From assembly GCA_029882535.1 (NCBI GenBank), contig JAOUKM010000008.1:1-56781 (forward strand): a DNA stretch of 56,781 bases, given 5' to 3'. The number at the start of each line of letters is the position of its first letter. Position 1 is the first letter of the stretch. This DNA is from Candidatus Bathyarchaeota archaeon. GTDB lineage: Archaea; Thermoproteota; Bathyarchaeia; Bathyarchaeales; SOJC01. A program made the translations under genes and the position numbers. The notes beneath the pieces were generated by a model, which worked only from the letters and a program-made list of their open reading frames with translations, searched no databases and was not told where the DNA came from. This document shows positions 1 to 56,781 of the stretch, piece after piece.

Positions 1-1005
1 TATTTTGGGCGGGTGTTTGAAGGCATAAGCAGATATGCTCAGTATCGCTCCTGCTTCTTCTCTTTCAAGAGCAACCTTAACCGCCCTTATAATATCTAAA
101 AGGACAGAACCAGCATTCGGGCCGTCAACCGTGCACAGTCGCAGTTCAATTTCCATTGGTGCCTTTCCAAAGTATAATCCTTTGAGCCACATGTAGCTGT
201 CTCTTCTGTTCTGTAGAAAATCTACATAATCCGTCGTCCCAGCCACAACCGAAGCCTCATAAGGCAAAGCCGACTCCACCGTCCTCGTCTTCACAACCCG
301 CTTAGTCTCCCGACTCCTCTCCAATGTATCCAACGACTCCGTCCCCCCACCCACATCAAGCTGATAAGTCTGGGAAATACGAACACCTTGCGCCGAAAGC
401 AACCTCATCAACGTCTTATGCAACGTAGTAGCACCCACCTGATCAATCAAATCATCACCTGCAACAGGCAAACCCGCATCCTCAAACCGCCCCGCCCAAG
501 CCACATCACTGGCAATACCTACAGGAGTTACATTAACAAACGCACAACCCGCCCGAAGCGCCTGCTCCGCATACCACCGCGAAGCCCTCACCGCACCACT
601 TGGAAGAAGATTAACAACAATTTCCGCATCGCTCTCCTTCAACACTTGTGCTACATCTATATCTGGGGAAGAATCGACTTTCACGACGTCTTTCAGATAC
701 TTACCCACACCATCCAAGACCTGCCCCTTCTGAACAGAAACGCCTAATTCGGGAACCTGAGCAAACTTCAAAGTGTTGTTCGGCTCAGCAAAAATAGCCT
801 TCGACAAATCTCTTCCAACCTTTCGAGCGTCAATGTCAAAAGCTGAAACAACCTCGATGTCCCGCGGATGATAACCACCAAGAACTAACCGCCTCAGCCC
901 AACAACGTCTTCCGCATTGTCGGAATCTTTATAATAATGTAGACCTTGGACAAACCCTGAAGCACAATTTCCAACACCAGCCAATGCAATTTTAATCTTC
1001 GTCAT
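1..1005 (-). CDS. ino1: myo-inositol-1-phosphate synthase (3' end cut off by window edge)
   Basis: The frame stays open from an ATG at 1005 to the window edge, giving 335 residues without a stop. The N-terminus has a Rossmann NAD-binding motif (IKIALAGVGNCASG), followed by the NLLPSGA stretch, GDDLIDQVGAT and DVGGGTESLD. This is the pattern of the actinobacterial/archaeal class of inositol-1-phosphate synthase, which converts glucose-6-phosphate to inositol-1-phosphate. In archaea the product feeds inositol ether lipids and compatible solutes. Family members are usually 360-390 residues, so roughly 30 residues are missing beyond the edge. The gene is divergent from the alkyltransferase-like gene at 1156. 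The strand from about 240 to 640 is notably A/C-rich. The family call is secure; the downstream use of inositol is inference. Confidence 0.9.
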   Translation of the reverse strand, partial: MTKIKIALAGVGNCASGFVQGLHYYKDSDNAEDVVGLRRLVLGGYHPRDIEVVSAFDIDARKVGRDLSKAIFAEPNNTLKFAQVPELGVSVQKGQVLDGVGKYLKDVVKVDSSPDIDVAQVLKESDAEIVVNLLPSGAVRASRWYAEQALRAGCAFVNVTPVGIASDVAWAGRFEDAGLPVAGDDLIDQVGATTLHKTLMRLLSAQGVRISQTYQLDVGGGTESLDTLERSRETKRVVKTRTVESALPYEASVVAGTTDYVDFLQNRRDSYMWLKGLYFGKAPMEIELRLCTVDGPNAGSVLLDIIRAVKVALEREEAGAILSISAYAFKHPPKI

Positions 1006-1155
1006 TCAAATGTCACCAGCCACGCTTATGAGATACACTGTTCTATTCAAAACTCTTTCGAACCCCAAAGACATCTCCAAAAGCCCATCCGCCATCTGTA
1101 CGCGTACTAAGACTTATTAAAACGGCAATTGCACAGTTAATTCCGGGAACAAATC

Positions 1156-1626
1156 ATGCCAAAGAAGAAAAGTTGGTCTGAAAAACTACACGACAGCAAA
1201 GACCTGCCAAGAGTAGAAAAAATCACAGACAAAATGAGCAAAAGATGGGGCACGGGAACAGTAGTCATCCCGGCGCCGATAGAAGTCGACGAAATGATGA
1301 GAAAAGTACCCAAAGAAAAACTCATAACCATAAACCAAATCCGCACCACTCTGGCCAAGAAACACGGAGCAACTATTGGCTGCTCTTTAACCACAGGAAT
1401 CTTCGCAAGAATTGCAGCTGAAGCCGCCAAAGAAGAAAGAGAAAAGGGTGGAAAAGATATTACACCTTATTGGCGCACCCTAAAAGCAGGTGGAGTCATA
1501 AATCCGAAATATCCTGGCGGAGCAGAAGGACAAAAGACACTGCTAGAAAAAGAAGGACACAAAGTAATCCAGAAAGGTAAAAAACATGTTGTCGTAGACT
1601 ACGAAAAGGCATTGGCAAAACTATAA
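1156..1626 (+). CDS. MGMT-family DNA-binding protein (alkyltransferase-like, no active-site Cys)
   Basis: This 156-residue protein resembles the C-terminal DNA-binding domain of O6-methylguanine-DNA methyltransferase, with a helix-turn-helix around residues 56-95 (TINQIRTTLAKKHG, then TTGIFARIAAEAA). Where the enzyme has the catalytic PCHR motif this protein has PYWR at about residues 104-107, so Cys is replaced by Tyr and His by Trp. The following GG-rich part and LLEKEGHKV match the family end. It therefore cannot transfer alkyl groups and is better seen as an alkyltransferase-like protein that may flag damaged bases, or as a DNA-binding protein of unknown role. The N-terminus is Lys-rich. 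A TATA-like tract (CTTATTAAAA, about 1110-1120) lies upstream. It converges on valS, leaving 17 bp. Confidence 0.75.
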   Translation: MPKKKSWSEKLHDSKDLPRVEKITDKMSKRWGTGTVVIPAPIEVDEMMRKVPKEKLITINQIRTTLAKKHGATIGCSLTTGIFARIAAEAAKEEREKGGKDITPYWRTLKAGGVINPKYPGGAEGQKTLLEKEGHKVIQKGKKHVVVDYEKALAKL

Positions 1627-1643
1627 GCATTCAAGCTTTCTAG

Positions 1644-4100
1644 CTATACGCCAATAAACCGAACGTCACCGTACCCTTGAACTGCTACACCCTCACTCTT
1701 TCGTGGCAGTATGTTAATTTTTTCGATTTTGCAAGTACCCGCAATGTCTTCAGAAGACTTAGCTAGCGTTTCAGCGTTTTCTTTGGTTCCGGCGTAGACT
1801 CTTAATTCTTTAATTGGGGCGTTCAGCGGCATTCTCTTCCTCGCCTTCTCTCTTCTAATTTCACCTATCACTGCCACGAGCAAGTCGCCTTTCTCTATAG
1901 TGTTCACATCGATTTTTTCCTTTTTCACATGGGGCCACGGTGACAAGTGTATGCTTTTATGCTTCATGTCTTCGGCGAACATGGTTTGATAAATTTCTTC
2001 CGTGATGTGAGGAGCGATTGGGGCAAACAGTTGGAGAAGGCGGTAAAGAGCAGTGTAAAGCGTATATTGGGCAGCTTCGCGTTTTTCTGTGCCGTACACT
2101 TCACCCTTGTAAAGCCTATGCTTTGCCGCTTCTAGGTAGTTGTCACAGAGGTCACGCCAAGCAAAGTTTCTAATATCCTCCAAAGCTATGTTGAATTGAC
2201 ACTTCTCCAACGCCTCAGTAATCCTCAACGTGGCCTGATTCATCCTTTCCAGAAGCCACCTGTCTAAAAGAGCCAGTTTTGAAGCATTTGCAGGTTTGTA
2301 GTCTTTCAATAGGAGACTGGCGAAGCGAGAGGCATTCCACAATTTTATGAGAAAACGCCATCCATATTCTACGTCTGGCCAACGGAAAGGTATATCTGAA
2401 CCTGTGGTGCCGCCGCCTGCTGCCCACTGTCTGCTTGTGTCTGCACCATACTTTTTGAACACTTCTGGAGTGGCAATGTAGTTGCCGAGGCTTTTACTCA
2501 TTTTGCGCCCATCACTGCCGAGAACCATACCGTTGATAAGACAAGCCTTGTAGGGTGTCTTGTTGAAGAGGGCGAGGTGGCGCACCATGAGGTAGTAAGC
2601 CCATGTGCGGATAATGTCAGTACCTGAGGCGTGGAGATTTGCTGGAAAAAGTCTTCGCCACTCCTTTTCAGATTTATCTGGCCATCCTGCGTGTACAGCG
2701 CAGGTTATTGAAGAGTCCATCCAAGTGTCGAACACGTCTCTTTCAGAAATGAATTTTTCGCAGCCACATTTTGGGCATTTTTTGATTTTTGGATTTTCCT
2801 GTTTTGGGTCTATTGGAGGCCAAGTTTCCTCTGCTAATATCATTTCGCCGCATTTTTGGCAGTACCATATAGGAATCGGGGTGCCAAAGACTCGTTGGCG
2901 GCTGATGACCCAGTTCCAGTCCAGTGATTTTGCCCAGTCGATGAGGCGAGTTTTCATGTATTCCGGATACCATTTGAGGGTGTCGGCAGTTTTTTCCACG
3001 TGGTCTGTTAGTTGTCGGGTTTTCATGAACCACTGCTTCGTTTCTAAGATTTCGATGGGAGTGTCGCAGCGGTCGCAGAGACCTATTTCTTGTTGGATAG
3101 GCTCGGTCTTAACCAGCAAGCCTTGTTTTTCAAGGTCTTCAGCTACGGCTTTTTTTGCTTCTTGAACTGTTAAGCCTTCATATTTGCCTGTGTTTTGGTT
3201 CATTTTTCCATCTTTGGTTAGGGTTGTGATTCTAGGAAGCTTGTGTTTGGCGACAGTCTTTACGTCTGCTTTGTCGCCATAGGTGCATATCATGACTACG
3301 CCTGTGCCGAATTTTGGGTCTACCATGTTGTCTGTGATTATTTTGACGGTGCGATTTGTAGTTGGGACGTGGATGTTCTTGCCTACGTATTGTTTGTAGC
3401 GTTTGTCTTTTGGGTTGACGGCGACGGTGACGCAGGCGGGTATGAGTTCGGGGCGTGTGGTGGCGATGGTTAGATAGCAGCTTTTTTCTAGTGAGAATCT
3501 GATGTAATAAAGAGTGCCTTGTCGTGCTTCGTAGTTTACTTCAGCGTCTGCTATGGCAGTTTCGCAGCTGGGACACCAATTTACGGGGTGTGTGCCTTGG
3601 TAGATGTAGCCCTTCTTGTAGAGCAGTATGAAGCTTAGCTGAGTACGACGCCAGTAGTCCGGGTTCATGGTTTTGTATTCGGTTGTCCAGTCGTTGCTAC
3701 AGCCAAGCTGTTTTATGGCGGTTTTCATGACGTTTATGTATTTGTCTACGAACTCCTTGCAGAGATTGATGAATTCGGATGTGGGAGTTTCAGACTTTCT
3801 AACGCCGTATTCTTTTTCGGCTCTTCTTTCGATTTGCAAGCCGTGGCAGTCCCAGCCTTGAGGAAAGTAAACGTTAAAGCCTTGCATGCGCTTGTAGCGG
3901 GCGACAATATCAAAATAAGTCCAGTTGAGAACATTGCCCATGTGGAATTCCCCACTGGGATAAGGCGGTGGGGTGTCGATGCTGAAGGTGGGCTTAGAGT
4001 GGTCGTTCCAGTCAAAGTGGTAAATGCCTAGCTCTTCCCATTTACGTTGCCACTTTTCTTCAGTAGCGAGGAAATCGATTTTTTTAGGCAGGGGCTTCAT
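1644..4100 (-). CDS. valS: valyl-tRNA synthetase
   Basis: Class I aminoacyl-tRNA synthetase that charges tRNA-Val. The HIGH-type motif appears as HMGN after PPPYPSG near the start, and the KMSKS motif is in GRKMSKSLGN. The CP1 editing domain contains TIATTRPELIPAC, and zinc-type Cys pairs occur (NWCPSC; CQKCGEM and CPKCGCEKF). The sequence FDTWMDSSIT with DIIRTWAYYLMVRH is typical of archaeal ValRS rather than LeuRS or IleRS. The C-terminal anticodon-binding helical domain is complete. An upstream in-frame ATG at 4124 would add eight residues; I prefer ATG 4100 because a GGAAG lies eight bases before it and the protein then begins as family members do. A TATA-like TTATTTAT sits at 4152-4159. 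Parts of this gene (about 3240-3480) are A/C-rich on the coding strand. Confidence 0.95.
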   Translation of the reverse strand: MKPLPKKIDFLATEEKWQRKWEELGIYHFDWNDHSKPTFSIDTPPPYPSGEFHMGNVLNWTYFDIVARYKRMQGFNVYFPQGWDCHGLQIERRAEKEYGVRKSETPTSEFINLCKEFVDKYINVMKTAIKQLGCSNDWTTEYKTMNPDYWRRTQLSFILLYKKGYIYQGTHPVNWCPSCETAIADAEVNYEARQGTLYYIRFSLEKSCYLTIATTRPELIPACVTVAVNPKDKRYKQYVGKNIHVPTTNRTVKIITDNMVDPKFGTGVVMICTYGDKADVKTVAKHKLPRITTLTKDGKMNQNTGKYEGLTVQEAKKAVAEDLEKQGLLVKTEPIQQEIGLCDRCDTPIEILETKQWFMKTRQLTDHVEKTADTLKWYPEYMKTRLIDWAKSLDWNWVISRQRVFGTPIPIWYCQKCGEMILAEETWPPIDPKQENPKIKKCPKCGCEKFISERDVFDTWMDSSITCAVHAGWPDKSEKEWRRLFPANLHASGTDIIRTWAYYLMVRHLALFNKTPYKACLINGMVLGSDGRKMSKSLGNYIATPEVFKKYGADTSRQWAAGGGTTGSDIPFRWPDVEYGWRFLIKLWNASRFASLLLKDYKPANASKLALLDRWLLERMNQATLRITEALEKCQFNIALEDIRNFAWRDLCDNYLEAAKHRLYKGEVYGTEKREAAQYTLYTALYRLLQLFAPIAPHITEEIYQTMFAEDMKHKSIHLSPWPHVKKEKIDVNTIEKGDLLVAVIGEIRREKARKRMPLNAPIKELRVYAGTKENAETLAKSSEDIAGTCKIEKINILPRKSEGVAVQGYGDVRFIGV

Positions 4101-4239
4101 AGTATAAACTTCCAGTAAACGCATAGTCTTTTATGCAGATAGGCAAGGGAGATAAATAACCATTATCATTCTGCCGCGATGTGTACACTAAAAGCATAAA
4201 AGGGTATAGTGGCGTCAAAATTGTCGGGGAGTGGCTGTT

Positions 4240-4477
4240 ATGTTTAGAAGCGAAAAGACTCTGGTTTTTTGGCTAGGTTTGATAATTCTTGGTATTGCGA
4301 TTATTTTGTTATTCTGGGCTCTCTCTGGTATCCGTCTGTGATTTATCATTCCTATTCTTGGGCTACTTCTCCAGCTTAGCAGAATTTTGTGCCAATAATC
4401 TTTGGGAGTGTAGTTTTTTGCTCATCGGGTTTTATATTATGATGTCAGGTGTGAAGAAGGAAGAGATGAAGAGTTAG
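4240..4477 (+). pseudogene. possible small two-helix membrane protein, frame broken
   Basis: An ATG at 4240 opens a frame coding a charged start (MFRSEK) and one strongly hydrophobic helix (LGLIILGIAIILLFWAL), then stops at 4339-4341. A second frame ending at 4477 codes another hydrophobic helix (FLLIGFYIMMSG) and a Lys-rich tail (VKKEEMKS). The text between reads best as one small protein of two membrane helices if the frame shifts near 4320 and again near 4375. No family was recognised. It may be a real small membrane gene with sequence errors, a decaying gene, or chance. It sits between the divergent valS promoter and a convergent small regulator gene. Confidence 0.3.
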
Positions 4478-4479
4478 GT

Positions 4480-4683
4480 TTATTCTTTTGCAATTGTGTA
4501 TTGACGCCCTCTGGTGTTTATTTTGCCTTTTTCGAAAAGTCTTTTCAGGGTTCTAAAGATGGTTTTTTCTGGTTTATCGAGTTTTTGGGCAATTTCAGCT
4601 AAAGTTAGAGGTTCCGGCGAGTTTTGTAAGATTTCTAGGACGGGTCTGTCAAGCTTACCCAACAAACAACACCACACATACAA
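4480..4683 (-). CDS. small winged-helix DNA-binding protein
   Basis: A 67-residue protein whose core reads as a winged helix: LDRPVLEILQNS, then LTLAEIAQKLDKPEKTIFRTLKRL as the helix-turn-helix, and a wing ending in RGRQYTIAKE. This is the compact MarR/TrmB/ArsR-like fold common in archaea. There is no ligand-binding domain. The exact start is unsure, since the first eight residues (MYVWCCLL) look unlike the rest and a later start at the LGKLDRP segment is possible. It ends two bases after the broken small membrane gene on the other strand. Targets cannot be deduced. Confidence 0.6.
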   Translation of the reverse strand: MYVWCCLLGKLDRPVLEILQNSPEPLTLAEIAQKLDKPEKTIFRTLKRLFEKGKINTRGRQYTIAKE

Positions 4684-4888
4684 GAGTTTTTTTATATTTT
4701 CCGTCTCAATTTCTATTTATAACTTATCCAATACCCCTTATAATTTTAAGAGAAACCGCTTTGAAATTTTCAATAATTGTGAAACTCTCAGCAAAAGTGT
4801 CTCTCACATATTTGGCTTCTATTATCCACCTATTTGGACCTTTTTAGAATCTAAAGAGTCTAGGAGGCACATGAATGCACAGCGCAAA

Positions 4889-6793
4889 CTATTTCTTGAA
4901 ATTTTTAAGTTTCCTCTTCACTAGCTTACTTACAAACTCAGCTTTTGCTCTTCCTCTCACCCGCCTCATCACCAAACCCATAAGAACACCAAAAGCCTTC
5001 TCCCCACGCTCTACCAAAAGACTTCGATTCTCTTCAATTAAGCTGTTAACAATTTTTTCAAGTTTACTTCGCGAAAGCATACCCAAACCAAGAGCATCAA
5101 CCGCCCCCGCCACATCTGCATCCTCGTGCTTCGACAACCAAACAATTATATCCGAAACCGCCTCCTTCGCAACCTCTCCCAAACCCACCAAACGGAACAA
5201 CTCCAAAAACTGCTCATCAGACACTTTTCCAATTTCCGCATTTTCACGTCTCAAAGCCTTCAACATCTCAGTCAAAACAACAGCAACCATCGTAGGCGAA
5301 ACTCTACCATTACTAACAGCCTCTTCGAAAAGTTGGCTAAACTCAGAATCAAGAACTTGCTTCGACAACTTCTCGTTCAACCCATAATCCTGCATCAGAC
5401 GCTGCATCTTCCTCTCTGGCAACTCAGGCAAACACTTACGCAAACTTTCAACATAGCCCCGTGAAATCTGGATGGGAGGCACATCAGTTTCAGGATACAT
5501 GCGAGCAGCGCCAGGTCTAGGCCGCATATAACGAGTTGACCCGTCTGGTTTTGCAGCGCGAGTTTCCTGCGGTACCTTCTTCAAAGCTTCTTTTGCCCGT
5601 TCGTTCACCGCTTTTAAAGCATCAGACGCATTTCCCAAAACGTCCGCAACAAAAACCACAGCATCGCCCTGCTCTGCATTCATAACGTGCTTCAACGTGT
5701 CAACCTCTTCTGCAGTGATTCCGTAGGCAGGCAACTCGTCTGTGTGAAAGATGCCGCCGACACGCCCCCAAAACCGAGCTCTATCCGCCATCTCAGTGCC
5801 CAACCTAACATCAGGCGTTAATTCCTTCTTCAAGAGATTTTCAAATTTCTGTAATTTGACAGCGAGAACTTGCTTGCCTCGTTCTAGAGCAGCACGAATA
5901 ACCTTGCACTTAGTCTTTGCAAAAACATGTGTAACGTTCACAAACACGTTTTTAACGTCTTTTTCTTTAACGCCTCGTTTCGTTAACTCTTCTTTTATTT
6001 TTAGGAGATTAAGCTGCCGCTGAACCTCGTTCTCAACAACTAAAGAAACAAGCTCAAGCTCCTGCACTCCCTTAATCTCCACGAGAGCACCATCACGAAT
6101 TGAAACGTTCAAGTCTTGCCGTATGGTGCCTAAGCCCCTTTTCACCTTGCCTGTTGCTCGCAGAATCCGCCCAATAGCCAAAGCAACCTCTTCTGCTTCT
6201 TGTGGCGTATAGATAACTGGAGCGGTTGCAACCTCCACAAGGGGAATGCAAAGGCGATCAATACGATATTTGACAATGATGCTGTTTTTGCCCATTTTTC
6301 GAGCTGCGTCTTCTTCGAGACTCATATGTTGAATTGGAACGGTCTTCTCCTTGGTTTCAACTTTACCGTTAAAAGCTACTACACAAGTGCGCTGGAAGCC
6401 CGTGGTGTTTGAGCCATCGATGACTGTTTTTCGCATGACATGAATTTCGTCAACAGGCTTAGACTCCAGCATAAGCGAAATGATAAGCGCTGTTTCTAAC
6501 GCTTCGCGATTTAAATTATGAGGCGGTTCTTCATCCATCTCCACCAAACACGCCGTGTCTTTATTAGCTTCGTATAGTATTTTGACGCCTTTTTGAAACT
6601 CGAAAAAAGCAGCGGGGTCAATTTGTCCTAGCTCGCTTTGTGTTGGGCGCAGTCTACGTAAGAAGGTGATTTCTGGTTCTTCCTTGAAAAGCTCTGTCTT
6701 GCAACTGCAAAAGAGTTTCTTTTCGGTGTTTAATTGCTGGTGTATTTCTAAGCCTACTTTTAAGCCTATTTTCTTATAATCTATAGTCACCAA
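4889..6793 (-). CDS. gatE: Glu-tRNA(Gln) amidotransferase subunit E
   Basis: GatE is the tRNA-binding, kinase-type subunit of the archaeal GatDE complex, which turns Glu-tRNA-Gln into Gln-tRNA-Gln. The N-terminus (KVGLEIHQQLNT with the LFCSC zinc-type cysteines) is the GatB/GatE cradle. MDEEPPHNLNREAL and VIDGSNTTGFQRT follow in the catalytic cradle. The middle holds the AspRS-like insertion (RARFWGRVGGIFHTDELPAYGI), and the C-terminal helical/YqeY-like tail ends near VRGRAKAEFVSKLV. The length of 634 residues matches archaeal GatE. It overlaps gatD by 20 bp and is the last gene of elp3-gatD-gatE. Its presence implies no separate GlnRS is needed. The strand from 4930 to 5560 is A/C-rich. Confidence 0.97.
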   Translation of the reverse strand: MVTIDYKKIGLKVGLEIHQQLNTEKKLFCSCKTELFKEEPEITFLRRLRPTQSELGQIDPAAFFEFQKGVKILYEANKDTACLVEMDEEPPHNLNREALETALIISLMLESKPVDEIHVMRKTVIDGSNTTGFQRTCVVAFNGKVETKEKTVPIQHMSLEEDAARKMGKNSIIVKYRIDRLCIPLVEVATAPVIYTPQEAEEVALAIGRILRATGKVKRGLGTIRQDLNVSIRDGALVEIKGVQELELVSLVVENEVQRQLNLLKIKEELTKRGVKEKDVKNVFVNVTHVFAKTKCKVIRAALERGKQVLAVKLQKFENLLKKELTPDVRLGTEMADRARFWGRVGGIFHTDELPAYGITAEEVDTLKHVMNAEQGDAVVFVADVLGNASDALKAVNERAKEALKKVPQETRAAKPDGSTRYMRPRPGAARMYPETDVPPIQISRGYVESLRKCLPELPERKMQRLMQDYGLNEKLSKQVLDSEFSQLFEEAVSNGRVSPTMVAVVLTEMLKALRRENAEIGKVSDEQFLELFRLVGLGEVAKEAVSDIIVWLSKHEDADVAGAVDALGLGMLSRSKLEKIVNSLIEENRSLLVERGEKAFGVLMGLVMRRVRGRAKAEFVSKLVKRKLKNFKK

Positions 6794-8132
6794 TCATCTT
6801 CCTCCTTTGGCTCTTTTCAAGAACTGTTCGGTCTGAGAATTCGTTGGCAATGTTTTTTGTGAGGAGTTTCTTTGCTTCCTCAACATCCTTTGTTTGCCCC
6901 AACACCCACATCATTTTTACAAGCGCCGTTTCAGGCAACATATCTCCAAATGGGATTACGCCGATTTCCTGAAGGTCTCTACCCGTGTCGTAAACGTTCA
7001 TGTTTACTCGTCCCCAGATGCATTGGGAGGTCATGCCGACTATGATGTTCTGTGAAACTGCTTTTTTTATGGCAGAGAAACAGTAGTTACCTATATGCCC
7101 CAAACCTGTTCCTTCTAAAATGATGCCTTTGAAACCGTTGTCAACATACCAGTCGATAATTCCTGCGTCCATGCTGGGATAGAATTTTGCAAGGGCAACT
7201 TTTTTGTCGAACAAGGTTTTCACCATCAACTTTCGTTTACTGTCTCGTTCATTGTAAACTTCGGTTAGCATTCTGACTTTGCCATCTTCAAGTTCAGCCA
7301 ACGGCTCCACGTTTACAGACTTGAAAGCATCACGACGGCTAGTGTGACACTTTCTCACCTTGGTTCCCCGATGAAAGACAATCGCTTTGTCAGAAACTGT
7401 ATCATGCATGGCGACAGCAACTTCTGCAAAAGGCGCGTTTGCTGCAGCTTTTACGGCTCCAATTAGGTTAGTTGCGGCGTCTGAGCTCGGTCTGTCAGCG
7501 GAGCGTTGAGAGCCGACTAGAATTACTGGCACGGGCAAGTCTTGTAGTGCAAAGCTTAGCGCAGCTGCGGTATAGCCCATTGTGTCAGTTCCATGCGCCA
7601 CAACCACTCCGGCAACGCCGTTTTCAATGTGGTTGGCAACGTGTTTTGCGGTTTTTGTCCAGTGTTTGGGCGTTATGTTTTCGCTGAATACGCTGGAGAG
7701 GATTTCTGTTTCTATTATGGCTATGTCGGAAAGTTCTGGGACAACGCTGTAGAGGTCGTTTGCTGTGAGTGCGGGTCTTACTCCGCCTGTTCTGTAGTCT
7801 ACTCTGCTTGCAATTGTGCCTCCCGTGCTGAGAATGGTTACTCTGGGAAGTTTTGATTTTTGTTTAGGTAGAGGCGGCGTTGAAAACGTAGGTTTTGCTC
7901 CCGTTCCGATTTTTTCAATCTTTGTTTCGTGAGTTACTTGGATTCCAACGTTGTAGCCGTTTCTCAGCTTAATCACTATATGTTTGTCATCGCCAGATTC
8001 TGACCTTGGAATAAGCACACCTTCATATGTTTCTCCATCCTTCAAAACACGAATAATATCTCCAATTTCCGCTCTGGCTTCTTTCAACATTCCAAGAACT
8101 TTGCCTTTGTAACCCGGAAACTTTTCACTCAA
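6774..8132 (-). CDS. gatD: Glu-tRNA(Gln) amidotransferase subunit D (asparaginase-like)
   Basis: GatD releases ammonia from glutamine (or asparagine) for its partner GatE. Residues 1-95 form the small N-terminal barrel domain specific to GatD. The asparaginase fold follows with the two catalytic threonines in STGGTIAS (about T103) and HGTDTM (about T182 and D183), and a lysine near 218 in GAVKAAANAP. The C-terminal part (EGTGLGHIGN, SQCIWGRVNMNVYDTGRDL) separates GatD from ordinary asparaginases. The gene overlaps the elp3 stop by 4 bp (ATGA) and gatE by 20 bp, so the three are very probably translated in a coupled way. Confidence 0.97.
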   Translation of the reverse strand: MSEKFPGYKGKVLGMLKEARAEIGDIIRVLKDGETYEGVLIPRSESGDDKHIVIKLRNGYNVGIQVTHETKIEKIGTGAKPTFSTPPLPKQKSKLPRVTILSTGGTIASRVDYRTGGVRPALTANDLYSVVPELSDIAIIETEILSSVFSENITPKHWTKTAKHVANHIENGVAGVVVAHGTDTMGYTAAALSFALQDLPVPVILVGSQRSADRPSSDAATNLIGAVKAAANAPFAEVAVAMHDTVSDKAIVFHRGTKVRKCHTSRRDAFKSVNVEPLAELEDGKVRMLTEVYNERDSKRKLMVKTLFDKKVALAKFYPSMDAGIIDWYVDNGFKGIILEGTGLGHIGNYCFSAIKKAVSQNIIVGMTSQCIWGRVNMNVYDTGRDLQEIGVIPFGDMLPETALVKMMWVLGQTKDVEEAKKLLTKNIANEFSDRTVLEKSQRRKMIGDYRL

Positions 8133-9730
8133 CTCTTTTGCCTCTTCAACATTTTAGACATGTAGGGACCGTCGTATTTGTAGCCGAAACGCATGTAGTA
8201 CCTTTTTGTTCCTAAGGCGCTTATAACTACAACTTTTCGCCTACCATACTCTTCCTTTGAGATTCGTTCCGCCTCAGAAAGTAAGACAGCGCCGTAACCC
8301 TTGTGCTGCCACGCTCTAGCAATGCGCTTCCCGATCGGAACAAGATAGCCATACACGTGAAGCTCACGCACAATCGAAGAAGGCTCGGACAGTATTTCGG
8401 GTCGATGAGGATTTTCGGAAGGTATGCGCAGTCGCAGATACCCTATGAGAACGTCGTTAACAGGGTCTTCGGCAGAAATAAACACGTTAACTCCTTCTGA
8501 GGCTTTCTCTCTCACCGAAAGAATTTGCACATTTTCAGGGTCAGGTTTAACTTTGTCTCTGAGCCATCGGTGCCCCACCTCGCGACACCTTATACAACGA
8601 CACCTCACACCCTCCTGTTCCAGCCTCTTCAAAACAAGTTGCCTAAGGTTACTCTTCTTAACTCCCGCCTCAACCAAATAGGCTGGGATGTCCCGCTGAA
8701 TCCGCATAATACGAACCCACGGAGGAACAAGCTTCTTTACCTCAGCAATAAGTCTAACAGCTTCTTCTGTGGAGTAGGGAGTGTATTTACCATTCCTCCA
8801 CCACTCATAAGCCCTGGTGCCTTTCAAAACAAGACATGGATAAATCTTGATCATATCAGGCTTGAAATCCGAGTCAGCAAAAACCGTTTTGAATCCTTCC
8901 AAGTCTCTCTCAAAACCTGACCCTGGCAACCCGGGCATGAGGTGATAAAGCACCTTCAAACCCGCGTCTTTTAGCATGCGTGTGGCTTCAACTACGTCTT
9001 TGACTGTGTGGCCTCGTTTAACATGGCGATAGATGTCGTCGTAAACGTTCTGCACTCCAACCTCCACACGAGTTACGCCCATGGACAGCATGTGGTCTAT
9101 TTGCTTTCTTTTAGCCCAGTCGGGGCGGGTTTCGACAGTGATGCCTACATTGCGAATCTTGCTAGTCTCGGCAAGCCTTTTAGTCTCTTCAAGGCTCTCT
9201 GTTTCAGTCCCTATTAGTGCGTCTAAGCATCCTTTAACAAAACCTTCCTGATAATCTGTAGGCGTGTTTGGGAACGTGCCGCCCATAACTATCAGTTCCA
9301 CCTTGTCAACTACGTGGCCAATCGCTTTCAGTTGTTTTATGCGGCTCCTAACCTGCATGTAAGGGTCGTACTGGTTCTGTATTCCTCGCATAGCCGCTGG
9401 CTCATAACCCGTATAACTCTGCGGAACTCCTTGAGAAGGGCCTCCTGGACAATAGGCGCACGGAGCATCATGAGGACATGGCCACGGCTTTGTCATTGCT
9501 GCAATTATTGTGACGCCGGAGATGGTGCGTGTGGCTTTCCTTTTCAGCACGGACAATAGTTTCCGTTTTTCATGGGGGTTTAGGCATTGTATTAGTTCTG
9601 AGTTGGGAGTAACACATGCCAAGCCTTGCTTGCCTGCAACTTTTACCTTGGCTATGTTAACGTCTTCTTTTGTGGGTTTGGGAATCTTCATTAGGGATTC
9701 GATGATTTCGCGGCAGACTTCTCGGTTCAT
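8129..9730 (-). CDS. elp3: Elp3 radical SAM / acetyltransferase, tRNA wobble-uridine modification
   Basis: Elp3 starts 5-carboxymethyl-type modification of U34 in tRNA. The radical SAM cluster motif is at about C85, C91 and C94 (CPHDAPCAYC), followed by YTGYEPAAMRG and MGGTFPNTP. The zinc-type cysteines are in CRCIRCREVGHR. The C-terminal GNAT domain spans about residues 400-533, with HKGYGAVL as acetyl-CoA loop and YYMRFGYKYDGPYM at the end. The 533-residue length is normal for archaeal Elp3. It is the first gene of an operon with gatD and gatE, so two functions that shape tRNA charging and decoding share one transcript. Confidence 0.96.
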   Translation of the reverse strand: MNREVCREIIESLMKIPKPTKEDVNIAKVKVAGKQGLACVTPNSELIQCLNPHEKRKLLSVLKRKATRTISGVTIIAAMTKPWPCPHDAPCAYCPGGPSQGVPQSYTGYEPAAMRGIQNQYDPYMQVRSRIKQLKAIGHVVDKVELIVMGGTFPNTPTDYQEGFVKGCLDALIGTETESLEETKRLAETSKIRNVGITVETRPDWAKRKQIDHMLSMGVTRVEVGVQNVYDDIYRHVKRGHTVKDVVEATRMLKDAGLKVLYHLMPGLPGSGFERDLEGFKTVFADSDFKPDMIKIYPCLVLKGTRAYEWWRNGKYTPYSTEEAVRLIAEVKKLVPPWVRIMRIQRDIPAYLVEAGVKKSNLRQLVLKRLEQEGVRCRCIRCREVGHRWLRDKVKPDPENVQILSVREKASEGVNVFISAEDPVNDVLIGYLRLRIPSENPHRPEILSEPSSIVRELHVYGYLVPIGKRIARAWQHKGYGAVLLSEAERISKEEYGRRKVVVISALGTKRYYMRFGYKYDGPYMSKMLKRQKS

Positions 9731-9785
9731 GATAGTCTCATCTAACTATGCATCGGTGCTTTAAAATAAGGATGTAGTCGCCGAG

Positions 9786-11360
9786 TTACTGCTTTCTGGT
9801 GTAAACGGTGTTGCCGCCGACTATTGTCATCTCTACCTTTATATTCTTAATTTGTTTGGGTGCAGTTTTGTAAGGGTCTTGGGAGAGCACCACAAAGTCG
9901 GCAAGTTTACCTTTCTCTATCGAACCCTTGATGTCTTCTTCGAAGGAGCCGTAGGCAGCATTTATGGTGTAAAGTCGTAAAGCTTCTTCGACGGTTAACT
10001 GTTCTTGTGGAAACGTTTTTCTTGCAACCGCAGCGTAAACGCCTAAGATTGGGCTGATGGGTTCTACTGGAGCGTCAGAGCCCCCCATATTCATTATTCC
10101 TTCTTTAAAGAGACTTTTGAACGCATAAGCCCATCTAGCTCTAGCTTTTCCCAAACGATCTACTATCCAAAAATCCGAAACCACAAAGTGAGGCTGCACA
10201 GACGCAATGACGCCGATTTCTCTCATTTTCTTTATTAGCCGCGGATTAAGAACAGAAACGTGTTCCAGTCTGTGACGGTGATTTTCTTTCGGCACCTTCC
10301 CAAGCTCTTTCTCCAAGATTTTCAGCACCACTTCAACTGTTTTGTCGCCTATGGCGTGGATGGCTAGCTGCAAATTGGCTTCATGCGCTTTTTCCACAAA
10401 TTTCTCCAGCTGTTTTTGTGAATAAAGCATCATTCCTTCAGTTTCTGGCGTGTCATTGTAAGGTTGTTTTAGTGCTGCCGTTCTTGCTCCTAGAGAGCCG
10501 TCTGCCAATATTTTGATGCTGCCAACTTTAATTTTGTCGCCTCCAAAGCCTGTTGATAAACCCAACTCGACAAGGTTGTCAAGAAATTCGACTGGTATCA
10601 ACACGTAGATACGTAGTGGAAGCATGTTGCGACTATTTAATTTTTGAAGCACATGCAATTCACTTGCTGAGCTTATTATCCAATGAGCGGTGGTTATACC
10701 TTCTTCAACCATTCTCTGACAAGCCAACAAACATATGCTCGTAAGGTTTTTCTCACTAGACTCAGGTAAAACCTTGTAAATAAGGTTACGAGCGTTCTCT
10801 TGCAGAATACCATTCAGCTCACCAGTTTTTGGGTCTTTGTCTATACATCCACCTTCGGGCGGTTCTGTCTGCTCCGTGATTCCAGCGAGTCTCATAGCTT
10901 TTGAGTTAACCACACCAAGGTGTCCGCATACGCGTAGCAAAAAAACTGGGTGGCGAGGTGCTGCTTGATCTAGGTCAAAACGTGAAGGATATCGATGTTC
11001 AATGAGCTTGTCTTGATCCCATCCTCTGCCAATTATCCACTTACCCACAGCGGTTTTCTTAGTCCATTGCTTGACTTTTCGCTGGATTTCCTTTATTGAT
11101 TTTACGTTACGTAGATTAATTTGAGATAAGACCCGCCCCAGTGACGCGCCATGCACGTGTGCATCAACGAAGCCTGGAACGACTGTCTTGCCCTTAAGGT
11201 CTATTCTCTTGGTGTTTTCCTCAGCATAAGAAAGAATTTGCCTGTTAGTGCCGACTGTGACAAATTTGCCATTTTTTATTGCTACTGCTTGGGCTTTTGG
11301 CTGTGCAGAATTCATAGTGACTATATTGCCATTTACAAGAACCAAGTCAGCGTATAGCAT
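9786..11360 (-). CDS. amidohydrolase, YtcJ-like
   Basis: A 524-residue metal-dependent hydrolase of the amidohydrolase superfamily, YtcJ/Amidohydro_3 branch. The N-terminal small barrel begins DLVLVNGNIVTM. The metal-binding HxH is in VDAHVHGAS, and later metal residues are in AIHAIGDK, HRLEHVS and MGGSDAPVEPISP. It ends with the typical GKLADFVVLSQDPY strand. Family members hydrolyse amide or formamide bonds of varied small molecules, and the substrate cannot be read from the sequence. The neighbours (elp3 upstream on the map and the S30e gene) give no metabolic hint. It starts at ATG 11360, 37 bp after the S30e stop on the same strand. Confidence 0.88.
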   Translation of the reverse strand: MLYADLVLVNGNIVTMNSAQPKAQAVAIKNGKFVTVGTNRQILSYAEENTKRIDLKGKTVVPGFVDAHVHGASLGRVLSQINLRNVKSIKEIQRKVKQWTKKTAVGKWIIGRGWDQDKLIEHRYPSRFDLDQAAPRHPVFLLRVCGHLGVVNSKAMRLAGITEQTEPPEGGCIDKDPKTGELNGILQENARNLIYKVLPESSEKNLTSICLLACQRMVEEGITTAHWIISSASELHVLQKLNSRNMLPLRIYVLIPVEFLDNLVELGLSTGFGGDKIKVGSIKILADGSLGARTAALKQPYNDTPETEGMMLYSQKQLEKFVEKAHEANLQLAIHAIGDKTVEVVLKILEKELGKVPKENHRHRLEHVSVLNPRLIKKMREIGVIASVQPHFVVSDFWIVDRLGKARARWAYAFKSLFKEGIMNMGGSDAPVEPISPILGVYAAVARKTFPQEQLTVEEALRLYTINAAYGSFEEDIKGSIEKGKLADFVVLSQDPYKTAPKQIKNIKVEMTIVGGNTVYTRKQ

Positions 11361-11397
11361 AGACGAGAAGTATTAGGCTGCACCGTTAAAAGACTTG

Positions 11398-11571
11398 TCA
11401 GTAACGCCTTTTTCCCCAATTCTGCCCAGCTTTTCGTTGCAGAATTATACGTTTTTCATAGTTTCGTCTTGCTCGCCTTCGGGGAACAGCACTTTTCTTG
11501 GGAGTGGGCTGTATTTTAGGGGTTTGACTACGCACTTTACCCGCTTTTGAAAGCGACCCGTGAGTTGGCAT
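11398..11571 (-). CDS. rps30e: 30S ribosomal protein S30e
   Basis: A 57-residue basic protein found by reading the gap between two larger genes. It begins [20 protein letters not shown], continues with a Pro/Lys stretch and [11 protein letters not shown], and ends [12 protein letters not shown]. This is the archaeal/eukaryotic S30e pattern throughout, with no bacterial counterpart. The ATG is at 11569-11571 and the TGA at 11398-11400. A GGAG lies about 15 bases before the start, which is farther than usual. It lies between the DUF362 gene and the amidohydrolase gene on the same strand. Its small size makes it easy to miss. Confidence 0.93.
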
Positions 11572-11633
11572 TTTCGCTAATCATATCTCCTTTACTGCTG
11601 AAAAACTATCGTATAGGCTCTTTTAAGCATTTC

Positions 11634-12467
11634 CTAGTCTCTTCTGAACCGTCTTTTAACTTCGTTTATTCTCGAGCCAACCACGCTTATTTTTGCTTCA
11701 TCCATCTCACCGAAGCCCTTTTCGTATGCACGTTTGATGTGATATATTTCGGTGGGGTTTATGCCTATCACTCGACAGGCAGTTGCATCCACTGCTACTA
11801 CATCCTTGCCAGCGATCAACAAATTCATCTTAACTGGCGTTCCAGAAGTAGGACCAGGCCCTTCAAGGGCATAAAATCCATCGATTATCGTGAATTCTGG
11901 TTGTAACACCGCGTTTATGTCTACCACAACTTTATTCATGTTTTTGAGATGATACTTGAACTTCATCTTTTCTGGCAAGAGACCGAATATGTTCTTCATC
12001 CCGAGAGACACGCCTGTAACACTGTGGGTTTTCAATTTTGCAGCATTAATTACAGCTGAATCCACAACTATTCGCGGCACTTTAATCTCCTTAAGCGTCT
12101 CAGCGTTTGGAATCAGCAACTTAACCCTGTCTTTCTCTCTTCTCAAATTGAGAAATACTACTTCGTTCTTGTCGCACACTTCCTTCACTCCTGTGATTTC
12201 ACAGGCCTTATTTGCATTTGTCATGCTAGCATCAGATTCTACAACAAAGACTTGGTCGAAAACTTCTAAGGCTTTATGGATTAAACCCTCTACCACTATA
12301 GGGTCAGTTGTTACGCCTGTTTCGTAAGTTTTGGTTGAAATAAAATTTACCTTTATCAAAGCTCTACTATAGTCTTCTGCTATTTCCTCGAGTCCGCCAA
12401 CAAGCTCAACAGCTTCATAAACTGTTTTTGGTTCTCTTGGACCCTTGACGAGAGCTACTTCAACCAT
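11634..12467 (-). CDS. DUF362 domain protein
   Basis: A 277-residue protein of the DUF362 family, recognised by VEVALVKGPREPK at the start, the KVNFIS and TTDPIVVEGLI strands, AAKLKTHSVTGVSLGMKNIFGLLP in the middle and VVAVDATACRVIGI near the end. DUF362 proteins often carry attached ferredoxin domains; this one has none, so any redox role would need a partner. The biochemical function of the family is not settled. It is 24 bp downstream of the padR gene on the same strand and could share its transcript, though that link is only positional. Confidence 0.82.
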   Translation of the reverse strand: MVEVALVKGPREPKTVYEAVELVGGLEEIAEDYSRALIKVNFISTKTYETGVTTDPIVVEGLIHKALEVFDQVFVVESDASMTNANKACEITGVKEVCDKNEVVFLNLRREKDRVKLLIPNAETLKEIKVPRIVVDSAVINAAKLKTHSVTGVSLGMKNIFGLLPEKMKFKYHLKNMNKVVVDINAVLQPEFTIIDGFYALEGPGPTSGTPVKMNLLIAGKDVVAVDATACRVIGINPTEIYHIKRAYEKGFGEMDEAKISVVGSRINEVKRRFRRD

Positions 12468-12491
12468 AGAGAAATCACATCGGTAAAGTCT

Positions 12492-12833
12492 TCACTGTAT
12501 TTCATCAACGTATTCTCGGAAGATCTCTCCAAAAGCTCTACAAAAGTATTTACAAGCATTTAGCATTCCTTTTTCGCCTTTTTTGGTAAGATGATAAGTT
12601 GTCTTTCTCCCCTTGATACTTGACCTCACTAAGTCCCGTTTTTCCAGCTCTTTCAGAGCGGGATATATCGTTCCTGGATTAGGTTTGCTGCCCCTTCTCC
12701 TACCTATTTCGGCTGCAATTTCTTGTCCATACATGGATTTCTTTGAAAGCAACCAGAGTATGTAAAAAGAAAGCATTCCTCTCATGTCACAGCATTCTGG
12801 AGGTTCGACGTTACAACATTTTTCAGGGTTCAT
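12492..12833 (-). CDS. PadR-family repressor with paired cysteines, probable arsenic sensor
   Basis: This 113-residue protein has a PadR winged helix: MLSFYILWLLSKKSMYGQEIAAEI, then PNPGTIYPALKELEKRDLV and the wing KGRKTTYHLTKKGE. Ahead of it lies a short cysteine-rich arm with two CC pairs (C6-C7 and C14-C15). Such pairs are good soft-metal or As(III) ligands, although canonical arsenic sensors belong to the ArsR family. The gene is divergent from arsM with 84 bp between, and two matching palindromes lie in that gap. I infer that it represses arsM and itself until trivalent arsenic binds the cysteines. The PadR call is firm; the ligand is inference. Confidence 0.85.
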   Translation of the reverse strand: MNPEKCCNVEPPECCDMRGMLSFYILWLLSKKSMYGQEIAAEIGRRRGSKPNPGTIYPALKELEKRDLVRSSIKGRKTTYHLTKKGEKGMLNACKYFCRAFGEIFREYVDEIQ

Positions 12834-12842
12834 TGAGAATAT

Positions 12843-12902
12843 TATTGGGCGTCCAATACATTTAAATATTCCCCCCCGACGCTATTATCGGTCATCCAAT
12901 AA
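12843..12902. promoter_or_regulatory. divergent padR/arsM promoter with two palindromic operators
   Basis: TATTGG-GCGT-CCAATA at 12843-12858 is a perfect inverted repeat. TTATCGG-TCAT-CCAATAA at 12885-12902 is the same palindrome with one mismatch. Their centres are 43 bp apart. Between them is TTTAAATATT (12861-12870), which reads as a TATA box on both strands. The right palindrome falls where the arsM transcript should start, and the left one where the padR transcript should start. A repressor dimer on each site would thus silence both directions. An AAGAGGT ribosome-binding sequence (12904-12910) precedes the TTG start of arsM. Confidence 0.75.
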
Positions 12903-12917
12903 TAAGAGGTTCATAAA

Positions 12918-13676
12918 TTGAAAGCAGATCACAATGAGAAGGAAATCAAAGATTTCGTTAAAAAGCGCTACTCAAAACTAGCAAAAAGAGGGTGCTCCTG
13001 TAGCGGAAACGTGCCAACATGTTGTACAGATGTGAAAGGCAGTTATGCTCAAAAGATCGGATATAAAGATGAAGAGCTAAAAGATTTGCCAGACACCGTA
13101 CTCAGCACTGTGGCAGGCTGCGGAAATCCAACAGCGCTTGCCGATCTTAAGGAAGGGGAAACGGTTTTAGACCTTGGCTCCGGAGGAGGCATCGATGCTT
13201 TCCTTGCAGCAAAGAAAGTTGGCGCCGCTGGAAAAGTTATTGGAGTGGACATGACAGAAGACATGATAAAGCTCGCAAACGAAAACAAGAAAAAAATGAA
13301 CACAAAAAACGTGGAATTCCGCTTAAGCGAAATCGAGGATCTGACAGTTGAAGACAACTCGGTTGACGTTATAATCAGCAACTGTGTAATCAACCTTTCA
13401 CCAAACAAGGATAAGGTCTTCAAGGAAGTCTTTAGAGTATTAAAGCCGGGGGGACGGATGCTAGTCTCTGATATAGTAACACAAGGCGAATTACCCGATG
13501 AAATTCGCAAAGACCCTGAAATGTGGGCGGGATGTATAGCCGGCGCGTTAGAGGAAGAAGAATATCTTCAAAAAATTAGTAATGCCGGTTTCAGGAACAT
13601 TCACTTAGTGTCAAAACAAGATTTTATGGGCCTTGCCAGTAGCATTAAAGTCAAAGCCAATAAACCGCTCAATTAA
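12918..13676 (+). CDS. arsM: arsenite methyltransferase
   Basis: ArsM methylates As(III) with S-adenosylmethionine, detoxifying arsenic. The SAM motif is VLDLGSGGGIDAF (about residues 83-95), followed by IGVDMTEDM. The three conserved arsenic-binding cysteines of the family correspond to C68 (AGCGNP), C156 (SNCVINLS) and C206 (WAGCIAGAL). Extra cysteines lie near the N-terminus (GCSCS and TCC). The start is TTG at 12918, seven bases after an AAGAGGT sequence. The C-terminal region after residue 210 is short, as in prokaryotic ArsM. No arsenite pump or arsenate reductase is in the window, so methylation may be the main local defence. Confidence 0.95.
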   Translation: MKADHNEKEIKDFVKKRYSKLAKRGCSCSGNVPTCCTDVKGSYAQKIGYKDEELKDLPDTVLSTVAGCGNPTALADLKEGETVLDLGSGGGIDAFLAAKKVGAAGKVIGVDMTEDMIKLANENKKKMNTKNVEFRLSEIEDLTVEDNSVDVIISNCVINLSPNKDKVFKEVFRVLKPGGRMLVSDIVTQGELPDEIRKDPEMWAGCIAGALEEEEYLQKISNAGFRNIHLVSKQDFMGLASSIKVKANKPLN

Positions 13677-13698
13677 GGAGCAGCCTGGAAAAGACAGT

Positions 13699-14256
13699 TT
13701 ACGCTTTGAACCATTTAAATATTAAATACTGAATCTTTTCTGTTCCAAGCTCTGGCACTGCAACGATGAATCTTTTTCTCACTGTTGTGGCAAGTCTTCC
13801 AGCCTTTACAATGTCAGTCGCCGTCATGTCCTCTTCATTCTTCTTTACTGACACCATATAAGGCGCATGTTCAATTCCAGGTCCATGCTTGTAAACGGCA
13901 AAGTCGCATCCATACTTGATGCCGGGAGTAACAATAAAGCCACTTCCTCTTAAGTCGCGGTAAACCGCATATTTTGAGTCAAACTCGTCGTACAGTTTGC
14001 GAGCTCTTCGCTTAAGCTCCTTCAACCTCACCTTCTTATTTTTCGGGCCTTCCTCCACCTCTATGATTTTGTTTTCGACTAGATATAGTCCTTCCATGAG
14101 GTCTAGGATTAGTGGAACGTTGAACTCGGCTATTTTTGGCTTGGGTATTCCTAAAGGCTTGCCGTAATATCCCATCTTATAAAGTTCTGAACTCTGCGCT
14201 GAATCCCAGACAACAAGAAAATTTTCGATAAATTCCACCGTAATATGCTTACTCAT
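13699..14256 (-). CDS. endA: tRNA-splicing endonuclease EndA
   Basis: A 185-residue archaeal splicing endonuclease that removes introns at bulge-helix-bulge sites in tRNA precursors. The catalytic triad is visible as Tyr in GIKYGCDFAVY, His in EHAPYMV and Lys in VRKRFIVAVPE. The N-terminal half (EFIENFLVVWD, LYKMGYYGKPLG) is the usual small domain. The start is taken at ATG 14256, preceded by a GAG Shine-Dalgarno core; an upstream in-frame ATG at 14340 would overlap the previous gene by 68 bp and adds unrelated residues. It could act as a homotetramer or as the catalytic subunit with a partner elsewhere. Confidence 0.92.
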   Translation of the reverse strand: MSKHITVEFIENFLVVWDSAQSSELYKMGYYGKPLGIPKPKIAEFNVPLILDLMEGLYLVENKIIEVEEGPKNKKVRLKELKRRARKLYDEFDSKYAVYRDLRGSGFIVTPGIKYGCDFAVYKHGPGIEHAPYMVSVKKNEEDMTATDIVKAGRLATTVRKRFIVAVPELGTEKIQYLIFKWFKA

Positions 14257-14272
14257 TGTGATCTCAGCTTTG

Positions 14273-14932
14273 TTATATGGCGAAGGACAATATACGTGCA
14301 GCGTCCGAGGCATCCTCAGCCTTATCCGCTGCGTTTTCAAGAAGTTGCGTTATGTCTCTTAAAAGCAGCATTGCCTGAATCTCTAGATTGCTATTTATTA
14401 TTTTGATTTCCAACTCTCGGTAGATATCGTCTACTACACGTTCTGCAGTTTCAACCTCTCTGGCTTTCTCCAAAGTCTTCTCAGAACCGTAAGAAAGTGT
14501 TATAGCGGTTTCTCTAAGTTTTATCACAGTGTCCAGTGTGGCTTCTGCAAGCTTTACGAGGTCCCGCTTTATGTCTTTCGGCACCTTCCATCCGCGTTCC
14601 ATAATGGAAAGCAGCCAGAACGCTAAACCTTCGCAGAAATCTGAGATTTCGCTTGCTAAGTTGGTGAAGCGTAGAAAATCTTCTCTGTTTATAAGTATGG
14701 CACCTATTTGGGCAAGTTCTTTAGAAACAATTCGTCTCGCTTTGTCCACTTCTTCTTCGGTTTTTCTTATCTCGGCGAAAACCTGTCTCGCGGTGTCTTT
14801 GTCGTCGGCGGCGAAGCAGTCAACCATTTGGGGAACTTTACGTGTAATCTCCAGCACCTTCCGTAGATGATCTTGGCAAACGCTAAGTGCTCTTCGCTTT
14901 ACACGCTCTTCTGTTTCAACCGGAAGAACCAA
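14273..14932 (-). CDS. DUF47/PhoU-like helical protein
   Basis: A 219-residue all-helical protein of the DUF47 (PhoU-related) family. It has the long antiparallel helices typical of PhoU, with acidic pairs such as EEEVDKARR and AERVVDDIYREL that in relatives bind metal clusters, and it ends LLENAADKAEDASDAARIL. Such proteins usually stand next to Pit-type phosphate transporters, but none is seen here. The gene ends 16 bp before the endA start and may be cotranscribed with it. Its regulatory role is not known. Confidence 0.82.
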   Translation of the reverse strand: MVLPVETEERVKRRALSVCQDHLRKVLEITRKVPQMVDCFAADDKDTARQVFAEIRKTEEEVDKARRIVSKELAQIGAILINREDFLRFTNLASEISDFCEGLAFWLLSIMERGWKVPKDIKRDLVKLAEATLDTVIKLRETAITLSYGSEKTLEKAREVETAERVVDDIYRELEIKIINSNLEIQAMLLLRDITQLLENAADKAEDASDAARILSFAI

Positions 14933-15018
14933 TTGTCTCGCCCCGGAAAATGCCTTGCAGGCACCACCATAGAATGTGTGAATACACTAAAAAAGCTAAC
15001 GAAACTTGCCAGCGTTTT

Positions 15019-16764
15019 TTATAGGCTTTTTCCAATATCTTCAAAATCTTTTTTGTGACTGAAATAAGCGTGTAAACTTTTGGGCAAATTTTCTATTTTT
15101 GTGCGAACTTGTTTCCATGAGTCGCGGTCTCGTATAGTTATGGTGTCGTCCTTTAATGTTTGATAGTCAACCGTGACGCAGAGTGGTGTACCAACTTCAT
15201 CGGCTCGAGCGTAGCGTCTTCCAATGGAACCAGCTTCGTCAAGTTCCACCGTAAAGCCTTCCTTCAGCAACATCTTGTGTAGCCTTCTCGCTTTTTCTGT
15301 CAACCCGTCTTTAGTGACTAAAGGATACACTCCAACTTGTACAGGCGCAAGTTCTCTTGGAAGCCTCAGAAGCGTTCTGTCCTCTCGCTTATCATAGGCA
15401 TATTCTAAAGCCACATATACAAGTCTGTCTATTCCAAAGCTCGGCTCAACAACATGGGGGACGAATCGTCTCCCAGTTTCTTCTATGTCTTTGCGGACAA
15501 TTTTGACGTGTTCGGGCAAAATTTTAAACGACTCCGCCGTATAGTACCCGTTTTCTTTCAGCGATTTTTCAACTTCTTCAATGTCGGCTTTCGAAAGCAG
15601 AGCCACCACTTTTGAAGCTTCTTTTTTGAATGCTGGCCCAATCTTAGCCAAGACAGGTTCGACAACAACCTTTTCTGTTATTGTGGGTTTGTTGTATTCT
15701 TTGAAAACTTGCATGTCCATGCCGCTATGTTTCATATGCTGTTTTAAGTCGTAGTCTGTGCGGTAGTTGAAGCCTGAAACTTCTGTCCATCCCCAGCGGT
15801 CTAAGTAGATTTCCTGATCATAACCCTGCTCGGAATAGTGAGCTCTTTCCCACTCCAGTTTTTCCGCAAAACGTTGCTTATCATCTGGAATTCCAAGCTC
15901 GTTTAGGAAGTGTTTAGCCAAGACCATGAAGTATGCTTGCCACTCTGTTTTAATGTATCCCTTCTGCAGGGCTTCTTTGACCGTTACTTGCACCGCTTTT
16001 TTAGCATCCTTCCGTTTCAACACCGTTGGGATAAGATGTAGAGTTTCTTTTTCAACCTCCTTCAGCATGGGGCATTGAGGTTCTTTCGGGTCAAAAAAGA
16101 ATTCGATGTCGGCAATTGTGAACTCCCTTTGTCTGATGAGACCTTGTCTAGGCGAGATTTCGTTTCTCAAGGCATGGCCAATTTGAACCACACCTAAGGG
16201 CAACCTCTCTCTTGCAGTCTCGTAGAGGCGTTTAAACTCAACGAAAACGCCTTGTGCCGCCTCGGGTCTGCAGTAGCCAACAGCGTCGGAGTAAGGTCCA
16301 ATTGTTGTAGTAAACATGGTCATGAAGTATTTGGGCTCGCCTAACTCGCCACTACATTCGGGGCATATTATGTCGTGCTTTTTTATTTCTGCGGCTATTT
16401 CTTGAAGACTAAGTTTTTCGGTTTGTGTGTCGCTCATTTTGGTTTGTTCTTGAAGTAGATGGTCGGCGCGAAACTTTTTCTTACATTTTGAGCATTCTAC
16501 CATGGGTTCTTGGAAGGCTTTCACGTGGCCAGACGCTTCAAACACTTTCGCCGGCGTTACAATGGACGATTCTATTTCGAGGATGTCGAGGGGTTTGATG
16601 AAGAAATCTCTGAATTTCGCTTCAATTCTTTGTTTAAGCAGTGAGCCTAGGGGTCCGTAGGTGTAGAAGCCGCTGACGCCGCCGTAGATTTCGTAGGAAG
16701 GCCAAAAGAAGCCTCGGCGCCTAGCAAGTTCGCTGACAATTTCGTACTTGTCGGGTTTCTGCAA
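15019..16764 (-). CDS. glyS: glycyl-tRNA synthetase (class II, archaeal/eukaryotic type)
   Basis: Charges tRNA-Gly. The start (ELARRRGFFWPSYEIYGG, then GFYTYGPLG) is the family signature. A zinc site is suggested by CSKCKKKF and CPECSG near residues 89-142. Class II motif 2 shows as LRNEISPRQGLIRQREF and motif 3 as EPSFGIDRLVYVALEYAY. The C-terminal anticodon-binding domain starts at LAPVQVGVYPLV. The 581-residue length is normal. It is transcribed alone, with about 86 bp on each side. Confidence 0.96.
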   Translation of the reverse strand: MQKPDKYEIVSELARRRGFFWPSYEIYGGVSGFYTYGPLGSLLKQRIEAKFRDFFIKPLDILEIESSIVTPAKVFEASGHVKAFQEPMVECSKCKKKFRADHLLQEQTKMSDTQTEKLSLQEIAAEIKKHDIICPECSGELGEPKYFMTMFTTTIGPYSDAVGYCRPEAAQGVFVEFKRLYETARERLPLGVVQIGHALRNEISPRQGLIRQREFTIADIEFFFDPKEPQCPMLKEVEKETLHLIPTVLKRKDAKKAVQVTVKEALQKGYIKTEWQAYFMVLAKHFLNELGIPDDKQRFAEKLEWERAHYSEQGYDQEIYLDRWGWTEVSGFNYRTDYDLKQHMKHSGMDMQVFKEYNKPTITEKVVVEPVLAKIGPAFKKEASKVVALLSKADIEEVEKSLKENGYYTAESFKILPEHVKIVRKDIEETGRRFVPHVVEPSFGIDRLVYVALEYAYDKREDRTLLRLPRELAPVQVGVYPLVTKDGLTEKARRLHKMLLKEGFTVELDEAGSIGRRYARADEVGTPLCVTVDYQTLKDDTITIRDRDSWKQVRTKIENLPKSLHAYFSHKKDFEDIGKSL

Positions 16765-16850
16765 TAAGCTTCAACTCCCCTTTAGCCGTTATTATCACAG
16801 CTTTTAGTGTGTTTCTTTATAATAAAGCAAACGTAAGCTGTTGGAAAACT

Positions 16851-17969
16851 TCAGGTTATTTTCTCGATTTCTTTTTCAAGCCTAGCTGTCATGTCAAATT
16901 CCTTCTTCATTTCCCTCTTCAAATGCGCAATTGTCTTAGTTGGAGTCGGGTCAACGCCTCTCAGCAACGCCAAATATATGCTCACAAAATCACCCATATA
17001 CATGGCTGAAAGCATTTTCGCCAGCTTCTGCTTGCCAACTGCCCGGATTTCCAGAATCCTGCAAACTTTTTTGGACGCAATTTGCTTTGTTACCTCAATT
17101 CTCTGCTTGATTTCCCGTGGCTCTTTCGAGTCTCGGATGACTAGTATAGAGAAGGCTTTTGTGAGGTTTCTCGGCGCCTCCCACCCAACAACTTCATTGT
17201 GATTAAGCTCCGAAAACACGTCGAATTTGCTTGGAACCTTGCTGTTTTCGTTGAATTGACATTTTAGGCGTCGCGCTACCGCATTGTATTGTCTAAATCC
17301 GTAAACTATCGGAACTGTGTCTCCTATTTCTAAGGCAAGTTTTTTCGCCATGTTGTTTTTCAGAGGGGTTCGAAGCGCATTTTCTTCGCTGATTTTCTGC
17401 AAAACACGCAAAGTTTCTTCAATTTCCTCGTTTGCTTTTTTGGCGACACATAATTTTTTCATCAGCACCACAAGTGGAAAGAATAGGTAGGCGATTGCAG
17501 CACGTGGAGCAGGGGAATCTGAAGGTATGAGTATATGTGGGATTTTTAGTTTTTGTGAGAATGTTTGAAGGTGGCCGCCAGAGGACACTGTTAAAACCAT
17601 GCAGCGTCGCTTTATTGCTTCTAGGAAGGCGCTTAGGGTTTCTTCTGTTTCTCCCGAGTAACTCACCGCGACGATAAGGCTGTTTTCGTTGGCGTATGCG
17701 GGTAGGACGTAATCTCTGCAAACTTCAATGGGAATTGACGCTCTGTCATACAGCCAGTTTTTTAGTAGTTCTCCGCCTATGGCTGAGCCGCCCATTCCAG
17801 CGACAATGACGTTCTTGGGTGATTTGTAGCTGATAGGTATTTCTACTTTTTCAGCTCGTTTGACTGCGTCTCTGCAGAAATCTGGAGTTTTCTCGCACGC
17901 TCCAAGCATGTTGCTCTTGTCAATTGCCTTAACCTTATCTGGCTGATCTAAAACTGTGAGTTTTTGCAT
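16851..17969 (-). CDS. bifunctional phosphoglucose/phosphomannose isomerase
   Basis: A 372-residue SIS-domain sugar-phosphate isomerase of the archaeal PGI/PMI family, interconverting fructose-6-phosphate with glucose-6- and mannose-6-phosphate. The first SIS domain has VIVAGMGGSAIGGELLKNW and the VAVSYSGETEETL loop, and the SDSPAPRAAIAYLFFP segment follows. The second half carries SELNHNEVVGWE, which contains the family's catalytic Glu/His region. It lies upstream of glyS on the same strand with an 86-bp gap. Glucose-6-phosphate made here is the substrate of the inositol-phosphate synthase at the start of the window. Confidence 0.92.
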   Translation of the reverse strand: MQKLTVLDQPDKVKAIDKSNMLGACEKTPDFCRDAVKRAEKVEIPISYKSPKNVIVAGMGGSAIGGELLKNWLYDRASIPIEVCRDYVLPAYANENSLIVAVSYSGETEETLSAFLEAIKRRCMVLTVSSGGHLQTFSQKLKIPHILIPSDSPAPRAAIAYLFFPLVVLMKKLCVAKKANEEIEETLRVLQKISEENALRTPLKNNMAKKLALEIGDTVPIVYGFRQYNAVARRLKCQFNENSKVPSKFDVFSELNHNEVVGWEAPRNLTKAFSILVIRDSKEPREIKQRIEVTKQIASKKVCRILEIRAVGKQKLAKMLSAMYMGDFVSIYLALLRGVDPTPTKTIAHLKREMKKEFDMTARLEKEIEKIT

Positions 17970-18085
17970 TCACTCATCAACTTACCGTATTTTCTGCGTT
18001 TAAGCTTTTAAAAGCAGGTAGCTTTAAAATATGGCTAACGTAAAAAGGCTACGTTTCTATTCTATAAAAATGGAGAACATAAGAA

Positions 18086-18946
18086 TTGGTCCTTAATCGT
18101 GAGATGTCAATAGCAATCCCCGCCTCAATTGTTTCTGACATTCCACACCTCAGAGAAAAAACTTTGAAAATCGGAATGGTAGGGAGAACCTCTGCAATTT
18201 TTGACGTAGAAGAAGTTATCGTTTTTCCAGACACTCCGAAGCGAAACCAGAGTCGAGAGATTGACCTCATCGCCACAATTCTTTCTTACATGGAGACGCC
18301 GCAGTACTTACGGAAGCGACTGTTCAAAATAAAGCCTGAACTAAGATATGCTGGTGTGCTGCCGCCTCTTCGTACACCGCACCACCCTCTACAAAATCGC
18401 GTGAAAGACTTGGAAGATGGCAAATATCGCGAAGGCGCAATTGTATCCCACACTAAAGATGGGGCTCTTGTGGATGTAGGTGTCGAACGACACGCGTTGA
18501 TAAGAGGCAAGAAAATTCCGATTAATACTCGTGTCACGGTAAAGATAAGGAAGGCTAGAAAGCTGTTGGAGGCAGAGGTTGCGAGCCACAGCGAAATTGT
18601 GGAGTATTGGGGGTATCGAGTAACTCGTTCACGCTTGACGTTTGGAAAGCTTTTGAAGAAACGTGGTTTCGATTTAGTTATAGCAACTTCGAAGTATGGA
18701 AAGCCTTTCATGGAGACTTCGAAAGAGATAGTAAACTGTTGGAAAACTTCTAAAAAAATTCTTGTGGCTTTCGGTGCGCCCACAAAAGGGTTGTACGAAA
18801 TTGTCAAGCAAGAAAACTTGAACTTGGATGATGTTGCCGATTTTGTAGTAAACACAATTCCCTGTCAAAGAGTTGAGACGGTGCGCACCGAGGAAGCGTT
18901 GGTTGTGACTTTGGGGATTCTTAACTTGATGGTTGCTAAAGGTTAA
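18086..18946 (+). CDS. SPOUT-superfamily RNA methyltransferase (COG2106 family)
   Basis: A 286-residue protein of the archaeal/eukaryotic SPOUT family related to human SPOUT1. The N-terminus (SIAIPASIVSDIPHLREKT) starts the knot fold, an OB-like insert lies at about residues 105-165 (AIVSHTKDGALVDVGVERH), and the trefoil-knot SAM site follows in ILVAFGAPTKGLYEI and VVNTIPCQRVETVRTEEAL. Substrates in archaea are probably rRNA but are not established. I use TTG 18086, eleven bases after a GGAG; ATG 18104 is an alternative start. It precedes uL3 with only the presenilin-like gene between, a context that suits ribosome biogenesis. Confidence 0.85.
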   Translation: MVLNREMSIAIPASIVSDIPHLREKTLKIGMVGRTSAIFDVEEVIVFPDTPKRNQSREIDLIATILSYMETPQYLRKRLFKIKPELRYAGVLPPLRTPHHPLQNRVKDLEDGKYREGAIVSHTKDGALVDVGVERHALIRGKKIPINTRVTVKIRKARKLLEAEVASHSEIVEYWGYRVTRSRLTFGKLLKKRGFDLVIATSKYGKPFMETSKEIVNCWKTSKKILVAFGAPTKGLYEIVKQENLNLDDVADFVVNTIPCQRVETVRTEEALVVTLGILNLMVAKG

Positions 18947-18973
18947 AATTTCACACATGCCATATAGTGGCGT

Positions 18974-19750
18974 ATGCTGTTCGACATAGTGCTTCCATCG
19001 GTCATTAGCGTGGTCACGGTAGCTATAGTTTTGTTGTATGCTAAGTTTGAAGCTAAGATAAAGCTGCTTTTTAAAGAAGAAAAAGAGTTTCAGATTCGTG
19101 ACGCTGTGTTTCTTGTCATTGGCATGAGTGTTATGGTTACAGCTATCGTGTTTATTCCTCAGCAAGCCATCCTAGTTTTGTTTTTGGCGGCTTACTCCTT
19201 CGTCTTATTTCTCTTTACTTACATCGCCCTAGAGAAATGGTACTTTGCAGTTTTACCATCCATCGCTTTTGTGGCACTCTACTTTCTCTCTTGGAACATC
19301 ATTTTGCTTAACGCATTTGCACTGCTCTTCGCCATATTTATTTCAATTTATTTGGGTGGTCTCTTTTCGTGGAAAACTGTCTTAGTTTTTGCTGGGTTGA
19401 TTACTGTTATGGATGTTATCCAAGTTTTTGGAACAGGGTTTATGGGCTCTGCTGCAGGCAAATTTGTTGAGCTTGGGCTGCCGGTGCTAATACAAGTTCC
19501 CACGTTTCCTGTTGATAGCTGGATTGGCTTGGGGTTGGGAGACATATTTTTGGGTGGTTTACTTGCCATTCAGACTACGCAGAAGTATGATAGGAAAGCA
19601 GGAGTTATATCTGCGGTATCGGTAGGCTTTGCTTTTCTTCTCTTCGAAATCATCATGTTGAATTACGAGTTCGCTGGCTATTTTCCCGCCACTCTTGTGG
19701 TAGTCGGAGGGTGGCTTCTGGGTTTGGGTGTGTACCGCATTATCAAGTAA
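18974..19750 (+). CDS. presenilin-like intramembrane aspartyl protease
   Basis: A 258-residue protein with about nine hydrophobic segments. The two catalytic aspartates of the presenilin/signal-peptide-peptidase family fit D147 (TVMDVIQVFGTGFM) and D190 in GLGLGD (the diagnostic GxGD motif). The family's PAL motif appears as PAT at about residues 238-240. Archaeal relatives cleave single transmembrane helices within the membrane. The spacing, the GTGFM after the first Asp and the LGGLL after the second support the call. It lies 27 bp after the SPOUT gene and just before the ribosomal genes. Natural substrates are unknown; the many signal peptides and membrane anchors encoded later in the window are possible types. 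Confidence 0.85.
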   Translation: MLFDIVLPSVISVVTVAIVLLYAKFEAKIKLLFKEEKEFQIRDAVFLVIGMSVMVTAIVFIPQQAILVLFLAAYSFVLFLFTYIALEKWYFAVLPSIAFVALYFLSWNIILLNAFALLFAIFISIYLGGLFSWKTVLVFAGLITVMDVIQVFGTGFMGSAAGKFVELGLPVLIQVPTFPVDSWIGLGLGDIFLGGLLAIQTTQKYDRKAGVISAVSVGFAFLLFEIIMLNYEFAGYFPATLVVVGGWLLGLGVYRIIK

Positions 19751-19768
19751 AAAAATCGCTTCGTAACC

Positions 19769-19775
19769 TTTATAA
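19769..19775 (+). promoter_or_regulatory. TATA box for the uL3-uL4-uL23 operon
   Basis: TTTATAA at 19769-19775, with a purine/C-rich stretch just before it as possible BRE, lies 39 bases before the uL3 ATG. A start of transcription about 26 bases downstream would give a leader of roughly 15 bases. It sits in the 63-bp gap after the presenilin-like gene, so the ribosomal genes probably have their own promoter. Confidence 0.5.
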
Positions 19776-19813
19776 CGTGATGCTTGCATTGAAACAGAGA
19801 CGAGTGGAAAACC

Positions 19814-20824
19814 ATGGGGCATAGAAAGAAAAGTGCTCCAAAACGCGGATCCCTAGCATACCTACCTAGAGGACGCGCCGCTCGACAAACCGGCAGAATA
19901 CGCTACTGGCCCCCCATATCTGAAGGAGTTAGACTTCTCGGATTCATGGGCTACAAAGCCGGGATGACGCATCTTTTTTACGTGGAAGATCATCCTCGTT
20001 CCCCAAATTTTGGAAAAGAAGTCAACCAACCCGTCACAGTCATCGAAACCCCGCCAATCCTAGTATGCGCAATCCGCGCCTACACCCGAACAGATTATGG
20101 TTTGAAAACGTTCACCGAAGCTTGGATGAAAAACCCCCCAGAAGATTTGGAACGAGTTTTAACTCTGCCAGAAAATTTCGACCCAGAAAGTGGCTTCAAA
20201 AAGATTGAAGAAAACTTAGACGACGTTGTGGAGCTTCGCCTTTTAACGATTACTCAACCACGATTAGCAAACGTTCCGAAGAAGAAGCCTGAGCTTATGG
20301 AGATAAAGGTTGACGGCGCACCCATAAACGAGCTGTTCGAGTATGCGAAGGGACTGCTAGGTAAGACGGTTGGGTTTACGGACGTTTTTAAGGAAGGACA
20401 GTTTGTAGATGCTGTGGGAGTTTCTAAGGGAAAGGGCTTTCAAGGACCTGTGAAGCGGTGGGGCATCAGAATTTTGTCTCGCAAGTCCAGAAAGATTAAA
20501 CGAGGCGTGGCGTGTATTGGACCTTGGAAGCCGCCTAGAGTCTTGTACACCGTTCCACGGGCTGGGCAGATGGGTTATCATCATAGAACCGAGTATAACA
20601 AGCGTATTTTGAAGATAGGAATCGATGGCAAAGAAGTGACGCCCAGCGGTGGCTTCGTGAAATACGGCGTCGTAAAGGCACCGTATATTTTGCTTAGTGG
20701 AAGCGTTCCTGGCGCCAAGAAGCGTTTGATTCGGCTTCGTGTTCCTGCGCGAGCGCCTAAGGTGGTTTCTGCGGAGCCTCCGAAGATTGTGAGTGTTTCT
20801 TTGGAGTCACAACAAGGCAGATAG
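19814..20824 (+). CDS. rpl3: 50S ribosomal protein uL3
   Basis: Archaeal/eukaryotic-type uL3 of 336 residues. It begins GHRKKSAPKRGSLAYLPRGR, with LLGFMGYKAGMTH, and contains the tip loop sequence GKGFQGPVKRWG and the GQMGYHHRTEYNKRI region that reaches the peptidyl-transferase centre. It is first of three ribosomal genes in the order uL3-uL4-uL23. Codon third positions are mixed and A/C-containing at the 5' end but become almost only G or T after about 20700, an odd change inside one gene. Confidence 0.97.
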   Translation: MGHRKKSAPKRGSLAYLPRGRAARQTGRIRYWPPISEGVRLLGFMGYKAGMTHLFYVEDHPRSPNFGKEVNQPVTVIETPPILVCAIRAYTRTDYGLKTFTEAWMKNPPEDLERVLTLPENFDPESGFKKIEENLDDVVELRLLTITQPRLANVPKKKPELMEIKVDGAPINELFEYAKGLLGKTVGFTDVFKEGQFVDAVGVSKGKGFQGPVKRWGIRILSRKSRKIKRGVACIGPWKPPRVLYTVPRAGQMGYHHRTEYNKRILKIGIDGKEVTPSGGFVKYGVVKAPYILLSGSVPGAKKRLIRLRVPARAPKVVSAEPPKIVSVSLESQQGR

Positions 20825-20836
20825 TGGGGTGTCTTT

Positions 20837-21622
20837 GTGGGTAAGGTGTCGAGTAAGGTTTTTGATTTGAAGGGGAAAGCGGTTGGTAAGGTTAAGCTTC
20901 CCAGTGTGTTTAAGACGCCGTTGCGTCCTGATGTTGTTAAGCGGGCTGTTGTGGCTTTGCAGTCGCGGGGTTTTCAGCCGCAGGGGCGGGATCCGATGGC
21001 TGGGAAGCGGACTACAGCTGAGTCTCGGGGTGTTGGTTTGGGGATTGCGAGGGTGCCTAGGTTGAAGGGTGGTGGGGGGCGGGCTGCTTTTGGGGTTGGT
21101 ATTGTTGGTGGTCATAGTGCTCATCCACCGCGTTCTGAGAAGAAGATTGTGAAGAGGGTTCCGCGGAAGGAGATGGGTTTGGCTTTGCATAGTGCGGTTG
21201 CTGCTACTGGGGTGAAGGGTGTGGTGGCGAAGAGGGGGCATGTGGTTGAGGATGTTCGGGATTTTCCGTTGGTGGTGGTTGATGAGGTGGAGGGTTTGCG
21301 GCGCACGAAGGAGGTTGAGGGTGTTTTGTTGGCGTTGGGTGTTTGGGGTGATGTTTTTCGGGTGAAGGAGAGTCGGCATGTGCGGGCTGGTCGGGGGAAG
21401 ACGCGTGGGCGGCGGTATAAGCAGGCTGTTGGTCCTTTGATTGTTGTTGGTGAGGATAGGGGTGTTGTTAGTGCTGGGCGGAATTTGCCGGGTGTTGATG
21501 TGGTGTTAGTTGATGGGTTGAATGTGGGGTTGTTAGCGCCTGGTACGCATTTTGGGAGGCTTACTGTTTGGTCTAAGAGTGCTATTGAGAGGCTTAATGA
21601 GAAGTTTGGGGAGGCTGCTTAG
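20837..21622 (+). CDS. rpl4: 50S ribosomal protein uL4
   Basis: Archaeal uL4 of 261 residues, recognised by the long extension with QGRDPMAGKRTTAESRG, GGGGRAAFGVGIVGGHSAHPPRSEKKIVKRVPRKE and the C-terminal GVDVVLVDGLNVGLLAPG. The start is GTG at 20837, 12 bp after uL3. Almost every third codon position is G or T, giving a coding strand very poor in A and C at silent sites; the protein itself is normal. Confidence 0.97.
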   Translation: MGKVSSKVFDLKGKAVGKVKLPSVFKTPLRPDVVKRAVVALQSRGFQPQGRDPMAGKRTTAESRGVGLGIARVPRLKGGGGRAAFGVGIVGGHSAHPPRSEKKIVKRVPRKEMGLALHSAVAATGVKGVVAKRGHVVEDVRDFPLVVVDEVEGLRRTKEVEGVLLALGVWGDVFRVKESRHVRAGRGKTRGRRYKQAVGPLIVVGEDRGVVSAGRNLPGVDVVLVDGLNVGLLAPGTHFGRLTVWSKSAIERLNEKFGEAA

Positions 21623-21624
21623 GC

Positions 21625-21885
21625 GTGGATCCGTATGATGTTGTTTTGTATCCGTTGATGACTGAGGTGGCTAGTAGGCTGTTGGAGACGGAGAATAAGT
21701 TGGTTTTGATGGTTAGTTTGAAGGCTGGGAAGGCGGATGTTAGGCGGGCGGTTGAGGAGTTGTATGATGTTCGGGTGGAGAGGGTTAATGTTTTGATTAC
21801 GCCTCGGGGGGAGAAGAAGGCGTTTGTTAAGCTGCATCCCGACTATAAAGCGGTGGACGTAGCAATAAAACTAGGAATACTATAA
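21625..21885 (+). CDS. rpl23: 50S ribosomal protein uL23
   Basis: An 86-residue uL23 (DPYDVVLYPLMTEVASRLLE, then VLITPRGEKKAFVKL and the end DVAIKLGIL). The GTG start follows the uL4 stop by two bases. The first two thirds are G/T-rich at silent sites, while the last 15 codons return to A/C-rich choices. The usual archaeal order continues with uL2, uS19 and uL22, but here the ribosomal run ends and an unrelated gene on the other strand follows. Confidence 0.96.
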   Translation: MDPYDVVLYPLMTEVASRLLETENKLVLMVSLKAGKADVRRAVEELYDVRVERVNVLITPRGEKKAFVKLHPDYKAVDVAIKLGIL

Positions 21886-22010
21886 ACATAGAATGAAGTT
21901 ATCTCTCGAATTAGCCCTATCTATAGTGTGACTTTCACTTTGTACAATGTACTTCGCAGATATAAGTCGATAAGGAATTGTTCTCTACAATTTGCTTCAA
22001 AGATACGTGG

Positions 22011-22484
22011 TCAAGTCTTAAGTTGAGTTGCTATTTTCTTTCCGAAATCTTTGCATTTGGGGAACTCTCCATCTGTGACTGGCCCTTTCATCCCGTCAAC
22101 CCTTATTGACAGGCCAGAAGTTATTAGTTTCAATCTGGGAACCTTTTCGCTTATTCTCTTCTCCATTTTCTTCACAGACTTTTCGAAGTCTTCTCCCAGA
22201 TAGGTGTCAAAAACAGCAACCCATTTCGCCTTCAAGTCAAGTTTGCCAAGTTTATCAATAAACTTATTAATACCCCTAACAGGTCCCCCAAAATGCGTTG
22301 GTGACCCTATCAATATTGCATCATAATCGGCTGCCTTTTTAGGATCGGTTTCCTTGACATCACTGATAGCAGTTTCTATTCCCTCGATTTCGCCTATTCC
22401 CTCCATGATCTTTTCCGCTACAAGCTTTGTGTTGCCATACTTTGTGTCATAAACGACAATAACCCTTACCATTTCGTTCACCAT
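22011..22484 (-). CDS. flavodoxin-domain protein
   Basis: A 157-residue FMN-binding protein. The phosphate loop is DTKYGNTKLVAEKI, and the second and third FMN loops are in IGSPTHFGGPVRGI and AVFDTYLGEDF. This form is closer to the FprA-tail/flavodoxin_5-like archaeal proteins than to long-chain bacterial flavodoxins. The first four residues (MVNE) may be extra, since a second Met starts MVRVIVVYD. It probably carries electrons or reduces quinone-like compounds; no partner is adjacent. It is convergent with uL23. Confidence 0.85.
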   Translation of the reverse strand: MVNEMVRVIVVYDTKYGNTKLVAEKIMEGIGEIEGIETAISDVKETDPKKAADYDAILIGSPTHFGGPVRGINKFIDKLGKLDLKAKWVAVFDTYLGEDFEKSVKKMEKRISEKVPRLKLITSGLSIRVDGMKGPVTDGEFPKCKDFGKKIATQLKT

Positions 22485-22597
22485 TCATTATGCCTATTCT
22501 CTTAGTTTTTATGACTTGTGGAAGAAACTTCAACCTTAAAAATAAATCCTAACTCTTATATTAATAGACAAAAGCTAATTCCTAAGAGGTCAAATAC

Positions 22598-22948
22598 ATG
22601 CAAAAGATAATTGCGTTTTGTGGGTTAAACTGCAAAAATTGTCGAGCCTACATCGCGACCCAAGAAAATAGCAACCAAAAAAGGAAAGAAGTAGCCGAAG
22701 CTTGGTCTACTCCTAACTACCCTCTAAAGCCTGAAGACATTAACTGCGACGGTTGCCTCTTAATCAAAAACGGACGCACCATCTCTTTCATGAACGCCTG
22801 CACCATAAGACAATGCGGACTCGAAAAACAAGTGGAAAACTGCGCCCACTGCGCCGACTACCCCTGCCCGAAACTCGCTCCAAGCCACCAAAGATCACCC
22901 GAAGCAAAACAAACCCTAAACAACGTACATAAACAACTAAAATATTAA
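22598..22948 (+). CDS. DUF3795 cysteine-rich protein
   Basis: A 116-residue protein with the DUF3795 pattern: FCGLNCKNCRAY at the start, INCDGCL, then CTIRQCG and NCAHCADYPCPKL. The ordered cysteine pairs suggest bound zinc or an iron-sulfur cluster. The family function is unknown. It is a distant paralog of the gene at 25677-26147, which begins in the same way. The gene is convergent with the HAD hydrolase gene, and the A/C-rich composition of its strand runs on through that neighbour although it is coded on the other strand. Confidence 0.82.
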   Translation: MQKIIAFCGLNCKNCRAYIATQENSNQKRKEVAEAWSTPNYPLKPEDINCDGCLLIKNGRTISFMNACTIRQCGLEKQVENCAHCADYPCPKLAPSHQRSPEAKQTLNNVHKQLKY

Positions 22949-22960
22949 CTTATTACAATA

Positions 22961-23701
22961 CTATACCGATTTCGGAAAATCATCTTTCAGTTCCTTCCAA
23001 CTATCAACCACTCTAGTAGCACCCCGCTCAATGTACTGTTGCGGTTTATACCGTTTAAGAAGCAGCAAACCAACCCTATCAGGAACACCAAACTGCTTGA
23101 AGATAGGGAAATAGCCAGGATAATCATCAATAACTCTGACAACATTATACTGCTCAGCCAACGAGGCGAAAAGCCTCCTCTTCGCTTCAATCAGCGTTAT
23201 CCCAGAAGGATCGACCCCACGAGCACGTCCGTAATCCTCAACACTAAACATCAACAACTCAATCCCATCAACAGGAAAACCAAATCTCTTCAACTCAGCC
23301 AAAGTTAACTCACGCATATTCTCAGTCCTCCCGGTCAAATACACTAACCTACACTCCTTACTCCACTTCTGAAGAACGTCAGCCGCAAAAGGAACCGCCT
23401 CATGCAACCCCATCAGCCCGACACCCCCCTCATCCAAGCAAAGCACAACATCCCAAAACCTCTTCTGAAACTCCCTCACATGCGCTTTCTGCTCCGCCGA
23501 CGCAAACTTCATAAAAATCTGCTCCAAACCAAAAGTCTCCACAGCCTCCAAAGGAACTTCACGACTTAAGACTTGACGCCACACACCCTTCATCCTACGC
23601 GTCGTACTTGTCAACGTATCATCAACATCAACAACGACGCAAACCATCACGTTAACCTCATTCAGTTTTTGATTCATGAGCATAATTACTTTTTGGCTCA
23701 T
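22961..23701 (-). CDS. HAD-superfamily hydrolase
   Basis: A 246-residue protein with HAD motif I DVDDTLTS (nucleophile and acid aspartates), motif II VYLTGRTE, a lysine region near EAKRRLF and motif IV VIDDYPGYF. It is likely a phosphatase, with unknown substrate. The ATG at 23701 overlaps the antiporter stop by 4 bp, which supports coupled translation; an internal ATG at 23647 (MVCVVVDVDDT) would remove a long non-conserved lead and is a real alternative. Silent positions are strongly G/T-rich on the coding strand. Confidence 0.82.
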   Translation of the reverse strand: MSQKVIMLMNQKLNEVNVMVCVVVDVDDTLTSTTRRMKGVWRQVLSREVPLEAVETFGLEQIFMKFASAEQKAHVREFQKRFWDVVLCLDEGGVGLMGLHEAVPFAADVLQKWSKECRLVYLTGRTENMRELTLAELKRFGFPVDGIELLMFSVEDYGRARGVDPSGITLIEAKRRLFASLAEQYNVVRVIDDYPGYFPIFKQFGVPDRVGLLLLKRYKPQQYIERGATRVVDSWKELKDDFPKSV

Positions 23702-24924
23702 TTTACTGAAGATCGAGCAACTAAGATTGGAAGGACGATTGAGATTATGTTTGTCAGCAGTATCACATTCAACGCTACACTTGAAAACATTTCAGCATCC
23801 GCAAGCCCGTAAGCAAGAGGCAGAGTACTCATAGCCGCCGAAGCAACACCCTTCCCCACAATCAACCCAATAGCTGGAAAATCAGAGGCCAAAGAACTCC
23901 TCCAAGTCCCCACCTTAACTATAACCAACCTGCATCCATGAAGCAAAAGGCTAATGATTAATCCAAGAAACAACTCAAACCAGCCCGTCCAAATATACAA
24001 CAACCCAATAAACACAAAAAAGAAAGTACTCAAGATAAACGTCAACTCTCCATGAAACCGTCCAATCAACCCCTTCAACTCAAACAACTCATCAACATCA
24101 ACTTTTAACCTCAAAGACTTAGCCAACGACCTACCATTCCCCAAAATCAACCCAAAAACAAAAATCGCAATCCCCCCAGTCCCACCCAACAACTCAGTTC
24201 CCGAATACACCAACAACACAGCTGCCAACGTAAACGTATAAGTAAACTCACTTTTGCAGGAGTAATACAAAATATTCAACCACCCTAACCCAAAAACCGC
24301 ACCCAAAAAAACCGACACACAAGCATTCCTTACCAACAAAACAGAAACTTCACCAACACTCAAACTCCCCAAAGTAATGTAACTCAAAATAGTCAACGTA
24401 GAAACCAAAACAATCGGGTCATCAATTAACGAGGACATCGTCAACGTAGTTACAGTCTCCTTTCTAACCCGCAAATGCTTGCAAACCGCACTAACCGTAG
24501 CCATACTCACCCCACCCCAAGCCGAAGACAACAAAAAAGCAAAAGCCCACCTCAAACCAAACACAAAACGCAAAAACACTCCCACAACAGTAGTGCTAAA
24601 CACAAAACCCAAAACCGACAACAACACCGCCCTCCGACTCTGCGCCAACACCTCATGAACATCCATATGCATACCCGCATCAAAACCAATGAAGGCAATC
24701 GTAAGCGGAGCAAGAAAAGGAATCACTTCCACCAAAGCAGACCTATCAAACATGCCAAGCACCGGACCACAAACAATCCCCGAAACAATCAATAAAATAA
24801 CATTAGGCAACAAAACCCTACGAGACACCAAATCCCCAACAAAACTCAAAACCATAATAACCGCAACAGTAAAAAAAATAACCGCAACCTCGATGACGAC
24901 CAACTCCAAACAAGAAATGAACAC
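23698..24924 (-). CDS. cation/proton antiporter (CPA family)
   Basis: A 408-residue membrane protein with about 12 hydrophobic segments, of the Na+/H+ exchanger domain family. The first helices contain LLIVSGIVCGPVLG and the IAFIGFDAGMHMD segment typical of the family. The paired aspartates of the ion site are in SLIDDPIVL. A later helix reads SDFPAIGLIVGKGVASAA. It likely exchanges Na+ or K+ for protons. There is no C-terminal TrkA domain. It is cotranscribed with the HAD hydrolase. The coding strand is very G/T-rich. Confidence 0.85.
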   Translation of the reverse strand: MFISCLELVVIEVAVIFFTVAVIMVLSFVGDLVSRRVLLPNVILLIVSGIVCGPVLGMFDRSALVEVIPFLAPLTIAFIGFDAGMHMDVHEVLAQSRRAVLLSVLGFVFSTTVVGVFLRFVFGLRWAFAFLLSSAWGGVSMATVSAVCKHLRVRKETVTTLTMSSLIDDPIVLVSTLTILSYITLGSLSVGEVSVLLVRNACVSVFLGAVFGLGWLNILYYSCKSEFTYTFTLAAVLLVYSGTELLGGTGGIAIFVFGLILGNGRSLAKSLRLKVDVDELFELKGLIGRFHGELTFILSTFFFVFIGLLYIWTGWFELFLGLIISLLLHGCRLVIVKVGTWRSSLASDFPAIGLIVGKGVASAAMSTLPLAYGLADAEMFSSVALNVILLTNIISIVLPILVARSSVK

Positions 24925-25128
24925 CTCAGCTTAAAAGATTACACCCATATCTGAAACCTAACAGAACAATCTAGCCACTGCACCACACACAAACGACAAC
25001 AAACGGCAAAGCTGATTCAGAATCCAACTCTAAAATATAGAAAATCCATACTTCAAGTTCATACATGTTAAAAGCTACAAGTTCTAGAATGCCCTTCAGT
25101 AAACTAAAACTGATGGAGGTATTATAAA

Positions 25129-25281
25129 TTGCTAAAAAAATATGAATTCCTCATCGAAGTAAAAATCGTTTATTCCTCACATCGCTGGTAAGGAGAAGTG
25201 ACCGGAAAAATGATGCAGACAATAGCGAAACTAAGAGCCACAGTAGAAGAACTAGGCGGCAAAGTTCGCGTCAGATACTAA
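25129..25281 (+). pseudogene. small ORF interrupted by an in-frame TAA
   Basis: A strong GGAGGT (25115-25120) stands eight bases before TTG 25129. The frame codes 20 residues (LLKKYEFLIEVKIVYSSHRW), meets TAA at 25189-25191, then stays in the same frame for 29 further residues (GEVTGKMMQTIAKLRATVEE and LGGKVRVRY) to a TAA at 25279-25281. The two halves read like one small alpha/beta protein, a beta strand before and a helix plus strand after. No family was recognised. Either one small gene has lost function through a stop, or two tiny peptides are made, the second from ATG 25207 or 25210 with GGAG before it. The remaining gap on either side holds nothing I can name. Confidence 0.4.
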
Positions 25282-25301
25282 AGTAACAGTTTAAACATCA
25301 C

Positions 25302-25655
25302 TTAAATGTCACTGTACATGCCAATTATCTCTTTATACGTTTCCAAAAATTCTTTGGCAAATGCATCAGCTCGCTTTTCGGTGCCCTTATGTTTTCTGCC
25401 TTGGGTTCGTAAGTGGTGATAGAACTCGTGAAGTACGACGTGTGGGCTGTAAAGGGCGTTTTGGTTTGAGAAGTATATTGTCTTCTTTCCAACAACATAG
25501 CAGCCCCGATTTTTCACATGACCTCTCGGCATACCAACCTTCACTTTAGGAACTTCAATATTGTAGTACTCACTAAGCTGCTTCAACGCTTCCTCGGGTT
25601 TTCTGGACAAAATCAGGTAGACTATTCTGGCTTTAAACGGAAAATCGGCTTTCAA
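25302..25655 (-). CDS. SprT-like putative zinc metalloprotease
   Basis: A 117-residue protein with a zinc-protease type HExxH motif in VVLHEFYHHL, followed by a helix with EKRADAFAKEF that could supply the third ligand. Before it lies a beta-rich segment (RGCYVVGKKTIYFSNQ), the arrangement of small SprT/WSS1-like folds. It is shorter than typical proteases and has no signal peptide or membrane helix, so it should be cytoplasmic. Function is a guess from the motif. A related HExxH protein lies at 29434. Confidence 0.6.
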   Translation of the reverse strand: MKADFPFKARIVYLILSRKPEEALKQLSEYYNIEVPKVKVGMPRGHVKNRGCYVVGKKTIYFSNQNALYSPHVVLHEFYHHLRTQGRKHKGTEKRADAFAKEFLETYKEIIGMYSDI

Positions 25656-25676
25656 TATAAAACCGCCACTGCATAG

Positions 25677-26147
25677 TCAATGATGTGAAAGGTCTTTGCC
25701 GCAGTGGTAGCATTTCTTTCTTAACGCACTAATAGACAAGTGTCTGCCGCAGTAGGAGCAGCGGAATTTTTCCTCTGACTCCTTTAGCCACTCCTCAACT
25801 TTGCCAGCCTTAATCCTCGCCAAATTAGCCCTCAAGTCTACTCCGTCTTCTTTCAAGTATGCTTCTGAGAATTTTTCAAACTTTTCGCACGCAGTATGCT
25901 CCTTATAGTCGGGGCATTCATAGCAAAATCTGAATCCTTTTGCGTTTAAGCATTGGACGATTTTACAGTCGTTGCCCCAGCATTCTAGAGTTAAAACTTG
26001 ACAACCTTCACAACGCATTTTCTCGGGTGGACACTTGAAGAAATCTGCCAATCGTTGACGATACTCCCCGCCGTCTTTATAAGCTCTATAAATTTCACAT
26101 GCGCCACAATAAAGTCCACATCTTCCGACGAGATTTTTATCAACCAA
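25677..26147 (-). CDS. DUF3795 protein with C-terminal zinc ribbon
   Basis: A 156-residue protein. Residues 1-90 follow the DUF3795 pattern (GRCGLYCGACEIYRAY, MRCEGCQ, CKIVQCL, CYECPDY). A second part at about residues 125-156 is a Cys4 zinc ribbon (CSYCGRHLSISALRKKC, YHCGKDL). The family has no known biochemical role. It lies 21 bp upstream of the SprT-like gene on the same strand and may be cotranscribed with it. Divergent to it is the TPP-riboswitch operon. Confidence 0.82.
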   Translation of the reverse strand: MVDKNLVGRCGLYCGACEIYRAYKDGGEYRQRLADFFKCPPEKMRCEGCQVLTLECWGNDCKIVQCLNAKGFRFCYECPDYKEHTACEKFEKFSEAYLKEDGVDLRANLARIKAGKVEEWLKESEEKFRCSYCGRHLSISALRKKCYHCGKDLSHH

Positions 26148-26251
26148 GATAAGCTCCCTTTAACAGTTAAAGACGCTCCTTTTTATTTTATGTTTCGAAC
26201 CTTGTTTGCATCGTTACCATTATATACTTGAACCGTTATCCATTCTACTTC

Positions 26252-26350
26252 AACAGGGGAGCCAGGAACATGACCTGGCTGAGAAGATGGTGAAGCCCAT
26301 CGACCCTTTGAACCTGATCCAGATAATACTGGCGGAGGGAAAAAGTTGAG
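26252..26350 (+). ncRNA. TPP (thiamine pyrophosphate) riboswitch
   Basis: The conserved core of the THI element is present in order: GGGGAGCC, then GGCTGAGA (CTGAGA at about 26279-26284), GACCCTTTGAACCTGAT, CCAGATAATACTGG and GGAGGGA. The pyrimidine-sensing helix is closed by CCAG/CTGG. An extended P1 can form between UUCAAC just before the core and GUUGAG after it. That 3' strand contains the UUG start codon of thiT, and GGAGG at the end of the core is its Shine-Dalgarno sequence. Binding of TPP should therefore block translation start. Ends are approximate by a few bases. TPP riboswitches are uncommon in archaea. Confidence 0.93.
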
Positions 26351-27092
26351 TGAAAGTAAGACAGTATTTCAAACAAAGGTAATCGCGGAAATCGTTGCTT
26401 TTGTGGCTCTTTCAACTGCACTTAGTTATGTAAAAGTTTTTAGTCTACCACAAGGAGGAGCAGTAACAGCTGGGTCAATGGTGCCTGTCATATGGCTCTC
26501 GTTGAGAAGAGGACCAAAAATAGGCCTGTTTGCTTGCGTGCTCTATGGGCTTGTTCAGTTGATGCTTGAACCTTTTGTCTATCACCCTGTGCAGGTATTG
26601 CTCGATTATCCAATAGCCTTTGGAGCACTCGGACTTGCTAGCTTCTTTCAAAAGCACCCAACTTTAAGGAAGGGGACAACTGTTACCATGGACCGTTTAA
26701 TCACAGTTTTGCTTTGCGTTATTTCCTTTTTCCTCTTCAGCTACGAGTTGACACAGTTTAGGATAAGCGAGACCCTGTTCTTTTCTTGGATTTTTGCGTT
26801 CAGTTTTATCTTTCTACTGTGGCTAGAAAACAGAATAAAAACCAAAAGAACAGAAGAGCAGCAAAGAACTGTTACCCCTGCACTTTTCGGAGCAACCGTA
26901 GGTATCTTCGGTAGGTTCTTGGCACATTTTGTTTCTGGAGTGGTCTTTTTTGGCTCTTATGCTCCTGAGGGAATGAATCCTATTGTTTACTCTGCTTTAT
27001 ATAACGGTGCTTACATAGTTCCAGAGCTTCTCGTAAGTGCTTATCTGGTGTATTTGCTCGCCAAAAGCGGCATGATAGGAATATACAAGTGA
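26346..27092 (+). CDS. thiT: ThiT-like thiamine transporter (ECF S component)
   Basis: A 248-residue membrane protein. The thiamine-binding family features are LPQGGAVTAGSMVPVIWLSLRRG near the N-terminus, LLDYPIAFGALGL, GRFLAHFVSGVVFFGSYAPE and the end ALYNGAYIVPELLVSAYL. The family is usually about 190-200 residues; here an extra segment at about residues 105-165 adds one or two helices before GRFLAH. The TTG start is in the closing helix of a TPP riboswitch, which fits thiamine uptake. S components need an ECF energising module, which is not in the window. It overlaps the next gene by 4 bp. Confidence 0.9.
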   Translation: MSESKTVFQTKVIAEIVAFVALSTALSYVKVFSLPQGGAVTAGSMVPVIWLSLRRGPKIGLFACVLYGLVQLMLEPFVYHPVQVLLDYPIAFGALGLASFFQKHPTLRKGTTVTMDRLITVLLCVISFFLFSYELTQFRISETLFFSWIFAFSFIFLLWLENRIKTKRTEEQQRTVTPALFGATVGIFGRFLAHFVSGVVFFGSYAPEGMNPIVYSALYNGAYIVPELLVSAYLVYLLAKSGMIGIYK

Positions 27093-27814
27093 GAGTGGGA
27101 AGCGCAGTGAAACTCAAAACCGGAATCAAAGGGCTTGACGAATTAATAGGTGGCGGAATAGAGTCTGGTTCGCGGAATATTCTTTATGGATCTCCGGGCG
27201 CTGGAAAAACCGTTTTTGCCATGCAGTTTCTTTGGCAAGGACTACAAGAAGAAGAAACCGTTGCCTTCGATGTTATGGATAAGCCATTTCCACGCTTAAG
27301 AGCCTATTTCAAATCTTTCGGATGGAACATAGAATCCTATGAGAAGACAGGAAAACTGATTGCCATACAAGCCTTTCCCCACTTTGCGCCTTACCCCAAA
27401 GACCTGAGAGTTCATTACTTTAGCCTAGACGATTTTGAGGAAATGAAACGCATTGACGCTATGCTTTCAGAAAAAAATGTGACAAGGTTTGCGGCTGGAG
27501 ATTTCAGCGAACATCTATTCTCCCTATACGAGTTGAAGTATATGGACCCGGTGGAGGACTGGACCATCAACTGGTGCCACTTTGACAACATTGTTAACAT
27601 TGACATAATGACAGCAGCTACACAAAAAGACATTGCAACTCAGCGGGCAACAGACTTGGACCTAAACAAAGCCCACAACATTTTCTTATTCAGATTTAAC
27701 GAAGAAAAATGTCGCAGGGAACTGCGCATAATGAAGATAGAAGGCTGTGATCATCCGTTAGGGTGGTTGTCTTTCAAAATAACCAGCAAAGGCATCGAGA
27801 TGCTGGAAATCTAG
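27089..27814 (+). CDS. RAD55/KaiC-like RecA-superfamily ATPase
   Basis: A 241-residue protein starting with the KaiC/RAD55 signature (KTGIKGLDELIGGGIESGS) and a Walker A GSPGAGKT. It ends with RELRIMKIEGCDHPLGW and FKITSKGIEML, as KaiC domains do. The expected Walker B strand (hydrophobics then DS) is not clear; that region reads VTRFAAGDFSEHLF, so ATP hydrolysis may be altered. The GTG start overlaps the thiT stop by 4 bp, which places it under the TPP riboswitch transcript. A role in thiamine use is only suggested by this position. Confidence 0.8.
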   Translation: MRVGSAVKLKTGIKGLDELIGGGIESGSRNILYGSPGAGKTVFAMQFLWQGLQEEETVAFDVMDKPFPRLRAYFKSFGWNIESYEKTGKLIAIQAFPHFAPYPKDLRVHYFSLDDFEEMKRIDAMLSEKNVTRFAAGDFSEHLFSLYELKYMDPVEDWTINWCHFDNIVNIDIMTAATQKDIATQRATDLDLNKAHNIFLFRFNEEKCRRELRIMKIEGCDHPLGWLSFKITSKGIEMLEI

Positions 27815-27825
27815 CTTTTTTGGAC

Positions 27826-28833
27826 ATGATCGAAGTGGGAAAGCTCGCTACTGAAGAGCTCAAAAAACTGCTTAGATGCATAAAGAAACATCCAAAAGTA
27901 ATAATTCCACCTGCCCCCGGCTTTGATTCAGGAGTTCAGATAACAAACGAAAATGAATGTCTTGTTGTTTCAACAGACCCTTGCATAGGCGTGCCTGAAA
28001 AATGGTTTGGATGGTTACTGATACACTACGCAGCATCGGATGTAGCCTTGTTTGGTGCAAAACCAGAATTTTGCACAATCACACTCTTAGGTCCTCCTTC
28101 AACGAAAGCCAACACTTTCATAAAAATAATGGAACAAGTCTGCGCTGTAGCAGATGAGCTTAATATGACAGTAGTAACTGGGCACACGGGAACTTACGAT
28201 GGGCTTTCGACCCTTGTTGGAACTTGCACAGCTTATGGTACAGTTAGCAAAGATAGGCTTATAACTCCTGGAGGCGCCCGGGCTGGAGACCACATAATTT
28301 GCACTAAACAAATCGGCCTAGAGACGGTTGTTAACTTCGTCCTCACGCATGAAGCCCTCGCAGAAAGTCTCTTCGATGTTGCTCGGACTTATGTACTTCA
28401 AAGCCTAGTAAACATGCAAACGTGCGTTAAAGAAGCATACCTTCTTGCCGAGGTCGGAGGAGTTCATGCCATGCATGATATCACTGAAGGTGGATTGGTG
28501 GCGGCTTTAAACGAGATGGCTGAATCTTCAAGCCTCGGGTTTGCGGTGGACTTGGAGAAGCTTCCAATTTTGGAAGAGGCTTTAATTCTCCAAAAATATT
28601 TCGGTCTTTCGCAAAGAGAGCTTCTTTCAATTTCTTCTACAGGCACTCTTCTGACAGCGATTGATCCTGAAAGAAAGGACCAAGCGCTCCAAGAACTGCT
28701 AAAACATGGTATAGACGCCAGTTTTATAGGTACTTTCACAAAGAATAAAAAACGTCTAATTCAGCATGGAAAAAAGAAAACAGTGTTTCCAAAGACAGCT
28801 GAAGATCCTTATGCCAAAATAATGCTGAAGTGA
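27826..28833 (+). CDS. AIR synthase-related (PurM/HypE/ThiL-superfamily) protein
   Basis: A 335-residue protein of the PurM superfamily. It has the N-terminal strand with acidic binding residues (PPAPGFDSGVQI, LVVSTDPCIGVP), the ASDVALFGAKPEF segment, TVVTGHTGTYDG, and the C-terminal domain with GGVHAMHDITEGGLVAALNEMAE. ThiL, HypE and PurM share this fold. Ordinary ThiL has a GDDAA motif, which is missing. The ATG at 27826 is preferred, 11 bp after the RAD55 stop. As third gene of the TPP-riboswitch operon it could act on a thiamine-related phosphate, but that is inference. Confidence 0.8.
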   Translation: MIEVGKLATEELKKLLRCIKKHPKVIIPPAPGFDSGVQITNENECLVVSTDPCIGVPEKWFGWLLIHYAASDVALFGAKPEFCTITLLGPPSTKANTFIKIMEQVCAVADELNMTVVTGHTGTYDGLSTLVGTCTAYGTVSKDRLITPGGARAGDHIICTKQIGLETVVNFVLTHEALAESLFDVARTYVLQSLVNMQTCVKEAYLLAEVGGVHAMHDITEGGLVAALNEMAESSSLGFAVDLEKLPILEEALILQKYFGLSQRELLSISSTGTLLTAIDPERKDQALQELLKHGIDASFIGTFTKNKKRLIQHGKKKTVFPKTAEDPYAKIMLK

Positions 28834-28902
28834 CGCATGTTATATTTTGCTAATTCATATTTAGTTTTCATAACTTTTTTCTCTTCAGACTCTGACTAAA
28901 GC

Positions 28903-29364
28903 ATGGTAGCCATGAGCATGAAGAGTCTTCTTGCTGTTCTTTGCGTTCTTCTAGCTTTCGTCTTGATGTGTGGTTTTGCTATTGCGTATTCTGAAACTAT
29001 AGAGCTGCCAGCGGGAGAAAGCGTAACGAGAACTGTAAACTTGAATGAGGGAGACGAAGTTTCGGGACGCATAACTGTAATACCTGCTTCTATAAACTTC
29101 TCCATCTCCGACTCTGACGACATAATCATTCTAAACTACACGAATGTCGCTCAAAAAGATTTCCAGTTTACAGCTTTAAAAACAGGCACATATGACTTCC
29201 ACTTTGAAAACTGGTTTTCAGAAGAGATTAAGGTTTTAACTCTCAACTATAATGTGCAACATTACATTTTCGGTTTTCCACAAGAATACATCCTCGTTTT
29301 CGTTATAGTGGGCCTTGCACTTGTTGCAGTTGTAGTTTTCGTTGCGATGTCACCTAGACCTTAG
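28903..29364 (+). CDS. GOLD/emp24-like single-pass membrane protein
   Basis: A 153-residue protein with an N-terminal signal segment (LLAVLCVLLAFVLMCGFAIA), an outer beta-sandwich of about 90 residues (NEGDEVSGRITV, INFSISDSDD, FTALKTGTYDFHFENWFS) and a C-terminal helix (YILVFVIVGLALVAVVVFV) with a short basic tail. The strand pattern, with FTA..TGTYDFHFEN, resembles the GOLD domain of the eukaryotic p24/emp24 cargo proteins. Similar archaeal proteins exist, but their job is unknown. It has its own short upstream gap of 69 bp. Confidence 0.65.
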   Translation: MVAMSMKSLLAVLCVLLAFVLMCGFAIAYSETIELPAGESVTRTVNLNEGDEVSGRITVIPASINFSISDSDDIIILNYTNVAQKDFQFTALKTGTYDFHFENWFSEEIKVLTLNYNVQHYIFGFPQEYILVFVIVGLALVAVVVFVAMSPRP

Positions 29365-29433
29365 AAAGGGATAATGCCGCAAAAGGTTAAAGGATGCGAT
29401 GTAATTTTTACTTAGAAGTAAAGTTGAAGGACT

Positions 29434-29931
29434 ATGAAAAAGATAGAAGAGAATAGACAGCAGTTAGACAATGCAGAAGGATACAGTGAAGTGTGGGAAA
29501 TAGCAAAAGACAACGTGAAGGCTGTTTTGAAGCAGCAACGGCAGGGAATGATGCTTTTTCTCGACGATATGCCTCTCAGGCTTGGAGCTTATCATCCGTT
29601 GGGTACAAACAACATAGTTCTAAACCGTGCTCTTGTCCAAATAGTCGAGGCAACCACAAAGTCCAGAAAGTTGCTAAACGCCTTCGTTTATACAATACTA
29701 CTCCATGAGTACCTTCACGCCTTGGGATACATACCAGAAGCAGAAGTGCGACCGCTCGTGTATAAGGTTTCGAAAACATGCTTTGGCGAAGAACATGTTG
29801 CCGCGCGGCTGGCAAAGTCAGGACCTTGGTCTCTACTGCGTGGGCTCCCGTTGGATGCTTTGAAGGCTCCGAAACGTGTGATGGAAATTGTGAAGGATTT
29901 CGAAAAGACGAATCAGAGATACATAGTTTAA
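29434..29931 (+). CDS. HExxH putative metalloprotease-like protein
   Basis: A 165-residue cytoplasmic protein with a clear zinc motif LLHEYLHALGY at about residues 103-113. Ahead of it is a beta region (GMMLFLDDMPLRLGAYHPLGTNNIVLNR) and after it the helix EAEVRPLVYKVSK. This is the layout of small archaeal metallopeptidase-like proteins, with His-Glu-x-x-His-x-x-Gly as in metzincin-type folds. No signal peptide is seen. No substrate is known. It stands alone on the plus strand. Confidence 0.6.
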   Translation: MKKIEENRQQLDNAEGYSEVWEIAKDNVKAVLKQQRQGMMLFLDDMPLRLGAYHPLGTNNIVLNRALVQIVEATTKSRKLLNAFVYTILLHEYLHALGYIPEAEVRPLVYKVSKTCFGEEHVAARLAKSGPWSLLRGLPLDALKAPKRVMEIVKDFEKTNQRYIV

Positions 29932-30052
29932 CTGCAATTTCCGTGTTTTGCAGGCTAGATTGTAAGACAAGACTCGCTAAACTGGTTCTTATCTACCCAA
30001 AATCTTAAGAATAGATTAGACAATGAAGTGTCTTAGGATGGAGGGAACAGAA

Positions 30053-30385
30053 TTGGTTTACTGCACTAAATGTGGAGCTAAAAACGAGGATGATGCTAAG
30101 GTCTGTGCGGAATGTGGCGCGCCACTGCAAGTATCTCGTCCCAAAAAGCGATACCGCTCAAACGATAATTGTTTTGGACCACGTGAACGCCACGTGGAAG
30201 ATGAATGTTTTGGCCTTCCCCATGGAGGAGCCATAGTAGGCATAATCTTTGGAATCATAATCGTCATCATTGGATTGGCGGTCCTTTCAGGATTAGAAAT
30301 ATGGGATTACTTGGGGCCATTCTTCATAGTCATTGTTGGCCTATTAATCATCGCTGGCGCTCTTTACGGAATGAGACGCAGATAA
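30053..30385 (+). CDS. zinc-ribbon plus two-helix membrane protein
   Basis: A 110-residue protein. It starts with a Cys4 zinc ribbon (VYCTKCGAKNEDDAKVCAEC), a basic/charged linker with two FG-containing repeats (NCFGPRERH, ECFGLPHGG), and two membrane helices (AIVGIIFGIIIVIIGLAVL and FFIVIVGLLIIAGALYGM) with a basic tail. The TTG at 30053 is chosen because GGAGGG lies seven bases before it and the ribbon then follows directly; an upstream ATG at 30023 is less likely. Its 3' end overlaps the convergent gene by 22 bp. Zinc-ribbon membrane proteins like this are common in archaea and uncharacterised. Confidence 0.72.
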   Translation: MVYCTKCGAKNEDDAKVCAECGAPLQVSRPKKRYRSNDNCFGPRERHVEDECFGLPHGGAIVGIIFGIIIVIIGLAVLSGLEIWDYLGPFFIVIVGLLIIAGALYGMRRR

Positions 30386-31134
30386 TAACCATTTTTCACG
30401 CTTTTTCCCTTGTGAAACTCACATTCCTTCATATGACAAGCAGTGCAAATTATTTTGTGGTCCAGTTGAGAAAGCAGTATTCTTGTGTAAAGCCAAAAGA
30501 TGCCTAAGGCGATCAGATAAAAATCAGCGATGACATTCTGAGTTATTCCGTCAACTCCAACAAGAAGCAGAAAAACACTGAAGACAAAAAAAGTGTTCAC
30601 GGAGAAATGAACAGAACTTTTGCCCCAGTTAAACAAGTGATACTGGAGCAACCCACAAGAAACCCCTACGAAACCAATCCAAAAAACCAGAAAATAGTTC
30701 AACCAAGAAGATAGGTTAAGAAAGAAATACGGCACAACTCCTAAAAGAGAGAGAGCAGCGCCCAGAATTAATCCCGCGCATCCAGCGCAAAAAACTCTGT
30801 CGCCTATTCGGAATGCATGAGCACCAAAGTTTCCACAATCAGGATGATGCCCACGAAACGTTAGAGTTTTTTTCGGCAAACCAGTTGATTCTCGAGTGAA
30901 TTCTCCTCGCTTTGCCTTTCTGAAATGAAACATGCCTGAACATTTTGAAGGAAATACACCCGCAAGAATTCCTAGAACACAGACAATGCTGAAAACAGTG
31001 CCTATTAGGGGTTTTCGCCAAGAAACGTCGCCCTGTATTGCTGGTGGCAAGTTTGCGAACGCGGCGATGAGAATTAACCCTAAGAAAGAAAATGTGAGAA
31101 AGAAAATAGAGGCAAAGTTGGGGGGCGTTCTCAA
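30364..31134 (-). CDS. DUF2085-like multi-pass membrane protein
   Basis: A 256-residue protein with about seven membrane helices. The centre has HHPDCGNFGAHAFRIGDRVFCAGCAGLILGAAL, which fits the metal-ligand pattern of DUF2085 membrane proteins, and the end has a second Cys/His motif CTACHMKECEFHKG. No function is known for the family. The start overlaps the stop of the radical SAM gene by 4 bp, so the two are probably cotranscribed and may work together. Confidence 0.65.
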   Translation of the reverse strand: MRTPPNFASIFFLTFSFLGLILIAAFANLPPAIQGDVSWRKPLIGTVFSIVCVLGILAGVFPSKCSGMFHFRKAKRGEFTRESTGLPKKTLTFRGHHPDCGNFGAHAFRIGDRVFCAGCAGLILGAALSLLGVVPYFFLNLSSWLNYFLVFWIGFVGVSCGLLQYHLFNWGKSSVHFSVNTFFVFSVFLLLVGVDGITQNVIADFYLIALGIFWLYTRILLSQLDHKIICTACHMKECEFHKGKSVKNGYYLRLIP

Positions 31135-32555
31135 ATCAAGTCCCTTAATGCTTTCAAAAGACCTTGGCTTGCTAGGTATCTGTAGGTTCTTCTTTTCAGC
31201 TTGTTAGAAGAGAAAAGTCCTTTAAACCGTCTGCCCATGGAGCCGTAGAAGCTGCGGTAGCATTTATACAATTCTTCTTGCACATCTTTTCTCGACAAGG
31301 TTTCGGTGGGCATTACTGCATGAGCCATGTCGTAGTTTGTCCAGTTATCATCCTCTATCCACCCGTTCTGTTTGGCCGTTTCATAAAGCTCAGTTCCAGG
31401 GAACGGTGTTAAAATCATAAAGATCGCCAAATCTGGGTCAATGTGGTTTACGAAATCTCTAAGCTTGGCTATTGATTCAGCCGAATCTTTTCGTTCTCCT
31501 ATGATGAGGGTAGCTTGGGCGAAGATGTCGTTTTCTTTTAGCAGTTTCATCGCCTGCTCTGCTTCGTTGGGGCGTATTTTTTTGTGGAATCTTTCCAATG
31601 TGGCTTCGCTGCCGCTCTCTATCCCCACGAGCATCCAGCGGTTTCCAGCCTTCCGCATCTTGGGCAAGACATCCTGATGCTTGATAATGTCGTCGCATCT
31701 GACTTGCGTGAACCACATTATCTCGTCGGCTATTTCCCGCTTGACGATTTCGTCGCACAAGTCGTTGGTGTGTTTTCCCAGACCAAAATTGTCGTCAGTT
31801 AGCCAGAGAAATTTGCTTCCAAACTCGTTGTAACAGTATTCAAATTCGTCTGCGATCCGCTTCGCCGACTTGATCCTCCAAGTGCCTCTCCAATGCTTCC
31901 ATTGGGAGCAGAAAGAGCATTTGTGGGGGCAACCTCTCGAGCCCTCGATGAGAGCGTAATTTTTTGCGCCAGCCATCATAGTGAAATGATATTTACCCAT
32001 ATGTTCCTCGACAAAGTGATAGCCAGGCAAAGGCAAGTCATCCAAGTTTTCGATTAGAGGCCGCGGAGGATTGTGGACGATTTTACCTTTTTGCCTAAAG
32101 GAGACGCCTTTAATCTTTGAAAAGGAAGGGCGCTTTTTCTTTAATTCCTGCACAAGCTCAACGAAAGTCTTTTCACCTTCTCCACGAACGATGAAGTCTA
32201 TTTCTGGCCAAGCCTCAAGACTTTCCTGCGCTGTGGCTGTGAAATGTTGTCCTCCAATAAACGTTTTGACGTTTGGGTTCACTTTTTTTGCAGTTGCTAC
32301 TGTGCGGAGAACTGTGTAGGCGTTGCATGTTGCGAGGGCACTTGGTGCTACTATGTCTGGGTTTGATGATTCAATATGTCTTTCTAATTCTTTCCAATCT
32401 AATCGTTTTGCTTGGCAGTCTAGCACTTCTATCTCGGCGTCTTTGTCTCGGCTTTCAAGGTAAGTTGCTAGTTCGATTATTCCGAGAGGGGGAGGGAGGT
32501 ATTCGCCCATGACGAACCAGAAGTCTTTCGGTGGTTCTACGAAAAGAACTTTCAT
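31131..32555 (-). CDS. B12-binding radical SAM protein (BchE-like)
   Basis: A 474-residue protein with an N-terminal cobalamin-type domain (LFVEPPKDFWFVMGEYLPPP, ending IDFIVRGEGEKTF) and a radical SAM domain whose cluster motif is GCPHKCSFC. The later parts (FLWLTDDNFGLG, MLVGIESGSEATLERFHKK, TLIIGERKDS) are typical of the BchE/magnesium-protoporphyrin cyclase-like group. The usual cobalamin-binding DxHxxG is absent, so B12 may not be bound. Substrate cannot be predicted; many relatives alter lipids or cofactors. The coupled downstream gene is a membrane protein, which would suit a lipid substrate. Confidence 0.85.
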   Translation of the reverse strand: MKVLFVEPPKDFWFVMGEYLPPPLGIIELATYLESRDKDAEIEVLDCQAKRLDWKELERHIESSNPDIVAPSALATCNAYTVLRTVATAKKVNPNVKTFIGGQHFTATAQESLEAWPEIDFIVRGEGEKTFVELVQELKKKRPSFSKIKGVSFRQKGKIVHNPPRPLIENLDDLPLPGYHFVEEHMGKYHFTMMAGAKNYALIEGSRGCPHKCSFCSQWKHWRGTWRIKSAKRIADEFEYCYNEFGSKFLWLTDDNFGLGKHTNDLCDEIVKREIADEIMWFTQVRCDDIIKHQDVLPKMRKAGNRWMLVGIESGSEATLERFHKKIRPNEAEQAMKLLKENDIFAQATLIIGERKDSAESIAKLRDFVNHIDPDLAIFMILTPFPGTELYETAKQNGWIEDDNWTNYDMAHAVMPTETLSRKDVQEELYKCYRSFYGSMGRRFKGLFSSNKLKRRTYRYLASQGLLKALRDLI

Positions 32556-32613
32556 CGTGTTCCCAGCTTATCTGACTCTAAATTTCATGTTCATTACATT
32601 TTCCTAAAACCGT

Positions 32614-32640
32614 AAAGTCTTCACAGTCTAAAAAGACTTT
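32614..32640. other. 8-bp inverted repeat in intergenic gap
   Basis: AAAGTCTT at 32614-32621 and AAGACTTT at 32633-32640 form a perfect 8-bp inverted repeat with an 11-base loop. It lies between the 3' end of the gene at 32715 and the start of the radical SAM gene, both on the minus strand. It could be a terminator-like hairpin or a regulator site for the radical SAM gene. Confidence 0.35.
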
Positions 32641-32714
32641 TCGACCTGTGGAAAACATGTTTTCTAGGTTTATAAATGGAGCTTCAAGAATTAGAGACGG
32701 TTGGTGTTGTCCAG

Positions 32715-33050
32715 TTATTGAGGCATTAGTGTTCTGAGTCGTTCAACAAATTCGGTGTTTCTGTTTCCTTCGAGTTCAACACGTTGAAATAAACCTAAAC
32801 CCGAGTAGAAGCTTTCAAGTATCTCTTTCTCCACAACTGCTGCTCCTGAATTCAAGTATTCTTGCATTGCTTGGCTAAATGATTCAAGGTTTTCGGCGAT
32901 TTCGTCTTTCTTTATGGAATAGTTTTTTTCCAAGTGTGTATAGATGATGTTGGCTGCTGTGTCGCCGAAAACTCGTTTGAGTGTTTTGTCTACTGCTATG
33001 TTGAGCATTTCTTCGTATTTGTCTGTTTTCTTACAAATCTGTATACTCAT
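32715..33050 (-). CDS. conserved archaeal protein, possible NitrOD5-like domain
   Basis: A 111-residue cytoplasmic protein from ATG 33050 (MSIQICKKTDKYEEM). The frame extends upstream to 33149, but that extra part is cysteine-rich and unlike coding sequence. The core LKRVFGDTAANIIYTHLEKNYSI, then LESFSQAMQEYLNSGAAVVEKEILESFYSGLGL, resembles a small helical domain found as an output module in archaeal signalling proteins (NitrOD5-type). I am not certain of that match. It stands alone with gaps of about 160 and 235 bp on its sides, in which I see no other gene. Confidence 0.6.
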   Translation of the reverse strand: MSIQICKKTDKYEEMLNIAVDKTLKRVFGDTAANIIYTHLEKNYSIKKDEIAENLESFSQAMQEYLNSGAAVVEKEILESFYSGLGLFQRVELEGNRNTEFVERLRTLMPQ

Positions 33051-33285
33051 CTTAGTGGTTCCTTTGGCAGCGGTAAATGAGAATTGTATATTACGATGTA
33101 ATAAACCTTTGTGTCTAAATGTGCAACACAAATACACACAACAGAACACGCTGCCACTTAAAACAGAGTCAACCTTAAGCTGTGGTTTGTACCTGTTATT
33201 CTCTTAGGATCCATAAAAAGGAATAAGCGTTTTTTCAAAAGCCTTTATTCTAACTTCAACAAATCTATTCATAGAGCTGACAGCA

Positions 33286-34527
33286 ATGTCTATAGTGGGT
33301 AAGAAAACCCGGCCATACTCAATTGGAATTGTTGGTAAGCCAAATGTGGGCAAATCAACCTTTTTTTCTGCTGCTACGTTGGCGCCCGCGGAAATCGCTA
33401 ACTACCCGTTTACTACCATAAAGCCGAACCGTGGAATCGGATACATTCGCACACCTTGTGTTCATGAAGAATTTAACGTAAAGGATAACCCTGTCAACTC
33501 GCTGTGTTTGGATGGCGTGCGGCTTATCCCAGTGGAGCTTATTGACTGTGCTGGATTGGTGCCTGGGGCATGGCAGGGGCGAGGTTTAGGGAATCAGTTT
33601 TTGGACGAGATTCGAAAGTCTGACGCTTTGATTCACATCGTTGACGCGGCTGGAGCCACAGACATTGAAGGCAGACAGTGTAAGCTTGGCATGCATGACC
33701 CCTTGGAGGATGTGCGTTTTCTTGAAGTTGAGATTACAATGTGGATAGCTAACATTCTGAAGCGTGATTGGGCTAAGTTGGCGAGGACTGTTGAATCTGG
33801 GGGAACAGGAGCCGATTTGCTTGCGCAGCTTGAAGAGAGGTTAAGCGGCTTGTCTATTAAACGTGGGCACATCTTCGAGGCGCTTCATAAGGCTGGGCTG
33901 AATGCTGATAAGCCTGCTTCGTGGAGTGAGGAAGTTTTCCTAAAGTTTATAGATACGTTGCGGAGAGTTGCGAAGCCTATGTTGGTTGCTGCGAATAAGA
34001 TTGACTTGCTTGGGGCTGAGGAAAATGTGGGGCGGTTGAAACAGCAGGATTATTTTGTGATTCCTTGTAGTGCGGAGGCTGAGTTAGCGTTGCGTAGGGC
34101 TGCGGAAAAAGGGTGGACGGATTATAAGCCGGGCGACTGCAACTATAACATTCTTAAGCCAGATGCTTTGACTGAAACGCAGCGTGGCGCTCTTCGGACG
34201 ATTAAGGAAAGAATCTTGACACCTTTTGGCACTACGGGTGTGCAAGAGGCTATTAATGCTGCTTACTTCAAGCTTCTGAATTGCATTGTTGTTTATCCGG
34301 TGGAGGATATAGAGAAGCTTAGTAATCATAAGGGTGAGGTGTTGCCTGATGCTTATATTGTTCCTTATGGGACGACTGCTCGGCAGCTTGCTTATCTTAT
34401 TCATACGGAGCTTGGTGATAATTTTATTTATGCTGTTGAGGCTCGAGAGAAAAAGCGGATTGGCGAAGACCACGTGCTGAAGGATAGAGACGTAGTCTCC
34501 ATTGTAAGCGCCAAAAAAAGAGCCTAA
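33286..34527 (+). CDS. YchF/OLA1-type GTPase or ATPase with TGS domain
   Basis: A 413-residue TRAFAC P-loop protein. The P-loop is GKPNVGKS (about residues 17-24), switch [11 protein letters not shown], and the base-recognition motif is NKID. The large insert after switch II ([22 protein letters not shown], with the helical hairpin following) and the C-terminal TGS domain ([17 protein letters not shown], then [16 protein letters not shown]) mark the archaeal YchF/OBG branch. It likely acts on ribosomes or translation. Silent positions are G/T-rich from about 33880 to 34440 and revert in the last 25 codons. Confidence 0.93.
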
Positions 34528-34672
34528 AGCCACACTTTGAAGCATAGTAGAATTTATTCCCGACAGCCCATTGTTAAGCTTGGTTTGTTTGTGCTCACGT
34601 TCTTTTCAGCTTTCTGTTGAAAAAGGTTTAATTTTTGCACTGTTTTATATTACTAATTAGGAGCGTGCGTGA

Positions 34673-34870
34673 ATGCAGGAGCATGAAAAGGAGACAAAGC
34701 GTGGACGTTGGGCAAAGCTATTGAAAATGCTAATAAAAGCCGTGATTTCAGGACAAGTTGGGAATATCACATCTGGCGGACTGGGCGATGAAGAAGAAGA
34801 GGTCGAAAGGAAACGAAGACAAGAAAGAAACAGAAGTGAAGTTGAAAAAGAACGCGACATGGCTAAGTAA
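34673..34870 (+). CDS. small highly charged protein
   Basis: A 65-residue protein with a Lys-rich amphipathic front (RGRWAKLLKMLIKAVISGQV), a glycine hinge and a strongly charged tail (EEEEVERKRRQERNRSEVEK) likely to form a helix. A TATA-like TTTATATTA lies about 30 bases upstream and an AGGAG just before the ATG at 34673. No family was recognised. Composition and the promoter support a real gene, but chance coding cannot be excluded. Confidence 0.45.
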   Translation: MQEHEKETKRGRWAKLLKMLIKAVISGQVGNITSGGLGDEEEEVERKRRQERNRSEVEKERDMAK

Positions 34871-34961
34871 GTAAACCAACACGCGGGCAATCATCAAATC
34901 CCATAGTGCCATAAATGTTTTCTAGAATTGAGCAAATTGCAAATGTGATTTATTTGATATG

Positions 34962-35691
34962 TTATTCTGCTGTTTCTATGACATAGTATTCGTTGCCTGC
35001 CGCTGTTTCGATTGTTGCGTAGTAGGTTACTCCATAGCCCCAGGAAAAATTTAGTTCCAGCGCTTGGATCTCATTAGGGAAAAACCATTGTTTCTTTTCA
35101 AACTTCCAGTATTTGTCGTCAACGTCGTTGAAAACTGTCGTCCTCCTAACGATGATTGGTATATCTCCAAAGTTCCCAGCTCTAATATCCCAAGACTGAT
35201 AACCAACCAATATGCCGCTACTGAAGTAGTAATCTATAATCGTCAAGTTCTCCTGTTTTACCATTTCCTCTTCGATTTTGAGTAAGAAGGGGAAATGGTT
35301 GCCGCTTGATGTGCCTATTGTAAAGCTGTAGGTTGCATTGCTGATAAACACTGTTTCCTCGGGAGCAACGTAGAGATCTCGAGTATATGTTGGCTCAATT
35401 GGACCCCCCCCAATAGCTTCCCCACTCGTCAGAATCCAGCAACGTACCGTTCACCCACACCCTTCTTATAGTGACGTCTTGTGTTCCATTGTTCCATAAA
35501 ACAAATGTAGTCTGCCTAATCTCTCCCTCAGAGTTAACAGTCCAACCTTCAACCCCTGAAAGCCTTAGACTCTCGTAAGAAATCAGGATGGGGAGGATAT
35601 AGAACCAGAAGACACCTGCAAATATGATAAACACCACAACAACGATGAATGCTTTAAACCTTAAACTCCTGTGAGGCTTCTCAGACTCCAT
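34962..35691 (-). pseudogene. membrane-anchored protein gene split by a frameshift in a G8 run
   Basis: The 5' part (ATG 35691) codes a basic start, one membrane helix (AFIVVVVFIIFAGVFWFYILP) and an outer beta domain, then stops at 35395 just after a run of eight G on the coding strand (35404-35411 as C8 on the plus strand). Reading seven G instead joins it to the second frame, which carries on with another beta segment (ISNATYSFTIGTSSGNHF) to the stop at 34962. Restored, it is about 240 residues with a signal-anchor helix and an extracellular domain. A sequencing or assembly slip, natural decay, or slippage-controlled expression are all possible. Confidence 0.65.
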
Positions 35692-35883
35692 AAAATCACT
35701 AACTAATTATTTACAACACAAATTCTATAAACTTTTCCATGCCATATGACTTAACGGCGAAACTTTTACGAAAATAATGAAAACTATGCGATTTTGATGG
35801 CTCTTTGCCTATCTCTTCAAGCATACATATGTTTAGTTCCTATGAGGATGGTCTAGTCTCTGTGTAGAGAAAACGCAAAACAA

Positions 35884-36282
35884 CTACTCACGCTTAACAT
35901 AACACTGCATAATATTCGGACAAACCGCACACACATCAGGAATTCCAGCACCCTCAGGCAAACCCCGCAAATACCCCAAAAAATGCCTACAACTCTTAGA
36001 AGGCCTAGAAGCCCGATGACTCGAAACAGCCTCCCCTAATCCCTTATTCCCCACCTCCAACCGCGACAACAACAAATCATCATCCTCAGCCTCCACATGC
36101 ACACGCCCCAAGCCACCACCCTCCATAGACAACTCCAACCGCAACAAACAATGCGGACAAGCATAATGCGTCTCCCGAGGAAGCTTAGAACAATCCGTAA
36201 CCAACACAGGCTGCCTAAACGACCGCCCACACTTAGAATAAGGACAAACCAAGCCCTCGGACTTCAAAGCACCCAACTTCAT
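35884..36282 (-). CDS. cysteine-rich zinc-binding protein
   Basis: A 132-residue protein with two cysteine clusters: an N-terminal ribbon (CPYSKCGRSF and YACPHCLLRLEL) and a C-terminal motif (CRHFLGYLRGLPEGAGIPDVC, then CPNIMQCY). The end motif occurs in archaeal proteins of unknown function. Silent positions are strongly G/T-rich on the coding strand. About 160 bp separate it from the divergent bpsA gene, and the 190 bp on its other side hold no gene I can support. Confidence 0.6.
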   Translation of the reverse strand: MKLGALKSEGLVCPYSKCGRSFRQPVLVTDCSKLPRETHYACPHCLLRLELSMEGGGLGRVHVEAEDDDLLLSRLEVGNKGLGEAVSSHRASRPSKSCRHFLGYLRGLPEGAGIPDVCAVCPNIMQCYVKRE

Positions 36283-36391
36283 AGCGTCTAGTGATACTTC
36301 AGATACTGATTCCTAATAAACATTACTGTAGAAACGCACAACACAAATACAACAAACAAAATGAAACATAAGTAACGTAAAGACTAAATAT

Positions 36392-36421
36392 CCCCCCATT
36401 CCATTGATGGGCGGAATATAA
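36392..36421 (+). promoter_or_regulatory. bpsA promoter with an inverted repeat
   Basis: CCCAT (36395-36399) and ATGGG (36407-36411) form a palindrome with a seven-base gap, extended by further C/G pairs outside one mismatch. Right after it is ATATAA (36416-36421). The distance from that TATA to ATG 36444 is about 25 bases, so the bpsA transcript may be leaderless. The palindrome could be an operator touching the TFB site. Confidence 0.4.
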
Positions 36422-36443
36422 GCGCAAAGTTGAGACAAGTATT

Positions 36444-38084
36444 ATGCAGCCAGAAAGGTATCAAGAAAAGTCTAGTTTGTTGAAAATTGTATCTGAAAAA
36501 GCAGAGTTGGAGGAAGGCGAAGAAGGCGTTAGAAAAATACTCCGCGAAGTTTTCAGAAGGCAGAAAATAAGCACAAAGGAACTTGCCTACCTCACTCATC
36601 TCCCCGTGCCAGTCACCGCAGCTGTCAGAAGAGAGCTAGAAAATGAAGGTTTGCTAGCCAGAAACGGAGGCGCTTTTTTAACAGAAAAAGGAGAGAAATT
36701 CGTCAAAAATCAACTGGGGTTAGTTTATCCACAAAGATTCACATGCCCAACTTGTCAAGGTAGAAGCATCCAAGTTCCAGACGAATTCACACCTGTTTTA
36801 GAAAAACTCAGAAAACACTTGAGCACACGACCAAAACCATTGCCATGGCTGGATCAAACCCACGGAACACCCGAAACAGCTTTTCTAAGAGCCCTCTTCA
36901 TGCTGGAAAATGGCGACGTTGAAGGGGAAAGAATCATATTTTTAGGCGACGACGACTTTACATCAATCGCAGTTGGATTGCTAAGAGCTGCAAAAGAAAT
37001 AACAGTTGTAGATGTAGACCCAAGAATACTTGAGGCTATTCAACTAATTTCTAAAAAGGAAAACCTCCACGTAGACTGTGTTGAATGCGATCTTAGGAAA
37101 CCGTTTCTCCAAAATCTACAGCATAGATACGATGTTGTCTTCACCGACCCACCTTACACAGTTGCTGGTCTAACCCTGTTTGTTTCTCGAGGCATAACAG
37201 CCCTTAAACGGCGAAAAGGCGCAAGCATATACTTGGCTTTTTCTCATCAATCTCCTAAAAAGATGTTGACGATACAGAAAACTCTGATTGCTATGGGGCT
37301 TGCAATTGTTGAACAGATTCCTAGATTTAACATTTATGAAGGCGCGGAGATGTTTGCCAACACAACTTTTCTATCACAACTTAAAACTACTGAAAAAACA
37401 AAACCGTTAGTAACAGGAGCTTTCGGTAATAAGCTCTATACTGGTGAAATTACCCAAACTATACGAACATATCAATGTCGATGCGGTGAACAAGTAAAAG
37501 TGGGTGCAACTGGAACATTTAGAACAGTTGAAGAACTGAAAGCAAGAGGATGTCCTAAGTGTGGAAAAACGAAAGGCTTCAAGCTGATAAAGAAGCAAAA
37601 AATAAAGGATACCTTGGCTGAAAGATTGACGTTGCGAAATTTTAAATGGACTGACTTTCCCGCAATACTTGAGTTCGAAAGAGAAATTGCAAGGAAATCT
37701 TTTCCAGAGGCACCGATTTTGGATGAGGAGTATCATAGGCAGAAGTTGGAAAAAGCATCAAAAAGAGAGCCTAATAGGCTTAAAGTTGCGCTTTTAGACA
37801 ATGATATTGTCGGTTGGCTGTGGCTGAGAACCGAAGAAGACAGAAACACAAACGAAAAATTCGGCTATATCAAGGCTATCATTGTAAAACCCGAGCATCG
37901 TCATCAAGGATTCGGAAGAAAACTTATGGAAGCGGCAAAACATTACTTCTTTAACAAGGGAATCCAAAGAATAGATCTTATAGTATCCGCTACTAACCAT
38001 GATGCTGCCTCGTTCTTTGAAGAGGTTGGCTTCGAAAGAGAACACTCTACGATGAGAATAAGGCTGAAAAATGAAGAGAAGTGA
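36444..38084 (+). CDS. bpsA: branched-chain polyamine synthase fused to a GNAT acetyltransferase
   Basis: A 546-residue fusion. Residues 1-90 form a winged-helix-like part, C101/C104 a zinc site, and 155-320 the BpsA aminopropyl-transferase domain with FLGDDDFTSIAVGL, VDVDPRILEAI and TDPPYTVAGL, then FSHQSPKKM. BpsA adds aminopropyl groups to spermidine to give N4-bis(aminopropyl)spermidine. A zinc ribbon follows (C345, C347, C370, C373). Residues about 395-543 are a GNAT domain with the acetyl-CoA loop RHQGFGRKL (486-494) and ASFFEEVGFERE. Known BpsA is about 350 residues and has no such tail. The stop overlaps the AdoMet decarboxylase start by 4 bp. Acetylation of the polyamine product is inference. 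Confidence 0.9.
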   Translation: MQPERYQEKSSLLKIVSEKAELEEGEEGVRKILREVFRRQKISTKELAYLTHLPVPVTAAVRRELENEGLLARNGGAFLTEKGEKFVKNQLGLVYPQRFTCPTCQGRSIQVPDEFTPVLEKLRKHLSTRPKPLPWLDQTHGTPETAFLRALFMLENGDVEGERIIFLGDDDFTSIAVGLLRAAKEITVVDVDPRILEAIQLISKKENLHVDCVECDLRKPFLQNLQHRYDVVFTDPPYTVAGLTLFVSRGITALKRRKGASIYLAFSHQSPKKMLTIQKTLIAMGLAIVEQIPRFNIYEGAEMFANTTFLSQLKTTEKTKPLVTGAFGNKLYTGEITQTIRTYQCRCGEQVKVGATGTFRTVEELKARGCPKCGKTKGFKLIKKQKIKDTLAERLTLRNFKWTDFPAILEFEREIARKSFPEAPILDEEYHRQKLEKASKREPNRLKVALLDNDIVGWLWLRTEEDRNTNEKFGYIKAIIVKPEHRHQGFGRKLMEAAKHYFFNKGIQRIDLIVSATNHDAASFFEEVGFEREHSTMRIRLKNEEK

Positions 38085-38431
38085 AAAAGTTGAAGCAAAT
38101 CAGAGAACTGTTAGTAGACCTTTACGGGTGCAAGGCCGACCTTGATAATGTTGAATTCTTAATTTATGTCTTAGAGATTGCAGCTCAAGAGATGGGAAGC
38201 AAGATAATAAAAACAACATCTCACAAGTTTTCGCCGGAGGGTACAACTGTCATCATCATACTTGCTGAGACGCACATATCAATTCACACGTGGCCAGAGC
38301 ACAAATATGCTGCTTTAGACATTTTCATATGCAGCGAAGAAATAGACCCTGAAATGGGATGGCAAGCTGTAAAAGATGCCCTACAACCTTCTTCTTTTGA
38401 AATTCGCAGGATTACAAGAAAAATAGAATAA
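38081..38431 (+). CDS. speH: S-adenosylmethionine decarboxylase proenzyme
   Basis: A 116-residue pyruvoyl-dependent enzyme that makes decarboxylated AdoMet, the aminopropyl donor for polyamine synthases. The self-cleavage serine is in AETHISIHTWPEH (about S67), and the pair YAALDIFICS follows. Length and motifs match the small prokaryotic class. GTG 38081 overlaps the bpsA stop by 4 bp, so donor-making and donor-using enzymes are translated together. Confidence 0.95.
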   Translation: MKKLKQIRELLVDLYGCKADLDNVEFLIYVLEIAAQEMGSKIIKTTSHKFSPEGTTVIIILAETHISIHTWPEHKYAALDIFICSEEIDPEMGWQAVKDALQPSSFEIRRITRKIE

Positions 38432-38480
38432 TGCTGTCAACGTTACTTTTATAACCCTAAATTGTTGATTAGGCATGCAT

Positions 38481-38546
38481 TGGCGGGTGAGTGGGTGCCT
38501 CCCATCCGTTCCGCCATAAAAATCCCGGAGTAGTGGAGGTGAAAAC
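38481..38546 (+). promoter_or_regulatory. candidate structured leader (possible queuosine-precursor riboswitch)
   Basis: TGGCGG (38481-38486) can pair with CCGCCA (38511-38516), and inside it GTGGG with CCCAT, giving a two-part hairpin. The loop sequence GCCTCC (38497-38502) can also pair with the Shine-Dalgarno GGAGGT (38535-38540), which stands just before the TTG start of queT. This would make an on/off choice or a pseudoknot blocking the ribosome. It resembles in principle the preQ1-II switch but not its known sequence. The transporter it precedes belongs to the preQ1/queuosine group. Confidence 0.45.
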
Positions 38547-39092
38547 TTGAGAATGGGTACGAAAGACCTTGCTTTGACGGCTGTTTTTGTCAGCTTATAC
38601 GTTGTTATCAACTTGGTTCAAACTGCCACTGTTGGTAACCCGGCAATTTCTGGGCCTGTCCAGTTGCGTGTTGCAGATTGTCTAATTCCTCTTGCGGCAT
38701 TGCTTGGGTGGCCTGTTGTGGCTGGAGTGACTGTTGGAGGTGTTTTAACAAACGTCTATGCTTTCATTGATCCGGTTGATGTAGTGCTTGGACCAATTGC
38801 TAATCTAATCGCGGCGAGTCTAGTTCTGCTACTTAGAAGACGCCAGTTACCAGCATGCATAGTTGCTGCTTTCCCAATCGGTGTTATTGTAGGTGGTGGT
38901 TATCTTTGGTGGTTCTTTGATTCCCCAGACATTTTAGGTTTAAGCTTGCCGACGTGGATGTCTATGATGGTAAGCATTACTATAAGCAGTTTGATAGCTA
39001 CAGCAGTTATTGGCTATGCATTGCTGAAAATATTAAGCAGACCTGGAATAATTGAGCCGTTGAAGTCTCGTGGATTAAAAGTTTACAAATAA
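38547..39092 (+). CDS. queT: QueT-family transporter
   Basis: A 181-residue membrane protein with about five to six helices: TAVFVSLYVVINLV, then GPVQLRVADCLIPLAALLGWP, VTVGGVLTNVYAFIDPVDVVLGP, IVAAFPIGVIVGGGYLW and a last helix. This is the QueT (COG4708) pattern, an ECF-type S component for queuosine precursors. TTG 38547 has GGAGGT ahead at five bases; ATG 38553 is an alternative. The energising ECF module is not in the window. It is preceded by a structured leader. Confidence 0.85.
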   Translation: MRMGTKDLALTAVFVSLYVVINLVQTATVGNPAISGPVQLRVADCLIPLAALLGWPVVAGVTVGGVLTNVYAFIDPVDVVLGPIANLIAASLVLLLRRRQLPACIVAAFPIGVIVGGGYLWWFFDSPDILGLSLPTWMSMMVSITISSLIATAVIGYALLKILSRPGIIEPLKSRGLKVYK

Positions 39093-39140
39093 TCTAAAAA
39101 TTGGAAAAAGACGCTAGCTACGACAAAAAGGAAGCTGGGG

Positions 39141-39743
39141 TCACTTTTTCCTAGCGAAAAGCTCTCTATATTTCTCATCAATACGTTCCATAATCTCCTT
39201 ACTATCTGCTAGAAAGTCAGTTACTCCTTCGCCTTTAGCCATCGTGACGAGTTTTTCTGAAGCATCAATCCACTTCTTTGAAGCTGCAACCCAAGCCTTC
39301 ACAATATCAGACTCTTCAGCGACAAAATCTATTGCTTCTTCAGGACACATCTCTTTACATTTGGGATTTCCATCGCAGAGATCGCATATAACAACAGTGT
39401 CGGCGTCGCTATCATATCTTATTGCACCATACTCGCACGCTTCTAAACACCACTTGCAGCCATCACATTTCTCGTCGTCAACAAGTATGGCTCCAGTTTC
39501 CTTAGATTGAAATAATGCATCCTTAGGACAAGCTCTTATGCACGGTGGGTCTTCGCATTGTTTACAGGTAACTGCTAGATGTATGAAAGGAGGGCCTCGA
39601 ATAATGCGAATTCGAGACTTGATAGGATTAAGTGTCCCTTCTTTTTCTAATGAGCAAGCAAACTCGCATATGCTACATCCAACACATTTTTCAGGGTTGA
39701 CAGACAAGAACTTTTTAACGATTTCTTTTTCCTCTGCTTTCAT
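39141..39743 (-). CDS. HycB-like 4Fe-4S ferredoxin, second copy
   Basis: A 200-residue electron carrier with four cysteine clusters of the dicluster/HycB type (CVGCSICEFAC, CKQCEDPPCIRACP, CDGCKWCLEACEYG, CDLCDGNPKCKEMCP), enough for up to four 4Fe-4S centres. A helical C-terminal tail of about 55 residues is not in its neighbour. It is last in the AOR operon, 33 bp after its paralog, and probably passes electrons from the tungsten enzyme to a cellular acceptor. Confidence 0.92.
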   Translation of the reverse strand: MKAEEKEIVKKFLSVNPEKCVGCSICEFACSLEKEGTLNPIKSRIRIIRGPPFIHLAVTCKQCEDPPCIRACPKDALFQSKETGAILVDDEKCDGCKWCLEACEYGAIRYDSDADTVVICDLCDGNPKCKEMCPEEAIDFVAEESDIVKAWVAASKKWIDASEKLVTMAKGEGVTDFLADSKEIMERIDEKYRELFARKK

Positions 39744-39776
39744 CGTAAGGGATCTCTTAAGTTACCGTATTTATTG

Positions 39777-40280
39777 CTATTCAGAAGCTTTTTCTACAGC
39801 CTCATGGAACAACTTTTCTACTGCAGTTCGCCTAGCTTTTTGAGCAAGAACGTCTGCCGTCACAAAGTCCAAGGCTTCCTCTGGGCACCATTCAACGCAT
39901 TGGGGTTTGCCCAGTTCCTTGCATGTATCGCACACATAGACCACTTTTTTCTCAGGATGCAGCATGATTGCACCGTAATCGCAAGCTTCGATGCACCATC
40001 CACATCCATTGCATTTTTCTTCGTCAACCACAATTATTCCCGTGTTTTCTTCTTGGGATAATGCGTCTCTTGGACAAGCAGCAACACATGGTGGGTCTTC
40101 GCAAAGTCTGCATGCTACTGCCAAGTTTACAAGGGGGCCAAGCCTTATGGCACGTATTCGCGACTTTGTCGGGTTGAAAGTTTTTTCTTTAACCATGGAA
40201 CACGTGTACTCGCAGACACAGCAGCCGATGCATTTTTCTGGGTCTGCTGAGACAAATTTCCTTTCGTGAAGCTTTGGCAA
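39777..40280 (-). CDS. HycB-like 4Fe-4S ferredoxin, AOR partner
   Basis: A 167-residue ferredoxin with the same four clusters as the next gene (CIGCCVCEYTCS, CRLCEDPPCVAACP, CNGCGWCIEACDYG, CDTCKELGKPQCVEWCP). It begins one base after the aor stop, as in AOR operons where this subunit receives electrons from the oxidoreductase. The strong similarity to the following gene indicates a tandem duplication that has since diverged. Confidence 0.92.
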   Translation of the reverse strand: MPKLHERKFVSADPEKCIGCCVCEYTCSMVKEKTFNPTKSRIRAIRLGPLVNLAVACRLCEDPPCVAACPRDALSQEENTGIIVVDEEKCNGCGWCIEACDYGAIMLHPEKKVVYVCDTCKELGKPQCVEWCPEEALDFVTADVLAQKARRTAVEKLFHEAVEKASE

Positions 40281-40281
40281 G

Positions 40282-42147
40282 TTATTTCTCTCCTCTTCCT
40301 TTCACTATGTAAGCAAACTCACCTAAGTTCAGTTCGTTGAGTTTCTTGATTGTGGGAATGCCTTCTTTTGTCCATCCGCGTGTTTCGTAATAGTCATCTA
40401 ATCCCAGCTCAAATTCTTCTTTGTTAACGACGCTTCCCTTCGCAACTCCCTCGTCAGGTATGGGTACAGTCATTATTTTTGGTGGCAAGGCATCGTATTC
40501 CCTTGTTCCCATGCCTTCTCGGACGTTGAAAAGCCTTGCTAGATTGTTTATTCTTTCGCCAGCTTTTCTCAATTCTTTAACGGTTATTTTAATACCAGTT
40601 GCTAGAGTATAGTACTTAGCCATGTCTTCAAGGCCGTCATAATATGTGCCTCTCGAGAATTTGCATAATATAAGCGAGTCAATGACGTTGTACACGTCTT
40701 CGTTGTCCATAACTATTTTTCCCCTTCCTTTCTCAATGACGAAGCGATTTACCTTACCCTTGACGTCAGGTGAGTAGGCACCAGATCGAAGGTGGCAAGC
40801 TCCTCGGAAAGAAACCGCAAATCCTATGGCTGCTGTCTTCAAACCTCTTATGTCATAGCCTGGTAGCTCCAAACCTTTAATGTGACAAGCGTATTTTTCA
40901 GCGCCTTTGCCGATTTTTTCAGCTGCTCTCTTGGTTCCCTCTGCTAGCACATCACCCAACCAGCCATCCCGAGAACCGATCTTCTTCACCATTTCTATCA
41001 AGGCTTCATGATTTCCAAAGCGAAGGTCTAAGTTGTCAGTATTTTCTTTTGTGAGAATTCCATTCTTGTACAAATCCATGGCAAAACTGACGATAACTCC
41101 TGTAGAGATGCCGTCTACACCATAATGGTTGCATAGGCGCATTGCTTCAACAATTGCGTCCAACCGATCGACACCGCAGTTTGGTCCAAGCGCCCATAGA
41201 CATTCGAATTCCATTCTTGAAGTTGATCCTTTGTACGGGCCTTCAGGTACAACCGCTACATGGTCGCAACGCATGGCACATGTTGCGCACCCGATTATTT
41301 TCTTTACGTAATGCTCGTTCAAGTATTCTCCGCTAACTTTTTCTGCTCCTTCAAAGGTGGCTTGAGTGAAGTTACGCGTTGGTAAGGCTGCAAGAGCGTT
41401 TAAAACAAGAACGTTTTCGGGGGTTCCAAGGGTTCTGTATTTTCTCGTTGCAGGGCCTTTCATGTGTTCATGTATCATCTTTATGAATTCTTTGAATCCT
41501 TCAAGGTCTGCTACGTTCACATCTTTTGTTCCGCGAACAGCCACAGCTTTCAGGTTTTTAGAACCCATTACAGCGCCCATGCCAGTTCTTCCGATGGCTC
41601 TGAACTCGTCGTTTATGATTGACGCGAAACGAACGAGTTTTTCTCCAGCTTCGCCGATTGCTGAGACACGAATGTAATAGTCACCTAATTCTTCTTTGAT
41701 ATCTACATCCGTTTCATATGGTGACTTTCCTTTCAGGTGCTGGGCATCCAGCAGATGAACCGAGTCATCGTCAATCCATGCATACACAAGTTTTTCAGAT
41801 TTTCCTGTAAAGATAACTGCGTCATAGCCCGCTCGTTTCAGTTCAGGTCCAAAGAAGCCGTGAGCCTTAGACTCAGCTATTCCTCCAGTTGCAGGTGATT
41901 TCGAAACCACTGCATATCCGTTTCCTGCAGTAGGTCCCATAGTGCCGCTGAGAGGGCCTGTTACAAAGATCAAAGGGTTGTCAGGGCTGAAAGGATCAGT
42001 ACCTGGCTTTGAGTTATCCATGAGCAGGCGAATGCCGAGCCCTATGCCTCCAATGTACTTCTTAGCCATTTCCTCTTTCAATGGTTCTGTTTCGACTTTT
42101 CCAGTTGAGAGATCAACGCGTAATATTCGTCCTGCATATGATGACAA
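40282..42147 (-). CDS. aor: aldehyde ferredoxin oxidoreductase (tungsten enzyme)
   Basis: A 621-residue AOR-family enzyme that oxidises aldehydes to acids with ferredoxin as acceptor. The N-terminal domain starts GRILRVDLSTGKVETEPL and contains GGIGLGIRLL, FVTGPLSGT and IGRTGMGAVMGSKNLKA for the tungstopterin. The 4Fe-4S cysteines are CATCAMRCDH with a later C in LILCKFSRG. The pterin loop GYDIRGLKT and SGAYSP follow. Substrate range cannot be decided between AOR, GOR-like and other branches. It is the first gene of the operon with two ferredoxins. Confidence 0.95.
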   Translation of the reverse strand: MSSYAGRILRVDLSTGKVETEPLKEEMAKKYIGGIGLGIRLLMDNSKPGTDPFSPDNPLIFVTGPLSGTMGPTAGNGYAVVSKSPATGGIAESKAHGFFGPELKRAGYDAVIFTGKSEKLVYAWIDDDSVHLLDAQHLKGKSPYETDVDIKEELGDYYIRVSAIGEAGEKLVRFASIINDEFRAIGRTGMGAVMGSKNLKAVAVRGTKDVNVADLEGFKEFIKMIHEHMKGPATRKYRTLGTPENVLVLNALAALPTRNFTQATFEGAEKVSGEYLNEHYVKKIIGCATCAMRCDHVAVVPEGPYKGSTSRMEFECLWALGPNCGVDRLDAIVEAMRLCNHYGVDGISTGVIVSFAMDLYKNGILTKENTDNLDLRFGNHEALIEMVKKIGSRDGWLGDVLAEGTKRAAEKIGKGAEKYACHIKGLELPGYDIRGLKTAAIGFAVSFRGACHLRSGAYSPDVKGKVNRFVIEKGRGKIVMDNEDVYNVIDSLILCKFSRGTYYDGLEDMAKYYTLATGIKITVKELRKAGERINNLARLFNVREGMGTREYDALPPKIMTVPIPDEGVAKGSVVNKEEFELGLDDYYETRGWTKEGIPTIKKLNELNLGEFAYIVKGRGEK

Positions 42148-42391
42148 GATTTTTCCTCCAATTATACTTCCTGTTTAGAAGACAATATGATAAAAACACT
42201 GGTAAATATGCTTTCTTGTTTAATCACAAAAAAGCCTCTAGTTCAGCTCTTTGTAGTAGCAACTGTGTTAAGAAAAATGGGCAGTATTAACAACATTTGC
42301 CGCAGATTGCTTTTTTGCTGGGAGAATGCAAGCTTGTGTTAGTAAAAGCTTAATTATAAAATGGAAAATCTATAATTTAGATTGTGATTGG

Positions 42392-42889
42392 ATGATAAAC
42401 TTCGAAGATCTTGGTGCTTGGGTTTCTCGAAACAGAAGGGATATTTTCATAGTGGTGGCATGGAGTTTAGTGATAGCTTGTGTCATAAGCGAGATTTTTT
42501 TGCTTAAATATGTAACGAGTGCAAGGCTTGGGCCTCAGAAAATAGCTTATACTTTGTATGATGCTCCTAGTGCTGGATTGTTGGAAATACTGATTCTTTT
42601 TGTGGTAAGCCTAGTGGTCCCTATGTTTATATCTAGTGTTGAAGCCTTGTTCTATAGTTCTGTGGTGTCACTTGCTTCGTCGTTTATTGGCGGGACTATT
42701 GTTATATCGTTTTATATTTGGTATGGTCTTGGTATGAATGTGTACTGGCAGTTTGAATGGGGTTGGGAATGGGCGGTTCATTTTGGAATATTGAACGTCT
42801 TTAGAATTGTGTTTCCAAACGTACTAGCACCTTGTTTGTTAGCTGTGGTGATTGGTTCTTTTCTTAGAAGTTGGATACGCGAATTCTAG
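42392..42889 (+). CDS. four-helix membrane protein of unknown function
   Basis: A 165-residue protein from ATG 42392 (MINFEDLGAWVSRNRRD); an earlier in-frame start at 42326 would add 22 residues. Four hydrophobic segments are visible (FIVVAWSLVIACVISEIF, LEILILFVVSLVVPMFISS, SFIGGTIVISFYIWYGL, FPNVLAPCLLAVVIGSF) with a basic end. No family was recognised. It lies between the divergent aor operon and the convergent surface-protein cluster. About 240 bp upstream have no gene I can support. Confidence 0.5.
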   Translation: MINFEDLGAWVSRNRRDIFIVVAWSLVIACVISEIFLLKYVTSARLGPQKIAYTLYDAPSAGLLEILILFVVSLVVPMFISSVEALFYSSVVSLASSFIGGTIVISFYIWYGLGMNVYWQFEWGWEWAVHFGILNVFRIVFPNVLAPCLLAVVIGSFLRSWIREF

Positions 42890-42955
42890 CTTCTTGGTAG
42901 CTTGGAAAGGCTGATTTTTCTTCTTTTCAAAAAAAGTGGGGGTGAGGTTGCATTT

Positions 42956-45379
42956 TTAGATGCTGAGTGGAACATTTTTGGTCTTTGTCGACTTCTTTTT
43001 GGCTAATGCAACGGCAATTGTAGCTGCTATGAGAGACAACACTAGAGCGGAAGATCCTGGAAATTCTGGTATAGTCACTTGTGCATTTTCCACGTCGTGT
43101 GGAAGAGGTATTGCGGAGTCGCTGTAGTGCCATGGGCAGAGTGCCCTGTCTTGATGTGGGAATCCTGCGACGCCGACTATAATCTCGTTGCAGTAGAACG
43201 GGTCATTTGGATCAACGCTGCATATGCACCCGATTTGATCGACTATGATGTCAGTGGCTATTTTGTCTATGATGTATGGTGCTGTTATGCTGTTCCGTGT
43301 GTTGTCTTCAAGTGTAATGATGTCGCCAACCGTGAGGTCGCCGCTAGTGTCTTCGTCTGACCAGCCTACGCAGTTGTGGGTTCTGAAGGGCCATGCGTAA
43401 GTCTCGGTCCAGTTGGTGTTAGTTGGGTCGCTTAAGGCTAGGAAGTCTGTGTATGTGCCGTCATACTCCACAATGTAAGGTGTTGGGTCGGGTACAGCGT
43501 TATAGTCGACTAGGATATCTGCGGGTACAGTGTAGTTTATCCAGTATTGAGTGCCTACAGGCCATGCTTCTGGGTTTTCTGTGATGTTGGCACCGAAGTC
43601 TAGTGCCCACCAGCCTTCGATTTCGTTTGGCCAGTCTCCCTCATACCAGTACTCGTTTGGTGGTCCTGTTTCGAATCCCAGGTTTCGCGCCCATCGCGAG
43701 GTTCCATTGTTGAAGTCTACCCAGATGCTTTGGAATCCGCTTGCCATATGCTCAATGCCTGGCCATCCTGCTGGTGTTCCGTTGATGCCTGCAATGTAGT
43801 ATTCGTTGATTACTTGCTCGTCGAGAGGTGTAAGCAGTTCTACATTGGGAGTGCCCGTATGCACGATGAAGTCCGTTCCTTCAACCAAGTCGTAGGGTGC
43901 GCTGAATGGCGGGGTCACATGGATAGAGTTCACAGAAGATACATCGTAGCTCAATGAGAAGTTGCCTGTCCAGTACGGGTTGCCGTCTTTGTCGTTGTAT
44001 GTACCCGTGTCAGCTACCACTGGCTTATCCCATACATCAGGTATACCGTCCACGACAGTGAATTCCTGAGTGAGCTGGAAGGGTTGTTGCGTCATTTCCA
44101 AGGTGCCGGCAAGGTCGTTCACCACGTATTCGTGCCAGAAATCGCTGGTTGTATCGTTTAGCATGATTTTGTCTCCTGCGCTTAGCTCTCCATCAAAATC
44201 GGCGTCTACCCAACGGGTCAGCTCAACATTTGTGCCATAGTCATCGGGGTTAACCATAGTCCAAAGCTCGCCTACAGGACTCGCGAGGTCAATCAACCCT
44301 GAATCAGCATCAGGTGTTGCTTGATGTATGAACAACGTTGGATTCTTCAAAGTTATGTCTACAGAGAGATCGGGGGGGCCTGCATAGGTTGCGTTGAACG
44401 TCACAGTGAATATGCGGAAAGTGCCTTCAGGTGGTGTGTGGTTGCTTGTATCTATGTCTGGTATTCCTAGAAAGGCAACATGCACTGTTCCTGCGGTGTT
44501 ATCGAAGTCTTCGACAAGTTTGATTATGCCGCCTGGCCAAAATGCTGTGAAGGTTCCATCTGGGTCGATGGTGACGTCAATGGCTTCCATGATTATGTAA
44601 GGAGCAGCTGAACGGCTGAAGTGCATCCATACGTCAAAGCCTCCGACATCCCAGAATGGGTCTAAATCTGTTTCGTCTTCTGCCATTACGTATACGTCTG
44701 AGGTGAATTGGGTGCCTGTCGGTGGCTGGGCAGTTTCGGGCATGATTTTCAGCATAGGTTTCGGTGGATACACGTAGGGTATTTTATGTAAAATGACAGT
44801 TCCATCGTAAACATCCCATCCTCCTGGGAGAGGATCGCCGGGTTTATCTGACAAAGCGGTGTATGTAAACCTAAAATCCATAACAGCATCTGGTTCATAA
44901 AGCTCCCATGGATGTTTTATTATCATGAATGTCATGTTGAAGGCTTTGCCCGTGCCGTCGAATGATGGCGCTGGATCCATACTGGCGTATGAAACCCAAT
45001 AAGTGCCCGCTACTTCGTCAACGTCATCTTTAACACTTATTCCAGGTTCCCATAGTACACCGTCTGGGTAGTCGTCAGCTGGGATTGTCATCGTGTGGCT
45101 TACATACGCTAGGTACTCAGTGTCCCATGCGAATTGGAGGTCGAGACCATAAAAATTTGTGACGTTTTCAATGTTTACGTCGATAGTGAATTCTTGGCCT
45201 GTAGCATTTGCGGGGCCAAACTCTAGAGTGGCAGGAACTACTCTGATAGCTGAATCTGCTGCATAAGTGGACGGGGCCTGCGCCAGTAACGTAATGATAG
45301 TGGCTGTTACAAGTGTGATTAAAATCAGCATGGTTTGCGAAGTTCTTCTGCTAATCAATTGACATGAATTCTTTCTCAA
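42956..45379 (-). CDS. secreted cohesin-like protein with PEF-type surface anchor
   Basis: An 807-residue surface protein. Residues 15-41 are a signal peptide. Two cohesin-like beta modules follow (about 43-195 and 207-365); the first has FYGLDLQFAWDTEYLAYVSH and VSYASMDPAPSFDGTGKAFN. Two calcium-type loops come next, DADFDGELSAGD and DEDTSGDLTVGD, each starting a repeat unit with W before it. The C-terminus IPEFPGSSALVLSLIAATIA plus a KKK tail is a PEF sorting signal for archaeosortase-type processing. The middle is shared with the protein at 48617. Many N-x-S/T sites suggest glycosylation. Function beyond surface display or binding is inferred. Confidence 0.85.
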   Translation of the reverse strand: MRKNSCQLISRRTSQTMLILITLVTATIITLLAQAPSTYAADSAIRVVPATLEFGPANATGQEFTIDVNIENVTNFYGLDLQFAWDTEYLAYVSHTMTIPADDYPDGVLWEPGISVKDDVDEVAGTYWVSYASMDPAPSFDGTGKAFNMTFMIIKHPWELYEPDAVMDFRFTYTALSDKPGDPLPGGWDVYDGTVILHKIPYVYPPKPMLKIMPETAQPPTGTQFTSDVYVMAEDETDLDPFWDVGGFDVWMHFSRSAAPYIIMEAIDVTIDPDGTFTAFWPGGIIKLVEDFDNTAGTVHVAFLGIPDIDTSNHTPPEGTFRIFTVTFNATYAGPPDLSVDITLKNPTLFIHQATPDADSGLIDLASPVGELWTMVNPDDYGTNVELTRWVDADFDGELSAGDKIMLNDTTSDFWHEYVVNDLAGTLEMTQQPFQLTQEFTVVDGIPDVWDKPVVADTGTYNDKDGNPYWTGNFSLSYDVSSVNSIHVTPPFSAPYDLVEGTDFIVHTGTPNVELLTPLDEQVINEYYIAGINGTPAGWPGIEHMASGFQSIWVDFNNGTSRWARNLGFETGPPNEYWYEGDWPNEIEGWWALDFGANITENPEAWPVGTQYWINYTVPADILVDYNAVPDPTPYIVEYDGTYTDFLALSDPTNTNWTETYAWPFRTHNCVGWSDEDTSGDLTVGDIITLEDNTRNSITAPYIIDKIATDIIVDQIGCICSVDPNDPFYCNEIIVGVAGFPHQDRALCPWHYSDSAIPLPHDVENAQVTIPEFPGSSALVLSLIAATIAVALAKKKSTKTKNVPLSI
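43083..44320. repeat. duplicated block, copy 1 (matches 49385-50590)
   Basis: Long near-identical runs shared with 49385-50590 at the nucleotide level, for example GCCGCTAGTGTCTTCGTCTG near 43340 and near 49620, with small insertions and silent changes between. Both copies are in the same orientation and code the same module. It indicates a fairly recent duplication or ongoing gene conversion. Confidence 0.8.
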
Positions 45380-45529
45380 ATCTTAGTCACCGTAGCTTTT
45401 AAGTATTTATAGATGTGTATTTGAATTTTGCTATGTTGCGATTAGTATGCACACTTGACTGAGATGTATTCTAAGAAAAAAAGTATTTTTTTAAAAAAAG
45501 GAAAGTGAGTTTTTGATGACTGCTAGCTG

Positions 45530-47440
45530 TTAGGGGCAGGTTTGTCCGTAGCGCGACGCGATTGTTACAAGGTCATATATCTCGATGATGCCCCATATAG
45601 GCGCCAAATCTACTTCTGGATTCCAGTTGGGATCTCCTTCTCGAGACCCGTAAGCTCCACAGGCTGCGGTAAGATCGTAGATGTCAATTATTCCGTCGCC
45701 ATTTACGTCGCCTATCATCTTGATTTTAACGAAGCCATCGGTGTAAATGTTGTTTTCGATGTTGATCTCGTATGGCACTTGCCAAGCTTCCGCTTTTATT
45801 GTGTAGTTATTGCAGGGTTGTAGGCCAGTTGTGTTCCAAGTGAAGGTCAATGTTGTGTTCCGATGTGGTGCCAGATTAAAAACAGTCTGTGTTCCAATCT
45901 CGTTGCTGTCATAGTATGCTGTCACGTTAAAGGTTTCTATCATATCTCCTAAGTTTGCGGCGACTACTGTGACGTTTACTAGACGACCAGGGTATGTTGC
46001 GTTGCGTGATGTTCTAACGTCGACTATTGCCACATCTCTTATGAGTGTGCAGAAGAAGCCATCTCCAACTTCATGTGACATCGCTCCGCCATATTGATTA
46101 ATGATTTTTGTGTTGTGTAAGTCAAGTTCTGTGCTTCCATAAGTTTGAACTTGGAAATAGATTGTTGCAATCGTGGTTGGAATAAGAATGGTTTTCGGAG
46201 TTGCCGGAGAATGATATGTAACATTGATCCATATATTCCCAGCCTCATCATTTATAGACATCTTTAAGATGAAGTTTGTATCATTGTCTGGTGGAATGGT
46301 AATTGCTCCTAGGCAAGTTATGATGTCGGTGTCGTAGGCTAAGCTGAGGTCATAACCGTAGAAGTCAATAGCGTTCTCCACTTTTATATCGATGTGGAAT
46401 TGGTCGCCTGGTTTTAGAGTTGGATCAATGATTGTCGGGGGGTCGACATATAGCTTTGTTACTAAGATGTTGTTGAAGTATCCGTCTCCTGGGTCTTCGT
46501 ATGGAACTGTTCCATTCCACGTGTCTATGAGGGTAATGTTGTGCAGGTTGAGTATGGTTCCGCCGACTTCCGTTACGTGGAAAGTGATTGATGATATTAT
46601 TAGGCTGCCGCTGACGGGGGTTGATGCGGTTGCGGCAACTCGGATTTGCCCTTCGGGTTCTGTTATTTGTATTTCGGTTGGAGGTGAGAATGGTGGGTTT
46701 ACAGTGACATTGACTGTGTCTAGTATTGTGGTGTTGTAGCTCAGCTGGAATTCGAAGCTTTCTAGTTCTACGATTTCTTCAAGGTTTATATCGATGGTGA
46801 AGTTTTTGCAGGGTTCTAGCGTTGAGTCAACGATTTTTTCTGGGTTGACGTATATTCTAGCCTCTGATGGAGCGTAATTGCTGAAGTACCCGTTCTGTTT
46901 ATTGTGGTTAATTGGATCTCCGGGCTTGTCGGAAAGGTAAGTTAGGTACGCTTCTAGGAGGCATGTGCCTATTCCGATTACTTTGAATGTCATGTTGAAG
47001 ACTTTGCCCGTGCCGTCGAACACTGGTGCTGGGTCCATAGACGCGTATGCGACCCAGTATGTTCCTGCAGTTGCGTTTACTTCGTCCTTTATTTTTATTC
47101 CTGGTTCCCATAGGATACCGCTTGGGTAGTCGTCAGCTGGGATTGTCATTGTGTGGCTTACGTATTCTAGAATTGCGGGGTCCCATCCGAATTGGAGGTC
47201 TATTCCGTAGAAGTTGGTGATATTGGCGATTATGACGTCTATGGTGAAGGTTTCTGAGATGGATAAGCCTGTGATAGATGGGGGGTCCACATAGACTAGG
47301 GGTGTTTCTTGTGAGAATGAGCTGTCAATGTTAAGCGCAGAAGTTACGGTTAGTATTAGTACGGCGAGAAGTATACCGTATATTCTTTTTGTTTTTAACA
47401 TATTCTCCTCTCTCTCTAGTCTATAGAAGTTGTCTAACAC
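45530..47440 (-). CDS. secreted protein with three cohesin-like modules and a C-terminal dockerin
   Basis: A 636-residue protein. The signal segment lies at about residues 14-40. Three cohesin-like modules follow (about 45-185, 188-320, 325-465); the first has FYGIDLQFGWDPAILEYVSH and VAYASMDPAPVFDGTGKVF. A CARDB-like beta domain is at about 470-560 (VNVTVVAANLGDMIETFNVT). The last 65 residues are a dockerin-like pair: DVNGDGIIDIYDLT then DLAPIWGIIEIYDLV, the second loop partly degraded. A protein that holds both receptor and docking modules could link into chains. No catalytic domain is seen. An internal start at the LKTKRIYG Met would shorten the lead. Confidence 0.85.
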   Translation of the reverse strand: MLDNFYRLEREENMLKTKRIYGILLAVLILTVTSALNIDSSFSQETPLVYVDPPSITGLSISETFTIDVIIANITNFYGIDLQFGWDPAILEYVSHTMTIPADDYPSGILWEPGIKIKDEVNATAGTYWVAYASMDPAPVFDGTGKVFNMTFKVIGIGTCLLEAYLTYLSDKPGDPINHNKQNGYFSNYAPSEARIYVNPEKIVDSTLEPCKNFTIDINLEEIVELESFEFQLSYNTTILDTVNVTVNPPFSPPTEIQITEPEGQIRVAATASTPVSGSLIISSITFHVTEVGGTILNLHNITLIDTWNGTVPYEDPGDGYFNNILVTKLYVDPPTIIDPTLKPGDQFHIDIKVENAIDFYGYDLSLAYDTDIITCLGAITIPPDNDTNFILKMSINDEAGNIWINVTYHSPATPKTILIPTTIATIYFQVQTYGSTELDLHNTKIINQYGGAMSHEVGDGFFCTLIRDVAIVDVRTSRNATYPGRLVNVTVVAANLGDMIETFNVTAYYDSNEIGTQTVFNLAPHRNTTLTFTWNTTGLQPCNNYTIKAEAWQVPYEINIENNIYTDGFVKIKMIGDVNGDGIIDIYDLTAACGAYGSREGDPNWNPEVDLAPIWGIIEIYDLVTIASRYGQTCP

Positions 47441-47507
47441 GATTTAAAGATTCTGGAATCTTCTTCCACGTTTTATGTAGGATGGCAAAGGGAAGTAGTC
47501 ACCAAAA

Positions 47508-48500
47508 TTAGTACGTTGATCCGTAGATACCTGTTACTCTGACTAAGTCGTAGATGCCTATTTGTCCGTCAGGGTATAAGTCTATTTCTGGGTTCCATTT
47601 TGGACCGCTGCTTTTTGCTCCATAGATACCTGTTACTTTGACTACATCGTAGATTTCTATGATGTGGTTTAGATCGAAGTCCTCTGGAACTTGGTATTCA
47701 ACTGAGAATGTGGTGTTTTGGAGAGCTTTCCAGCCTTGGCTAAAGGCTCCGACATAAACGAAATGCGTGTCTGAGTATGGAGCTTCATGTGGCGGTATTC
47801 GGAATGTTAGTTCGTAGTTTCCAGTACTTTGGGTGGGAGGCGGGCTTTGACTTGCATGCTCTTCTATGGCAAAGTTTGCTGTTTTCTCTGGGCAGTATGG
47901 ATAGCCATTGTTTTTGGGCCAGTCTTCATAAGCGTTCGCAGTTGCCAACGCAGTTCCAGTGGATACCCAATCTTCGATCCACATGCTTGGCATGAAGAAA
48001 ATTTCTTGATTGCCGGGAATGGTAAGTTTCACCCATGCCATACCAATCGGAGTGAGGTCAATGTCAAAAATGTTGACTACTACTAAGACGGATTCATCAA
48101 GTGGAACGTTGTTTCTTACGGTTGCTTTGAAGTAAGCCCTGGCGTTTCTGGCGAAGTTGTCTTTAGGGTGGCCGCTCGCATTGCATGGTATGATTGAAAC
48201 GGTTTCAATTGTCAAAGGCATTGACGGGGTTGTGTTAGATGGTACAGTTCTGAGCACGATTGTTTGACTCATAGAATCTTCCACTTGTATCGCAACTAAG
48301 CCTTCTTCAACCTGTTGTCCTTCGTACGTCACGTTTCCGTAAACGTTGACAGCTTGTCTGTATCGATATGATGATTTGTCGGTTGTGACTGTGGCTTCTA
48401 AGGGTTCAAATGGTGAGATGCCTAATTTCGTGAACCACGCTAGGGTTATTAACGTTAAAAGGAAGATCACGCTTAAGCTTTTCATTACAGTGAGTTTCAT
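47508..48500 (-). CDS. secreted beta-sandwich protein with C-terminal dockerin
   Basis: A 330-residue protein with a signal segment at residues 7-27, an MG2/Ig-like module (TDKSSYRYRQAVNVYGNVTY), a second beta domain with the conserved-looking WVKLTIPGNQEIFFMPSMW, and a dockerin at about 270-330. The dockerin has two loops, DFDLNHIIEIYDVV and DLYPDGQIGIYDLV, each ending VTGIYG, and the PKWNPEIDL link. It is the simplest candidate to dock onto the neighbouring cohesin-like proteins. No enzyme domain was found. Confidence 0.8.
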   Translation of the reverse strand: MKLTVMKSLSVIFLLTLITLAWFTKLGISPFEPLEATVTTDKSSYRYRQAVNVYGNVTYEGQQVEEGLVAIQVEDSMSQTIVLRTVPSNTTPSMPLTIETVSIIPCNASGHPKDNFARNARAYFKATVRNNVPLDESVLVVVNIFDIDLTPIGMAWVKLTIPGNQEIFFMPSMWIEDWVSTGTALATANAYEDWPKNNGYPYCPEKTANFAIEEHASQSPPPTQSTGNYELTFRIPPHEAPYSDTHFVYVGAFSQGWKALQNTTFSVEYQVPEDFDLNHIIEIYDVVKVTGIYGAKSSGPKWNPEIDLYPDGQIGIYDLVRVTGIYGSTY

Positions 48501-48616
48501 CTTTCTCCCTTTTATTAAGGGTCAGAGAGGTTTATTAGCATTCTGGAATTGATGTTCATGTGTCTTTGCGGTGAAATAAAAAAGGGGGGAGAGAGTCAGT
48601 ATTTGGTTGGGCCTTT

Positions 48617-51600
48617 TTAAGGCGCCCATTCAGCTAGTATGCCGACTTCTGGTATAGGTTCGAACAGTGCGCAAAGCGCACAACCGCCTTCTTGCGGGAA
48701 GTCGCTTAGAGCTCCAACGAGTATCTTAGCTACGCCAGCGCGAGCGAATTTCTCCACGTGTACAGTGAGGATGACTTGGTCGTTGTTGTAGGTGCAGTAT
48801 TCTGCTCCTCCGATTACAACCCAAACGTAAGCGAAGGCGAATGGAACTCCAGTCTCGTCTACAATTGTGACGGTTATTAACACGTTGTAGTACTGCATTG
48901 CGTAACTTCCGAAGTCTACTGTTACTTTAATGTCTTCGCAGTGAGCGTACGTGTCTTTGTCAGTTGTAACGTCCCATAGGTTTACGAGGTAGTCGTACTT
49001 GAAGGGCATTATGTCTTCAACTACGAGGCAAGCGACGTCAACTGTTCCGACGATAGTCCATTCTCCGAAGTAGGATTCTGGGTTGTCACATGGCCAAGGT
49101 AGCCTTATGAATACCCATGCGTAGCCTGTTGAGTTTGTTCTGGCGTATTCTATAGCCCAAACGTTGTGTTGTGGATCTTTTATTTCGAAGGCAACGTCCT
49201 TGTTCTGCTCTGGCCAGAAGTTGTATGTTACGTAGGCGTAGAGGTAGAAGCCTTTCTGCGGCCAGTACATGTCGCTTGGCACATTTGGACCTTGTCCTCC
49301 GTATGGGGCTGGGTAGTCTGTAAAGATGTCAATCCATGCTCCTGGAGGCTTGAAGAACGATTCGAAGACTCCGTCTTTTACTACGTGTGGGAGGGGTACT
49401 GCAGAGTCGCTGTAGTGCCATGGACACCATCCTCTTTCAGGATGTGGGAACCCTGCGATGCCGACTATCGGTATAATTCCGTAGAACGGGTCGTCGGGGT
49501 TCGTGTCACATATCACGCCTATTTGGTCTACTATGACGTCAGTGCCCACATGGTCTACTAGGTATGGTGCTGTTATGCCGAAGTTGTCTGCAGTTGTGAT
49601 GATGTCGCCAACCGTAAGGTCGCCGCTAGTGTCTTCGTCTGACCAGCCTACGCAGTTGTGGGTTCTGAAGGGCCACTCGTAAACTTCGCTCCAGTTGGTG
49701 TTGGTTAGGTCGCCTAAGGCTAGGAAGTCTGTGTATGTGCCGTCATACTCAAAAACGTAAGGTGTTGGGTTGGGTACAGCGTTATAGTCGATTACGATCT
49801 CTGCGGGTACGGTGTAGTTTATCCAGTATTCGGTGCCTACAGGCCATGCTTCTGGGCTTGGGTAACCCCAGTCTAGTGCCCACCAGCCTTCAATTTCGTT
49901 TGGCCAGTCTCCCTCATACCAGTACTCGTTTGGTGGTCCTGTTTCGAATCCAAGGTTTCGCGCCCATCGCGCGGTTCCGTTGCCGAAGTCTACCCAGATG
50001 CTTTGGAATCCGCTTGCCATATGCGCAATGGCTGGCCATCCTGGTGGCATTCCGGTGACGCCTGCAATGTAGTATTCGTTGATTACTTGCTCGTCGAGAG
50101 GTGTAAGCAGTTCTATATTGGTAGTGCCAGCGTGTACGATGAAGTCCGTTCCTTCAACCAAGTAGTAGGGTGCGCTGAATGGCGGGGTCACATAGATAGA
50201 GTTCACAGAAGATACTTCAAAGCCCACTGAAATGTTGCCTGTCCAGTACGGGTTGCCGTCTTTGTCGTTGTATGTACCCGTGTCAGCTACGACTGGTGGG
50301 TCCCATACACTAGGTATACCGTCCACAACAGTGAATTCCTGAGAGAGCTGGAAGGGTAGCTGCGTCAACTTCAAGGTGCCAGCAAGGTCGTCCACCACGT
50401 ATTCGTGCCAGAAATCGCTAGTTGTATAGTCTAGCCTAATTTTGTCTCCTGCGCTTAGCTCATAATCAACATCGACGTCTACCCAAGAAGTCAGCTCAAC
50501 ATTTGTACCATAATCATCAGGGTTAACCATAGTCCACAGCTCGCTTACAGGACTACCAAGGTCGATTAGCCCTGAATCAGCGTCAATCATTGCCCGATGT
50601 GTGAAGGTGAGAGGATTCTTCAATTTTAGCTCAACTGCCGGTGGCGGGTACGTGTCTGACTCGTAAAGTGCATTGAATGTCACACTGAACACACGGAAGA
50701 CACCATAAGGCGCATCATGCCCTAAGACTTCGTCTGGAACTCCAAGGAAGACAACATGCACTGTTCCAGCAACGTTGTCGATTGACTTTTCAACCTCAAG
50801 TACTGGGGGCGAACTATAGAAGAAACTGCCAAAGTCTCCGTCAGGGTCGATATCTACATCAACTGCTTCCAAAAGCAACTGCGGAGGATTAGCACGCTTA
50901 AAGTTCATAACTATGTCAAAGCCAGCGACATCCCAGAACGGATCAAGATCGTGTTCTGTATCGTCGGTCGTGTTGATTCCCATAATGTACACGCTTACTT
51001 CGAAAGTGGTGCCCATCGGCAAACCTGAAACTTCAGGCGGATCTACCTTAAGGTAGGGCAGATTCGGATACTCGAAAGGCTTGGTTTTGATCACCACGAG
51101 TCCTGGGAATTCATCCCATGTTGGAAGGGGATCACCAGGTTTGTCAGACAGGCCAGTGTATGTAAAGGCTATATCGATGTTAGCATCTGGTTCAGGAACT
51201 GATGGTTGATATTTTATCCTGAACGTCATGTTGAAGACTGTGCCATCGCCGCTCCATTCGAGTGCTGGATCCATACACGCGTATGCAACCGCATAAGTGC
51301 CCGCTATTGGATCTACGTTATCCGTAACGAACATTCCTGGTTTGTGTAGCACGCCGCCGGGGAAATCTTCTACTGGAATAGTTGCTGTGTGGTCTAGATA
51401 TTCCAGATAGTAAGGATCCCATGAGATTTGTATGTCAAGACCGTAAAGCATCGGGTCGTTAATGTTTCTAATCCAGCATTCAATGGTGAACACTGTACCT
51501 ACACAAGGCGCAGGTCCAAACTCTAGATATGAAGGCTCGATTGAAACTGATGGGTCGACTTGCGAGTATGCCATCGGTATCGCAATCGCTAAGGCGCTAA

Positions 51601-51703
51601 AGGTAAGCATTGCAGCAAAAAGTATAGCTACTAGTCTCTTTACTTTAATGTTCATATTGTACTTTCTCCTTTCTCTTTCAGCAATAAAGAAAAAAGACTT
51701 CAT
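48617..51703 (-). CDS. large secreted cohesin-like protein, paralog of 42956 gene
   Basis: A 1028-residue protein. The signal segment (LVAILFAAMLTFSALAIAIP) is at about residues 25-46. Two cohesin-like modules follow (about 52-205 and 215-385, the first with YGLDIQISWDPYYLEYLDH). The central block of about 390 residues matches the protein at 42956 closely, including the calcium-type loops (DVDVDYELSAGD, DEDTSGDLTVGD). The last 240 residues differ: two beta-sandwich domains (TDKDTYAHCEDIKVTVDF) and no PEF anchor or membrane helix. It may thus be released or held by other proteins. The N-terminal start may be at a later Met near residue 17 (MNIKVKR). Confidence 0.85.
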   Translation of the reverse strand: MKSFFFIAERERRKYNMNIKVKRLVAILFAAMLTFSALAIAIPMAYSQVDPSVSIEPSYLEFGPAPCVGTVFTIECWIRNINDPMLYGLDIQISWDPYYLEYLDHTATIPVEDFPGGVLHKPGMFVTDNVDPIAGTYAVAYACMDPALEWSGDGTVFNMTFRIKYQPSVPEPDANIDIAFTYTGLSDKPGDPLPTWDEFPGLVVIKTKPFEYPNLPYLKVDPPEVSGLPMGTTFEVSVYIMGINTTDDTEHDLDPFWDVAGFDIVMNFKRANPPQLLLEAVDVDIDPDGDFGSFFYSSPPVLEVEKSIDNVAGTVHVVFLGVPDEVLGHDAPYGVFRVFSVTFNALYESDTYPPPAVELKLKNPLTFTHRAMIDADSGLIDLGSPVSELWTMVNPDDYGTNVELTSWVDVDVDYELSAGDKIRLDYTTSDFWHEYVVDDLAGTLKLTQLPFQLSQEFTVVDGIPSVWDPPVVADTGTYNDKDGNPYWTGNISVGFEVSSVNSIYVTPPFSAPYYLVEGTDFIVHAGTTNIELLTPLDEQVINEYYIAGVTGMPPGWPAIAHMASGFQSIWVDFGNGTARWARNLGFETGPPNEYWYEGDWPNEIEGWWALDWGYPSPEAWPVGTEYWINYTVPAEIVIDYNAVPNPTPYVFEYDGTYTDFLALGDLTNTNWSEVYEWPFRTHNCVGWSDEDTSGDLTVGDIITTADNFGITAPYLVDHVGTDVIVDQIGVICDTNPDDPFYGIIPIVGIAGFPHPERGWCPWHYSDSAVPLPHVVKDGVFESFFKPPGAWIDIFTDYPAPYGGQGPNVPSDMYWPQKGFYLYAYVTYNFWPEQNKDVAFEIKDPQHNVWAIEYARTNSTGYAWVFIRLPWPCDNPESYFGEWTIVGTVDVACLVVEDIMPFKYDYLVNLWDVTTDKDTYAHCEDIKVTVDFGSYAMQYYNVLITVTIVDETGVPFAFAYVWVVIGGAEYCTYNNDQVILTVHVEKFARAGVAKILVGALSDFPQEGGCALCALFEPIPEVGILAEWAP
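49385..50590. repeat. duplicated block, copy 2 (matches 43083-44320)
   Basis: Direct-orientation copy of the block at 43083-44320. It covers the two calcium-loop units and the segment between them. The copy differs by short in-frame changes, for example a shorter segment around the WWALD motif and a changed first EF-type loop, so both copies remain coding. Confidence 0.8.
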
Positions 51704-52049
51704 AGATTAAAAAGGTTTCTGGAGAAATGTTCTAGTTGCTTACAACGAGGTCAAAAAAGACCCATTACACGCCAAGTTAACAAATTCAAGACTTCCAACA
51801 TTAAGCCTCACACACCACACAATTCCAAATAAAGAAACAAACAGTAAGACTTCCCCTTTCTTTTGCATGCAATACAAGCTGTTTCATTTCTGCAAAGCCT
51901 AAAAACTAAAACAATCACCTTTCTAAGCCCACAATAGCCTAACTACTCAAGACGCACTTACACACATAAGTTAATCCTCAAGTAAAAAAGAGATAGCCTT
52001 AAAAACTAAAACTTAAATCAGTAAACTAAACAGTAGTAACCAAATATCG
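51704..52049. other. intergenic gap between divergent surface genes
   Basis: A 346-bp gap between two divergent secreted-protein genes. It is A/C-rich on the plus strand and has no open frame that looks coding. TAAAAACTAAAAC occurs twice, at 51900-51912 and 52000-52012, exactly 100 bp apart, and may belong to promoters. Nothing else is supported. Confidence 0.5.
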
Positions 52050-54113
52050 GTGATGAAGTTGAATTCACAGAAAACACTTAAAATCTGCATTGCAATAGTT
52101 CTCTTCTTAACATCAAGCATCCTGACCACACCCAAACTAGCGTTTTCCCAAAACGCATCCACTGATCAAACAAGCCTACAACCGTTGTCTGATGGTCTTC
52201 CTGTGCTATACGTCAGCCCAGAAAGCAACACTGGACAAATTAACGACTACTTTACCATCAACATCATTGTTGCAAATGTTACGGATCTTTACGCTGTTGA
52301 CATCCAATTTGCATGGGACCCCGCAATTCTAGAATACGTAAACCACACGGCGATGGTTCCAGTGGAAGACTTCCCCGGCGGCATCCTACATGAAGGAATA
52401 TTAGTTATGGACAAAGTCGACACGACAGCTAGCATGCCAGGCACAGAGGAAGGAACCATGTATTGGCTAGCATACGCGTCTATGGAGCCAGCACCAGTGT
52501 TCGACGGCACAGGAACAGCATTCAACATGACATTCAAAGTGATCAAAAGTGGCGGTTGTGCCTTGGAATTCACTAATCTCTCCTTAAAGGAACTTTCCGA
52601 CAAGCCCGGAAATCCAATTAACCACGAAAGATACGATGGCTATTTCGAGTCTGCTGGAACTCCAACCGCCCGTTTCAGCTGGTCGCCCACCGTGGGCGTC
52701 GTTAACGAACCAGTGACCTTCAACGCCTCTGAAAGCTCCGACCCAGAAGGCCCCATTGTAAATTACTTCTGGGACTTTGACGACGGAAACACGGCAGCAA
52801 CACCTAACCCTGTGATCAACCACAACTTCAACCATACAAAAGACAAAGAAATCTACTACGTTTCGCTCATCGTCGAGGACAACACTGGCATAAACAGCAG
52901 CAAAACGATAGCTGACCCTCCCCTCACCGTCGTCCAATTTAGAAACATAGGACTAACTAGGATTTCACTCTCGACATATCATACTCTTATTAACACAACC
53001 ATCTACGTTAATGTCACAATCAAGAACTACGGAATTGTTCCGGAGAACTTTACCCTGACAGCTTATTGCAACATTTCATCCACAGACTGGGCACTAATCA
53101 ACACAACCACCGTGGACGGCAACCCATACAACATGACTATCGCTCCAAGCGGTCTTCCAGGCTCTGAAGTGCCGCACTCCTTCGCTTGGAACACCACAAC
53201 ACTGCCAAACCCAGAAGCATACTACAAGGTGCAAGTCAATGTAACAGGAGTCCCATACGACGACGAAACTGACAACACCATTACTTCAAAACCAGTGCAT
53301 ATCACAGAAGATTTGATATACGATCTAACCATTGAAACACTAAGTTTCCGCGCCTCACATGGAGTACTAACATTTCCGCTTCCAATCATTCTGGGAGAAA
53401 AAGCAGAAATCACAACAACAGTTAAGAACCTCGGAACTGTTCCAGAAGAAGCTTTCAACGTGACTCTGTACATTAATGGTACTGCATTGAAACAATGGAT
53501 ATTAAGCGAAACATTGACATCTGGCGCTGTAAAAACTTTAACGTGGACTTGGGAGGAAATCTTAGAACGCGGGTATTACAACATAACCGCGAAAGTTACC
53601 GTTGCCATCGAAAATGTAACAGAAAACAATATTCTTCAAGACTTTCTACGTGTCATTGAAACTCCTCAACTAGAGATAATCTACACACCCGACACACCTG
53701 TGGTAAATGAAACTGTTACGTTAAATGCCTCAAGCAGCATTCATAGAGAACCTGGAGGTCAGATAACAGGATACGCTTGGGAAATATGGTCTCCCGACCA
53801 AATTCTTGATGTAGGATCCCCTATATCCGACCTCACTGGAGTCAGTGTATCCTACACCTTTAGACATTTGGGCAATTGGACAATAGTTTTGAAAGTAACC
53901 GACAACTTTGGCTATACATACGAAACAAGAAGAACCTTAACTTCAGATTACAGGTTGGATTTGGAAATACCTATTGAATTAGCTGAAGACGGTGGCGGCG
54001 GAGAGGGCATACCTATTGAATACATTGTGGTCATAATAGTAGTGGTCATCGTTATTATAGCAGCTTTGGTTATATTCTACCGTCGACGACAACAATCACC
54101 GGCAGCAGCTTAG
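52050..54113 (+). CDS. membrane-anchored cohesin/PKD/CARDB surface protein
   Basis: A 687-residue protein. The signal segment lies at about residues 10-34. A cohesin-like module spans about 50-200 (LYAVDIQFAWDPAILEYVNH, LAYASMEPAPVFDGTG). A PKD domain follows (about 203-295, NYFWDFDDGNTAATP), two CARDB-like domains (about 300-515), and a second PKD-like domain (about 520-630). A glycine stretch leads to one C-terminal helix (IVVIIVVVIVIIAALVIFY) and RRRQQ. It is fixed in the membrane with its domains outside. It could be the anchor onto which dockerin-bearing neighbours attach. N-glycosylation sites are very frequent. GTG 52050 or ATG 52053 starts it. Confidence 0.85.
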   Translation: MMKLNSQKTLKICIAIVLFLTSSILTTPKLAFSQNASTDQTSLQPLSDGLPVLYVSPESNTGQINDYFTINIIVANVTDLYAVDIQFAWDPAILEYVNHTAMVPVEDFPGGILHEGILVMDKVDTTASMPGTEEGTMYWLAYASMEPAPVFDGTGTAFNMTFKVIKSGGCALEFTNLSLKELSDKPGNPINHERYDGYFESAGTPTARFSWSPTVGVVNEPVTFNASESSDPEGPIVNYFWDFDDGNTAATPNPVINHNFNHTKDKEIYYVSLIVEDNTGINSSKTIADPPLTVVQFRNIGLTRISLSTYHTLINTTIYVNVTIKNYGIVPENFTLTAYCNISSTDWALINTTTVDGNPYNMTIAPSGLPGSEVPHSFAWNTTTLPNPEAYYKVQVNVTGVPYDDETDNTITSKPVHITEDLIYDLTIETLSFRASHGVLTFPLPIILGEKAEITTTVKNLGTVPEEAFNVTLYINGTALKQWILSETLTSGAVKTLTWTWEEILERGYYNITAKVTVAIENVTENNILQDFLRVIETPQLEIIYTPDTPVVNETVTLNASSSIHREPGGQITGYAWEIWSPDQILDVGSPISDLTGVSVSYTFRHLGNWTIVLKVTDNFGYTYETRRTLTSDYRLDLEIPIELAEDGGGGEGIPIEYIVVIIVVVIVIIAALVIFYRRRQQSPAAA

Positions 54114-54129
54114 CTGCTACCTCCTTTTT

Positions 54130-54978
54130 CTAAAATCTATTCATATACAAATTATCCCAAGTTTGAATTGGCGCACGCGGAAAAGCCTTCACAGACTTGC
54201 GTGTGCGTTTTCTGGTTTTACGCTTTTTGACTTTCTTCTGATTTAGGATGAACACGGCTGCAACCGAAATTAAAAGAAGAATTACAATTGTACTGGCAAT
54301 AAGCCAAGTAAAGTCTGCAGGCTCCGACTTTGATTCGGTCCACAATGTCGTCTCAACAATTTCAATGTCGGTTTTTATGTAAAGATACACGTCTGGGAGA
54401 AAAGGGACTTCTTCGAATGTAGCTGTTGATATCATGCCGCAAAGGATTCCGGTTTCTCTATCCCAAAAGGCTCCAATATAAATGGGGATGTAATACTCGC
54501 CTACAGGTTCATGTTTGGTAAAGGATGCGTATACCACATCTCTTGTTGTATTCGCAAACGGGTACTCTGTGCTCGAAGATATAATAGGTATATTTGCTGA
54601 CTCATCTCCTTCATATATCGCATCATCATCGTTGAGGCTACTCTGAATTATCCACATGCCCAATTCTTTATATCCAGTTATAATACTACCTTCGTGGTTT
54701 TCAGTCAATGTTGTTTCATCACTAAATGCCTTCTCAATTGAAAACTTGATTTGAGGAAAATGAAATTCTTCAACTCGGAGCGTCCATTTTGTATCGTTGA
54801 TGTTTCTAAAATCTTCGATAAGCCATTCGACATCCTCTTCTGTTGCGTTAGTAGTGTACCACGTATCAACTGAGTATACTGCCCAATCTCCTTCCCGGGG
54901 AACGCTCAAACATATGGAACAATACGACGTTTCAACGAATATAGTCGCCACAATTATGAAACATAAGATTGTTCGCAA
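54130..54978 (-). CDS. signal-anchored extracellular protein of unknown function
   Basis: A 282-residue protein with an N-terminal signal (LCFIIVATIFVETSYCS), an outer beta-rich region of about 200 residues, and one C-terminal helix (WLIASTIVILLLISVAAVFIL) followed by a very basic tail (KKVKKRKTRKRTRK). The outer part includes GDWAVYSVDTWYTT, similar in style to other archaeal surface proteins. No family was recognised. It is convergent with the 52050 gene with 16 bp between. Confidence 0.6.
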   Translation of the reverse strand: MRTILCFIIVATIFVETSYCSICLSVPREGDWAVYSVDTWYTTNATEEDVEWLIEDFRNINDTKWTLRVEEFHFPQIKFSIEKAFSDETTLTENHEGSIITGYKELGMWIIQSSLNDDDAIYEGDESANIPIISSSTEYPFANTTRDVVYASFTKHEPVGEYYIPIYIGAFWDRETGILCGMISTATFEEVPFLPDVYLYIKTDIEIVETTLWTESKSEPADFTWLIASTIVILLLISVAAVFILNQKKVKKRKTRKRTRKSVKAFPRAPIQTWDNLYMNRF

Positions 54979-55061
54979 GTCCTAAACCTCTAGTTTATAG
55001 TATATCCTATGACAAAACAAAAAAGTTATTTTATAACCTTTCTGAAATTGCCGAACAAAAA

Positions 55062-55430
55062 TTAGGAGTCTTTCTGTTTTCTTGGTTTCTTTTGCAATAA
55101 CTTTTCATATTCTTTAACCATGCTTTCAACTTCTGCCTTGAAAGGTTTCATTTCGGGTCCCGCGCCAAGTGGGTGGGAAGCTGACAAATATTTTATCTCA
55201 CTAAATCTGACCTTATAGTTTTTCCTCCTTTCATCGAGCCAAACAGCATATACAGAAAGGATTAGAGGTAGAATAAAAATTGTTATTGGATGCACAAGAA
55301 ATATCCACATTTGAAAGAAAAAATAAACTGCGTATAGCACTGGAACCCAGAACCAGAGAGTAGTTAAACAAGCCTTAATGATGAATAGAACTTCGGCTAA
55401 GGACTCCTTAAAGTTCTGCAATCTTTTCAA
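55062..55430 (-). CDS. small membrane protein with cytoplasmic helix
   Basis: A 122-residue protein with two to three hydrophobic segments (TTLWFWVPVLYAVYFFFQMW, ITIFILPLILSVYAVWL) and a charged helical tail (EVESMVKEYEKLLQKKPRK). No family was recognised. It has a GAG-type sequence near the start and stands alone, upstream of the 54130 gene on the same strand. The 200 bp before the next gene on the other strand hold nothing further I can support. Confidence 0.5.
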   Translation of the reverse strand: MKRLQNFKESLAEVLFIIKACLTTLWFWVPVLYAVYFFFQMWIFLVHPITIFILPLILSVYAVWLDERRKNYKVRFSEIKYLSASHPLGAGPEMKPFKAEVESMVKEYEKLLQKKPRKQKDS

Positions 55431-55645
55431 GAGAAATCCTCAGTTCAAATTAATTTGAATCTTCCGTGTATTTAACTTTTAACGTGTCTGGAAACATAAA
55501 CTAAACTACACAACCCTTCTTACTTTCATATATATTTGCTTTGATAACATTCACAAAGAGCGCAAAATGACCGCAAAGTTTTGTAAGAACTTAAGAAGCA
55601 GTTTTCCTAGTGATAATATGCTTAAACATTGATGGTACAGTTGCA

Positions 55646-56781
55646 ATGAAATCAAAAGAAGTTCTGGGTCTATTCTTTTCTGTTTTGTTAATTATGTTAC
55701 TCGCAATCAGTGTATTGCCCCTAAAAACATCTGGGCAAGAAAACCCACGAGTTCACAATCTAAGAACAGGCAAGAGTTATGAAGCAATACAAGAAGCCAT
55801 TGATGAATCGAAATCTGGGGACACTCTCTACGTAGGAATTGGGACATACCGAGAAAATGTTGTAGTGAACAAGACTATTTCACTTGTAGGAGAAAACAAA
55901 TCCAACACGATTATTGATGGAGCAGGTATCGGAAACGTGATTTATGTAACCGCAGATAACGTGGAAATAAGAGGCTTCACTATAGAAAACAGCGGATCGA
56001 TTCTTATATACGGTGGTGTGTATGCAGATCACTCAAGTGGCCATAAAATAATTGACAACATCATAAAGGACAACGAATATGGAATTTATCTCTCATATTC
56101 AAGCGAAAACTCTGTTTTGAATAATACCGTTCTAAATAACAGTTATGGGTTCGGTTCTCTCTATACCACTAATAACGTTTTTTCCAAAAATAATTTTTTG
56201 GATAACCACCAAGACGGAATCAAGCTTTACTATTCGACAAACAACGTTTTCTCAGAAAACAATGTGTCCTCACACACCAGATACGGGGCTTATTTATTAG
56301 CTTGCACCGGAAATGTGTTTTCAAATAATAGAGTTGTTGACAACTATCATGGGTTTTACGTAAGCGCTTCGACCAGCAACAAGTTCTTCGGAAACAGTGT
56401 TTTGAATAACAGTCGAGGTTTTTCCGTTGGTACCTCGCTAGATAGTACATTTTCAGGAAACAATATTTCCTCGAACAAAGATTATGGAGTCTGGCTTGTA
56501 ACTTCTAGAACCAATGTTTTCTCAAATAATTATTTAGTAGATAACGGCATTAGCCTCCGTCTCGCAACATCTGATAATAACCTCATTTATCACAACAACT
56601 TTATCAACACCATAACCAACACCACACAGCAACCAATCAGTATTGAATCACAAAATTCTTGGAACAATGGTATCGAAGGGAACTATTGGAGCAGTTATAA
56701 TGGGTCAGATAAGATCGAGAATGGAATCGGTGATACAGCATATATTATCAATGAAAACACCAACGACAGTTACCCTTAATG
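55646..56781 (+). CDS. NosD-like right-handed beta-helix surface protein (3' end likely shifted)
   Basis: A 377-residue protein from ATG 55646. A signal segment (GLFFSVLLIMLLAISVLP) is followed by the pectate-lyase/NosD beta-helix: YEAIQEAIDESKSGDTLYVG, then NGTIIDGAG-like start (NTIIDGAGIGNVIYV) and many repeats of N-x-F-S-N-N and N-N-V-F type. It ends EGNYWSSYNGSDK, GIGDTAYIIN and NTNDSYP, then a TAA at 56777-56779. In relatives the last motif continues YPLM. One extra T would give exactly TTA ATG, and the gene would run past the window. It is likely a secreted carbohydrate-related or surface-fibre protein. Confidence 0.8.

Follow-up and report, generated by a model that had tools for sequence, protein, structure and literature searches.

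Cohesins have been known in archaea since Archaeoglobus. In clostridia, type II cohesins and dockerins (the Acetivibrio adaptor scaffoldin 3l8q; C. thermocellum 2b59 and 3kcp) have cell-anchoring and adaptor roles in cellulosomes. The Limousia mucinolysome, as presented in passages of PMC12997984, resembles a cellulosome in its assembly but is directed at a different substrate, and some of its dockerin-bearing proteins are peptidases; it is bacterial and consists mainly of glycoside hydrolases, and those passages describe no dockerin-tethered ABC receptor. ANME archaea have multi-cohesin proteins that combine a dockerin with up to five cohesins, and dockerins also occur on their ABC binding proteins of the OppA/NikA and TroA types, with no evident polysaccharide role; the partners and function were left open (Chadwick et al. 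2022, PMC9012536). Here, we have analysed one contig (C8; its 56,781 nucleotides are the window) of an 83-contig, 1.73-Mb, 97% complete genome of Candidatus Bathyarchaeota archaeon, which encodes a system resembling those of ANME in these respects. On the one hand, since dockerin-bearing OppA and multi-cohesin proteins had already been reported in ANME, and archaeal cohesins before that, the parts are known. On the other hand, the Bathyarchaeia belong to a different archaeal class, and here a conserved scaffold cluster stands beside an Opp operon, dockerins are also found on C25, M14 and C13 peptidases, and an anchor-replacement pattern extends over 61 related genomes. The occurrence in Bathyarchaeia, the conservation of the link to Opp, the proteases among the cargo and the pattern of anchoring are new.

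In sediments, Bathyarchaeia rank with the most abundant archaea, and part of their nutrition is thought to come from detrital protein. Surveys of their genomes reported an apparent lack or small number of extracellular peptidases and left as a question how protein degradation starts (PMC9534799, PMC10477458); neither mentions dockerins, and we found no report on point of dockerins in Bathyarchaeia in the open-access literature. Our analysis suggests that protein-digesting and peptide-importing parts are tied to the surface by cellulosome-style connectors instead of individual membrane anchors. We consider it probable that a cohesin-dockerin surface scaffold tethers peptide receptors and proteases near an importer, and that the cluster described here is the receptor side of this arrangement. 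If peptidases and peptide receptors do sit on such a scaffold, the start of protein degradation in Bathyarchaeia becomes directly testable.

A sequence-only reading had placed five open reading frames (P1-P5) at 42956-54113, and all of them were located there (Table 1). P4, P3, P2 and P1, in the order of transcription, follow one another in the same direction on the minus strand and are separated by about 67-150 bases, and the P5 gene is divergent from this row.

Table 1. Coordinates of the cohesin cluster and its neighbours in the window.
Feature	Position	Strand	Description
P1	42956..45379	-	Secreted; two cohesins, large central domain, C-terminal PEFPG, hydrophobic segment and basic tail
P1 cohesin modules	45253-44789 and 44761-44285	-	Module profile A2
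P1 C-terminal tail region	43069-42959	-	PEFPG, hydrophobic segment and basic tail
P2	45530..47440	-	Scaffoldin-like adaptor: signal peptide, three cohesins, CARDB, C-terminal dockerin
P2 cohesin module 1	46877..47302	-	Profile A2, E 5.9e-63
P2 cohesin module 2	46469..46861	-	Profile A2
P2 cohesin module 3	46046..46459	-	Profile A2
P2 CARDB	46024-45740	-	
P2 dockerin	45536..45721	-	First loop DVNGDGIIDIYD canonical, 5/5 ligands; second degenerate
P3	47508..48500	-	Secreted; C-terminal dockerin at 47690-47511
P4	48617..51703	-	Secreted; two cohesins, central domain of unknown fold, C-terminal beta-rich region
P4 cohesin modules	51556-51089 and 51058-50558	-	Profile A2
P5	52050..54113	+	Predicted membrane-anchored receptor: one cohesin, two PKD, CARDB, C-terminal transmembrane segment
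P5 cohesin	52200-52652	+	
P5 transmembrane segment	about 54012-54096	+	
P6	54130..54978	-	282 aa, secreted, C-terminal membrane segment
122-aa conserved neighbour	55062..55430	-	With membrane segments
NosD-like beta-helix protein	55610..56781	+	Interrupted by contig end
Aldehyde:ferredoxin oxidoreductase	40282..42147	-	Plus two 4Fe-4S dicluster proteins, 39141-40280

The proposal that four secreted proteins of this cluster carry cohesin modules was borne out, and profile A2 defines eight such modules in the window (two in P1, three in P2, two in P4 and one in P5). P2 matches Pfam Cohesin PF00963 over three stretches above the cut-off (E 7e-18). At the protein level, P1, P4 and P5 fall slightly under the cut-off (20.3, 16.9 and 22.0 vs 24.1 bits); in a six-frame search of the genome with the same model, P5 passes at 24.3 bits and P1 and P4 fail. 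The first cohesin module of P2 aligns with P1, P4 and P5 at 36-46% identity. Profile A2 recovers the eight modules at E 1e-34 to 6e-63, values that are not independent because the profile was built from these same modules. When A2 was compared with the whole PDB, all 15 matches were cohesins (best E 3e-10), the best being type II cohesins of clostridial adaptor scaffoldins, which makes chance or a generic Ig fold unlikely at the sequence level; a generic Ig fold for the modules was rejected on this ground. The cohesins of P1 and P4 were assigned by paralogy, as they belong to the same family as the P2 modules and the family profile matches only cohesins in the PDB. Four further A2 modules were found in the genome outside the window, three on contig C5 and one on contig C20.

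Structure prediction against known cohesins, which had been suggested as a check, was run for P2 and agreed with the assignment. In its AlphaFold model, the cohesin modules mostly have pLDDT 80-93, with a low-confidence loop in module 1. Among its best matches by Foldseek are 3l8q, a type II cohesin dyad (E 8e-13), CaCohA2 (6kge) and 2xdh, and, by TM-score, other multi-domain beta proteins are interspersed in the list at lower coverage. With 2xdh, the non-cellulosomal cohesin of Archaeoglobus fulgidus, the model shares the archaeal cohesin fold (TMt 0.78, rmsd 2.8, 18% identity); here, in contrast, there is a multi-protein cluster with identifiable cargo and an adaptor of three cohesins and a dockerin. 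The jelly-roll fold is supported by a model for P2 only, the P4 model (1028 aa, five-sequence alignment) having pLDDT 36 and being left unused. The dockerin in the P2 model is below pLDDT 50.

The tails of P2 and P3, which had been read as dockerin double loops, are dockerins by profile, and their first loops are canonical (5/5 ligand positions); the second EF-like loops did not conform, being degenerate with 2/5 ligand positions in P2 and 3/5 in P3. The P2 tail matches the PDB dockerin 2y3n_B (E 2e-5), and all nine PDB matches of dockerin profile A1 are dockerins (best 7e-9). Both loops are canonical in the dockerins of the C25 peptidase, the M14 carboxypeptidase and the carrier on contig C24. 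In the dockerins of OppA, both repeats are degenerate, with 2-3 of 5 calcium ligands, so that calcium-dependent high-affinity binding is uncertain for them, and this is a real weakness of the proposed scaffold. In clostridial dockerins, loop positions 10-11 discriminate partners. Each of the 26 repeats examined in this genome's dockerins has Ile-Tyr there, and considering this uniformity it is plausible that the genome's dockerins share one common partner class.

P2 thus has both module types, as had been claimed (three cohesins, a CARDB and one dockerin), and receptors, anchors and an adaptor all appear to be present from their sequences; as the adaptor, P2 could form chains. The claim of a membrane anchor holds for P5, whose C-terminal transmembrane segment is strong (KD 3.67) and which has an orthologue of 49% identity in locus L071 of a related genome. 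The claimed sorting signal on P1 stands in form, with PEFPG followed by a hydrophobic stretch and a lysine-containing basic tail, but the tail gave no match to the NCBIfam sorting-signal models. An archaeosortase-family gene is present in the genome (contig C11:12980-14080, L220 2481-3581; TIGR04178, 55.6 bits), about 3 kb past the Opp operon described below, and its product is a candidate partner for the PEF-like tail of P1. This protein is nearest to the thaumarchaeosortase and ArtC models, far under their cut-offs. No anchor is evident in the sequence of P4. P1 and P4 have in common a large central domain (63% identity), which had no match in Pfam or NCBIfam; it covers P4 residues of about 385-785 (window 50550-49350) and is also found at L118 2126-6148 and L055 5483-8254, and in relatives it is fused behind a dockerin-bearing SBP_bac_5 protein. 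The N-terminal region of P3 is conserved in larger homologues of relatives, which additionally bear PKD and CARDB.

The window ends in 130 bp that match, at 99%, the first 131 of contig C11, and this overlap has no other strong match anywhere in the genome. A chance repeat at the junction was rejected for this reason, and the join of C8 and C11 is likely, though unproven. C11:2377-10135 is a complete Opp operon, encoding a dockerin-tailed OppA, OppB, OppC, OppD and OppF; this OppA begins 2.4 kb from the contig end, about 2 kb downstream of the window end if the contigs are joined, and the operon probably adjoins the cohesin cluster in this genome. With a C-terminal dockerin on OppA and a complete transporter, it fits an Opp/Dpp importer with a dockerin-tethered receptor as in ANME.

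Cohesin clusters also stand beside an Opp operon with dockerin-bearing OppA in three other Bathyarchaeia (L052, G009/L069 and L071). In G012 (L052), the Opp operon led by the dockerin-bearing OppA is followed by a P4 homologue, a P3 homologue, a membrane-anchored protein and a P2 homologue; the membrane-anchored protein at the place of P5 differs from P5, and no cohesin was detected in it. G009 (L051/L069), of the same family as the window genome, has the gene order of G012. In L071 (M8_bin1642), the order is a P1/P4-like gene, P5, a P6-like gene (2797-3660), the 122-aa gene, dockerin-bearing OppA, OppB, OppC, OppD and OppF, which equals the order of the window up to its end. Genes similar to the 122-aa neighbour are found at the cluster edge in L051/L069, L052 and L071. 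Among 61 genomes of the order, those bearing cohesins have 63 OppA-type genes, of which 18 have a cohesin within 10 kb, compared with 3.2 expected, in 11 genomes of four families.

A dockerin profile search found at least 16 dockerin-bearing frames in the genome. The three OppA-type proteins with an intact C-terminus (contigs C11, C29 and C25) all end in a dockerin and none has a C-terminal membrane segment, the copy on contig C25 being assigned by close similarity as its N-terminal end is cut off; a fourth, on contig C27, lacks its C-terminal end and lies outside this count. The recognised catalytic families among the carriers of this genome are peptidases, namely C25 (3.5e-64), which also contains its own cohesin, M14 carboxypeptidase (2.5e-60) and C13-like (2e-12), which has several dockerin repeats. 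Accordingly, the description of a compact cluster without catalytic domains did not survive, given these peptidases elsewhere in the genome and the operon with dockerin-bearing OppA probably about 2 kb beyond the window. Further carriers are several NosD/beta-helix proteins, one of them with a cohesin, and one giant PKD/MAM protein; in the carrier on contig C24, no catalytic family was recognised. In G007, of the same family, the carriers are three OppA-type proteins, C25, an S8 subtilase, and beta-helix, PKD, arylsulfotransferase-like and phosphatase-like proteins. The carriers scanned in both genomes matched no glycoside hydrolase family and had no cellulose-binding module. Since many carriers are beta-helix or PKD proteins, peptide harvesting would not be the whole story. 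On contigs C35, C43 and C12, beta-helix/dockerin genes lie at contig ends or appear split into short frames; the assembly seems to break at repeats of this family, and pseudogenes may be among the copies.

Archaeal ABC binding proteins require some attachment to the membrane. Among 36 OppA-type proteins sampled from cohesin-free genomes, 32 carry a membrane helix at the C-terminus and dockerins are absent, whereas in the cohesin-bearing genomes sampled 33 of 53 have a dockerin and six keep the helix, both samples being loci at hand and not exhaustive; the remaining proteins in cohesin-bearing genomes are N-anchored or have unclassified tails, in part dockerin-like. A dockerin-tailed OppA-type protein occurs in 16 of the 22 cohesin-bearing genomes and in none of the 18 cohesin-free ones. 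In cohesin-bearing genomes, the dockerin replaces the C-terminal membrane anchor of OppA-type proteins. At least four changes of the trait fall on well-supported branches, and the correlation is phylogenetically clustered, so that independent contrasts are too few for a test: an independent-pairs test of the anchor swap had 5 usable pairs and gave no significance, its power being too low. The presence of cohesin and dockerin agrees in 51 of 61 genomes, with 25 having both, 26 neither and 5+5 only one (p 1e-7, uncorrected for relatedness), and the exceptions bear one or two modules. Five genomes of family f7 (G037, G040, G052, G055 and G058) have a single cohesin and no detected dockerin; in most of them, this orphan cohesin forms a protein of its own, about 220 residues long.

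From the observed identity and homology of the modules, the fold of P2, the gene neighbourhood, the cargo list and the anchor replacement, we infer binding, partner specificity, surface location and a function in peptide harvesting as follows. P5, through its membrane helix, and P1, through its PEF-type tail, would display cohesins on the cell surface. The adaptor P2 could plug into P5 or P1 by its dockerin and multiply the binding sites by its three cohesins, and P4 may contribute two more. The dockerin plugs would sit on secreted cargo encoded next door and elsewhere, which comprises the OppA-type proteins, the C25, M14 and C13-like peptidases, and the beta-helix and PKD proteins. The scaffold would keep the otherwise unanchored OppA beside the OppBCDF importer and near peptide-making proteases, in which case protein digestion would be coupled to peptide import at the surface.

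It may also be considered that the modules do not pair at all, but are generic beta-sandwich stalks with tails acting as calcium-stabilised caps, their co-occurrence being a shared domain fashion in secreted proteins. The degenerate second loops of P2 and P3, the degeneration in OppA, and P1 and P4 modules under the Pfam cut-off are consistent with this. However, the PDB matches are exclusively cohesins and exclusively dockerins, the two modules co-occur at the genome level, the dockerins occupy the place of the membrane anchors of other genomes, and archaeal cohesin-dockerin binding is said in PMC9012536, citing Haimovitz 2008, to have been verified; we therefore regard the absence of pairing as improbable. 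If the modules do pair, the architecture of adaptor scaffoldin, anchored cohesins and dockerin enzymes resembles a simple cellulosome, as there is a scaffoldin with several cohesins (P2, three) together with dockerin-bearing enzymes (the peptidases), the best sequence and structure matches are to the clostridial type II modules, and beta-helix domains can be pectinase-like. In contrast to clostridial cellulosomes, the cargo consists of peptide receptors and peptidases, and anchoring would be by a membrane helix and a PEF-type tail. A polysaccharide-degrading complex is largely excluded by the cargo list, the scanned carriers of this genome and G007 being without glycoside hydrolases, and we consider it very improbable indeed.

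A general system of surface display, in which diverse secreted proteins are held for adhesion or as a matrix and the receptors and proteases are mere passengers without coupling of digestion to import, seems to us rather unlikely, yet clearly the more serious alternative. It is in keeping with the diversity of carriers in this genome and G007, which range from NosD/beta-helix proteins and PKD giants with MAM to arylsulfotransferase-like proteins and a metallophosphatase, and with PKD and CARDB modules being common in surface proteins. It does not lead one to expect that OppA-type genes are linked to cohesin genes well above expectation, that in several genera the conserved cluster lies directly next to the Opp operon, that every OppA-type protein of this genome with an intact end bears a dockerin, or that the recognised catalytic families of its carriers are peptidases. 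The sequence-only reading had favoured adhesion; the gene context is primarily indicative of peptide harvesting and uptake, and an adhesive role is possible for the beta-helix and PKD passengers.

Returning to the scaffold that tethers receptors and proteases near the importer, we put forward, more tentatively and at somewhat less than even confidence, that a surface 'peptidosome' exists in a family of Bathyarchaeia, in which a cohesin-dockerin pair stands in for the former membrane anchor of the ABC peptide receptor and brings peptide receptors and extracellular proteases together on common scaffoldins beside the importer. Connector chemistry known from cellulosomes would in this way be put to use in digesting protein and importing peptides. 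If this is true, cohesin-dockerin pairing tethers the receptor of an ABC importer, which extends the non-cellulosomal uses of the connector.

Genes of aldehyde:ferredoxin oxidoreductase, with ferredoxins, adjoin the cohesin cluster here (39141-42147) and in G012 (L052 1-1246), and another lies beside the second cohesin locus on contig C5 (L025 10852-13262); the enzyme may serve amino-acid fermentation of imported peptides. Elsewhere in the window, a BpsA_C (branched-chain polyamine synthase) domain is fused to a C-terminal GNAT acetyltransferase (36444-38084) and is directly followed by S-adenosylmethionine decarboxylase (38081-38431), and these genes possibly represent a pathway for branched, acetylated polyamines.
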